Source: a virus. From it: a DNA stretch of 31,011 bases. The DNA is taken from positions 1-31,011 of IMG/VR virus record IMGVR_UViG_3300025645_000297. One strand, 5' to 3'. The position numbers and the translations under genes are program-made. A model generated the notes under the pieces. It saw only the letters and a list, made by a program, of their open reading frames with translations. It made no database searches and was not told the origin of the DNA. Below are positions 1-31,011 of this stretch, one piece after another; the first letter of the stretch is position 1, and the number at the start of each line of letters is the position of its first letter.

Positions 1-2
1 TT

Positions 3-155
3 TTTATTTACGCACAATTACCGATATCTTCACAAATAACAAGTCCAGAATTAGGTGTTTTATTTCAAATTAAAAATAAATTAATCATTGGCATTGGCGC
101 ACAATACATTAACAACAATGTTAACGCAGTTGCTACAATAGGTGTTAAATTATGA
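3..155 (+). CDS. C-terminal end of an unknown protein (5' truncated by window edge)
   Basis: An open frame runs from the window edge to a TGA at 153-155, giving about 50 residues. The sequence alternates hydrophobic and polar residues with glycines (for example IGIGAQYINNN) and ends in GVKL, which could be the last strands of a small beta-barrel or beta-sandwich. The stop overlaps the next start as ATGA, so the two genes are probably translationally coupled. I do not recognise the family. If the genome is circularly permuted, this gene would follow the last ORF of the window, in the region of secreted and accessory proteins. Confidence 0.6.
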   Translation, partial: FIYAQLPISSQITSPELGVLFQIKNKLIIGIGAQYINNNVNAVATIGVKL

Positions 156-1333
156 GTAAAAGAAAAAAGCGATTAAAACCAAGTGAAGCAGAATTATTAG
201 GTTTTAAAGTAAGGTCTAAAACAAAATATGGAAACGCTGAATATAGAATTAATGAAGCACAACTCAAAAAACTTGCAATTATACGCTTTGATGAAAACTA
301 CGAATTAAAAAAGCAAAGCCGAAATAAAAACGGTGATGTTATTTCTGAAACTTTTGGCAAGAAGCAAAACAAACAAGATTTTGATACTTCTAAATTTACA
401 CCAATATCTTACACTACTAATCCGTTTGGTGATGGTAAATGGGCAAAGTATGATTTACCTAAAGAAGAACGTTTAAAAGCACTTAAAAACGCAATAGACG
501 CACTTAAAGAAGAAATTGAACCAACTACACCAACAGAATATAAAGAACGCTTAAACAACGCTAATTTAATTAATCAGTACACGTTAACCGATTATCATTT
601 AGGTATGATGAGTTGGGCAGAAGAAACTGGTGCAGATTGGGATTTAAAAATTGCAGAAGATACTTTAGTTAAATTTTTTGAAGTTGCAATAAAAGAAAGT
701 CCAAACGCTAAAGAGTGTGTGTTTGCACAAATAGGCGACTTCTTACATTGGGATGGTTTGGATGCTGTAACACCAGCAAGTAAACACGTTTTGGATGCTG
801 ATACTAGATTTACTAAATTAGTTCGTGTTGCTATCCGTGTTATTCGTAGAATTATAAAAATGCTATTAGAAAAATACGAAAAAGTAAATGTTATCATGGC
901 AGAGGGAAACCATGACCCAGCTTCTAGTGTTTGGCTTAGTGAGATGTTAAGCGCATTTTATGACCATGAGCCTAGATTAAATATAGATACTAATCCAGAC
1001 CCTTACTATTGCTTAACGTTCGGAAAAGTATGTTTGTTTTATCATCACGCACACAAAAAAAATATTAAAAGTATTGATACCACTTTTGTAGGTAAGTTTA
1101 AAAAAGAGTTTGGAAGTTCTGAATATGTGTATGGACATACAGGACATTTACATCATTCAGTTATTTTAGAATCTAATTTAATGACGTTAGAACAACATAG
1201 GACATTAGCAGCTAAAGATGCTTATGCTTCAAGAGGTGGTTATTTAAGTGGCAGAGATAGTAAAGTTATAACATACCATAAAAATTTCGGTGAAGTTAAG
1301 CGTTCCACAATTAATATTAATATGCTTAAATAA
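152..1333 (+). CDS. Calcineurin-like metallophosphoesterase
   Basis: The 393-residue product carries the full motif series of two-metal calcineurin-like phosphoesterases: DYH at residues 147-149, GD at 195-196, GNHD at 252-255, HH at 298-299 and GHLH at 331-334. These residues ligate the metals and act on phosphate esters such as DNA ends or nucleotides. The first 130 residues are lysine-rich, outside the catalytic fold, and may bind DNA. Similar enzymes are common in phages and are often annotated as phosphoesterases or DNA-repair exonucleases; the substrate cannot be read from the sequence. The start overlaps the preceding stop (ATGA) and no Shine-Dalgarno site is visible. A hairpin follows the stop, and the next genes are on the other strand. 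Confidence 0.88.
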   Translation: MSKRKKRLKPSEAELLGFKVRSKTKYGNAEYRINEAQLKKLAIIRFDENYELKKQSRNKNGDVISETFGKKQNKQDFDTSKFTPISYTTNPFGDGKWAKYDLPKEERLKALKNAIDALKEEIEPTTPTEYKERLNNANLINQYTLTDYHLGMMSWAEETGADWDLKIAEDTLVKFFEVAIKESPNAKECVFAQIGDFLHWDGLDAVTPASKHVLDADTRFTKLVRVAIRVIRRIIKMLLEKYEKVNVIMAEGNHDPASSVWLSEMLSAFYDHEPRLNIDTNPDPYYCLTFGKVCLFYHHAHKKNIKSIDTTFVGKFKKEFGSSEYVYGHTGHLHHSVILESNLMTLEQHRTLAAKDAYASRGGYLSGRDSKVITYHKNFGEVKRSTININMLK

Positions 1334-1356
1334 GGGCATAAAGTTAAATATGCCCT
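1333..1356. terminator. Hairpin at the end of the phosphoesterase gene
   Basis: AGGGCATA (1333-1340) and TATGCCCT (1349-1356) form a perfect 8-bp stem with an 8-nt loop, starting on the last base of the stop codon. It lies between convergent genes and could end transcripts from both sides. The U-tract expected of an intrinsic terminator is missing on either strand, so efficiency is uncertain. Confidence 0.5.
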
Positions 1357-1389
1357 AGAAAGGGAATTTATTGTTTGTTATATCACGTG

Positions 1390-1566
1390 TTATCTACAAG
1401 TTTCTTCTGGTTCGTGTTCCTTTACATACTTATAGAATCTACATAAAGCCTGTTCATACCTTTTTTTGGCTGTGCTATTTGCAAATGCCATAGATGATAA
1501 ATCGAAGAATACAGCTATCTTGGTATTTGATAGCTGTAATTCTTTTTTTAGTTGTTTAATATCCAT
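1390..1566 (-). CDS. Small HTH-type DNA-binding protein (58 aa)
   Basis: ATG at 1566 opens a 58-residue frame (start MDIKQLKKELQLSN, end EETCR). The pattern of a short helix, a turn around LSNTKIAVFFDLS, then NSTAKKRYEQAL and an amphipathic last helix resembles small Cro-like or plasmid-type helix-turn-helix proteins of Bacteroidota elements. It overlaps the end of the upstream 97-aa gene by 11 bp, so both are probably made from one mRNA. A role as repressor or antirepressor is inferred from the fold only. It is the last gene of the minus-strand module and faces the convergent phosphoesterase gene. Confidence 0.6.
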   Translation of the reverse strand: MDIKQLKKELQLSNTKIAVFFDLSSMAFANSTAKKRYEQALCRFYKYVKEHEPEETCR

Positions 1567-1849
1567 ATACCTTGCCTCTTTTTTTATCGTTCATTTTATC
1601 GAACCAATTATTAATAACTAATTCTGGAACTGTAACAATTGTAAAATTCCCATCAGAGTCATATTTCTTTTTCTCAATCATAGATATAGAAACCACTTGA
1701 GATTTAGGTAACCATTCATCATCAATTAAAATAGCTTTTTCAGTGGTTCTACTAACAGTCCATAATCCAGTATTCCAACTAACACAAGAACCATCAAAAG
1801 TTATTAAATCAAAATCTTTTAACTCGTTTAGTACGTTTGAATTTTTCAT
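1556..1849 (-). CDS. Hypothetical protein (97 aa)
   Basis: This 97-residue protein has no family I recognise. It is rich in Asp, Lys and aromatic residues and shows short beta-like stretches (KAILIDDEWLPKSQVVSIS), which may form a small beta-barrel similar to those of anti-restriction or nucleic-acid-binding proteins; this is inference. A Bacteroidetes-type promoter lies just upstream at 1873-1903, so the gene probably starts its own two-gene unit with the 58-aa HTH protein, which it overlaps by 11 bp. The leader would be only about 20 nt long. Confidence 0.6.
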   Translation of the reverse strand: MKNSNVLNELKDFDLITFDGSCVSWNTGLWTVSRTTEKAILIDDEWLPKSQVVSISMIEKKKYDSDGNFTIVTVPELVINNWFDKMNDKKRGKVYGY

Positions 1850-1872
1850 AATATTTAGTTTTTAATTATACA

Positions 1873-1903
1873 CAAATATAAGTATAAACTTATTAATACA
1901 CAA
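1873..1903 (-). promoter_or_regulatory. Bacteroidetes-type promoter (-33/-7)
   Basis: Read on the minus strand, TATATTTG (1873-1880) matches the Bacteroidetes -7 consensus TAnnTTTG, and TTG (1901-1903) lies 20 nt upstream, the usual -33 spacing. The 97-aa gene starts 24 nt downstream. Confidence 0.6.
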
Positions 1904-1968
1904 CTAAAAAAAGAATTATTTTAAGTATTTGCTTAATTTTAACATTTGCAGACCAGAAACCAGATAGA

Positions 1969-2017
1969 TAACAATGTATATAAGCCATAGAAAAAACGGC
2001 TCATATACTAAACGTTA
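1969..2017. other. Imperfect long hairpin, attC-like in shape
   Basis: GTATAT (1976-1981) pairs with ATATAC (2003-2008) and AGCC (1983-1986) with GGCT (1998-2001), with one A-C mismatch between the two helices and an 11-nt loop. Further out, TAAC (1969-1972) can pair with GTTA (2014-2017) across an internal loop. This two-box stem with an unpaired base resembles an integron attC site, but GTTAGCA is not a perfect GTTRRRY core. It sits just downstream of the minus-strand 82-aa gene, so a plain transcription terminator is the simpler alternative, although no U-tract follows. Confidence 0.35.
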
Positions 2018-2024
2018 GCAACAA

Positions 2025-2273
2025 TTACAATGCGTTAAACTTGTGTATTGTATCTTCAATATCTTGATTAACAGTATCGTGTGTTATGTTTGTTAATTCA
2101 CAGAAGCATTGCAACAGTTCCATTTGGTTGCTAACAACGTGTATAATTAATTGTTGGTCTGCGTATTTTTGCATTATTTCGCTAAGATAAATCGCATCTC
2201 TTTTTTCGTCATCCCAATTCAAAATCTCATCGCTTAATTTATTCTCTTTTAAAAATTTCTCTGCTTCTTTCAT
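2025..2273 (-). CDS. Hypothetical helical protein (82 aa)
   Basis: An 82-residue, mostly helical, charged protein (start MKEAEKFLKENKLSDEIL) containing QKYADQQ, a motif I associate with small accessory phage proteins of Bacteroidota. The function is unknown. Its start codon overlaps the TGA of an 11-codon mini-ORF encoded in the repeated leader (2270-2305), an ATGA junction that would allow coupled translation. The attC-like hairpin follows its stop. Confidence 0.55.
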   Translation of the reverse strand: MKEAEKFLKENKLSDEILNWDDEKRDAIYLSEIMQKYADQQLIIHVVSNQMELLQCFCELTNITHDTVNQDIEDTIHKFNAL

Positions 2274-2279
2274 AATTTT

Positions 2280-2320
2280 GTTTTTAATTCACAACAATTA
2301 ACCATACACTTGTCCATTAT
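2280..2320 (-). repeat. Repeated gene leader, copy A (41 bp)
   Basis: This 41-bp stretch matches 4302-4342 at 39 of 41 positions. In both places it begins with the stop codon of one minus-strand gene and ends just before the next gene. It encodes the start of a tiny frame, MVNCCELKT, which here runs into a TGA overlapping the start of the 82-aa gene. Confidence 0.85.
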
Positions 2321-2517
2321 ATACAAGGCTCAACTTCAGTCCATCCAGCGACATATATTCTATTACCATCTTTGTCTATCCCATTGCAGTACATCCCATC
2401 AAGTCTGTATATTGTAATTTCATCGCCTTTATTTATTGGTATTGATGAAGGTGGTGTTTTTACATTTTCATCAGTTACTACTACTTTTGTTCCGTATTTT
2501 ACATTATATACTTTCAT
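2317..2517 (-). CDS. Small beta-rich hypothetical protein (66 aa)
   Basis: A 66-residue protein of short beta-strands (MKVYNVKYGTKVVVTDENVK, then a DGNRIYVAGWTEVEP end), consistent with a compact SH3-like barrel. The pattern KGDEITIYRLDGMYCNGID suggests a small binding domain, but I recognise no named family. The first 41-bp repeat starts at its stop codon. It lies downstream of the glycosyltransferase gene, separated by about 120 bp of AT-rich DNA with two short inverted repeats (2573-2590 and 2618-2634). Confidence 0.6.
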   Translation of the reverse strand: MKVYNVKYGTKVVVTDENVKTPPSSIPINKGDEITIYRLDGMYCNGIDKDGNRIYVAGWTEVEPCI

Positions 2518-2617
2518 TCTCTATGTTTTTTTAAACGTTATATTGGTAATTAATAGCATTATAGTTGTGTTTTTACCTTTATAATGGTAATTTGTATGTT
2601 TGTTTATTATCTGTTTT

Positions 2618-2634
2618 ACAAACTATTAGTTTGT
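2618..2634. other. Short perfect inverted repeat after the glycosyltransferase gene
   Basis: ACAAACT-ATT-AGTTTGT forms a 7-bp stem with a 3-nt loop, 7 bp beyond the minus-strand stop at 2642. A second, weaker repeat, TTACC-N8-GGTAA, lies at 2573-2590. They may end the glycosyltransferase transcript or bind a regulator ahead of the 66-aa gene. There is no U-tract. Confidence 0.35.
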
Positions 2635-2641
2635 TTATAAA

Positions 2642-4030
2642 TTACTCAAATTCTGAAAAGTTAAAAATATCTGTTTGAATGGTTTTATCTAACTTTTTTA
2701 GTTTGTTATTGTAATTGTTTAAAAAAGGCTTTTTATAGTTAATAATTAAATCTTTGTATTTGTTTTCTAATTCAGATTTATAGTTACTTGTTTTATATTC
2801 ATTGCTTTTTATTATTTTCATTCTGTAATTATTAATCTTAGGTAATAAAGTTAAATCAATAACACTTCTTAATCTTTGTTTAAAACCACTATAATCTACT
2901 TGATGATGCCATCTGTTAAATTTCCAAACAACTTCTGTAACATCAGGATGCATATCTTTAAGCATTTGAGATTTATTTATAGTTCCCTCTTTTGCATAAA
3001 ATTCATCAGTATTACCACCTTTCATTTTTTGAGTTGTAATTTTACCTGCTAATAAAGAATTAAATTGTACAGTACACCATCCATCTTTTAAAACTCTTAA
3101 ACTTAAATCTGTATCTTCATTGTATCTTCCTCTCCATTTATAAGGTATATCATTTCTAATAAGTAAATAAGAGTATATCCTCGTATTCATAACGTATGGA
3201 GGCACTCTATCTATTTCTTTACAGAATTTAGAGTAATTTAAACCTGCTATTGCAATATTATCATATCTATCTACAAAATCCTCAATAGCACAAAAGAAAG
3301 CACCTGTTCTACATTTTATTTTATTGTTTTGGTATAACCAATGAAAACCTTCATTTGTATTATCGTCCATAACCCAATGCCACTTAAAACCATTATTTAC
3401 ACTATGTTCCCAACAGAAGTTCCTTGCAGCACCTGGTCCTGTACTATTTTCACTACCAATATCAGAAAAAGTATCATAATCTTCTTTATATTTTAAATCT
3501 AAAGGTATTACATTTGCATAATTTAAATCTAAATTATTTTTATAATCTTTAACTTCTAAAGGCTCAACAACTACATTATGCTTAACTTCCATTTGTGATA
3601 GATAAACACTTGTCTTACAAATATCAGCTCGACCTTTACTAACGACATAAATAGGGTATCTATTATCACTATCACCACCAATAACTCTGTACTTAGAATT
3701 TTTTCCCATTATTAATTTAGGAAACCATACGCTTTGAGTTTTATCTGTAATGTTTTGTTCTAAAATAGAAGATAATTCTTCTTTAGTTTTATCTGTATGT
3801 AAAATAACTTTATGATATGCTTCTATTTTTTTAGACTCAAATTCTGGCATACTAATATAATTAGAATTACAATCGTGTTTATCTTTTATCGGTTTGCTTT
3901 TAGATGTTTTTTTAATTTTAATAACACTTTCGGTGTCTAAATTATATTCAGTTACATTTTCGTTAAAGTTTTTTAAACCTAATTCTAAAACCGATTCTTT
4001 ATTATCAAATCTACAAATTATTTTTTTCAT
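2642..4030 (-). CDS. Glycosyltransferase of the TET-associated (TAGT/GREB1-like) type, putative DNA-base modifier
   Basis: The 462-residue protein has a nucleotide-sugar transferase core at about residues 125-395: YPIYVVSKGRAD (125-136), VVVEPLE (153-159), GPGAARNFCWEHS (198-210), WVMDDN (219-224, a DxD-like site), IAGLNY, and WRGRYNEDTDLSLRVL (299-314) with KMKGGNTDEFY (335-345). This series matches what I know of the TET-associated glycosyltransferase family, phage enzymes thought to put sugars on hydroxymethylated DNA bases and distantly related to the GREB1 C-terminal domain. The first 120 residues and the last 65 lysine-rich residues are extra. No TET/JBP hydroxylase, methylase or pyrimidine hydroxymethylase is seen in the window, so substrate and partner are open. 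It lies in a minus-strand accessory block, apart from the structural genes. Confidence 0.72.
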   Translation of the reverse strand: MKKIICRFDNKESVLELGLKNFNENVTEYNLDTESVIKIKKTSKSKPIKDKHDCNSNYISMPEFESKKIEAYHKVILHTDKTKEELSSILEQNITDKTQSVWFPKLIMGKNSKYRVIGGDSDNRYPIYVVSKGRADICKTSVYLSQMEVKHNVVVEPLEVKDYKNNLDLNYANVIPLDLKYKEDYDTFSDIGSENSTGPGAARNFCWEHSVNNGFKWHWVMDDNTNEGFHWLYQNNKIKCRTGAFFCAIEDFVDRYDNIAIAGLNYSKFCKEIDRVPPYVMNTRIYSYLLIRNDIPYKWRGRYNEDTDLSLRVLKDGWCTVQFNSLLAGKITTQKMKGGNTDEFYAKEGTINKSQMLKDMHPDVTEVVWKFNRWHHQVDYSGFKQRLRSVIDLTLLPKINNYRMKIIKSNEYKTSNYKSELENKYKDLIINYKKPFLNNYNNKLKKLDKTIQTDIFNFSEFE

Positions 4031-4036
4031 AATATT

Positions 4037-4288
4037 TTATAATTTATTAGCCATCCTATTGTACGTATCTTTTTTGCCTATTTCTTTTAAAAAGTATTTT
4101 CCGTTTTCAATACCACTTTCACAAAGTTCTTCTTCAAAATCTACACAACCATATTTATTTCTTGAATTAATAGCGACTTTACTCATAATGCTTTTTATAA
4201 TGGTCTTGTCGTAATATATTTTTTCTGCATCAAAATAATTAATTAATTCTAATTGATACTTTTTTCTGTAATTTACTTTTTCACTCAT
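4037..4288 (-). CDS. Hypothetical protein (83 aa) upstream of the glycosyltransferase
   Basis: A charged, probably helical protein beginning MSEKVNYRKKYQLELINYF. The frame stays open upstream to an ATG at 4327, which would add 13 residues (MVSCCELKTNIEI). That extension lies in the repeated leader, which elsewhere is separate from the gene, so I chose the inner ATG at 4288. The stop is 6 bp from the glycosyltransferase start, suggesting co-translation and possibly a linked role. No family recognised. NSRNKYGCVDFEEELCESG contains two cysteines but no clear metal site. Confidence 0.55.
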   Translation of the reverse strand: MSEKVNYRKKYQLELINYFDAEKIYYDKTIIKSIMSKVAINSRNKYGCVDFEEELCESGIENGKYFLKEIGKKDTYNRMANKL

Positions 4289-4301
4289 AATTTCTATGTT
4301 T

Positions 4302-4342
4302 GTTTTTAATTCACAACAACTAACCATACACTTGTCAATTAT
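4302..4342 (-). repeat. Repeated gene leader, copy B (41 bp)
   Basis: Matches 2280-2320 with two substitutions. It starts at the stop codon of the 51-aa HTH gene and carries the frame MVSCCELKT, here open into the following 83-aa gene instead of closed by a stop. Confidence 0.85.
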
Positions 4343-4497
4343 TTCAAATAATTTAGTATTCTATTTCTAGTTTTATAAGTTAAATGCTCCCATTCTTTAC
4401 TACACCAATAAGATACTAGTGATGCTTTTAAGCCTTTTTGTTCTGCAAAAGCATACTGCGACTTATATTTTTTTTTAATGTGTTCTTTTAAATTCAT
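4339..4497 (-). CDS. Cro/XRE-like helix-turn-helix protein (51 aa)
   Basis: From ATG at 4497 the product is 51 residues: MNLKEHIKKKYKSQYAFAEQ, then KGLKASLVSYWCSKEWEHLT and a last helix. The pattern S-Q-x-x-F-A-x-x-x-G-x-x-x-x-x-V-S-x-W is that of XRE/Cro-type HTH domains. The longer frame starting at 4524 is rejected because its first ATG would lie inside the -7 box. It is the first gene of the minus-strand module and faces the early operon across divergent promoters, the usual place for a phage Cro/CI-like switch protein. Confidence 0.7.
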   Translation of the reverse strand: MNLKEHIKKKYKSQYAFAEQKGLKASLVSYWCSKEWEHLTYKTRNRILNYLK

Positions 4498-4512
4498 ATA
4501 TTTTAATTTGTA

Positions 4513-4542
4513 CAAATATAACATAAAAATAATTAATACAAA
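4513..4542 (-). promoter_or_regulatory. Promoter of the minus-strand module
   Basis: On the minus strand TATATTTG (4513-4520) matches the Bacteroidetes -7 box, with TTTG (4539-4542) 18 nt upstream as a -33 element. The expected start site lies only about 10 nt before the HTH gene's ATG at 4497. Confidence 0.65.
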
Positions 4543-4566
4543 GTTTTTTTAATTAAAATTTATTTG

Positions 4567-4574
4567 TATATTTG
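4567..4574 (+). promoter_or_regulatory. Early promoter -7 box, divergent from the HTH promoter
   Basis: TATATTTG lies inside TTTATTTGTATATTTGC (4559-4575), which recurs exactly at 8385-8401 ahead of the replication operon. The first early ORF begins 21 bp downstream. No clear TTG at -33 is seen, so it may need an activator. Confidence 0.6.
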
Positions 4575-4595
4575 CCTAACTTAAAACATTAAAAC

Positions 4596-4745
4596 ATGGA
4601 AACATTAAAGCAATTACAAGATTATGCAAACACAACGGACAACGTTTACTTGCAAAAAAAATTAGATTTAATCGAAAGAGAAATCGAAACGCTTATACAT
4701 ACAGAGCGAATGAAAGTGTATGATACTTGTTATAAAATGCAATAA
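4596..4745 (+). CDS. Small early helical protein (49 aa)
   Basis: The first early ORF encodes METLKQLQDYANTTDNVYLQ followed by KKLDLIEREIETLIHTERMK, a single long amphipathic helix that could form a coiled coil. It begins a run of five tiny, tightly packed or overlapping ORFs (4596-5226) behind the early promoter. No family recognised. Such first early genes in phages often encode host-takeover peptides, but nothing in the sequence proves that here. Confidence 0.6.
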   Translation: METLKQLQDYANTTDNVYLQKKLDLIEREIETLIHTERMKVYDTCYKMQ

Positions 4746-4747
4746 CT

Positions 4748-4870
4748 ATGAACTACTACGACCAAATAGACCCACAAGGTGAGGACGAGATAACAGAGTG
4801 TGTACATTGCGGCAGTTACTGCACCGATACATATTGTTCAATAGAATGTAAAAAATACGACACAGAATGA
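4748..4870 (+). CDS. Tiny cysteine-rich, zinc-ribbon-like protein (40 aa)
   Basis: Starts 2 bp after the previous stop. The 40-residue product contains CVHCGSYCTDTYCSIEC, that is C-x2-C-x3-C-x4-C-x3-C, which could bind one zinc ion. The N-terminus is acidic (YYDQIDPQGEDEITE). The start of the next ORF overlaps its last codons (ATGA). No named family recognised. Confidence 0.55.
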   Translation: MNYYDQIDPQGEDEITECVHCGSYCTDTYCSIECKKYDTE

Positions 4871-5004
4871 TTCATAAGATACTACCAACAGGACTTCACA
4901 CAATTACAATAGGTAAGCGAGTGCATATTTACACAGAAAAAGAATACCAGCATTTAACTTGGTGGGAATTAGTAAAACTAAAATACTTTAACGATGAAAA
5001 ATAA
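4867..5004 (+). CDS. Small early protein (45 aa)
   Basis: Begins with an ATGA overlap of the preceding stop. The 45 residues (MIHKILPTGLHTITIGKRVH, then a TWWELVKLKYF end) suggest a short beta-hairpin followed by a helix. The next ORF overlaps its last 11 bp. Function unknown; supported mainly by the tight overlapping arrangement. Confidence 0.5.
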   Translation: MIHKILPTGLHTITIGKRVHIYTEKEYQHLTWWELVKLKYFNDEK

Positions 5005-5101
5005 AAGTAAAGAATACAGCATGAAAGCAATAGTTTATAGCGTTATTGCTATGGCTATAATAGTAGTAATTTTAAACGTTATAAATCTATTTATAATATG
5101 A
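4994..5101 (+). CDS. Single-pass membrane peptide (35 aa)
   Basis: After a basic start (MKNKSKEYSMK) the product is one hydrophobic segment, AIVYSVIAMAIIVVILNVI, long enough to cross the membrane once. It overlaps both neighbours. A role such as superinfection exclusion or lysis timing is possible by analogy with other tiny phage membrane proteins, but unproven. Confidence 0.5.
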   Translation: MKNKSKEYSMKAIVYSVIAMAIIVVILNVINLFII

Positions 5102-5226
5102 ATATAATTTGCAACTACGTGCCAACTAACTGGCAACCAAACGACACTAAAACCATTAACAAGTGGTTTAAAAAAATACAAAAACATCTAAAAACTGAAC
5201 AAATAAAATTCAAAGACTATGAGTAA
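5098..5226 (+). CDS. Small early protein (42 aa)
   Basis: Starts in an ATGA overlap with the membrane peptide and ends 8 bp inside the next gene. The basic 42-residue sequence contains YVPTNWQPND followed by a lysine-rich helix (NKWFKKIQKHLKTEQIKF), compatible with nucleic-acid binding. No family recognised. Confidence 0.5.
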   Translation: MNIICNYVPTNWQPNDTKTINKWFKKIQKHLKTEQIKFKDYE

Positions 5227-5662
5227 AGACCTTTTTTTACAAATGCGTGAAGCAGAGATAATGACCGACAACTTTCTACCAACTAAAAAAGAAATTAAGT
5301 TAAGTGCTGAAAAGTTTGCAAGTGATTTAATAGATGCTGGTGAGATTAACATAACGGAAACATTTGCACAAGCGTTAAGACTTAACGAAGCATTAACTAT
5401 TATTACAACTACATTAAAAAAAGCAATGCCAGAAGAAAACTTTGAGGGTTTTGGTTTAAAAGGCACGTTTAAAGGTGGTGGTGATACTAAGAATTACGAC
5501 GACTGCGAAGTTTATGCAGAGATTAAAAAGCAATTAGCAGATAGAAAAGCATTACTAGATATGGCACTAAATACTGGTACTATATTTTACGATTCAGAAG
5601 GTATAGAAGTGCCTAAAGTTTCTACTACACCAAGAAAATCAAGTTTAACTATTAACTACTAA
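5219..5662 (+). CDS. Early phage protein of unknown function (147 aa)
   Basis: This 147-residue, mostly helical protein is followed by a putative recombination gene 4 bp downstream. The middle has FEGFGLKGTFKGGGDTKNYD, a glycine-rich turn, then a helix (EIKKQLADRKALLDMALNTG) and a basic tail (TTPRKSSLTINY). The position just before a recombination-type gene suggests a partner in DNA recombination, such as a nuclease inhibitor or accessory factor, but no catalytic motif is visible and I do not recognise the family. It overlaps the 42-aa ORF by 8 bp. Confidence 0.6.
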   Translation: MSKDLFLQMREAEIMTDNFLPTKKEIKLSAEKFASDLIDAGEINITETFAQALRLNEALTIITTTLKKAMPEENFEGFGLKGTFKGGGDTKNYDDCEVYAEIKKQLADRKALLDMALNTGTIFYDSEGIEVPKVSTTPRKSSLTINY

Positions 5663-5666
5663 TATT

Positions 5667-6053
5667 ATGAATATAGAAAAATTAACAGCACTTTGGAAAA
5701 AATACGGATTAAGTAAAGAAGATGGTTTTAAGCATCAGCATTACACAATTATAACACGTTCTGGAATTGATAAAATACAAGCGATTGAAAAAATATTTAT
5801 AGATTACGATGTTATAAAATGTGAACCTAATTTTGCAGTAGTTAAAGCAAATGCAAAAAAAGGCGATGCTAATATACAAACGTTTGGAAGTGCTATAAAA
5901 GGCGCATCATTTAAAGATGGTAATACAAATTCTTGGTATGTTATGGAAATGGCAGAAAAACGTGCAATGAGTAGAGCAGTTTTAAAACTAACTGGGTTCT
6001 ATGAGTTAGGTGTATTTGGTGAAGATGAAAGCGAAGATTTTAAACGCAAGTAA
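5667..6053 (+). CDS. Putative single-strand annealing/recombination-like protein (128 aa)
   Basis: The 128-residue product starts MNIEKLTALWKKYGLSKEDG and has a central beta-rich part (IFIDYDVIKCEPNFAVVKAN) followed by the helix EMAEKRAMSRAVLKLTGFY and an acidic end (GEDESEDF). A helix of the type xxAExRAxxRAxxxLxG after a beta-sheet is typical of the core of ERF/Rad52-like single-strand annealing proteins, and its neighbours (SSB, HNH, RusA) fit a recombination module. The assignment is by motif shape only, and the protein is shorter than most family members. Its stop overlaps the next start (TAATG). Confidence 0.4.
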   Translation: MNIEKLTALWKKYGLSKEDGFKHQHYTIITRSGIDKIQAIEKIFIDYDVIKCEPNFAVVKANAKKGDANIQTFGSAIKGASFKDGNTNSWYVMEMAEKRAMSRAVLKLTGFYELGVFGEDESEDFKRK

Positions 6054-6349
6054 TGAACGATATATTAACTAAAATTACAGACATCATAGAAACGTACGAA
6101 AGTGGTGCTTTTAAAGATTTACACGTTATGCATAGAGAGTTGACGTGTAATATCTTTAAGCTATCATTAGAGCAGGTTAAAGCACACCAGAATTATAATA
6201 AACAATACTATTTATCAGAACATAAAACAAACGCAGCCAAAGAGCGAGAATGTGATAAGTTAATTCCAGAATTATATCTTTGTCGCAAAGTAATGGAAAC
6301 AGCAAAGGGTGTTAGTATAGCGATGGGTTATGAGATTAAAATGAATTAA
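6053..6349 (+). CDS. Helical phage protein of unknown function (98 aa)
   Basis: A 98-residue all-helical protein overlapping the previous stop by one base. YLSEHKTNAAKERECDKLIP followed by ELYLCRKVMETAKGVSIAMG resembles small conserved phage proteins found next to annealing or SSB genes; their function is not known to me. A strong Shine-Dalgarno-like AGGAGG follows the stop directly, belonging to the next leader. Confidence 0.55.
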   Translation: MNDILTKITDIIETYESGAFKDLHVMHRELTCNIFKLSLEQVKAHQNYNKQYYLSEHKTNAAKERECDKLIPELYLCRKVMETAKGVSIAMGYEIKMN

Positions 6350-6432
6350 AGGAGGTTAAAAAAATGAAAATCTTTACTTGTCGGTAAGGTAGCTATTGTT
6401 AATGATTGATTCAAAGCGTGAATTTTAACCTT
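6350..6432 (+). promoter_or_regulatory. Leader with rare strong Shine-Dalgarno, 7-codon ORF and matching anti-SD segment
   Basis: AAAGGAGGTTAAAAAAATG gives a strong ribosome site before a 7-codon ORF (6364-6387, MKIFTCR). AGGTTAAAA (6353-6361), which includes part of the SD, is perfectly complementary to TTTTAACCT (6423-6431), so a hairpin of about 80 nt could hide the SD. The rest of the 175-bp gap (6350-6524) holds an A/T-rich stretch, a short AATAG/CTATT stem with a T-run near 6472-6494, and the 9-bp tandem repeats. Confidence 0.4.
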
Positions 6433-6492
6433 ATATTTACCATTGGACACGCAAATTAACATAAGACTGACTAATAGGAAAGACTATTTTTT

Positions 6493-6519
6493 TTAAATAA
6501 ATTAAATAAATTAAATAAA
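6493..6519 (+). repeat. Three tandem copies of TTAAATAAA
   Basis: Three exact 9-bp units lie just ahead of the 99-aa gene start at 6525, in its 5' leader. This may be a slippage-prone A/T tract that gives an unstructured ribosome-entry region. Confidence 0.8.
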
Positions 6520-6524
6520 TAAAA

Positions 6525-6824
6525 ATGGAATTAAAAACAGAACAACAAGTAATTGATTTAGTAGGAAAAGAAACTACTTTAAAATTTGATTTTATGTCAG
6601 ATGAAGTTATGACTTACACAACATTAGTGCCTTTTATAAAAGATGGTATGGTTAGAAATTATAAGATTAGTTTTTTTTATGAGGAACTTCAAGATATTTT
6701 TTGCTACGATAATTTATCTAATTTTTTGAGTAATTTTCAAATCTTTGAACTTATTGAGCAAGATGAGTGTTGTAAAGGAAATGAAACAGTATTATATCAT
6801 AACAAATATAAAGGCAATGAGTAA
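6525..6824 (+). CDS. Hypothetical protein (99 aa)
   Basis: A 99-residue acidic protein with alternating beta and helical stretches (KFDFMSDEVMTYTTLVPFIK, YKISFFYEELQDIFCYDNLS). No family recognised. The last 8 bp (ATGAGTAA) contain the start of the GIY-YIG gene. Because a homing endonuclease follows directly, this gene may have been altered or carried in along with it. Confidence 0.55.
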   Translation: MELKTEQQVIDLVGKETTLKFDFMSDEVMTYTTLVPFIKDGMVRNYKISFFYEELQDIFCYDNLSNFLSNFQIFELIEQDECCKGNETVLYHNKYKGNE

Positions 6825-7347
6825 TATTAAAACTTATCCAAACAATGATATTTTTAACGAAAGTTTTGTTATTTATCAAATTGAAAATGATATAACAAAA
6901 GATGCTTATGTAGGATATACAACTGTTAAATTAAAAACTAGATATGCAAATCATAATGGTTGTCATAGTAATAGTAAATATTCTAACAGTAAAAATAGAA
7001 CAACTTTGTATTTAGATTTTAAAAAGTATGGAAAAGAAAATTTTACAATGTCTATACTTAAAAGATGTAATACAAAAGAGGAACTTATTTTAAAAGAAAA
7101 GGAATATCAAAAGCAAAAAAAGTACATTAACTATAATAAAAACTTGTTACAAAGAGATACTAGGAGTGGTAAAAATAAAGGCAAGGTTATTCAATTAACT
7201 GATTCAAATGGTAACGTTTTATTGTTTAATAAACCTATTGATGTTGCTAAAAAATTTAACGTTCATCGCTCAAGCATTTTAAAAGCAATAAGTAATAATT
7301 ATAGGTTTTTAAGAAAATATAATGCTAAATTTATAACAATTAAATAA
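6817..7347 (+). CDS. GIY-YIG homing endonuclease with IENR1/NUMOD-type C-terminal domain
   Basis: From the ATG at 6817 the protein has 176 residues. FVIYQIE (17-23) and YVGYT (31-35) are the GIY and YIG strands, R42 fits the catalytic arginine, and E94 or E96 in ILKEKEY the metal-binding glutamate. Residues about 113-160 (VIQLTDSNGNVLLFNKPIDV, then a helix-turn-helix with HRSSILKAISN) match intron-encoded nuclease repeat DNA-binding modules. The frame extends up to 6745, but that part lies inside the preceding gene. The gene is free-standing between the 99-aa gene and the SSB gene, so it is probably a selfish mobile gene that cuts a related phage locus lacking it. Confidence 0.85.
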   Translation: MSNIKTYPNNDIFNESFVIYQIENDITKDAYVGYTTVKLKTRYANHNGCHSNSKYSNSKNRTTLYLDFKKYGKENFTMSILKRCNTKEELILKEKEYQKQKKYINYNKNLLQRDTRSGKNKGKVIQLTDSNGNVLLFNKPIDVAKKFNVHRSSILKAISNNYRFLRKYNAKFITIK

Positions 7348-7353
7348 ATAAAC

Positions 7354-7734
7354 ATGAGTAACAAAGTAACAGGTAAAATAGTAGAGATACTAGAAACACA
7401 AAAAGGAACTAGCAACGCTGGTAAAGAATGGCAAAAATTAACATTCGCTATTGATACTGGCGAACAGTACAATAACATACTAGCGTTTGAAGTATTTGGT
7501 GATGAAAAGGTAGAAAACTTTAACAAATACAATAAGGTAGGTAGAAACGTAGAAGTAGAGTTTAATCTTAGTTCTAACAAATGGAAAGATAAATACTTTA
7601 CTTCTGCATCAGCTTGGAAAATAAGCAAAGCAAATGATACAGAAACAGCAATTGCACAAGCTACTGCGATGGTAGATAAAGTATTTGCACCAGCAGATAA
7701 TTTAAATTCACCACAAGACGATTTACCGTTTTAA
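7354..7734 (+). CDS. DUF3127-type single-stranded DNA-binding protein
   Basis: The 126-residue product starts MSNKVTGKIVEILETQKGTS, with AGKEWQKLTFAIDTGEQYNN and KYFTSASAWKI further on, the pattern of the DUF3127 family, an OB-fold group of Bacteroidota. It ends in a flexible acidic tail closing with DDLPF, the partner-binding tip seen in SSBs. It probably coats phage ssDNA during replication and recombination. It sits 6 bp after the homing endonuclease stop and directly before the HNH gene (TAA|ATG), within the recombination module. Confidence 0.85.
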   Translation: MSNKVTGKIVEILETQKGTSNAGKEWQKLTFAIDTGEQYNNILAFEVFGDEKVENFNKYNKVGRNVEVEFNLSSNKWKDKYFTSASAWKISKANDTETAIAQATAMVDKVFAPADNLNSPQDDLPF

Positions 7735-8016
7735 ATGAACACTTACAGCGATAGCAAAGGCAAACGTTATACCACACCACAAATTGAGCAACGCATTAAA
7801 AAGGCTGCGCTTGAATTGTTAGAAATTCAGTTTATAGAACATGGTTATAATTTTTGCCAATGCTGTTTGCGTAATGATGACAAGCCAATAGATGTTAGCC
7901 ACACTATAAGTCGTAAAAAAGCTAAAGAAGATGGTAATGTTGAGATATTATGGGATTACGATAACTTAGAAATACTTGGTAGAAGATGCCACAAAATCAA
8001 AGACAAATTAATATAA
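7735..8016 (+). CDS. HNH/Zn-finger-type nuclease-like protein (93 aa)
   Basis: The 93-residue protein has a cysteine cluster (C41, C43, C44) and VSHTISRKKA with H56, then WDYDNLEILGRRCHKIKD with N77 and the C85-H86 pair. This spacing of Cys pair, His, Asn and Cys-His resembles a compact HNH (beta-beta-alpha-metal) fold, related in layout to NinG/Rap-type recombination endonucleases. The role is inferred as DNA processing, in line with the RusA gene that overlaps its last 31 bp. It directly follows the SSB stop. Confidence 0.6.
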   Translation: MNTYSDSKGKRYTTPQIEQRIKKAALELLEIQFIEHGYNFCQCCLRNDDKPIDVSHTISRKKAKEDGNVEILWDYDNLEILGRRCHKIKDKLI

Positions 8017-8324
8017 AACCTTTATCGGTTAATCAAGCGTGGGCAGGTCGTAGATTTAAAACACCTAAATACAAAGCGTTTGAAAAAGAAATGCTTTTAA
8101 TCTTACCTAATATTAAAATCGATTTAAATGCACGTTTAAGATTAGATGTAGTATTTGGATATAGTAGTAGAGCTTCTGATATAGATAATGGCTTAAAACC
8201 GTTACTAGATTGTTTACAAAAGAAGTTAGGCATAAACGATAACAAGATATACGAGTTAAACGTAAAAAAAGACATAGTTAAAAAGGGTAAAGATTTTATA
8301 AAATTTGAAATAATAGAACTATAA
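7986..8324 (+). CDS. rusA: RusA-like Holliday junction resolvase
   Basis: The 112-residue protein has the short RusA layout: LSVNQAWAGRRF near the start (RusA SVN motif), then ASDIDNGLKPLLDCLQ with D65, D67, K71 and D75, then GINDNKIYELNVKKD with D85, the acidic residues that bind the catalytic metals. It would cut four-way junctions arising in phage recombination or before packaging. The ATG at 7986 is the only good start and overlaps the HNH gene by 31 bp. It is the last gene of the first early operon; a probable terminator follows. Confidence 0.85.
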   Translation: MPQNQRQINIKPLSVNQAWAGRRFKTPKYKAFEKEMLLILPNIKIDLNARLRLDVVFGYSSRASDIDNGLKPLLDCLQKKLGINDNKIYELNVKKDIVKKGKDFIKFEIIEL

Positions 8325-8329
8325 AATGC

Positions 8330-8379
8330 AAGGGGTGTCTAAATTAATATTAATATTTCTTTAAATTCTAACGCCCTTT
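8330..8379 (+). terminator. Probable terminator of the first early operon
   Basis: AAGGGGTGT (8330-8338) pairs with ACGCCCTTT (8371-8379) with one bulged G and one G-U pair, enclosing an A/T-rich, partly self-complementary loop. It starts 6 bp after the RusA stop and is followed by GTTATTTTATTT. Confidence 0.45.
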
Positions 8380-8392
8380 GTTATTTTATTTG

Positions 8393-8400
8393 TATATTTG
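8393..8400 (+). promoter_or_regulatory. -7 box ahead of the structured leader and replication operon
   Basis: TATATTTG, in the same 17-bp context (TTTATTTGTATATTTGC) as the early promoter at 4559-4575. Transcripts would begin near 8405, inside the leader structure. The first following start codon is at 8543, so a 5' region of about 140 nt holds no gene. No TTG is found at the -33 distance. Confidence 0.6.
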
Positions 8401-8401
8401 C

Positions 8402-8509
8402 GTTAAGTTACGCTTCGACAATATAGTAACTAAAAAAATAACACAAGCCTTATAATGATAGTGGAAGTCGAAGCCTACTTGATTTATGAGGCTTTTTGTA
8501 TAACTTAAC
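8402..8509 (+). ncRNA. Candidate structured leader or small RNA with attenuator-like alternative helices
   Basis: GTTAAGTTA (8402-8410) is complementary to TAACTTAAC (8501-8509). GCTTCGAC (8412-8419) pairs perfectly with GTCGAAGC (8467-8474). AAGCCT (8471-8476) pairs with AGGCTT (8489-8494), followed by a U-run (8493-8497), making an intrinsic terminator. The second and third helices share bases 8471-8474 and exclude each other, as in an antiterminator/terminator switch. A second AAGCCT copy (8445-8450) could also compete for AGGCTT. It could control the replication operon or yield a small RNA of about 95 nt. Confidence 0.55.
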
Positions 8510-8542
8510 TTTTGCTTGTTTTTAATAAAACATTCACGCATT

Positions 8543-8761
8543 ATGAGTAAACATAAAATAGTATTTCCTTGTGAAGAAAATTTAAACACATACTTGGAGG
8601 TTTCTGCGATGGAATCAAACACAGTTTTGATAGAAATTTATGAGTCTAATAAAAGTGAATTTGAATCATTATCACAAAGAATTTGGCTAGACAAAGCAAC
8701 TTCTATTAAATTAGTACGTGTATTAAAACATGAAATTTCTAAAATACAAGACAATGAATAG
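8543..8761 (+). CDS. Hypothetical protein (72 aa), first gene of the replication operon
   Basis: The ATG at 8543 gives 72 residues (MSKHKIVFPCEENLNTYLEV, later EIYESNKSEFESLSQRIWLD). A TTG-initiated extension upstream runs into the leader and is not needed. The predicted beta-beta-beta-helix shape and acidic character could fit a small replication-associated or anti-host protein; no family recognised. The last 8 bp overlap the initiator gene start. It follows the structured leader by about 35 bp. Confidence 0.6.
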   Translation: MSKHKIVFPCEENLNTYLEVSAMESNTVLIEIYESNKSEFESLSQRIWLDKATSIKLVRVLKHEISKIQDNE

Positions 8762-9449
8762 TTACGAACTTAGTAGAAAGTGGTTTGATTGGTGTTTTGA
8801 TAATGCCAGTAAGATAAGACCAATACATACAGCCTTATTTTTTTTTATAATAGAACATAACAACAGATTGGGTTGGAAAAAAGAGTTTGGTTTACCAAGA
8901 GATATGAGTATGGATGCAATAGGTGTTAAAAATAATAGGACATATTCTTCTGCATTTAATGACCTAGAAAATTGGGGTTTTATAAAAGTTATTGAGAGGT
9001 CAAAAAATCAGTATTCAGCAAACATAATATCAATATTTGGTTGTGTAAAAAATACACCAGCAACTACTTCGGCACTAGACGAAGCAATGCTAAAGCACTT
9101 ACATAAGCAAAGCATAAGCATTGCCCCTATAAATAAACCTAATAACATAGAAACAAACAACAAGGGTGTTGATGATTTTAAAATTAAATTAGATTTTGAT
9201 GCTATTGATGAATGGATTAAAGAAATTGGTAAATCACCTGTTTATCTTGATGGTCTTTATTCAAGTTTAAAGATTAAAAAAGGTAAGGTAAGTAGTTTAT
9301 TAGAAAAATTTAAAGCACATTTAAAAATGTTTCCTCAAAAACATGATAATTTTAGTAAATTTAAAAACCACTTTTCACATTGGGCAAAAACAGAAAAGGA
9401 TAGAGGAAGATTAACAGAATATGAAAAACAAACAGCAGGAGAGTTATGA
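8754..9449 (+). CDS. Phage replication initiator / replisome organizer with N-terminal winged helix
   Basis: From ATG 8754 the protein has 231 residues. The N-terminal 100 (MNSYELSRKWFDWCFDNASK, IRPIHTALFFFIIEHNNRLG, then SMDAIGVKNNRTYSSAFNDL and WGFIKVIERSKNQYSANII) form a winged-helix domain typical of Bacteroidota phage O-like replication proteins. The C-terminal part (IDEWIKEIGKSPVYLDGLYS, then a basic helical stretch) resembles the DUF7833-type domain of such proteins, probably for contact with the helicase or loader. It should bind the origin and recruit the ATPase encoded next, whose start overlaps its stop. The earlier ATG at 8730 lies deep in the preceding gene. Confidence 0.8.
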   Translation: MNSYELSRKWFDWCFDNASKIRPIHTALFFFIIEHNNRLGWKKEFGLPRDMSMDAIGVKNNRTYSSAFNDLENWGFIKVIERSKNQYSANIISIFGCVKNTPATTSALDEAMLKHLHKQSISIAPINKPNNIETNNKGVDDFKIKLDFDAIDEWIKEIGKSPVYLDGLYSSLKIKKGKVSSLLEKFKAHLKMFPQKHDNFSKFKNHFSHWAKTEKDRGRLTEYEKQTAGEL

Positions 9450-10261
9450 TTAAAAAACTAGACATAAAAGATTTTCAAGAAGAAATAACGTTTAATCCTG
9501 CTGATGTATTAAACGAAGCATTAATAAACCCAGAGGAAGAAATAACAAGACCACCAATAGCTATTAGCATAGGTTATAAATACGAAGAATTAGTACCTTT
9601 AGTAACTTTTGGAAATTTCTGTTGCATCGTCGGCGCAAGCAAGAGTATGAAATCGTTTTTAAAATCTGCGTTATTAGCGTGTTGCATCGGTGGTAAATCA
9701 CAACATTACTTTCCAGAAATTAAAGGGCATGACATCGCAGGTAAATACGTAATAGACATAGATACAGAGCAAGGTAAATACCACGTTCAACGAGTTGTTA
9801 AGCGTGTTAATACTATGGTCGGGCAAATATATCAAGGATATAAAGGTTTAGCGTTAAGACCTAACACACCAAAAGAAAGAGTGGCATTCATTGAATGGAT
9901 ATTAACAGAAAGTGAATTTTCTGGTAAGATTGCAGTTCTTAGTATTGATGGCGTTGCTGATTTAATTGAAGATGTAAACGATTTAAAAACATCAAATGAA
10001 ATTACGCAAAAACTAATGACATGGTCAAATGATTATAACATAGCAATTATTACTATATTGCATAAGAATTTTGATAGTTCAAAACCTACTGGTCATTTAG
10101 GTTCAGCAGTTTTAAAGAAAGCAGAAACAACCGTATTTGTAAACAAAGAAAATGACATAGTAACGGTAACAGCTAAATATTCAAGAAACATACCTTTTGA
10201 TGATTTTCAATTTAGTGTAGATGAAAAAGGAATACCATTTGAAACACAAAAACCATTTTAA
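9446..10261 (+). CDS. RepA-like AAA/RecA-fold replicative ATPase
   Basis: The 271-residue product has a Walker A motif GASKSMKS at residues 63-70 and a Walker B strand KIAVLSIDG with D168, followed by a conserved GSAVLKKAETTVFV stretch near the end of the core. This is the layout of RepA/AAA_25 helicase-type ATPases found beside phage initiators; it lacks a DnaB N-terminal domain. It probably acts as helicase or helicase loader at the phage origin. Start and preceding stop overlap as ATGA. Confidence 0.8.
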   Translation: MIKKLDIKDFQEEITFNPADVLNEALINPEEEITRPPIAISIGYKYEELVPLVTFGNFCCIVGASKSMKSFLKSALLACCIGGKSQHYFPEIKGHDIAGKYVIDIDTEQGKYHVQRVVKRVNTMVGQIYQGYKGLALRPNTPKERVAFIEWILTESEFSGKIAVLSIDGVADLIEDVNDLKTSNEITQKLMTWSNDYNIAIITILHKNFDSSKPTGHLGSAVLKKAETTVFVNKENDIVTVTAKYSRNIPFDDFQFSVDEKGIPFETQKPF

Positions 10262-10262
10262 T

Positions 10263-10715
10263 ATGAGTACAATAAACAAAGCAATAAAGCATTTTGAATG
10301 GAAATTAACAAAACATTGGAAGCCAACAGATAAAGATTTAGAAGCCTATAATGAAATCGTAGAGTTTACAGAAGCAAAACTTAAACAACAGTATAACGAT
10401 AACCAACTATTCGCAAAGTTGTATATTAGTTTCTACGGTGAACTAATTAAATACTACGATACAACGGTATTTGATAACACACCACAAAAAGCACTGCATA
10501 AAATACTAGATACACCAATAGAAAATTTAATACAGAAGTTTTTAGATAAAGTTAATTTGCAAGAACAAACATTACAACATCGCAAAACAAACGGTATAAA
10601 GCACCCACGAATAGTAAGCACCGAAGATATAGATTTAGATGCAGAAGCTATGACATACCAAGAAACAGAAGATAATTTAACCGCTATGATAAACATGGCA
10701 CTAACAAAATACTAA
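10263..10715 (+). CDS. Hypothetical replication-operon protein (150 aa)
   Basis: ATG at 10263 is one base past the ATPase stop; the frame stays open upstream to 10221, but that part lies inside the ATPase gene. The 150-residue, largely helical acidic protein starts MSTINKAIKHFEWKLTKHWK and contains NTPQKALHKILDTPIENLIQ and TMTYQETEDN-like acidic stretches near the end. No family recognised. The stop is immediately followed by the next ATG, so it belongs to the replication operon. Confidence 0.6.
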   Translation: MSTINKAIKHFEWKLTKHWKPTDKDLEAYNEIVEFTEAKLKQQYNDNQLFAKLYISFYGELIKYYDTTVFDNTPQKALHKILDTPIENLIQKFLDKVNLQEQTLQHRKTNGIKHPRIVSTEDIDLDAEAMTYQETEDNLTAMINMALTKY

Positions 10716-11270
10716 ATGGAACTACAAGAATTAAAAAACAAATTGGATAAATTTTACGGATTTGATATATCTACAAAATCAAGGGTAGCAAAATATGTAA
10801 AAGCCAGAAGCGTATACTACAAGATAATAACAACACAGTTATTAGGTTATACATTTGAATCAATAGGAAAGTCAATCGGTAGAAACCATGCCACAGTTAT
10901 ACATGGCTTAAAAACATTTGAAGGCTATTATTTAATCGATATACATTTTAAAAAAACATATCACCAATTCTTAAATGATTTAAATGATACTGATTTTATA
11001 GCAATAGAACCAGTTAACAATGAAGAAATAGAAGAACTAAAAAAGCAATATCAAAAAAAGATAATTGATTTACAATGTAGGATACATAATTTAGAAAAGC
11101 AAAACAAACACGCTAACAATACACACGTTGATTTTAAGCCACTATTTGAATTAAATGATAAGGAAGTATTAGATTTTATAGAAACACGCTTAAAACCGTA
11201 TCTAAATATGATTAAAAGTAAAAAGATGCACAAAGAAATAATAGAGGTTGTTGGTGCAAGACTTAGGTAA
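10716..11270 (+). CDS. DnaA domain IV-like DNA-binding protein with coiled coil
   Basis: The first 70 residues contain SRVAKYVKARSVYYKIITTQ, then YTFESIGKSIGRNHATVIHG (45-64), which matches the helix-turn-helix and DnaA signature of the bacterial initiator's C-terminal domain (GR-x-H-x-TV-x-H). No AAA domain is present; instead a coiled-coil segment (about 101-130, EEIEELKKQYQKKIIDLQ) and a helical tail follow. The protein may bind DnaA boxes on phage or host DNA and act as an origin-marking or host-replication-blocking factor; both are inference. It starts directly at the preceding stop. Confidence 0.78.
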   Translation: MELQELKNKLDKFYGFDISTKSRVAKYVKARSVYYKIITTQLLGYTFESIGKSIGRNHATVIHGLKTFEGYYLIDIHFKKTYHQFLNDLNDTDFIAIEPVNNEEIEELKKQYQKKIIDLQCRIHNLEKQNKHANNTHVDFKPLFELNDKEVLDFIETRLKPYLNMIKSKKMHKEIIEVVGARLR

Positions 11271-11300
11271 ATAAAAAATAATTTGTATATTTATCGAAAT

Positions 11301-11828
11301 ATGAATATATTATCACTAGCTTATAAGTATCACAGCGACTGGCTTAATATAGCCAAGTCAATAGTAAAGAATGACTTTGCCGAAGATATTGTGCAGGAAT
11401 TTTATATTAAATTAGATAAGTATGCGAAGTATGAAATGTTTATTTTTGCAGATGGTAGCGTAAATAAAACCTATGCTTACATGATACTTCGGTCTATTTG
11501 TTTAAACTATCTTAAAGAAAAAAATAAGTATTGCAAAGTAGATTTACATGATGGTTACAGCATAGATGAAAATGATATTGAAGCAAAAGAAGCCATTGAA
11601 AAGATTTATACTAAAATAGATAACGAATTAAAAAACTGGCATTGGTACGATAAAGATTTATTTAAAATTTATAAAGACGAAAACATATCTATTCGTAAGT
11701 TAGCAAAAGAAACAACGATTAGTAGTTCTTCTATATTTCATACCTTAAAAAGTTGTAAAGAAAAGATAAAAGATAAATTTTCAGAAGATTACCAGGATTA
11801 TTTAAATCAAGATTATGAACGAATTTAA
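11301..11828 (+). CDS. Small sigma-70/ECF-like sigma factor
   Basis: With ATG 11301 the product has 175 residues. WLNIAKSIVKNDFAEDIVQE (about 14-33) and the following FYIKLDKY match sigma region 2 (core binding and -10 recognition), and KDLFKIYKDENISIRKLAKE with ISSSSIFHTLKSCKEKIKDK matches the region 4 helix-turn-helix. Length and two-domain layout fit ECF sigma factors. A weak -7-like TATATTTA lies at 11286-11293, just upstream; the TTG extension from 11283 overlaps it and is rejected. Located at the border of replication and packaging genes, it probably directs late transcription. It overlaps the next gene by 14 bp. Confidence 0.8.
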   Translation: MNILSLAYKYHSDWLNIAKSIVKNDFAEDIVQEFYIKLDKYAKYEMFIFADGSVNKTYAYMILRSICLNYLKEKNKYCKVDLHDGYSIDENDIEAKEAIEKIYTKIDNELKNWHWYDKDLFKIYKDENISIRKLAKETTISSSSIFHTLKSCKEKIKDKFSEDYQDYLNQDYERI

Positions 11829-12216
11829 AGGCGACAAACGCACAAAGGAATACAAAGAATGGAAAGCCAAGTTTGAAAACAAATCAAAAGGCTTAGGCGA
11901 TGATATTGCTAAATTTACAAAAGCTACTGGTATAGACAAGGTAGTAAAAGCAATAGCACCAGATTGTGGTTGTGATAAACGACAAGACTTACTCAACAAG
12001 AAAGTACAATACAAAATAGTGAACTGCCTTAATCAAGAAGATTACGAATACCTAGATAACATATTTAAACTTGCTAAGAAAGTTACACCAAAACAACAGC
12101 ATAGAATGAAAGACATATATCAAAAGACTTTTAATCGTAAAGTAGTTAGCAGTTGTTTAACGTGTTCGTTTATCAAATCAATTTACAATCCTTTAAAAAA
12201 ATTGTATGAGAACTAA
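11815..12216 (+). CDS. Conserved-type phage protein with cysteine motifs (133 aa), unknown function
   Basis: The basic 133-residue protein has KGLGDDIAKFTKATGIDKVV then APDCGCDKRQDLLNKK (a CxC near residue 50) and near the end SSCLTCSFIKSIYN (CxxC). The four cysteines could bind zinc. Its constant place ahead of the terminase genes in related Bacteroidota phages, as I remember them, hints at packaging or late regulation, but the function is unknown. It overlaps the sigma gene by 14 bp and the next ORF by 11 bp. Confidence 0.6.
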   Translation: MNEFKGDKRTKEYKEWKAKFENKSKGLGDDIAKFTKATGIDKVVKAIAPDCGCDKRQDLLNKKVQYKIVNCLNQEDYEYLDNIFKLAKKVTPKQQHRMKDIYQKTFNRKVVSSCLTCSFIKSIYNPLKKLYEN

Positions 12217-12331
12217 GAAAGTGACACAAGAACAAAGGATAGCAAGATTGGAAAAGGTAGTGTTTCAATTATTTGCAACTAATAAAATGATACAAGACGA
12301 ATTAAAATTATTGCAGGATAAAATCAAATAG
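12206..12331 (+). CDS. Tiny coiled-coil protein (41 aa)
   Basis: ATG at 12206 overlaps the previous gene by 11 bp. The 41 residues (MRTKKVTQEQRIARLEKVVF, QLFATNKMIQDELKLLQDKI) form one continuous amphipathic helix with heptad leucine/isoleucine spacing, likely a coiled coil. It could be an assembly or anchoring peptide next to the terminase; function unknown. Confidence 0.5.
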   Translation: MRTKKVTQEQRIARLEKVVFQLFATNKMIQDELKLLQDKIK

Positions 12332-12347
12332 TTAAATTCTATTAGAA

Positions 12348-12626
12348 ATGGATAAAAGAAAGAATAACGGAAACAAAGGACATAGCACAAAAGCAAAAGG
12401 TATAGATAAGCGTAAAAACGAATACAAATCTGTACTAGAAAACGCTTTAACACATGAGGACTTACAGAAAGTGGTTAAAATGTTATACGGTAAAGCTATA
12501 AATGATTTTGACGTACCTGCATCTAAGATATTACTTGAATACTATTTAGGTAAACCAAAAGAAACAATAGAAACAACGCACAACATTAACGACTTCAATA
12601 TTAAAGATATTGTTAACTTTAAATAA
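12348..12626 (+). CDS. Putative terminase small subunit
   Basis: The 92-residue protein directly precedes and overlaps the large terminase gene. A very basic N-terminus (MDKRKNNGNKGHSTKAKGID) is followed by helices (YKSVLENALTHEDLQKVVKM, then FDVPASKILLEYYLGKPKET). Position, size and the closing EYYLGKP motif fit the short small-terminase-like proteins of Bacteroidota phages, which recognise the packaging site and stimulate TerL. It is shorter than classical TerS proteins, so the call is moderate. Confidence 0.6.
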   Translation: MDKRKNNGNKGHSTKAKGIDKRKNEYKSVLENALTHEDLQKVVKMLYGKAINDFDVPASKILLEYYLGKPKETIETTHNINDFNIKDIVNFK

Positions 12627-13815
12627 GAAATATGAGCAACTATTTAAAAGTGATAGTCGATACTATGTTGTAAGTGGTGGACGTGGTTCTGGTAAATCAT
12701 ATTCGGTTAACAGTTTCTTATTGCTACTAACTTATGAAGTAGGTCATGTTATACTATTCACACGTTACACATTAACTTCTGCACATATTTCTATTATACC
12801 AGAGTTTATAGATAAGATTGAAACAGCCGATTTAAAGCATGACTTTCATATTACTAAAGATGAAATAATAAATTTAACTACTGGTTCTAAAATACTTTTT
12901 AAAGGTATTAAAACATCTAGCGGAACGCAAACAGCAAACTTAAAGTCATTAGCTGGTGTTACTACATGGGTACTAGATGAAGCCGAAGAGTTAGTCGATG
13001 AAACTATATTCGATAAAATAGACTTTTCAATACGAGCAAAGAACTTACAAAATAGAGTGGTATTAATTCTTAACCCAGCAACAAAAGAGCATTTTATTTA
13101 CAAAAGATTCTTTGAGGGAAAAGGAATAGAAGCAGGTAGCAATTTAGTCAAAGAAGATACAACTTACATTCATACAAGTTACTTAGACAATTACGAAAAC
13201 TTATCAGAAAGCTACATTAATCAAATAGAATTGATGAAGCGCAACAACGCTAACAAATACAACCACGTTATAATGGGTGGTTGGTTAGATAAAGCAGAAG
13301 GTGTTGTGTTTAATAATTGGTCTTTTGGTGCGTTTAATCCGAATGGTTTACAAACATCTTGTGGAATGGATTTTGGTTTTAGTGTTGACCCAGACACTTT
13401 AACCGAAGTGGCCATTGACAAATCTAAGATGAAGATTTACGTAAAAGAACACATCTACAACAAAGGTATGAAGTCGCACGAACTTGCTAAGATAATATTA
13501 TCAAAAGTAGATAAGAAGTTAATCATAGCAGATAGTGCTGAACCACGTTTAATTGAAGATTTACGTTACTTAGGTGTAAACGTACAGGCAGTTAAAAAGG
13601 GTACAATAGAAAGTGGCATAACACGTATGCAAGACTATGAATTAATAGTTGACCCAAACAGTAGTAACATAGCTAAAGAATTAAACAATTATATTTACTT
13701 AGACAAAGGTAGTAAATTGTATATTGACGATTACAACCATGCCGTTGATGGGATTAGATATAATGTTATTTATCATTTAGACAACCCAAATAAAGGTAAT
13801 TATCATATTTATTAG
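12610..13815 (+). CDS. terL: Terminase large subunit
   Basis: The 401-residue protein shows Walker A GGRGSGKS (23-30), Walker B TTWVLDEAEE with D123/E124, coupling motif VLILNPAT (151-158), and a nuclease domain with D254 (CGMDFGFSVD), D308 (LIIADSA) and D380 (YNHAVDG). It is the packaging motor and DNA-cutting enzyme. No ATG fits near the N-terminus; a TTG at 12610, 17 bp inside the small-subunit gene, gives MLTLNKKYEQLFKSD, the right distance before Walker A. A -7 box follows its stop directly, and a terminator lies at 13869. Confidence 0.93.
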   Translation: MLTLNKKYEQLFKSDSRYYVVSGGRGSGKSYSVNSFLLLLTYEVGHVILFTRYTLTSAHISIIPEFIDKIETADLKHDFHITKDEIINLTTGSKILFKGIKTSSGTQTANLKSLAGVTTWVLDEAEELVDETIFDKIDFSIRAKNLQNRVVLILNPATKEHFIYKRFFEGKGIEAGSNLVKEDTTYIHTSYLDNYENLSESYINQIELMKRNNANKYNHVIMGGWLDKAEGVVFNNWSFGAFNPNGLQTSCGMDFGFSVDPDTLTEVAIDKSKMKIYVKEHIYNKGMKSHELAKIILSKVDKKLIIADSAEPRLIEDLRYLGVNVQAVKKGTIESGITRMQDYELIVDPNSSNIAKELNNYIYLDKGSKLYIDDYNHAVDGIRYNVIYHLDNPNKGNYHIY

Positions 13816-13823
13816 TATATTTG
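13816..13823 (+). promoter_or_regulatory. -7 box abutting the terL stop codon
   Basis: TATATTTG begins on the base after the TAG stop and is followed by C as at the other two plus-strand boxes. Only about 45 bp without any ORF separate it from the terminator at 13869, so it may make a short RNA of about 70 nt. No -33 TTG is seen. Confidence 0.4.
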
Positions 13824-13868
13824 CAATGACATAATTTTTCTGTTTTAGTTTTAAAGTTGATTATTTTG

Positions 13869-13898
13869 ACCCATCTATTAATTTAGGTGGGTTTTTTT
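13869..13898 (+). terminator. Intrinsic terminator after terL
   Basis: ACCCATCTA (13869-13877) pairs with TAGGTGGGT (13884-13892), a 9-bp stem with one G-U pair and a 6-nt loop, followed by seven T (13892-13898). It separates packaging from tail genes. The 119 bp from 13816 to 13934 otherwise hold only the -7 box and the late-type motif. Confidence 0.85.
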
Positions 13899-13905
13899 GT
13901 TTGTT

Positions 13906-13930
13906 ACAAAAATCTGTTTTTTTGTATTAT
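13906..13930 (+). promoter_or_regulatory. Late-promoter candidate A (ACAAAAA-N10-TGTATTAT)
   Basis: ACAAAAA (13906-13912), 10 nt, then TGTATTAT (13923-13930), 4 bp before the tail chaperone ATG. It has the same layout as 21622, 22399 and 24612. The wider upstream TTGTTACAAAAA nearly repeats at 21617 (TTGTAACAAAAA). Confidence 0.55.
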
Positions 13931-13934
13931 TAGT

Positions 13935-14588
13935 ATGAAGTTAATTATACCAACAGATTTAAGCGAAATAAAACTTTACCAATACCAGAAGTTTATCGCA
14001 ATAGATGAGCCACAAAACGAAGATGTTTTAAAGTGCTTCTTAGATTTAGATGCTGAAACTATCAATTTAATGAAAGTGTCAGATGTTGAAGATATCGCTG
14101 CAACTATACTAGCAACGTTTAAAAAGAACGATAACAAGTTCACACCTACATTTAAATTAAACAACGATTACTTCGGTTTTATTCCAAACCTGGACGAGAT
14201 TACCTACGGTGAGAATAAAGACATTACAACGTACTTAAATGATTGGAAGAATATGCATAGAGCGATGGCCGTTATGTACAGACCAATCACACACAAACGA
14301 GGTACAAAGTATGTTGTAGAAGATTATAAGGGTACACACGTTTACAGCGATATAATGAAGGACACGCCTTTAAACGTTGTGTTTGGTTCTATGGTTTTTT
14401 TTTGGAATTTAACAAACGAATTGTTACAAACTATCCCGAACTTTTTAGCCAAACAAACGAAGAAGGAACAGATAGCAGGTCGCATTTCGGTAAAAAATGG
14501 GGAAGCTATTCAGAAATCATTACACTTGCTCAAGGCGACGTTAGACGACTTAATGAAATTTCAGCATTACCCTTACACCAGTGCTTAA
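13935..14588 (+). CDS. Tail assembly chaperone, unshifted form (gpG-like)
   Basis: From ATG 13935 the protein has 217 residues (MKLIIPTDLSEIKLYQYQKF, middle TYGENKDITTYLNDWKNMHR, then MYRPITHKRGTKYVVEDYKG). Its place before the tail genes and the second frame that overlaps its last 187 bp mark it as the G part of a G/G-T tail chaperone pair that keeps the tape-measure protein in an assembly-ready state. Two canonical -1 slippery heptamers occur in its frame: T_TTT_TTT at 14396-14402 within a run of nine T, and A_AAA_AAT at 14492-14498. The longer frame back to 13887 overlaps the terminator and is rejected. Confidence 0.75.
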   Translation: MKLIIPTDLSEIKLYQYQKFIAIDEPQNEDVLKCFLDLDAETINLMKVSDVEDIAATILATFKKNDNKFTPTFKLNNDYFGFIPNLDEITYGENKDITTYLNDWKNMHRAMAVMYRPITHKRGTKYVVEDYKGTHVYSDIMKDTPLNVVFGSMVFFWNLTNELLQTIPNFLAKQTKKEQIAGRISVKNGEAIQKSLHLLKATLDDLMKFQHYPYTSA

Positions 14589-14659
14589 TGTTTTTAGCCT
14601 ACGAAAAAGAAAAGGCAGAATTAGAACAAAAATTAATGAAGCAAAGTTTTAAAAGATGA
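14402..14659 (+). CDS. Tail assembly chaperone, -1 frameshift extension (gpT-like)
   Basis: This frame has no own ATG; it opens at TTG 14402, exactly where a -1 slip at the nine-T run would enter it. Its C-terminal part, FGKKWGSYSEIITLAQGDVR followed by PLHQCLMFLAYEKEKAELEQ, matches gpT-like domains of Bacteroidota siphophages. A slip at T_TTT_TTT would give a fusion of about 241 residues, with 61 codons read in two frames. A slip at A_AAA_AAT would enter at KKWGSY instead. The conserved-looking FG before KKW favours the first site, but this is from memory. The stop overlaps the next start (ATGA). Confidence 0.7.
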   Translation: MEFNKRIVTNYPELFSQTNEEGTDSRSHFGKKWGSYSEIITLAQGDVRRLNEISALPLHQCLMFLAYEKEKAELEQKLMKQSFKR

Positions 14660-15111
14660 TAGGATTTTATAAAGTATTAGACGTATTAAGAAAAGAATTG
14701 CAAGATATACCTTTTGTAAACACAGTTACTTATGGCGATATATCGGACGTAGATTTAAGTAAGAAAACAATATTTCCGTTAAGTCATTTTATAGTCAATA
14801 ACTTTAGTTATCAAGGTAATGTTGTTAATTTAAGTCTAAGCCTATTATGTATGGATATAGTGGACGAAAGTAAAGCAGATACAATAGATAAATTCAAAGG
14901 TAATAACAACGAGCAGGACGTATTTAATACGCAAATGAATGTGATACTTAGGGTACTAGATAGGTTAAAACGTGGACAGTTGTTTGACGATAAATATCAG
15001 TTAGATGGTGAGCCGAATGTTGAAGCATTTGTTGACCGTTTTGATAATAAGTTGGCAGGTTGGACTTGTAGTTTTAATGTTATTATTCCAAGTGATATGA
15101 CTATTTGCTAG
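14656..15111 (+). CDS. Neck/head-tail connector-type protein (151 aa)
   Basis: The 151-residue protein (MIGFYKVLDVLRKELQDIPF, TVTYGDISDVDLSKKTIFPL, C-terminus GWTCSFNVIIPSDMTIC) resembles a conserved neck protein found beside gp10-like genes in flavobacterial phages. Its alpha-then-beta layout fits tail-completion or stopper proteins. The role is inferred from position: it overlaps the chaperone extension by 4 bp, and its stop directly abuts the next start. Confidence 0.6.
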   Translation: MIGFYKVLDVLRKELQDIPFVNTVTYGDISDVDLSKKTIFPLSHFIVNNFSYQGNVVNLSLSLLCMDIVDESKADTIDKFKGNNNEQDVFNTQMNVILRVLDRLKRGQLFDDKYQLDGEPNVEAFVDRFDNKLAGWTCSFNVIIPSDMTIC

Positions 15112-15663
15112 ATGAGTGATTTAAAGAACACACAAGAAGCGTTAAACAAGTTTGCTAAGTATGTAATAAAACAAAGCAGAAGCAACTTAACACGTCAAGG
15201 TAAGAATACAACTAGCAGTCTTTATAACAGTTTAGATACTGATGTTAAAGTAAGTCCGAATAGTTTTAGCTTAGCGTTTATGATGGACAAATACGGTGTG
15301 TTTCAAGACAAAGGTGTTAATCCAATAGGTAAAAAGGTACATAATACAGAATTTCAGTTTAAACATTTTCCATCGTTAAACGGTAAGTTTGCACAAAGCA
15401 TGGCAAAATGGGCAAAGGCTAAAAACATAAGATTAAGGGACGAAAAAGGTAGGTTTAAAAAAGGTAATTATAAAACAATAGGTTACATATTAGCTAGAAG
15501 CGTAGCAACAGGAACAAATAAAAATCAAGGTATAAAGCCTAGTTTGTTTTTTACCAAACCATTTAATAAAGCCTTTGAAAATTTACCAGACGATTTAGTA
15601 AAAGCATTTGCGTTAGATGTAGATAACTTACTAGATTTTACAACAAAAAACATATTAAAATAA
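15112..15663 (+). CDS. HK97 gp10-like neck/tail-completion protein
   Basis: The basic 183-residue protein has KYGVFQDKGV and GTNKNQGIKPSLFFTKPFNK near the end, matching the gp10-like pattern in which a conserved Y-x-x-x-x-x-x-G loop and a late KP-x-x-FF segment occur. Such proteins complete the tail end before joining to the head. The stop shares one base with the next start (TAATG). Neighbour order (chaperone, connector, gp10-like, baseplate) supports the role. Confidence 0.68.
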   Translation: MSDLKNTQEALNKFAKYVIKQSRSNLTRQGKNTTSSLYNSLDTDVKVSPNSFSLAFMMDKYGVFQDKGVNPIGKKVHNTEFQFKHFPSLNGKFAQSMAKWAKAKNIRLRDEKGRFKKGNYKTIGYILARSVATGTNKNQGIKPSLFFTKPFNKAFENLPDDLVKAFALDVDNLLDFTTKNILK

Positions 15664-17138
15664 TGGCAGAATTTAGCAGAGTAAAAATTAAATTTTTAAT
15701 AGATTTTGAAATAGGTTACAAAGCAAAATTGTCAACCACTTTAAATGATGTATTTACACCACAGACATGGGAATGGGTTAACACAAGGTCAGCAGGTTTT
15801 GAAGTAACAACAGGGACACCAACAGCAACAGCAGGAGAACGTACTGCGATTAACTTTGCAGCTGCATTTAACTTAGACAATCCAGACGACTACATTGTAA
15901 ACGTAGATATTAATGAAGTAGAGATAATTTCAGAAACCGAAGGCTTAGACTTTGTAGGATTTAAAGTTGATGACGAATTAGGCAGACCAGTATTAGCAGG
16001 TAGTGGTTATATTGTAGTATTTGAAAACTACGTTGCACCAATTGATTTAACTACTATTGATTTTGCATTAGTTAAATCGCCACACTATATTAATATACCT
16101 TTCTTATTTGATACGACTATTTCTGCTAGTGTCGATGTTTTTGTATGGTATGGTGATGTTGTAGATGTTCCAGCGTTACCAACTTACAGCCTTACTATAC
16201 CAAGACCTACAATAGATTTTGCAGAATTCAATATTGATATATCTGATTTAGTTCAAGAGCAATTAGAAGCTAAACCAACGATACAAACATCTGGTGCAAC
16301 TGCAAGAATAGATAGTACTTCTGAATCGGTTAAATGGATGAAGTATGTGGCATCTTACACCGATGCAGAAGAAAGTATTGCAGATATAAATGGTTTACTT
16401 ATTGCTACTGATGGATATGGGTATTATAACGAGGGTGCTAATCCTACTAAACCAAATGACAACATATTAACCAATACAAGAAATAGACAAGTAGCACGTA
16501 ACGGTGTGGCTTTAATGCCATACGTTAACAATACAGAAGTAACAAGAATAGATATAAAAAGTTTCCCAAGTGGTGATTTGAATGGGTTTTTTATTATGGT
16601 TCCGTTAAGTTTAACTGAACAATTTATACAATACATTCAAGTTAATCTTAACCTATCAAGTACACAAGATACAAGTTTTGAGATAAGACTATCGCCAAGT
16701 GATGAAGTCATTAATTACAACATCATAGACGAATGTAAATATACACCTATACAAGTTGTGTTTAAAAATAAGTACGGTGTGTTTGATAGCTTAAACTTAT
16801 TTAAAAAGCAAAGCCATTCGACAACTACTAAGCACGACACATTTGTAAACAACTACATAACGGCTGGTAATTATGATACAACAAGACATCAATACCAAAA
16901 GTTAAATGTAACTGCAAAAGATAAAATTAAAACCAATAGCGGTTATATTTTAGAAGCTGAAAACGAAATTTACAAAGAGTTACTGCAATCTGAAACGGTT
17001 TATTTTTATGAAGATGCTAAGTTAATACCAGTTAATTTAACTAATTCATCTTTAGATTTTAAAACACAATTAGACGATAAGCTGTTTAATTATTCTTTAG
17101 ATTTTGAATATGCTTACAATGTAATACAAAACGTATAG
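15663..17138 (+). CDS. Tail tip/baseplate structural protein (491 aa)
   Basis: This 491-residue, beta-rich protein (FSRVKIKFLIDFEIGYKAKL at the start, QTSGATARIDSTSESVKWMK in the middle, DDKLFNYSLDFEYAYNVIQN at the end) has few charged helices and no enzyme motif. It resembles large tail proteins lying before the hub-like gene in Bacteroidota siphophages. Its location between neck and tape-measure genes supports a tail-tip role, but the exact part is not resolvable from sequence. Confidence 0.6.
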   Translation: MAEFSRVKIKFLIDFEIGYKAKLSTTLNDVFTPQTWEWVNTRSAGFEVTTGTPTATAGERTAINFAAAFNLDNPDDYIVNVDINEVEIISETEGLDFVGFKVDDELGRPVLAGSGYIVVFENYVAPIDLTTIDFALVKSPHYINIPFLFDTTISASVDVFVWYGDVVDVPALPTYSLTIPRPTIDFAEFNIDISDLVQEQLEAKPTIQTSGATARIDSTSESVKWMKYVASYTDAEESIADINGLLIATDGYGYYNEGANPTKPNDNILTNTRNRQVARNGVALMPYVNNTEVTRIDIKSFPSGDLNGFFIMVPLSLTEQFIQYIQVNLNLSSTQDTSFEIRLSPSDEVINYNIIDECKYTPIQVVFKNKYGVFDSLNLFKKQSHSTTTKHDTFVNNYITAGNYDTTRHQYQKLNVTAKDKIKTNSGYILEAENEIYKELLQSETVYFYEDAKLIPVNLTNSSLDFKTQLDDKLFNYSLDFEYAYNVIQNV

Positions 17139-17139
17139 A

Positions 17140-19461
17140 ATGACAGTAGAAGTATTTATAGAGGGCAAGAAATTAGATTTATTTGACGACGAAAATATAA
17201 GCGTTACTCAAGGTGTTCAAGATGTTAAAGATATTAGTAAATTGTTTGCGGATTTTTCGCAGTCATTTAACGTACCTGCATCTAATCGCAACAATGCTAT
17301 ATTTCGAAACTATTACAACCAAGATATTGACAACGGTTTTGATGCTAGAACACGTAAAGATGGTTATTTAACCGTTAACACTTTGCCTTTTAAAACTGGT
17401 AAGATTAGGCTTGATGGTGTTAAGTTAAAAGATAATCACCCATCTAGTTATAAGATTACATTTTTTGGTGATATTATAAAGATTAAAGATAGGATAGGCG
17501 ACGATAAATTAAATACATTGGATTGGTTGGCTAATTTTAACCATGCCTATTCAGATACAATCGTAGAAACAGGCTTAACTGGTGGCTTAGATTTTACGGT
17601 TGATAGTGTTAGTTATCCTAGAGCAGTTGTATATCCTTTAATTGCTTATAAAAGGCAGTTTCTTTACGATTCTAGTAGTGGTAATCATACAGATACAGAT
17701 ACTTTAGTTAATATACATTATCATAATCAAGGTGCAGGTCATTCAAAACATGGTGTAGATTTTAAAAACTTAAAACCAGCCATTAAATTAAGGCTAATAA
17801 TTGAAGCAATAGCGCAAAAATATGACTTAACTTTTGTAGGTGGTTTTTTTGAAAGTCAAAACTTTAAAGACATTTACGTTAATCTAAATAAAAGTACAGA
17901 AAGCCTAGCAAATGGAAATTTATTAGTTGAAGATGAAATAACACCAACCACACCAGAATCTGGTGCTTCAAATGATTTTATAAGGTATTACTATACAATT
18001 ACACCAGGTGCAGCATTTCAGAATGTTGGCTATAAAGTTAGAATTACTTACAATGGTACTGTAACAGTAGAATATCCAAATTTTGTTTATGGTACTGAAT
18101 CAAATCAAATGACCATACAAAGTCCAAGCGAAGAAGCGGACATACAATTAGAAATTTTAACAATAGAAAATTTTGAATTTTCAGTAACGACAGATTTAAA
18201 GCAAAAACTTTGTTCGTTATGCCCTTTAATTACTATCGGTAATTATCCAAATACTTACAATAATCAAGTTATAGATTTAAATACTAATATACTTAACGAG
18301 ATTAAAGATATTAAAACCTATGATTTTTTAATGGGTGTTTTTAAGACGTTTAATTTAGTAGCAACATCTAGCAACGGTAATATATTGGTTGAAGATTTAC
18401 CTACATGGTATGCACAAGGTCGCATAGTTGACATTACAAAGCACGTTGACACCGAAAAAAGAAGCGTAGATAAAGGACGTATTTTTAACGAAATGTTTTT
18501 TAATTTCAAAGAAAGTGAGCAGGTAATTGCAGACGAATTTAATCAAACTAATAGCAGGTTTTATGGTAATGAAGATTTAACACTTTACACCGATGAAACG
18601 GAAGAAGTTAAATTAGATGGTGAGAAATTAGAAGTAAAATCTATATTTGAAAACCCAATATTTGACAGGTTAACAGACCAAGATACAAACGAGCAAACCA
18701 CAATCTTATATTGTCCGTACTTCAATAGAGAAATTAAATCAATTAGTGGCAACCCTTTTATGTTTTACGCATTAGACCAAGATGTAAGTAATAATACTAT
18801 TGGTTTTGTTGGTAGTGGTACAACCTACAACGAGTTAAACGATACCGTTATAATGCCAAGCCATAGTCGAGTTATTGATGCACCTAGTTTTAACCTAAAC
18901 TTTGCGAGTGAGTTCAACGAGTACACAGGTCAAGAATTTACTAACACTATTTATGACCAATATTATAGAGATTATATAGAAGATATATTTAGCGTTAAAC
19001 GTAGAAATTTTAAGTTTACTGCTATACTACCTAATAGCATTTTAAACAACCTTAAATTAAACGATAGGCTAGTAATTAAAAATACAAGGTATATTATTAA
19101 TAAGATAACATCTAATCTAACCAATAGAAAAGATGAGTTAGAGTTAATTAATGATATCTATGATGCACCATTAGCAACTGATGTATTACGTTCTTCTTTA
19201 TTTGAGCCACAAGAAGCTAATTATCCATCACAAGAATTTACAGATACTATACAATACTTCGGTGTTGGTGGTAATGTTAATGTAGTAGATTTAGGCTTCG
19301 GTACTACATGGGTTAATGTAGATAATGTATCGGTAAATAACAACATAGCATCGATAACATTTAGCATTTCAAAAAATGGAAGTACTGATTTTAGATACGC
19401 AGGAATACAAGTAAATGACAAACAAAAAGAACCAATTTTTTACATAGGACAAGAGGAATGA
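17140..19461 (+). CDS. Large tail/baseplate hub-type protein (773 aa)
   Basis: The N-terminus MTVEVFIEGKKLDLFDDENI, then DVKDISKLFADFSQSFNVPA and FRNYYNQDIDNGFDARTRKD, are features I recognise from large structural proteins of Bacteroidota phages annotated as phage tail proteins. The 773 residues are mainly beta, with a C-terminal domain (about 700-773, EFTDTIQYFGVGGNVNVVD) that may be an appended binding module. No lysin or peptidase motif is visible. It starts one base after the previous stop and shares ATGA with the small ORF behind it. Confidence 0.65.
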   Translation: MTVEVFIEGKKLDLFDDENISVTQGVQDVKDISKLFADFSQSFNVPASNRNNAIFRNYYNQDIDNGFDARTRKDGYLTVNTLPFKTGKIRLDGVKLKDNHPSSYKITFFGDIIKIKDRIGDDKLNTLDWLANFNHAYSDTIVETGLTGGLDFTVDSVSYPRAVVYPLIAYKRQFLYDSSSGNHTDTDTLVNIHYHNQGAGHSKHGVDFKNLKPAIKLRLIIEAIAQKYDLTFVGGFFESQNFKDIYVNLNKSTESLANGNLLVEDEITPTTPESGASNDFIRYYYTITPGAAFQNVGYKVRITYNGTVTVEYPNFVYGTESNQMTIQSPSEEADIQLEILTIENFEFSVTTDLKQKLCSLCPLITIGNYPNTYNNQVIDLNTNILNEIKDIKTYDFLMGVFKTFNLVATSSNGNILVEDLPTWYAQGRIVDITKHVDTEKRSVDKGRIFNEMFFNFKESEQVIADEFNQTNSRFYGNEDLTLYTDETEEVKLDGEKLEVKSIFENPIFDRLTDQDTNEQTTILYCPYFNREIKSISGNPFMFYALDQDVSNNTIGFVGSGTTYNELNDTVIMPSHSRVIDAPSFNLNFASEFNEYTGQEFTNTIYDQYYRDYIEDIFSVKRRNFKFTAILPNSILNNLKLNDRLVIKNTRYIINKITSNLTNRKDELELINDIYDAPLATDVLRSSLFEPQEANYPSQEFTDTIQYFGVGGNVNVVDLGFGTTWVNVDNVSVNNNIASITFSISKNGSTDFRYAGIQVNDKQKEPIFYIGQEE

Positions 19462-19604
19462 TATTAGAACTATTAAGATTAGACGATTGGCACAATGTTA
19501 GCGAAAACGTCGAGATAGCAAAGGGTAAAAATGAATTGCCATTAACATTAAAAAAAGGGTTTAAACAATTTAAAAGAGATTTAAAATGGCAGAAGAAAAG
19601 GTAA
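19458..19604 (+). CDS. Small basic protein between baseplate and tape measure (48 aa)
   Basis: An ATGA overlap with the 773-aa gene and a 19-bp overlap with the tape-measure gene frame a 48-residue ORF (MILELLRLDDWHNVSENVEI, then a Lys-rich end KRDLKWQKKR). It fits the tight packing of the tail operon. Function unknown; a small tail chaperone or linker is possible. Confidence 0.5.
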   Translation: MILELLRLDDWHNVSENVEIAKGKNELPLTLKKGFKQFKRDLKWQKKR

Positions 19605-21496
19605 TTAACATTAAAGTTAACACTTCAAGTGCAAAAAAAGGTGTTAATGATTTAAATAAAAGCGTTGACAATCTAAACAAAGAAGTAAAAGAAACAAGTA
19701 AATCCAGTCAACAAATGGGTGGTACTTTAGACAAAGTATCTGGTGGTGCTGTTTCTAAATTTACAGCATTTAAAGGTGCTGTTTCAAATGTTGCAACAGG
19801 CTTTAAATCTTTAAGAGTTGCGATTATAGCTTCTGGTATTGGTGCATTGGCTATTGGAATACTTGCAATAGTACAAGCGTTTAAAAGAAGTGAAGAAGGG
19901 CAAAACAAATTTGCTAAATTAATGGGTGTTATAGGTGCTGTAACAGGTCAGTTTTTAGACCTTATTGCAGATTTAGGCGAAAACATTATATCTGCATTTG
20001 AAAACCCTAAAAAAGCTATAAAGGATTTTGTTAATTTAATTAAAGATAACATAATAACAAGATTTGAGGGGTTACTAGAATTATTACCTAAATTAGGCAA
20101 AGCAATAACCTTATTATTTAGTGGTGAATTTTCAGAAGCTGGTAAGGTTGCAGCTGATGCAGTTGGAAAAGTTGCGTTAGGTGTGGATAGTATTACAAAT
20201 TCATTTAATGAAGCAACAGAAGCGGTTAAAAACTTTGCAAAAGAAACATTAAAAGAAGCAAATATCGCTGCAAATATTGCGGATAAAAGGGCAAAAGCAG
20301 ACAAATCAGAACGTGCTTTAATTGTGGCTAGAGCGAAAGCAAACAGAGATATAGCAGAATTAAGAGAAAGTGCAGCCGATAAAGAAAATGTATTAGTAGA
20401 GGACAGAATTAAGGCATTAGAAAAGGCTGCACAAATAGAAGAAGAAATAACTAAAAGAGAAATACAAGCAGCAAATTTAAGATTAAGCGCAAAAGTAGCA
20501 GAGAATGCATTAGGTAAAAGTACTAAAGCAGACTTAGACGAAGAAGCTAATTTAAGAGCAAGAGTAATTAATTTAGAAACTGCAAGATTAAGAAAGCAAA
20601 AGGCATTAACAGCCGAAGTAACTACTGCAAGGAGAGAAGCTAATTCAGAATTAGAAGCCGAAAGAAAAGCGATACAAGATAAATTAGATGCAGAAAATAA
20701 AACAGCTACTGAAAATGAAGCAAAAAGATTACAAGCTATTAAAGCTATTCAAGATAAATTTAAGGCTAAAGAAGAAGAAGATGCTGCACAAACACAATTA
20801 CAAAAATTAGAATTAGAACAATCAAGAGCGTTAGCTGAATTAGATTTTTTAAATGCAACAGAAGAACAAAAATACCAAGTAAAAAAATATTGGGAAAATA
20901 TAATAGCAGAAGAAAAAATATTAACCGACACAAAAACAGCCGAAGAAGAAAAAAGAATAGCAGAAGAATTAGCTAAAGCAAAAGAAACGGAATACAGAAA
21001 TAATTACGATGCTTTGCAAAATATATTATCTAGTGGTGGTAAGAAAATGCAAAAAATATCCAAAGCGTTAGCAATAGCAGATGTGGCAAGAACAGCATTT
21101 CAATCTGTAAGCCAAACAGTATCTGGAATAGGTGCAGCAAATGCTAAAGCAATAGCAGCTTCACCATTAACAGGTGGTATGCCATTTGTAGCAGTAAACA
21201 CAGTAAAAGGTGCTTTATCTATTGCATCTACTTTGGCAAGTTCAGCTAAAAGCATACAAGCAATTAATTCAGAATCTAAAAATCCATCTGGTGCAGGAGG
21301 TGGATTATCTGGTGGAGGTGGTGGAGGTGCAGCTGCACCATCGTTTAACATAGTAGGACAAACAGGCACAAATCAATTAGCGCAAAGTTTAGGACAAAAC
21401 GAACAACAACCAGTCCAAGCATTTGTTGTGGCCAGTCAAGTAACTACACAGCAAGGCTTTGATAACAACATAGTTGAAACAGCAACTTTAGGGTAA
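19586..21496 (+). CDS. Tape measure protein
   Basis: The 636-residue protein has the usual layout: a charged helical N-terminus (NTSSAKKGVNDLNKSVDNLN), one hydrophobic membrane-like segment (about 77-98, IIASGIGALAIGILAIVQAF), long Ala/Glu/Lys coiled coils in the middle, and a Gly/Ala-rich C-terminus (GAGGGLSGGGGGGAAAPS). It sets tail length; using about 0.15 nm per residue as a rule of thumb, a tail of very roughly 95 nm would follow. A terminator lies just after its stop. Confidence 0.9.
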   Translation: MAEEKVINIKVNTSSAKKGVNDLNKSVDNLNKEVKETSKSSQQMGGTLDKVSGGAVSKFTAFKGAVSNVATGFKSLRVAIIASGIGALAIGILAIVQAFKRSEEGQNKFAKLMGVIGAVTGQFLDLIADLGENIISAFENPKKAIKDFVNLIKDNIITRFEGLLELLPKLGKAITLLFSGEFSEAGKVAADAVGKVALGVDSITNSFNEATEAVKNFAKETLKEANIAANIADKRAKADKSERALIVARAKANRDIAELRESAADKENVLVEDRIKALEKAAQIEEEITKREIQAANLRLSAKVAENALGKSTKADLDEEANLRARVINLETARLRKQKALTAEVTTARREANSELEAERKAIQDKLDAENKTATENEAKRLQAIKAIQDKFKAKEEEDAAQTQLQKLELEQSRALAELDFLNATEEQKYQVKKYWENIIAEEKILTDTKTAEEEKRIAEELAKAKETEYRNNYDALQNILSSGGKKMQKISKALAIADVARTAFQSVSQTVSGIGAANAKAIAASPLTGGMPFVAVNTVKGALSIASTLASSAKSIQAINSESKNPSGAGGGLSGGGGGGAAAPSFNIVGQTGTNQLAQSLGQNEQQPVQAFVVASQVTTQQGFDNNIVETATLG

Positions 21497-21501
21497 TAAA
21501 A

Positions 21502-21529
21502 AAAGAGCTACTGAAAACAGCAACTCTTT
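21502..21529 (+). terminator. Terminator after the tape measure gene
   Basis: AAAGAG (21502-21507) pairs with CTCTTT (21524-21529), with an inner CTG-AAAA-CAG stem, followed by AATATTTT. It closes the tail operon ahead of late-promoter candidate B. Confidence 0.6.
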
Positions 21530-21621
21530 AATATTTTAAAATAGACTTTTTTAACTACCAGGTTTTGAAGTCTTAAATGTTTAACAAAGATAAAAAATAA
21601 ATTTAGATATACAAATTTGTA

Positions 21622-21646
21622 ACAAAAAATAAAATAAATGTAATAT
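21622..21646 (+). promoter_or_regulatory. Late-promoter candidate B (ACAAAAA-N10-TGTAATAT)
   Basis: ACAAAAA, 10 nt, then TGTAATAT (21639-21646), 4 bp before the prohead protease ATG. TGTAATATTAGTATG differs by one base from 13923-13937. A 12-bp palindrome, TACAAATTTGTA, lies at 21610-21621. The rest of the 154-bp gap (21497-21650) holds the terminator and A/T-rich DNA. Confidence 0.55.
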
Positions 21647-21650
21647 TAGT

Positions 21651-22283
21651 ATGGAGGACTTACAGACAATAGAGTTATACATAGACGAGAGCAAAGTAGA
21701 AGATGGCATTGATGCTATTTCATTTGTTAAGCAACCAGCAATAGAGGAAAACTTTGTTGCACTATCTAAGCACAAAGTAGAGTTCAAATCTATTGACGAC
21801 GAAAAGCGTGTTATAGTTGGATTGGCATTAGTGCCAGATAAAAAGATTTACCGTAAAGCAGGCGACAAAGAATTTAATATAGTCTTTTCTAAAGACACAG
21901 TTAGACAAGCATCACATTTATATCTTAAAAAACTAAAGGTTAATAATACAACTTTAGAACACGAATCAAACACAGAGGGTGTTAGCGTAGTTGAAAGTTG
22001 GATAGTTGAAGATGCTAAAAATGACAAGTCAAATTTATATGGCTTAAATGCAGTCGAGGGTGCGTGGGTAGTTGTTATGAAAGTAGATAATGACGATGTA
22101 TGGCAAGATGTTAAGAAAGGCACTTATTTAGGGTTAAGTATTGAGGGTATATTTTCAGACAAAAAAGAAGATTTAAGCGCATTAGATGAAGTCATTGATT
22201 TATGTGATAAAGATGTTGCAGATATGACAGACGATGAAGCTATGGGTTTACTAACCATAATTAAAAAGTTATGCGATGAGTAG
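21651..22283 (+). CDS. Prohead protease (XkdF-like)
   Basis: The 210-residue protein has ISFVKQPAIEENFVALS near the start, GLALVPDKKIYRK (about 57-69), then LEHES with H104 and VVESWIVED with S116, the expected catalytic His and Ser of the HK97/XkdF-type assemblin proteases, and YLGLSIEGIF later on. It trims the scaffold and capsid proteins in the immature head. The C-terminal acidic helix could contact the scaffold. It starts a unit headed by late-promoter candidate B and overlaps the next tiny ORF by 8 bp. Confidence 0.82.
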   Translation: MEDLQTIELYIDESKVEDGIDAISFVKQPAIEENFVALSKHKVEFKSIDDEKRVIVGLALVPDKKIYRKAGDKEFNIVFSKDTVRQASHLYLKKLKVNNTTLEHESNTEGVSVVESWIVEDAKNDKSNLYGLNAVEGAWVVVMKVDNDDVWQDVKKGTYLGLSIEGIFSDKKEDLSALDEVIDLCDKDVADMTDDEAMGLLTIIKKLCDE

Positions 22284-22410
22284 AGCCGTTTATTGCTATT
22301 GTAAAAACACGTATTGCATTGATTGTTGTAAAGACTGCGATGCACCAGAATATTGGAAACAAGGCATAGGACAGACAACAGGACAGGGCAAAAATGAAAC
22401 AGAAGATTAA
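22276..22410 (+). CDS. Tiny cysteine-rich protein (44 aa)
   Basis: Overlaps the protease gene by 8 bp. MSRAVYCYCKNTYCIDCCKD followed by CDAPEYW gives Cys at 7, 9, 14, 17, 18 and 21 (C-x-C-x4-C-x2-CC-x2-C), a likely metal site, and a polar tail (GQTTGQGKNETED). Located between protease and scaffold genes, it may be a minor head or regulatory protein; unknown family. Late-promoter candidate C lies over its end. Confidence 0.55.
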   Translation: MSRAVYCYCKNTYCIDCCKDCDAPEYWKQGIGQTTGQGKNETED

Positions 22411-22423
22411 ATAAATGTATAAT
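22399..22423 (+). promoter_or_regulatory. Late-promoter candidate C (ACAGAAG-N10-TGTATAAT)
   Basis: ACAGAAG, 10 nt, then TGTATAAT (22416-22423), 16 bp before the scaffold start. Same spacing as copies A, B and D, but two substitutions in the upstream half; it partly overlaps coding sequence. Confidence 0.45.
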
Positions 22424-22439
22424 TAATAAATAGAAGTAA

Positions 22440-22994
22440 ATGAATCCAAAAGAAACATTAAACAAAGTTAAAACTTTGCTTGGTTTAGAGGTTAAGCTAG
22501 AGCAAATGAAACTAGAAAATGGAACTATAATCGAAGCAGAAAGCTTTGAACCACAAAACGATGTGTTTATAGTTACAGAAGAGGAAAGAATACCTATGCC
22601 AGTCGGTGAGTATGAACTTGAAGATGGTAGAATGGTAGTAATTTCAGAAGAGGGTGTAATTGCAGAGGTTAAAGCAAAAGAAGAAGAAGTTGCTGAACCA
22701 GTTGAAGAAGTTGCAGAACCAGAAATGGCAGCAGAGCCAACAGCTAAGAAAGTAGTTGAAAGCATTAGCAAAGAAATGTTTTTTAGTGAAATCGAAAAAC
22801 TAAGAAATGAAATTGCTGAACTTAAAGCACCAAAACAAGAGTTGGCTAAAGTAGAGGTTGAACTTTCAGAAGAAGTTAAACCAATAGTTCACAACCCAGA
22901 AACAAAAAGCGAAAAGAATTTAAATCTTTACGCACAAAAAAGAACACAAACAACACAAGATAGAGTATTTAACAAATTATTTAATAAAAATTAA
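22440..22994 (+). CDS. Capsid scaffold protein
   Basis: The 184-residue protein lies between protease and capsid genes. After a helical start (MNPKETLNKVKTLLGLEVKL) it has a small beta domain (TIIEAESFEPQNDVFIVTEE, PMPVGEYELEDGRMVVISEE), an acidic low-complexity stretch (about 78-105, Glu/Ala/Val/Pro) and a coiled coil (MFFSEIEKLRNEIAELK), then a basic tail. This is the layout of scaffold proteins of Bacteroidota siphophages, which guide capsid assembly and are then cut by the protease. Confidence 0.72.
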   Translation: MNPKETLNKVKTLLGLEVKLEQMKLENGTIIEAESFEPQNDVFIVTEEERIPMPVGEYELEDGRMVVISEEGVIAEVKAKEEEVAEPVEEVAEPEMAAEPTAKKVVESISKEMFFSEIEKLRNEIAELKAPKQELAKVEVELSEEVKPIVHNPETKSEKNLNLYAQKRTQTTQDRVFNKLFNKN

Positions 22995-22996
22995 AC

Positions 22997-23947
22997 ATGG
23001 CAACAACAACAAGTATAACGACAACTTATGCAGGTGAATTTGCAGGACAATATACGTCCGTAGCATTACTATCTTCTTCTACTATTGATAATGGTGGTTT
23101 AGAAGTTAAACCTAACATTAAATTCAAAGAGGTAATTAAGAAATTATCTACTGATGACATCTTAAAAGATGCAACATGTGATTTTGATGCAACTTCAACT
23201 ATTACATCTGTAGAAAAAATTCTTGAGGTAAAAGAATTACAAGTAAACCTACAACTTTGTAAAAAAGATTTTAGAAACGATTGGGAAGCAATATCAATGG
23301 GCTTTAGTGCTTTTGATAACTTACCACCAACTTTTCAAGATTATTTACTAGGACACGTAGTTTCTAAAGTAGCTGAAAAGAATGAGAAAAACATTTGGCA
23401 AGGTGATTCTGCAAATACAGGTGAGTATGATGGTTTTATTGCTTTATTAGAAGTAGATGCCGCTTTACCAGCTGCACAAGAAATTGCAGGTGCAACAGTA
23501 ACAGCTGCAAATGTAATTGATGAATTAGGTAAGATTGTAGATGCTATTCCAGACGCTTTATACGGAAAAGAAGATTTATATATCTACGTTTCGCAAAACA
23601 TTTATCGTGCTTATGTAAGAGCGTTAGGTGGATTTGCTGCTGCAGGATTAGGTGCTAATGGTGTTAACGCACAAGGTACTAACCAAGTATTAGGCGATTT
23701 AGTATTTGATGGTGTTAAAATCTTCGTAGCTAACGGATTACCAAGTAACACAGCAGTTTGTGCTGAAAAGTCTAACTTATTCTTTGGTGCATCACTTATG
23801 AGCGATATGCAAGAGGTTAAAGTAATTGACATGGCAGATATCGATGGTTCACAAAACGTAAGAGTAGTGATGAGATTAGCAGCAGGTGTTCAATACGCAG
23901 TTGTTGAAGATATTGTAACGTACGGTATCACAAACGCAGCTAACTAG
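22997..23947 (+). CDS. Major capsid protein (HK97-fold type)
   Basis: The 316-residue protein follows protease and scaffold, has a Thr-rich start (MATTTSITTTYAGEFAGQYT), a helix-rich middle (PTFQDYLLGHVVSKVAEKNE, KNIWQGDSANTGEYDGFIAL) and a C-terminal part (GVKIFVANGLPSNTAVCAEK, DIDGSQNVRVVMRLAAGVQY) typical of HK97-fold capsids with an A-domain near the end. Ordinary size for the family. A strong terminator follows, as expected for the most abundant late product. Confidence 0.88.
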   Translation: MATTTSITTTYAGEFAGQYTSVALLSSSTIDNGGLEVKPNIKFKEVIKKLSTDDILKDATCDFDATSTITSVEKILEVKELQVNLQLCKKDFRNDWEAISMGFSAFDNLPPTFQDYLLGHVVSKVAEKNEKNIWQGDSANTGEYDGFIALLEVDAALPAAQEIAGATVTAANVIDELGKIVDAIPDALYGKEDLYIYVSQNIYRAYVRALGGFAAAGLGANGVNAQGTNQVLGDLVFDGVKIFVANGLPSNTAVCAEKSNLFFGASLMSDMQEVKVIDMADIDGSQNVRVVMRLAAGVQYAVVEDIVTYGITNAAN

Positions 23948-23966
23948 TAAATTAATTAATAACATT

Positions 23967-24004
23967 AAAAAAGGTGGTACGTTTCTAACTGCCACCTTTT
24001 TTTT
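23967..24004 (+). terminator. Strong intrinsic terminator after the major capsid gene
   Basis: AAAAAAGGTGG (23967-23977) pairs with the CCACC run that leads into at least eight T (23992-24004). A perfect G/C core and long T-tract make this a confident terminator. The tail-tube gene starts about 20 bp later without the late-type motif. Confidence 0.88.
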
Positions 24005-24022
24005 ATAAAAAAATATAACAAT

Positions 24023-24556
24023 ATGGCTTGTGATATAAGTTTAGGGCGTTTAGAGCCTTGTAAAGATAGTATAGGTGGATTAAGAAACATCTACTTTATG
24101 AATTTCGGCAACGATTTTTATGATGATAAAATTTTAAGTACAGATGAATTAATTACATCAGTTACTTTAGCAGATAAGAATGCTTACAAATACGAGTTAA
24201 GAGGTGCTAACAATTTCGATGAAGCTAATGAGGTTTCAAAAGATAACGGTACTTCATTTTGGACTGGTACAGGTACAATCGTATTAAAAAAGCAAGATGC
24301 TGCGACACGTAAAGAGTTAAAGTTAATGAGTTACGGTAGACCAATCGTAATTACAGAAGATTATAACGGTGCGTTTAAAGTTTACGGTGCACAAAATGGT
24401 TGTGATGTATCAGTAGGTACTGCAAGTGGTACAGCAATGGGTGATTTAAATGGCTATAACTTAACCGTTACAGCGATGGAAAGAGAGCCTGGATTCTTTA
24501 TTGATTTTGATGCAATAGTAACAGCAGCAGAAATAGTAGTAGTAGAAGGAGCATAA
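24023..24556 (+). CDS. Major tail (tail tube-like) protein
   Basis: The 177-residue protein starts MACDISLGRLEPCKDSIGGL and has KYELRGANNFDEANEVSKDN then GTIVLKKQDAATRKELKLMS and TAMGDLNGYNLTVTAMEREP. Beta-rich with the order seen in tail-tube proteins of flavobacterial phages. A position right after the capsid and a strong terminator on each side fit a highly expressed single gene. Confidence 0.75.
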   Translation: MACDISLGRLEPCKDSIGGLRNIYFMNFGNDFYDDKILSTDELITSVTLADKNAYKYELRGANNFDEANEVSKDNGTSFWTGTGTIVLKKQDAATRKELKLMSYGRPIVITEDYNGAFKVYGAQNGCDVSVGTASGTAMGDLNGYNLTVTAMEREPGFFIDFDAIVTAAEIVVVEGA

Positions 24557-24575
24557 TTTGATTTTGATTTGGTTT

Positions 24576-24608
24576 TAAAAGGGGTTGACTACGGTTAACC
24601 CTTTTTTT
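24576..24608 (+). terminator. Intrinsic terminator after the tail tube gene
   Basis: AAAAGGGGTT (24576-24585) pairs with AACCC plus the following T-run (24596-24608), with one bulged G. A GGTTAACC palindrome lies within the loop side. Eight T follow. Confidence 0.85.
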
Positions 24609-24611
24609 TAT

Positions 24612-24636
24612 AACAAAAAACTATTTTATTGTATTA
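24612..24636 (+). promoter_or_regulatory. Late-promoter candidate D (ACAAAAA-N10-TGTATTAT)
   Basis: ACAAAAA (24612-24618), 10 nt, then TGTATTAT (24629-24636), 15 bp before the ATG at 24652. The two boxes match candidate A exactly; only the spacer differs. It begins just 4 bp after the terminator's T-run. Confidence 0.55.
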
Positions 24637-24651
24637 TAATAAAGGCATAAC

Positions 24652-24996
24652 ATGACAATAGTTAATCCAGATATTGAAGCGATAACAATAAACTATTTTA
24701 ATAGGTACGAATCATCACCGCATACCGTTGAGTTTTACAATGAAAGTACAAGACTTACAGAAGTTATAAATATTGAAAGCAAAGATATTATTAGTTATTA
24801 TAGCATTATAGGATTTAGTAATTTAGATTACTTTAAAGAAGGTAATAGTTATGTAATGAGCGTAAAAGATATTAATGCAAATGTACTTTTTTTAGACAAA
24901 GTTTACGCAACATCGCAGAACGTAGAAGATTACACGATTAACAAGGACGTTTACACAACCAATCCGACAAACACAGATTACATTATTTATGAATGA
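24652..24996 (+). CDS. Phage structural-type protein before the portal (114 aa)
   Basis: A 114-residue beta-rich protein (VEFYNESTRLTEVINIESKD, VLFLDKVYATSQNVEDYTIN, end NPTNTDYIIYE) of a kind I remember from Bacteroidota phages directly before the portal gene; function unknown. It shares 8 bp with the portal gene. No signal peptide or enzyme motif seen. It leads the unit headed by candidate promoter D. Confidence 0.6.
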   Translation: MTIVNPDIEAITINYFNRYESSPHTVEFYNESTRLTEVINIESKDIISYYSIIGFSNLDYFKEGNSYVMSVKDINANVLFLDKVYATSQNVEDYTINKDVYTTNPTNTDYIIYE

Positions 24997-26788
24997 TATA
25001 CACATTTTACAGTTAAGTAAATATACAAGTCCTGTAATTACTGAAAACAAAAACAAAGAATTTGTTGAGTATGGTTCGGACAATTTTTACTTCCAATACT
25101 TAATAGATAGGTACGTAGGTAGCACAACTAACAACGCTATTATTAAGGGTGTTGCTAATATGATATTCGGTAAAGGTTTAGATGCTTTAGATAGCAGAAG
25201 AAAGCCTAACCAATACGCACAAATGAAGTCTATTGTTAAAGACAGCGAGTTATCTAAAATAGTACTAGATAGAAAGTTGTTAGGTATGGCAGCGATGCAA
25301 GTTACTTATGATAAATCTAAAGTAAAAAGCATTACGCACTTCCCAATGGAAACGTTAAGAGCGTCTAAAATTAAAGATAGTGGACAAATTGAAAGCTGGT
25401 TTTACCACCCTAATTGGAAGGAATATAAAAAGTCAGATGTTTTAAAAGAAATACCAGCATTTGGTTACGGTAATAAAAAAGGAAACGAAATATTTGTCGT
25501 TAAGCCTTATGTAAGTGGTTTTTATTATTACACACCTTGTGATTATGTAGGTGCTTTACCTTATGCCTTATTAGAAAGTGAGATAGCAGACTATTTAATT
25601 AATGATACTATAAACGGTTTTAGTGGCACTAAGGTAATTAATTTTAACAACGGTGTACCAGACAAAGAAAAGCAGGAAGAGATTAAAAACAACGTGCTTC
25701 AAAAGTTAACAGGTGCAAGGGGTGAGAAAACTATTATAGCATTTAATAACAATCAAGAAAGCGCAACAACGGTTACAGATTTACCGTTAAATGATGCACC
25801 AGAACACTACCAATATTTAAGCGACGAATGTAGAAACAAGTTAATCGTAGGTCATAATATCACAAGTCCATTGCTAATTGGTGTTAGAGAAACAGGTGGT
25901 GGTTTAGGTAGTAATGCAGACGAGATTAAAAACAGCGCAGTTTTCTTTGATAACATAGTTATAAAGCCTTATCAAATGGAATTAACGCAGGTTTTAGAGC
26001 AGATACTAGCAGTTAATGATATTAGTCTTAATCTTTATTTTAAAACCATACAACCGTTAGAATTTACAGACGTTGAGGGTATGGATTCTGAAACTAAAGA
26101 AGAAGAAACAGGTGTTAAAATGGCTAAAGAAAACGCAGATTTTGACGATGAAACAATGTTGGATTCGTTAGATGGTGAAGTGGTTAATTTAGATGAGTGG
26201 GAACTTGTAGAAACTAGAGAATACGACGACGAAAACGAAGACGTGGAAACTTGGGCAAATAGATTGATAAAGCCTAAAAAAGATATGCTAACTAAATTAG
26301 CAGATTTTATCAAGTCTAAACCAAGTGCAAAAAGTTCTTTAGATAAGTCATTTTACAAAGTTAGATATACATATCAAGAAAAATACAGTAGTGGTAAAAG
26401 TCGTTTATTCTGTTCTAATATGATGAGCAGAACAGGTAAAGGTGTTGTGTACAGAAAAGAAGATATAGACCAAGCGAGTTTTAGTGGTGTAAATAAGTCA
26501 TTCGGGCATAAGGGGCAAAACTATTCTTTATTTAAATACAAAGGTGGTGTTAATTGTGGGCATTACTTTCAAGAAGAACTATACAGACTAAAGAAAAATA
26601 CCGATGGCACTTACAAAGAAGATAAGGCTTTAAGTTCTAGCGAAGAAGTAGATACTATACCGAATAGCTATAAGCCAAAAGGTGAAGAGTATAATAAGGC
26701 TAAGATAGCACCTAAAGATATGACTGGAAATAATAAGAACGGACACCATCCAGATTGGATAGCACAACACCCAAATTACAAAGGATAG
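24989..26788 (+). CDS. Portal protein with a C-terminal extension domain
   Basis: The 599-residue protein has a portal core over about the first 390 residues (NNAIIKGVANMIFGKGLDAL near the start, HPNWKEYKKSDVLKEIPAFG, then NDTINGFSGTKVINFNNGVP, and a crown helix region VFFDNIVIKPYQMELTQVLE). A strongly acidic linker (DDENEDVETWANRL and neighbours) leads to a separate domain at about 455-540 with RLFCSNMMSRTGKGVVYRKE and FKYKGGVNCGHYFQEELYRL. That domain resembles the conserved part of MuF/minor head proteins that is usually a separate protein. It forms the head vertex through which DNA passes. Confidence 0.78.
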   Translation: MNDIHILQLSKYTSPVITENKNKEFVEYGSDNFYFQYLIDRYVGSTTNNAIIKGVANMIFGKGLDALDSRRKPNQYAQMKSIVKDSELSKIVLDRKLLGMAAMQVTYDKSKVKSITHFPMETLRASKIKDSGQIESWFYHPNWKEYKKSDVLKEIPAFGYGNKKGNEIFVVKPYVSGFYYYTPCDYVGALPYALLESEIADYLINDTINGFSGTKVINFNNGVPDKEKQEEIKNNVLQKLTGARGEKTIIAFNNNQESATTVTDLPLNDAPEHYQYLSDECRNKLIVGHNITSPLLIGVRETGGGLGSNADEIKNSAVFFDNIVIKPYQMELTQVLEQILAVNDISLNLYFKTIQPLEFTDVEGMDSETKEEETGVKMAKENADFDDETMLDSLDGEVVNLDEWELVETREYDDENEDVETWANRLIKPKKDMLTKLADFIKSKPSAKSSLDKSFYKVRYTYQEKYSSGKSRLFCSNMMSRTGKGVVYRKEDIDQASFSGVNKSFGHKGQNYSLFKYKGGVNCGHYFQEELYRLKKNTDGTYKEDKALSSSEEVDTIPNSYKPKGEEYNKAKIAPKDMTGNNKNGHHPDWIAQHPNYKG

Positions 26789-27298
26789 ATGAAAGCAATA
26801 TTTATAACAGCAAACGACTTAAAACGTTATTCGGTAGTTAACGGTAATGTTGACAATGATAAATTTATGCAGTTTATCGAGATAAGCCAAGACATACACG
26901 TTCAAAACTACTTAGGTACGGACTTGTATAACAAATATCAAACGCTTATAATAGATGGTACTATTAATGACGTTGGTAATGCTAAATACAAGACGTTATT
27001 AGACACGTATATAAAGCCTTTTACGATACATTGGGCGTTAGTTGAATATTTACCTTATGCAGCATATACAGTTGCAAACGGTGGCGTTTACAAGCATACT
27101 TCTGAAACATCGCAAACCGTAGATAAAAACGAGATTGATTTTTTAATCGAGAAACAAAGAGATACAGCACAACATTATACTAGACGTTTTATCGATTTTA
27201 TGTGTTTTAATTCTAGTGATTACCCAGAGTACAATAGTAATAGTAATGGGGATATGTACCCAGACAAAAAAAGCGATTTCGGCGGATGGGTGATGTAA
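26789..27298 (+). CDS. Head-tail connector (DUF6712/adaptor-like)
   Basis: The 169-residue helical protein starts MKAIFITANDLKRYSVVNGN, then IEISQDIHVQNYLGTDLYNK and KPFTIHWALVEYLPYAAYTV, matching the adaptor-type connector (DUF6712) that binds below the portal. It starts directly after the portal stop. The C-terminus (SDYPEYNSNSNGDMYPDKKS) is low-complexity. Order portal-connector supports the call. Confidence 0.75.
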   Translation: MKAIFITANDLKRYSVVNGNVDNDKFMQFIEISQDIHVQNYLGTDLYNKYQTLIIDGTINDVGNAKYKTLLDTYIKPFTIHWALVEYLPYAAYTVANGGVYKHTSETSQTVDKNEIDFLIEKQRDTAQHYTRRFIDFMCFNSSDYPEYNSNSNGDMYPDKKSDFGGWVM

Positions 27299-27378
27299 GT
27301 AAAAAATATAAGATTAAGCAGATTAATTTAGTTAAATTAAAAAAGTATCTTTTAAAATTAGAAAAGAATGGCAAATAA
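27286..27378 (+). CDS. Tiny basic protein (30 aa) bridging connector and tail fibre genes
   Basis: A 30-codon frame (start MGDVSKKYKIKQINLVKLKK, end LEKNGK) overlaps the connector gene by 13 bp and the fibre gene by 11 bp, filling the otherwise empty 69-bp gap. Eleven lysines in one amphipathic helix. It may be real or may only couple translation; no family. Confidence 0.4.
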   Translation: MGDVSKKYKIKQINLVKLKKYLLKLEKNGK

Positions 27379-29467
27379 AGTAGGATGGGGACAAGGTTCT
27401 GTAAATAACGATATAGGTTGGGGACAAGGTGCTTCTAATAATGATATAGGATGGGGAAACATACAAGCTATATCGCCAAGTGGTGAAACTAATATAGTTG
27501 GTGGTGGCGGTGTAGATGAACGTTTTATCATAACAGTTAAAACAGACAACGCAGGTACATCAGCAGATAATCAATTCACTATACCTACATCAACAACAGG
27601 TATAACACAAGCGTTTTTGTATGACATTGAAACATCAGATGGACAAACCATAACAGGTGTTACAGGTAATCAAACTATAACTTTTCCAACAGCAGGAGAA
27701 TATGATATTAAAATTAGCGGTAGTTTTCCTTATATGTATTTTAATAATGGCGGTGATAGACAAAAGTTATTAGATATTAAAAACTTTGGGATTTATGCTT
27801 TGGGTAGTACAAGTCAATCAAATGCTTTTCAAGGTTGTTTTAATATGGATATTAGTGCAACTGATAGTGGTAATTTTGGAAATGTTACTAATTTTGGGGC
27901 TGCTTGGAGAAATTGCTCAAGCATAACATCATTCCCATTGATTGACACAAGTAGCGGTACTAATTTTGATATTGCTTGGAATAATTGCATGAGTCTAACA
28001 TCATTCCCATTATTAGATACAAGTAGTGGTACTAATTTTGGTGAGACTTGGCGAAGTTGCTCAAGTTTAACATCTTTTCCTTTAATTGATGTAAGTAGTG
28101 CAACAGAATTAAAATTAACTTGGTATGAATGCTCAAGTCTAACATCATTCCCTTTAATTGATACAAGTGGTATTACAAGTTTTAATGGTACTTATGCTAC
28201 TTGTTCAAGTCTAACATCTTTTCCATTATTAGACACAAGTAGTGGTACTAATTTTCAAAGTACTTGGAGTAATTGTTTAAGTTTAACATCATTTCCCGAA
28301 TTAGATACAAGTAGTGGTACTAATTTTCTTGTTGCTTGGTTTAATTGCTCAAACCTAACATCTTTTCCATTATTAGATACAAGTAGTGGTACTAATATTT
28401 CACGAGCTTGGAGTGGTTGCTCAAGCCTTGCATCATTCCCTGCTAACGCATTTGATACTAACATAGCAACTAATTATTCAGACGCATTTTTAACCACAAA
28501 CCTAACAACCCAATCAATAGACGACATATTAGTATCACTAGACACAAGCGGTGTTAGTAATGGTACGTTTACACAAAGTGGTGGTCAAGCACCAAGTGCA
28601 ACAGGTGAAGCAGCTATTGATAGCTTAGTAGGTAAAGGTTGGACAATAACAGTAACAGGTGGATATACACCATCACAACTATTATTAGACGAATATCCAA
28701 ACGCAGCAGCAGCCTATTCATTACGTGAGTTATCTACTGCATCAGTTGGTAGTGCAGTTGTAAGAGTAAGACGTTCATTAGATAACGCAGAGCAAGACTT
28801 TACTGCAACTGAAATAACAGATGGTACATTAACAACGTTTACAGGTGCTAATGATGGGTTTATTACTACTTGGTATGACCAGAGTGGGAACGGTAAAGAC
28901 ACTAATCAATCAACAGCATCTAAGCAACCGAAATTAGTTACTAGCGGTGTTGTAGAGATGGATAATGGAAAGCCAACTATTTTATTTGATGGTATTAATG
29001 ATGTTTTAGAAAATACTTCTTTAATTTTTCCAACAACAAACATTTGTATATCAAAAGTAAGTTCTCGAATAGGCACTAGTGCATTTGACAGCATTGGATA
29101 TCTCACTAGTGGTGGGTTTCTTAATATTAATAACGATAGTAGAATTAGTTTTGATGGCAGACCAAGCGGAGGAGCTTCCTTTATCAGTGATTCAAATTTA
29201 AGTCCAACGACTGAACAAATTTTACAGTTTAATATTTATGATGGTGCTAATTTAAAAGCAAGTGCAAATGGTGGAGATTTTGGAACGACACCAGTAAGTG
29301 CAAATCCAATTAGTTATGGCTCGAACGAATTATATATAGGAGCGCTCCCACAATACAATAATTTTACTAACTGCAATAATTCAGAATTTATAATGTGGGG
29401 TGATGACCAAACATCTAATAAATTAGGAATTGAAACCAACATTAACAATAATTATACTATCTACTAA
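27368..29467 (+). CDS. Tail fibre / receptor-binding protein with BspA-like repeats and lectin-like C-terminus
   Basis: The 699-residue protein begins with two 11-residue repeats (GWGQGSVNNDI and GWGQGASNNDI), then a Ser/Thr-rich beta region. Residues 183-374 hold eight 24-residue units of the form CSSLTSFPLLDTSSGTNF plus x-x-x-W-x-N, with Cys every 24 residues; this is the BspA/DUF285-type leucine-rich-like pattern. The C-terminal part (about 420-560: YSLRELSTASVGSAVVRVRR, TWYDQSGNGKDTNQ, GKPTILFDGINDVL) resembles the beta-sandwich domain of arabinofuranosidase B-type and other lectin-like modules, probably binding surface sugars. It is the likely host-range determinant. Confidence 0.78.
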   Translation: MANKVGWGQGSVNNDIGWGQGASNNDIGWGNIQAISPSGETNIVGGGGVDERFIITVKTDNAGTSADNQFTIPTSTTGITQAFLYDIETSDGQTITGVTGNQTITFPTAGEYDIKISGSFPYMYFNNGGDRQKLLDIKNFGIYALGSTSQSNAFQGCFNMDISATDSGNFGNVTNFGAAWRNCSSITSFPLIDTSSGTNFDIAWNNCMSLTSFPLLDTSSGTNFGETWRSCSSLTSFPLIDVSSATELKLTWYECSSLTSFPLIDTSGITSFNGTYATCSSLTSFPLLDTSSGTNFQSTWSNCLSLTSFPELDTSSGTNFLVAWFNCSNLTSFPLLDTSSGTNISRAWSGCSSLASFPANAFDTNIATNYSDAFLTTNLTTQSIDDILVSLDTSGVSNGTFTQSGGQAPSATGEAAIDSLVGKGWTITVTGGYTPSQLLLDEYPNAAAAYSLRELSTASVGSAVVRVRRSLDNAEQDFTATEITDGTLTTFTGANDGFITTWYDQSGNGKDTNQSTASKQPKLVTSGVVEMDNGKPTILFDGINDVLENTSLIFPTTNICISKVSSRIGTSAFDSIGYLTSGGFLNINNDSRISFDGRPSGGASFISDSNLSPTTEQILQFNIYDGANLKASANGGDFGTTPVSANPISYGSNELYIGALPQYNNFTNCNNSEFIMWGDDQTSNKLGIETNINNNYTIY
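27914..28489 (+). repeat. Coding tandem repeat, eight units of 72 bp
   Basis: Codons for Cys at residues 183, 207, 231, 255, 279, 303, 327 and 351 mark an exact 72-bp period. Seven units are well kept and the eighth is degenerate. Several units share nearly the same DNA (for example GATACAAGTAGTGGTACTAA), so unit number could change by recombination or slippage. Confidence 0.9.
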
Positions 29468-29694
29468 TGACAGGATACAAATACACAACAGAGCAAGAGG
29501 CTATTGATGCACGTAAACAATGTGCTGATTATTATGGTTTACCTAAAACGCCAGAGGATACAACTTTGTATTGGGTAGATTATAACAAAGCAGAATTAGA
29601 CACGCCTATATTTTGGTATATTACTTTTGATGAAAGTATAGAAGCTATATTAGGCACACCAACAACATTTAACGTAACACAAGAAGAATTATGA
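29467..29694 (+). CDS. Small tail-fibre-associated protein (75 aa)
   Basis: Overlaps the fibre gene's stop by one base. The 75 residues (MTGYKYTTEQEAIDARKQCA, DYYGLPKTPEDTTLYWVDYN, end NVTQEEL) look like the small proteins found behind fibre genes in Bacteroidota phages, possibly a fibre assembly factor; I recognise no established family name. Its stop overlaps the next start. Confidence 0.55.
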   Translation: MTGYKYTTEQEAIDARKQCADYYGLPKTPEDTTLYWVDYNKAELDTPIFWYITFDESIEAILGTPTTFNVTQEEL

Positions 29695-29897
29695 AATCAA
29701 TAAAGAACCCAGAACAAACAACGTATTTCATTTGTAGAGAAGATGAAACTTACACAATCGTAGCACACGGTAGCGTAGAGCCTAATCAAACAATGAACAC
29801 AGGTCAACCAATAGTAGATACCTATTTAGACAAAGCTGAATGGGAAGCTAAGCTATTAGAGGGTGGCATAACAATAGAAGAAAATGAAGAACTATGA
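29691..29897 (+). CDS. Hypothetical protein (68 aa)
   Basis: The 68-residue protein (MKSIKNPEQTTYFICREDET, then WEAKLLEGGITIEENEEL) overlaps both neighbours by 4 bp. The single Cys and beta-type middle give no clue to function. Its close coupling with the fibre and secreted-protein genes suggests an accessory role in the tail-end region. Confidence 0.55.
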   Translation: MKSIKNPEQTTYFICREDETYTIVAHGSVEPNQTMNTGQPIVDTYLDKAEWEAKLLEGGITIEENEEL

Positions 29898-30262
29898 GAA
29901 TTTTAGTTTTATTTTTGTTACTATCGTTTAGCGTTAACGCACAAGAAAGTGGCTTAGGTTGGATGTTTATTAACACCAACACTATTAAGGCAGATAAGCA
30001 AGAGCATTTTGCGGGTGGCTTTTATCTAGGAATGAGCGCATATTCGTTAACGTTAGGAAACACAGATGGTAATAGAAAAAAAGCAAAGTTTTGGGGAATA
30101 GTTACACCGATATTAGTAGGCACGTTAAAAGAGTTAAGCGATAGCAGAAGCGGTGGTACTGGTTTTGATTGGGCAGACTTAGGTTATACAGCAGGTGGTG
30201 GCATAGTTGCTACATATACATTTGATTTTTTAAGACAAAGACATAAGCGCAGGAATAAGTGA
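29894..30262 (+). CDS. Secreted or membrane-linked protein with a YfiM/DUF2279-like core (122 aa)
   Basis: The start MRILVLFLLLSFSVNAQES is a Sec signal peptide with likely cleavage after A16 (NA|Q); there is no lipobox cysteine. The mature part has DKQEHFAGGFYLG (34-46), KELSDSRSGGTGFDWADLGY (79-98) and GGGIVATYTF, a pattern like YfiM/DUF2279 periplasmic proteins, and a basic tail. It could act in the periplasm, perhaps as spanin-like or envelope factor; this is inference. Overlaps neighbours by 4 bp on each side. Confidence 0.6.
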   Translation: MRILVLFLLLSFSVNAQESGLGWMFINTNTIKADKQEHFAGGFYLGMSAYSLTLGNTDGNRKKAKFWGIVTPILVGTLKELSDSRSGGTGFDWADLGYTAGGGIVATYTFDFLRQRHKRRNK

Positions 30263-30795
30263 AGTATTTAATACTATTTATATCGCTATCACTTAATGCA
30301 CAGTTGGAAAGCGATTGGAATGCTACTGAAATATTACAAGATATGGCAGTTAGTTGGTCAGTTGGTAATGGTTGTTTAGAAGCGAATAATAAAGTAGTTA
30401 AGACAAACAACCTAGAGCTTAATGGTAACACGCTTGAAATTATGGACGCTACTATACAAGTATTTGGTCAACTTACTAATTACGGTGTAGAGATTGAAAC
30501 AACAAATGAGCTTATAAAATACGCTTGTAATAGTTCGGAATTAATTATTTATAGTGAGATATTAAACACAGAAAATAGTGTCTTAGAAACGTTTAAATTG
30601 TACCCTAACCCAACAAGTAACAAAATAAACATAAAAGGTACATTTGATTATTATACTATTTATAATATTAACGGTAAATTAGTTGCTAAAGGTGTAGATA
30701 ATGTTATAAATGTTGATTTATTACAAAACGGTTTATATTTTGTATTATTAATAGAAGAAAACAGAAAGCAAATTTTAAAATTTATAAAAAAATGA
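30259..30795 (+). CDS. Secreted protein with a Type IX secretion (Por) C-terminal sorting domain
   Basis: A GTG start overlapping the previous stop gives 178 residues: MKYLILFISLSLNAQ is a signal peptide (cut likely after A14), followed by a beta-rich cargo (DWNATEILQDMAVSWSVGNG, then repeated beta strands to about 110). The last 67 residues are a typical T9SS type A sorting domain: FKLYPNPTSNKINI (112-125), YYTIYNINGKLVAKG, and LLQNGLYFVLLIEENRKQIL. Such tails send Bacteroidota proteins across the outer membrane, often to attach to the surface. A phage gene carrying one suggests the phage remodels or guards the host surface. Confidence 0.75.
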   Translation: MKYLILFISLSLNAQLESDWNATEILQDMAVSWSVGNGCLEANNKVVKTNNLELNGNTLEIMDATIQVFGQLTNYGVEIETTNELIKYACNSSELIIYSEILNTENSVLETFKLYPNPTSNKINIKGTFDYYTIYNINGKLVAKGVDNVINVDLLQNGLYFVLLIEENRKQILKFIKK

Positions 30796-30992
30796 TAGGT
30801 ATTATCTTAGATTTTATTGGTAAATGTAACGAAAACAACATTACACCAAGTGAAAAGCATATAGATGCTTATTTAAACGTAATAAATAGGTTAGATTTAA
30901 GAGATAACTTAATTAAATTTTGCTTTTATAATTGGGAAGAAAGAAATAATACTAACTTTATAAATAGATTGATTGATGTTAAGTTTCATTAA
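30792..30992 (+). CDS. Hypothetical protein (66 aa) at the window's right end
   Basis: Overlaps the T9SS-tagged gene by 4 bp (ATGA). The 66 residues are helical (MIGIILDFIGKCNENNITPS, INRLDLRDNLIKFCFYNWEE, end NRLIDVKFH). No signal peptide beyond a weak hydrophobic start, no family recognised. Only 19 bp remain to the window edge, holding no visible feature. Lysis genes are not seen in the window. Confidence 0.55.
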   Translation: MIGIILDFIGKCNENNITPSEKHIDAYLNVINRLDLRDNLIKFCFYNWEERNNTNFINRLIDVKFH

Positions 30993-31011
30993 GCCATATA
31001 TTCCAGAAATA

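Follow-up and report, generated by a model that had tools for sequence, protein, structure and literature searches.

The 31,011-nucleotide stretch of viral DNA analysed here (IMG/VR virus record IMGVR_UViG_3300025645_000297, positions 1 to 31,011; hereafter the window) carries a TET-associated-type glycosyltransferase (TAGT) that is fused to a dedicated partner domain, in an effectively complete phage genome in which no TET, methylase or hydroxymethylase gene was found. The gene is mobile and is maintained by purifying selection. On balance, and with slightly better than even confidence, partner and TAGT are considered to constitute a mobile, self-contained sugar-transferase module that acts on phage DNA in counter-defence. 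We infer DNA as the acceptor, as well as the base, the sugar and the counter-defence role, and the link to DNA is made through family membership and one ParB-like fusion.

Family assignment and partner domain

The TAGT gene is an intact ORF of 462 amino acids with an ATG start (Table 1). The first-pass annotation had placed the protein in the TAGT/GREB1-like group and proposed a profile search against both families. The search bore out the TAGT assignment: PF20691 was matched over its whole length (profile positions 1-205 of 205) with an E-value of 3.8e-40 and 138.4 bits, above the curated cut-off of 27.5 bits. The GREB1 link gained no support, since the Pfam scan of the protein at E 1 returned nothing besides PF20691, GREB1 included. 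The protein also matches PHROG 842, 'beta-glucosyl-HMC-alpha-glucosyltransferase' (E 8e-49), and a search of solved structures by sequence returned none. DDN222-224, N304-E305-D306 and GG338-339 are all invariant in 72 homologues, and in the alignment the DxD, ED and GG motifs are common to the window TAGT, TET-linked TAGTs and T6 TAGTs. The predicted structure (pLDDT 89, pTM 0.86) is a confident model with a GT-A fold and a DxD-like motif. It matches models of viral TAGTs, with TM up to 0.90 of the target, and also a beta-glucosyl-HMC-alpha-glucosyltransferase. Matches in the PDB, to GT-A and nucleotidyltransferase folds, are weak, with E-values that never fall below 0.001; the top match (E 0.0025) is among solved GT-A enzymes, for example mannosyl-3-phosphoglycerate synthase.

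Table 1. Features of the TAGT gene and the adjoining minus-strand block, in window positions.
Feature	Position	Strand	Basis
TAGT gene	2642..4030	-	ORF call, PF20691, PHROG 842; contig G001 has an identical copy
Catalytic TAGT domain, residues 125-339	3014..3658	-	PF20691 full length; resembles phage TAGTs in structure comparison
E305-D306 of 'RGRYNEDTDLSLR', presumed catalytic region	3113..3118	-	Invariant in 72 homologues; D retained in TET-linked and T6-type TAGTs
D222-D223-N224, presumed metal/nucleotide-sugar site	3359..3367	-	Invariant in 72 homologues; DDD in aligned TET-linked and T6-type TAGTs
Partner domain, residues ~57-118 ('YISMPEF...DKTQSVWFPKL')	3677..3862	-	Own domain model, E 1.3e-21; alignment
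Possible degraded second copy of the partner domain (residues 1-49)	3884..4030	-	Predicted beta-alpha-beta; E 3.3
Small ORF that ends 6 bp before the TAGT gene starts	4037..4327	-	ORF call; no PHROG match
Possible DNA-binding regulator of 61 aa, opening the minus-strand block	4339..4524	-	Weak match to PHROG 8 transcriptional regulator, E 0.005
Possible Bacteroidota promoter (TTTG-N18-TATATTTG), head of the minus-strand block	4513..4542	-	Position is the sole argument

Residues 57-118 of the window protein align with a separate protein of about 75-115 amino acids (typically about 80) in other phages, with the signature "W..MPEF...KTKSIW.P". Judged by this alignment, the partner domain of the window is a fused copy of that small protein. 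A profile built from the small protein in this analysis was run over 51 independent lineages, and the partner was found in 47 of them, either fused to the TAGT (20) or as an upstream ORF (27). Most of the upstream ORFs overlap the TAGT start by no more than about 50 bp, and some have a gene inserted between; two of the four lineages without a partner are truncated by a contig edge. When viral contigs were scanned by the partner protein alone, a catalytic TAGT was present in 77 of 80 loci. The domain was present in 15 records of isolated phages, in each case at a TAGT gene or locus, and matches in bacterial genomes likewise carry it. Comparison of the domain with Pfam and PHROGs gave no convincing match. 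In one lineage, L056, the partner is fused to a DNA-associated, ParB-like domain (ParB_N, E 1.1e-4, just under the curated cut-off); L062 resembles it by eye, unconfirmed by Pfam.

Residues 1-49 may represent a second, degraded copy of the partner domain: the match of the window protein to the partner model is weak (E 3.3), whereas homologues match better (L007, E 5.9e-5; L008, E 0.08). Two partner-type TAGTs per phage were observed at L003 (9792-11045) and L005 (12566-13819), and in tandem in Vibrio phage Kuja (L085, 7668-10380); such pairs may indicate that two sugars are added sequentially. The TAGT at L053 (1-2258) lacks the partner domain; in its stead, genes for an N6/N4 DNA methylase and another methyltransferase lie ahead of this TAGT.

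Genome closure, mobility and the minus-strand block

The first-pass annotation had reported no modification partner for the TAGT in the window and had suggested that one might lie outside it. The analysis found such a partner neither in the window nor in the 971-bp stretch that completes the genome. In the window, Pfam and PHROG scans gave no profile pointing to base modification, and family searches found no TET/JBP (PF12851), no thymidylate synthase/hydroxymethylase (PF00303) and no C5-methylase (PF00145), the last being absent also from the Pfam matches of the closing stretch. A match to PHROG 1530 (phrog_1530), 'DNA methyltransferase', was rejected, because the protein (21651-22283) is an XkdF-like head-maturation protease; this label is a trap for automatic annotation. 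The dinucleotide composition of the window (GC raised, TC low) holds nothing diagnostic.

Window positions 1-17921 are 99.97% identical to contig G001 and positions 28863-31011 are 99.9% identical to it; the contig joins both window-end stretches across 971 bp that encode a small coiled protein, an M15-type endolysin and an Rz-like protein. From these two metagenomic contigs, the genome appears to be a circle or a permuted molecule of about 31,982 bp, of which the window makes up about 97%, and is thus effectively complete. Because the closing stretch is filled with lysis genes, a helper hidden beyond the window is unlikely, and the suggested location of the partner outside it is almost ruled out.

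The genes around TAGTs in other phages supply no common helper either. Besides the partner, no neighbour recurs within 2.5 kb in at least 6 of the 51 lineages. Mom, Dam and an N6/N4 methylase were considered as a conserved base-modifying neighbour and rejected as parts of the system, since each occurs in one member among 111 neighbours. The Mom-family match (PF25680) came from a pooled Pfam scan that does not name the member; by eye it appears to be the gene two positions after the TAGT at L007 (12382-13062).

The TAGT gene behaves as a moron, as had been suggested from its location, in that it is mobile and maintained. Seven phage contigs (G002-G008; for G008 the first 20 kb only was compared) carry TAGT DNA that is 75-78% identical to that of the window, have no other blastn match to it, and range in G+C from 25 to 39%. 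Conversely, a TAGT is absent from all 20 contigs selected for their capsid similarity, five of them being 73-78% identical and 26-31 kb long. A rough dN/dS of about 0.12-0.15 against the nearest relatives, for which dS is near saturation, and of 0.02 between two close copies shows at the sequence level that the gene is under purifying selection. The host is probably a flavobacterium or a relative, because capsid relatives occur in Nonlabens phages, a Por sorting domain is encoded and the G+C content is 31%. The sorting domain, of the C-terminal Por secretion system type, is found in a small phage protein (30259-30795) that adjoins the lysis genes.

The minus-strand accessory block that had been described around the gene was confirmed: six minus-strand ORFs span 1556-4524 with plus-strand genes on both sides, an exonuclease gene (phrog_704) on one side and replication genes on the other. 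The small ORF directly upstream of the TAGT likely shares a transcript with it. The promoter pattern listed at the head of the block occurs three times in the window, and chance alone would give 3.7 occurrences. A 44-bp direct repeat, 95% identical between its copies (2277-2320 and 4299-4342), lies in both cases just upstream of minus-strand small genes (2025-2273 and 4037-4327) and looks like a duplicated leader or promoter. Amid the replication genes, a GIY-YIG homing-endonuclease-like gene (6745-7347) was observed, the frame of which overlaps the ORF at 6525-6824.

Comparison with known TAGT systems

The TAGTs of Aeromonas phages Aeh1, 65 and phiAS5 and of Tenacibaculum phage PTm1 belong to the same subfamily as the window TAGT, to which they are 49-61% identical (61% for PTm1). 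In RefSeq they are named 'beta-glucosyl-HMC-alpha-glucosyltransferase'. As in the window, their partner domain is fused, and no TET was found in the records searched. These phages are 220-235 kb in size, compared with about 32 kb for the window phage, in which a helper gene that lies far away or goes unseen is much less likely. The Aeh1 glucosyltransferase has been listed, after Iyer 2013, as one that 'presumably modifies DNA, unknown base' (PMC8056088). In T4-like phages without gene 42, which include Aeh1 and 65, cytosine was believed to be largely unmodified, restriction sensitivity having been demonstrated for some unnamed members of this group only (PMC2993671). If cytosine is unmodified in Aeh1 and 65, the acceptor would not be hmC, or modification would be sparse, or the acceptor would not be DNA.

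The T6-type TAGT is implicated in the addition of glucose to glucosyl-hmC DNA, giving gentiobiosyl-hmC (PMC13390438, PMC13216743). T6 Ggt, which adds the second glucose onto alpha-glucosyl-hmC, matches PF20691 like the window TAGT, and its WxxDD and ED motifs align, although no significant identity was detected between the two by pairwise BLAST. Its gene adjoins a dCMP hydroxymethylase gene and has no partner domain; the window TAGT is the opposite on both counts.

Nonlabens phage P12024L, the nearest isolated relative of the window phage by capsid protein, carries a complete TET - TAGT - methylase operon (L286, 16409-18674), none of the three genes of which is found in the window phage. Its TAGT is 24% identical to that of the window (E 1e-9), lies on a different branch and in a different place, and has no partner domain. 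At TET-linked loci, the TAGT follows TET in 8 distinct contigs, and the partner domain was found in none of 22 loci. In the tree, TET-linked TAGTs form a group (100% support) apart from the T6-type and partner-type TAGTs; the window TAGT clusters with partner-type members at 97-100%, but support is only 61% for the node that unites all partner-type TAGTs. No TET was detected in 47 records with partner-type TAGTs, many of them fragments, although contigs of 198 and 155 kb and phages of 107-235 kb are included. That initial search had no working control; a later search of large isolated phages with partner-type TAGTs added Mycobacterium phage Nigel and P12024L as controls, detected TET in both, and again found none in the partner-type phages. 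Thymidylate-synthase-family genes were found among partner-type records only in large phages, by a profile that cannot separate synthase from hydroxymethylase.

According to PMC13216743, 288 out of the 753 phages that carry T-even-type transferases have a TAGT without alpha-GT or beta-GT; these TAGTs are flagged there as potential new transferases, and the window TAGT is of the kind counted. The first-pass annotation, which stood as to family, missing partner and moron character, had overlooked this already large group of lone TAGTs in the literature as well as the N-terminal partner domain. The partner-domain anatomy is the new element here. Neither the domain nor its mutual exclusion with TET was found mentioned in the part of PMC13216743 consulted or in the other open literature searched.

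Acceptor and mode of action

In the favoured reading of a self-contained module acting on phage DNA, a GT-A-fold TAGT catalytic domain fused to its dedicated partner domain, the latter being a separate upstream-encoded subunit in other phages, would be expressed from the minus-strand accessory block. The enzyme would take an activated sugar from the host and attach it to phage DNA, the partner domain would recognise or position the acceptor, and the modified DNA would escape host nucleases. This reading is supported by the TAGT family, by the motifs shared with TET-linked and T6 TAGTs, by the structure matches and by the ParB-like fusion at L056, as well as by the dedication of the partner, the closed genome, the lack of TET in the records searched, the mobility of the gene and its purifying selection. 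Counting against it, neither the genome nor any recurring neighbour supplies an enzyme that would make a hydroxylated base, and the largely unmodified cytosine presumed for the group of Aeh1 and 65 also weighs against it. Rather unlikely, though worth stating, is that the enzyme is a one-step DNA glycosyltransferase, which would place the sugar straight onto an ordinary base with no prior hydroxylation and would serve as a portable anti-restriction module across unrelated phages.

The GT-A fold, to which the PF20691 sugar transferases belong, also serves proteins and glycans as acceptors. Transfer to a virion protein, a host protein or a surface glycan is therefore a credible, if unlikely, alternative, which is favoured by the closed genome without any base-modifying partner, by the breadth of acceptors used by GT-A enzymes and by Vibrio phage 1.076.O, in which the gene lies between the portal and head-morphogenesis genes. 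Across phages, however, the gene varies freely in position, among replication, structural and tRNA regions, with no fixed structural neighbour; the nearest matches in sequence and structure are DNA-linked TAGTs, and the annotation gives no sign of a membrane enzyme. It is improbable that the host makes the acceptor base, for example a modified or hydroxylated one, and the phage adds the sugar only. Such an arrangement would explain why a phage-encoded modification partner is dispensable in every lineage, but the hosts of the subfamily are diverse (Tenacibaculum, Vibrio, Aeromonas, Shewanella, Pectobacterium) and have no common known modified base, and DNA synthesised during infection would often escape host modification.

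Many ORFs of the window have no match, the TAGT-adjacent ORF included, and an acceptor-making enzyme unseen by profiles could be sought among these unannotated small genes. The lack of a recurrent neighbour means that such an enzyme would have to sit elsewhere or differ each time, and its existence is given a low probability. The presence of exactly a TET-TAGT-methylase cassette in P12024L, the nearest isolated backbone relative, would suit a decayed, non-functional leftover from which the other genes were lost. This is very improbable and largely refuted by the purifying selection, by the intact catalytic residues and by the differences in identity, branch, place and partner domain from the P12024L gene.

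Phages commonly carry a TAGT but none of the other known DNA glucosyltransferases; the window phage comes close to being the smallest clean case, with a closed genome of about 32 kb, one TAGT and no known helper. The partner domain can serve as a marker in the sequence by which TAGTs are divided into at least two groups, TET-linked and partner-linked. It also names the protein pair to co-express, and use of the catalytic half alone may explain failed or missed activity.

Follow-up and report, generated by a model that had tools for sequence, protein, structure and literature searches.

T4 gp55 and SPO1 gp28/gp34, which act at other promoters, are not known to have the two-domain ECF build. They are phage sigma factors for late or middle genes (PMC9429907, available in part). 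Phage-encoded sigmas for late genes are already known from phages 7-11 and phiEco32, and the strategy considered here is not new. In the accessible part of the 7-11 report (PMC8948821), the sigma gp47 of this Salmonella phage works with the host core enzyme, an arrangement that is experimental there and that we infer here. Bipartite late promoters (GTAAtg-16-aCTA) precede its late genes, as do the two-box sites described below, whose upstream box also holds GTAA-like letters; promoter places are common to 7-11 and phiEco32 and the sequences differ, much as among the phages compared here. Unlike our phage, 7-11 has an enterobacterial host and belongs to another phage family, and its -10 element is aCTA rather than GT-containing. 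According to the same source, E. coli phage phiEco32 gp36 likewise combines a phage sigma with the host core enzyme, for middle and late genes, yet recognizes a single element (tAATGTAtA) and has no region 4 homology, whereas our sites have two boxes and our sigma a modelled sigma4.

The closest build is that of bacterial ECF sigmas. E. coli sigma-E and Mtb sigma-H have the same two-domain sigma2-sigma4 organization, and sigma-H shares an AAC-containing -35 (GGAACA there), a GT-containing -10 (GTT there) and rigid spacing; ECF sigmas read a flipped -10 base with a sigma2 loop (PMC6411747, in the portion available). In the Bacteroidota, a promoter class of Flavobacterium psychrophilum (SM6) with a CGT -10 box is credited to an ECF sigma in the part of the report available (PMC9723704). 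SM6 serves host genes; in our case, unlike that of the bacterial ECF sigmas, both the sigma gene and the regulon belong to a phage. On sequence grounds, four sites in the window (the whole 31,011-nt stretch of viral DNA analysed) are very probably late promoters, with an ECF-type sigma encoded by the phage itself (11301-11828) as their reader; this looks like a new member of such systems, widespread in its phage group.

Four two-box sites ahead of structural genes

An earlier note on this DNA had described four copies of ACARAAR-N10-TGTAWWAT. Scanning both strands of the window, we found four exact matches, all on the + strand (0.04 expected; at least four reached in 0 of 100 shuffles), so that all four sites stood with their boxes as given, the fourth starting at 24613 rather than 24612. 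A scan allowing one mismatch had been suggested; run with up to two, it gave 11 matches against 6.98 expected (8 of 100 shuffles reached 11), which is no excess and confines the signal to close matches. Because the pattern was derived from the sites themselves, we added held-out scoring, in which weight matrices were trained on three sites and the fourth was scored on both strands with other known sites masked. Sites A, B and D ranked first in the window and C second. A plain sigma-70 promoter scan of 13000-25500 found 52 sites against 53.5 in shuffles, so E. coli-type scoring was unhelpful here. The sites and their surroundings are as follows.

12610..13815, + strand: terminase large subunit (terL)
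13868..13893, + strand: intrinsic terminator before promoter A; -14.3 kcal/mol, z -5.0; flagged by pattern scan
13906..13930, + strand: candidate late promoter A; upstream box TTGTTACAAAAA, -10 box TGTATTAT; exact match, held-out rank 1
13935..14588, + strand: first gene after promoter A; phrog_32199, unknown function; relatives in 31/31 contigs
21622..21646, + strand: candidate late promoter B, preceding the protease gene; exact match, held-out rank 1
21651..22283, + strand: prohead protease-like; Peptidase_S78_2 (PF14550)
22399..22423, + strand: candidate late promoter C, preceding the scaffold-like gene; weakest copy; exact match, held-out rank 2
22440..22994, + strand: scaffold-like protein; matches C-terminal part of phrog_24921
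24577..24609, + strand: intrinsic terminator before promoter D; -16.8 kcal/mol, z -5.8, then U run; unflagged by pattern scan
24613..24637, + strand: candidate late promoter D, preceding the gene in front of portal; exact match, held-out rank 1
24652..24996, + strand: small gene directly before portal; relatives in 25/31 contigs
24989..26788, + strand: portal protein

The placement of the sites ahead of gene units was confirmed, with start codons 11, 11, 23 and 21 nt past the G of TGTA for A, B, C and D, respectively (ATG at 13935 after A, 21651 after B and 24652 after D). Of the gene names proposed earlier, the protease is backed by PF14550, and 22440..22994 is likely the scaffold, since it matches the C-terminal part of phrog_24921, the N-terminal part of which is the protease. 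'Tail chaperone' and 'pre-portal' describe position only and lack family support; family searches with the small gene 24652..24996 returned no match.

Terminators had been reported before A, B and D. Those before A and D are strong hairpins, and site B is preceded only by a weak hairpin (-6.6 kcal/mol, z -2.3) that lacks a + strand U run. No terminator was found before C, the upstream half of which overlaps the end of a 44-aa ORF (22276-22410). The terminator pattern scan of 13000-25500 showed no excess (4 found against 4.4 in shuffles), and its only + strand flag among A, B and D was at A.

Could these be standard promoters for the primary sigma of the host (TTTG / TAnnTTTG), with a degeneracy that stems from AT-rich DNA? 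The nearly identical wider context of A and B noted earlier is real (TTGTWACAAAAA and TGTAWTATTAGT-ATG) and includes a TTG at about the right distance, and two of the ten window matches to TTG-N17/23-TAnnTTTG (4541 and 1903, minus strand) directly precede early leftward genes. However, C and D lack a TTG so placed, and TAnnTTTG is missing from all four sites, in line with the earlier observation that they do not fit this host -7 box. Comparison with relatives, below, makes such host promoters very unlikely.

An ECF-type sigma gene upstream of terL

The candidate reader of the sites is a small gene:

11301..11828, + strand: ECF-type phage sigma factor of 175 aa, limited to regions 2 and 4

Its product matched TIGR02937 (sigma70-ECF; E 1.1e-10, residues 9-159) with 41.4 bits against a curated cut-off of 42.9; the narrow shortfall concerns a database threshold and no biological feature, so we use the term ECF-type and do not count the protein as a filed member. 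PF04542 matched it at E 9.2e-5 (22.6 bits, just under the cut-off of 24) and matched 14 of 39 aligned relatives at E 0.01; Pfam gave no region 4 match for the window sigma. In the structural model, sigma2 spans about residues 1-80 and sigma4 about 97-165, with a disordered loop at 77-84. The closest structural matches were ECF sigmas: region 2 fits sigma-E region 2 on -10 DNA (4lup; 2.2 A over 76 aa, Z 9.8) and region 4 fits sigma-E region 4 on -35 DNA (2h27; 1.9 A over 69 aa, Z 8.9), Z of 9-10 being modest for small helical domains such as these. The fit was limited to single domains, whole-chain superpositions being poor (rmsd about 16 A), and a Foldseek search of the model against solved structures gave no match reaching E 0.001. 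With region 2, a region 4 helix-turn-helix, no regions 1 and 3 and a length of 175 aa, the protein agrees with the description of ECF group 4 sigma-70 factors, which includes a size of about 20 kDa.

Besides the window, 74 of 82 related loci have a small sigma gene upstream of terL, and a sigma gene is present in 30 of 31 contigs. Two short fragments (L073 and L079) keep the motif, with no sigma found within the 2.8 and 1.4 kb available before terL; in a third (L081), neither motif nor sigma was found. Searching named phages with the window sigma by tblastn returned nothing at E 1, and a profile found a distant sigma in Nonlabens phages P12024S/L, annotated as Sigma-70 region 2; Persicivirga sp. 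IMCC12024 is the host on record for these phages.

A host ECF sigma might read the sites instead. The F. psychrophilum SM6 motif, with its CGT box at -10, was predicted from mapped RNA starts (PMC9723704, in part), and CGT is present in sites of g6, G026 and P12024, three of the phage lineages compared below. Against this, an ECF-type sigma gene of phage origin sits beside terL at the frequency just given, and the -10 boxes differ between phage lineages; we regard a host ECF sigma as very improbable and the phage sigma as the preferred reader.

Lineage-specific versions of the motif in related phages

Our search for relatives matched 575 stretches, of which 80 were kept; the nearest named relatives infect marine flavobacteria. 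Among 82 related loci the exact pattern occurred only in L007 and L008, at site A, and their terL is 100% identical to that of the window; the literal pattern was absent from the diverged relatives in this set. These relatives carry lineage-specific versions at matching positions, ahead of the chaperone-like, protease, scaffold and pre-portal genes (protease and scaffold positions in contigs were set by profile). The earlier note would have counted absence from related phages against the promoters; taken literally, this would have rejected them wrongly, since the exact motif is confined to the window's lineage.

What is kept across lineages is an AACAAAA-like upstream box, the better conserved half, and a distance of 16-17 nt from AC to GT; the bases after GT depend on the lineage and are largely uniform within one genome. 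ECF-like (AC, 16-17 nt, GT) describes the architecture better than 7-mer-N10-8-mer does, the sites having the AAC-like -35, GT-containing -10 and near-constant spacing of ECF-type promoters. The -10 boxes are TGTAWWAT in the window, TACGTTTA in g6 (many copies), TGTTTTTAAAT in g7, AGTYAATTA in g2 and CGTTAnnATAG in P12024. The g6 box resembles TAnnTTTG, as host primary sigma promoters would, but those of g7, g2 and P12024 misfit it, and in the boxes readable as TAnnTTTR (g6, G025) one n is a G, a base avoided there in F. johnsoniae promoters (PMC6847099, in the part available). Nor would concerted change by lineage be expected if a conserved host sigma read them all.

Patterns for the window, g6, g7 and G025 gave 3.8-4.0 forward matches per contig of their own lineage, as expected by construction; the informative part is their near absence from other lineages (0.0-0.1 forward matches per contig, with one exception of 0.5). 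The window pattern gave 0.4 reverse matches per g6 contig. The G026 pattern was set aside as too loose, with four forward matches in the window. Held-out ranking, applied in relatives to sites already located by a lineage pattern, put 23 of 23 g6 sites at the top (8 contigs). Among the 13 g7 contigs, A was first in 11/13, B in 11/12 and D in 8/9; C, for which ranking covered the window and g7, was first in 3/12 and second in 7/12. Equivalents of C were present in 12 of 13 g7 contigs, and no motif was seen before the scaffold gene in g6 contigs. Other matches to the lineage motif were few in the window and g6 contigs. The g7 lineage was noisier: its matrix also gave up to 21.2 bits to a recurrent stretch within a gene, 14.2-17.6 bits to a recurrent minus-strand location in terL and lower scores to several further places. 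The shuffles behind the matrix scans of relatives were first-order resamples and did not keep dinucleotide counts exactly. In P12024S/L the motif stands at two places only, before gp01 and gp05, plus one in-gene match each; the next gene follows terL immediately there, and a single ORF covers protease and scaffold. Riemerella phage CRP6 (terL 45%, different module order) was rejected as a clean negative control because it is too distant; a profile found no sigma in 41,139 of its 46,699 bases.

Concerted, lineage-specific change is the expected trace of one trans-acting, co-diverging factor. The better conserved upstream box might instead be the site of a phage activator recruiting host polymerase to poor -10 boxes, but the -10 half changes jointly across copies by lineage, which points to a -10-reading subunit, and an AC-to-GT spacing of 16-17 nt suits a single sigma spanning both boxes; we give the activator little probability. 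The phage sigma shows a parallel pattern. Over five lineages, with half of the loop cells gapped, identity was 0.26 in the loop, 0.27 in region 2.3-2.4 and 0.49 in the region 4 recognition helix, so that the part reading the -10 varies more than the helix reading the -35, matching a variable -10 and a steadier -35; over all eight lineages the contrast shrinks to 0.25, 0.29 and 0.31, respectively. The late promoter class proposed earlier is thus supported by its conserved places, the concerted -10 change, the scarcity of other matches in the window and g6 contigs and the ECF-type gene near terL; the ECF-type matches and the faster divergence of both the -10 half and the sigma part that reads it support it well.

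Proposed late transcription and its start points

We infer that this sigma acts on these sites, and likewise their timing and +1 position. The sigma would be made from an earlier transcript and displace the host sigma on the host core RNA polymerase, its region 4 reading the AACAAAA-like -35 box and its region 2 the GT-containing, otherwise lineage-specific -10 box (TGTAWWAT here). From these sites the tail, head-protease, scaffold and pre-portal/portal units would then be transcribed, with a fresh start for each unit beyond a terminator or gene boundary. In some relatives the sigma gene may be autoregulated.

Bacteroidota mRNAs have no Shine-Dalgarno sequences. Among 76 loci examined, 69 were matched and 42 of these had a distance of 11 nt from the conserved G to the ATG; at many A and B sites it is fixed at this value. 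Could the motif then be a translation-start or RNA signal, as the A and B copies reach the ATG? This is extremely unlikely, as many other copies have their ATG 12-24 nt away with box-to-box spacing unchanged, and terminators precede A and D. Read as promoters, the sites point to leaderless messages: a solved ECF promoter complex has a G at -11 (PMC6411747, in part), and by its numbering the A of an ATG 11 nt past the G would be +1. The predicted RNA start for promoter A thus lies at or beside the ATG at 13935, and the mRNAs from A and B are probably leaderless; as this distance recurs in many relatives, leaderless late mRNAs are suggested there as well. The word 'leaderless' is absent from the available text on phage 7-11 (PMC8948821).

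Chances are about even that the wider picture also holds, in which a phage group, probably of Bacteroidota, runs its late transcription with an ECF-type sigma that diverges fast, its -10 specificity shifting in step with the promoters of each lineage and the -35 half remaining steady, with leaderless late mRNAs starting at AUG and sigma self-feedback in some lineages. If true, this would explain the timing of structural genes in a large, mostly uncultured phage group, give a rule for locating late promoters (a per-lineage -10 with AC, 16-17 nt, GT) and provide a natural set of sigma/promoter pairs with repeated changes of -10 specificity, of value for studying the evolution of new promoter codes in ECF sigmas. 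The predicted lack of leaders is relevant to the way Bacteroidota ribosomes initiate late phage genes, and orthogonal sigma/promoter pairs have potential use in Bacteroidota genetic work.

Separately, while no site was seen before f38/tape measure in the window, one is present there in 8/8 g6 contigs.

Copies of the motif in the window

The earlier note had claimed four exact copies of ACARAAR-N10-TGTAWWAT, and all four are present on the plus strand of the window, a virus record of 31,011 bases (0.04 expected; 0 of 100 shuffles reached four). Three of its positions hold, and the fourth copy starts at 24613 rather than 24612. The copies and the genes around which they were considered are:

11301-11828, plus strand: putative ECF-type sigma factor gene, upstream of terL
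12610-13815: TerL, 63% identical to TerL of the Nonlabens phages P12024S/L, genus Inhavirus
13906, plus strand: site A, before the chaperone-like gene
21622, plus strand: site B, before the protease gene
22399, plus strand: site C, before the scaffold-like gene
24613, plus strand: site D, before the pre-portal gene

With up to two mismatches the pattern showed no excess in the window (11 found versus 6.98 expected). Because the pattern had been derived from the sites themselves, we scored each site held out, training a two-block matrix on three sites and scoring the fourth on both strands with the other known sites masked. Sites A, B and D ranked first in the window and C second. The placement ahead of genes was confirmed, with 11, 11, 23 and 21 nt from the G of the -10 box to the start codon of a plus-strand gene (A, B, C and D, respectively); a loose version of this placement, tested post hoc, holds for 3.3% of plus-strand positions. 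Terminators had been proposed before A, B and D: those before A and D are good, while B has a weak hairpin with no U run, and C has none.

A small Cys-rich ORF of 44 residues (22276-22410), between protease and scaffold, extends at its end into site C. Ahead of the gene at 24023, a hairpin that resembles a strong terminator (23965-24010; -16.5 kcal/mol, z -5.3) has no late motif after it.

Lineage-specific versions of the motif in relatives

The literal pattern does not recur at the same places in relatives: among 82 related terL loci, it is exact only in L007 and L008, both of which have the window's own site A. The gap from terL to the next gene has the same architecture in many loci, and before orthologous genes the related contigs carry lineage-specific versions of the motif.

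Versions of the -10 box by lineage
Window: TGTAWWAT
Eight g6 contigs: CGTTTATA
Most of thirteen g7 contigs: TGTTTTTAAAT
G002, G003, G009: AGTYAATTA
G025: TAGTTWTAAT
P12024S/L: CGTTAnnATAG
G026: ACGTT-type

An AC-A-rich box lies upstream of each version, less clearly in P12024S/L; AC-to-GT spacing, scanned over 14-17 nt, is 16 nt in the window, against 17 nt for the majority of A sites. Patterns from the window, g6, g7 and G025 gave 4.0, 3.9, 3.8 and 4.0 forward matches per contig on their own contigs, with 0.0 to 0.3 in reverse. Across other lineages forward matches stayed at 0.0-0.1, apart from the g6 pattern, which reached 0.5 on P12024; on g6 contigs the window pattern gave 0.4 reverse matches. 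Being looser, the g2 and G026 patterns match other lineages as well. The P12024 pattern gave 1.5 matches per contig in its own lineage, against 1.0 on G026.

Held-out ranking per locus, covering only sites already located by the lineage pattern, placed 23/23 g6 sites first. In g7, rank 1 was reached at A in 11/13, B in 11/12 and D in 8/9, and at C in 3/12 (seven second, one third, one sixth). The g6 contigs are close relatives of one another, as are the g7 contigs, so these counts are not independent; we count about eight independent lineages. Resampled genomes yielded 0.6 (g6) and 2.2 (g7) matches above 12.5 bits, and late sites score 14 to 29. By our count, 31 of 34 matches in the eight g6 contigs are late sites (8 at A, 8 before f38/tape measure, 8 at B, 7 at D), with three elsewhere. 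Against the promoter reading, g7 contigs repeatedly carry a stretch of TGATTTTAAAC type within a gene, scoring up to 21.2 bits, and a second recurrent match (14.2-17.6 bits) lies on the minus strand within terL; weaker matches occur as well. G025 and P12024S/L have one in-gene match each, and g6 has no site before the scaffold gene.

Promoters of host sigma-A (TTTG/TAHHTTTG; PMC6847099, excerpt) fit neither the four sites nor the majority of lineage boxes. Recognition by a host ECF sigma that reads a CGT -10 box (PMC9723704, excerpt) could account for some lineages, but leaves the concerted differences between lineages unexplained. Activator binding or a translation signal would explain the sites less well than a phage-read promoter.

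In L079, an unrelated ORF, seen by eye, immediately follows late promoter A, ahead of the chaperone-like gene; it may be a mobile endonuclease that captured the promoter. Downstream of terL, genes in L081 are ordered differently, and a TACATTTG box of host type takes the place of the late motif.

The putative sigma factor and its proposed role in late transcription

An iterated profile found the sigma gene in 74 of the 82 loci and in the window. Five of the eight loci without it start <860 bases before terL; in L073, L079 and L081 the profile found none in the preceding 2.8, 1.4 and 1.2 kb. The 175-residue product matches Pfam Sigma70_r2 just below cut-off and the NCBIfam ECF superfamily model TIGR02937 (E 1.1e-10, residues 9-159) 1.5 bits below cut-off. 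Its AlphaFold2 model (39 sequences, mean pLDDT 79.8, pTM 0.44) superposed on sigma-E region 2 with its -10 strand (4lup; 2.2 A, 76 residues, Z 9.8) and on region 4 with its -35 DNA (2h27; 1.9 A, 69 residues, Z 8.9); whole-chain superposition was poor. ECF sigmas fill the top eleven Foldseek rows (best E 1.5e-3), and among viral models the first named match, not the best match, is labelled Sigma70-ECF. Y35, N55, Y58 and I140 are invariant in the 39 sequences. Profile alignment with Streptomyces sigma-R (1h3l, E 0.0073) sets the invariant Y of NkaY opposite the Trp in the LKAW of sigma-R; we infer that this Trp is the counterpart of Mtb sigma-H W81, which stacks on a flipped -10 base (PMC6411747, excerpt).

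In five lineages (window, G003, G026, G015, G006), with region limits set by us, mean pairwise identity was 0.49 for the recognition helix of region 4, against 0.27 for region 2.3-2.4 and 0.26 for the specificity loop, half of whose cells are gaps; across all eight lineages the contrast was smaller (0.31, 0.29 and 0.25). Between lineages the upstream promoter half varies less than the -10 half, and on raw identities the divergence of the sigma regions appears to parallel that of the promoter halves.

Most likely, the sigma factor would be made early or in mid infection, bind host core enzyme and then open the late units. In the window, TTTGTATATTTATCG stands before the sigma gene and is similar to the host box without being an exact TAnnTTTG. 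In G002/G003 the sigma gene is preceded by AAAC-N16-AGTTATATAAGT-ATG, which is similar to their own lineage's late motif, and in six g7 contigs (G006, G007, G008, G012, G014, G027) by a weaker late-type motif (14.0 bits), so positive feedback on sigma is possible in these contigs. Five of the six g7 contigs carry an exact inverted repeat, TGTTACA/TGTAACA, upstream of sigma.

Numbering in the Mtb sigma-H complex puts a T of the -10 GTT at -9 (PMC6411747, excerpt), so the G is at -11 there and +1 falls 11 nt after it; given the 11-nt G-to-ATG distances, we predict that A and B give leaderless mRNAs. At A-site loci exactly 11 nt separate G and ATG in 42 of 69 matched (76 examined; the set is redundant and some matches spurious). 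By comparison, the leaderless share in F. psychrophilum is 5.5% (PMC9723704, excerpt).

Phage-encoded sigmas that drive late genes are established: gp47 of phage 7-11 uses bipartite promoters, and gp36 of phiEco32 uses a single box (PMC8948821, excerpt). Among the titles listed in our literature search on phage sigmas and late promoters, none dealt with late promoters in the present group of phages, weak evidence of absence since the search covered open-licence papers only. The late promoters proposed here would be unusual for their breadth, likely host phylum, visible drift of the -10 code and leaderless prediction.

Gene surroundings

Among 31 contigs (the window, 28 IMG/VR contigs and P12024S/L), families at 13935-19461 have relatives in all 31, and those from 22997 to 27298 in 25-27; several of the contigs are incomplete. 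Protease and portal are backed by family models; the scaffold matches the second half of phrog_24921, the first half of which is the protease.

The ORF directly before the sigma gene (10716-11270) is similar to DnaA in its C-terminal, DNA-binding part (TIGR00362, E 4.3e-7, model positions 365-435), without the ATPase part, and perhaps encodes an origin- or DnaA-box-binding phage protein. Beside the SSB gene, 6745-7347 resembles a homing endonuclease of group I intron/GIY-YIG type, by matches below curated cut-offs or weak. On the minus strand, 2642-4030 matches beta-glucosyl-HMC-alpha-glucosyltransferase (phrog_842, E 8e-49), and P12024L has a gene so annotated and a 2OGFeDO-type oxygenase gene; these genes point to possible base modification.
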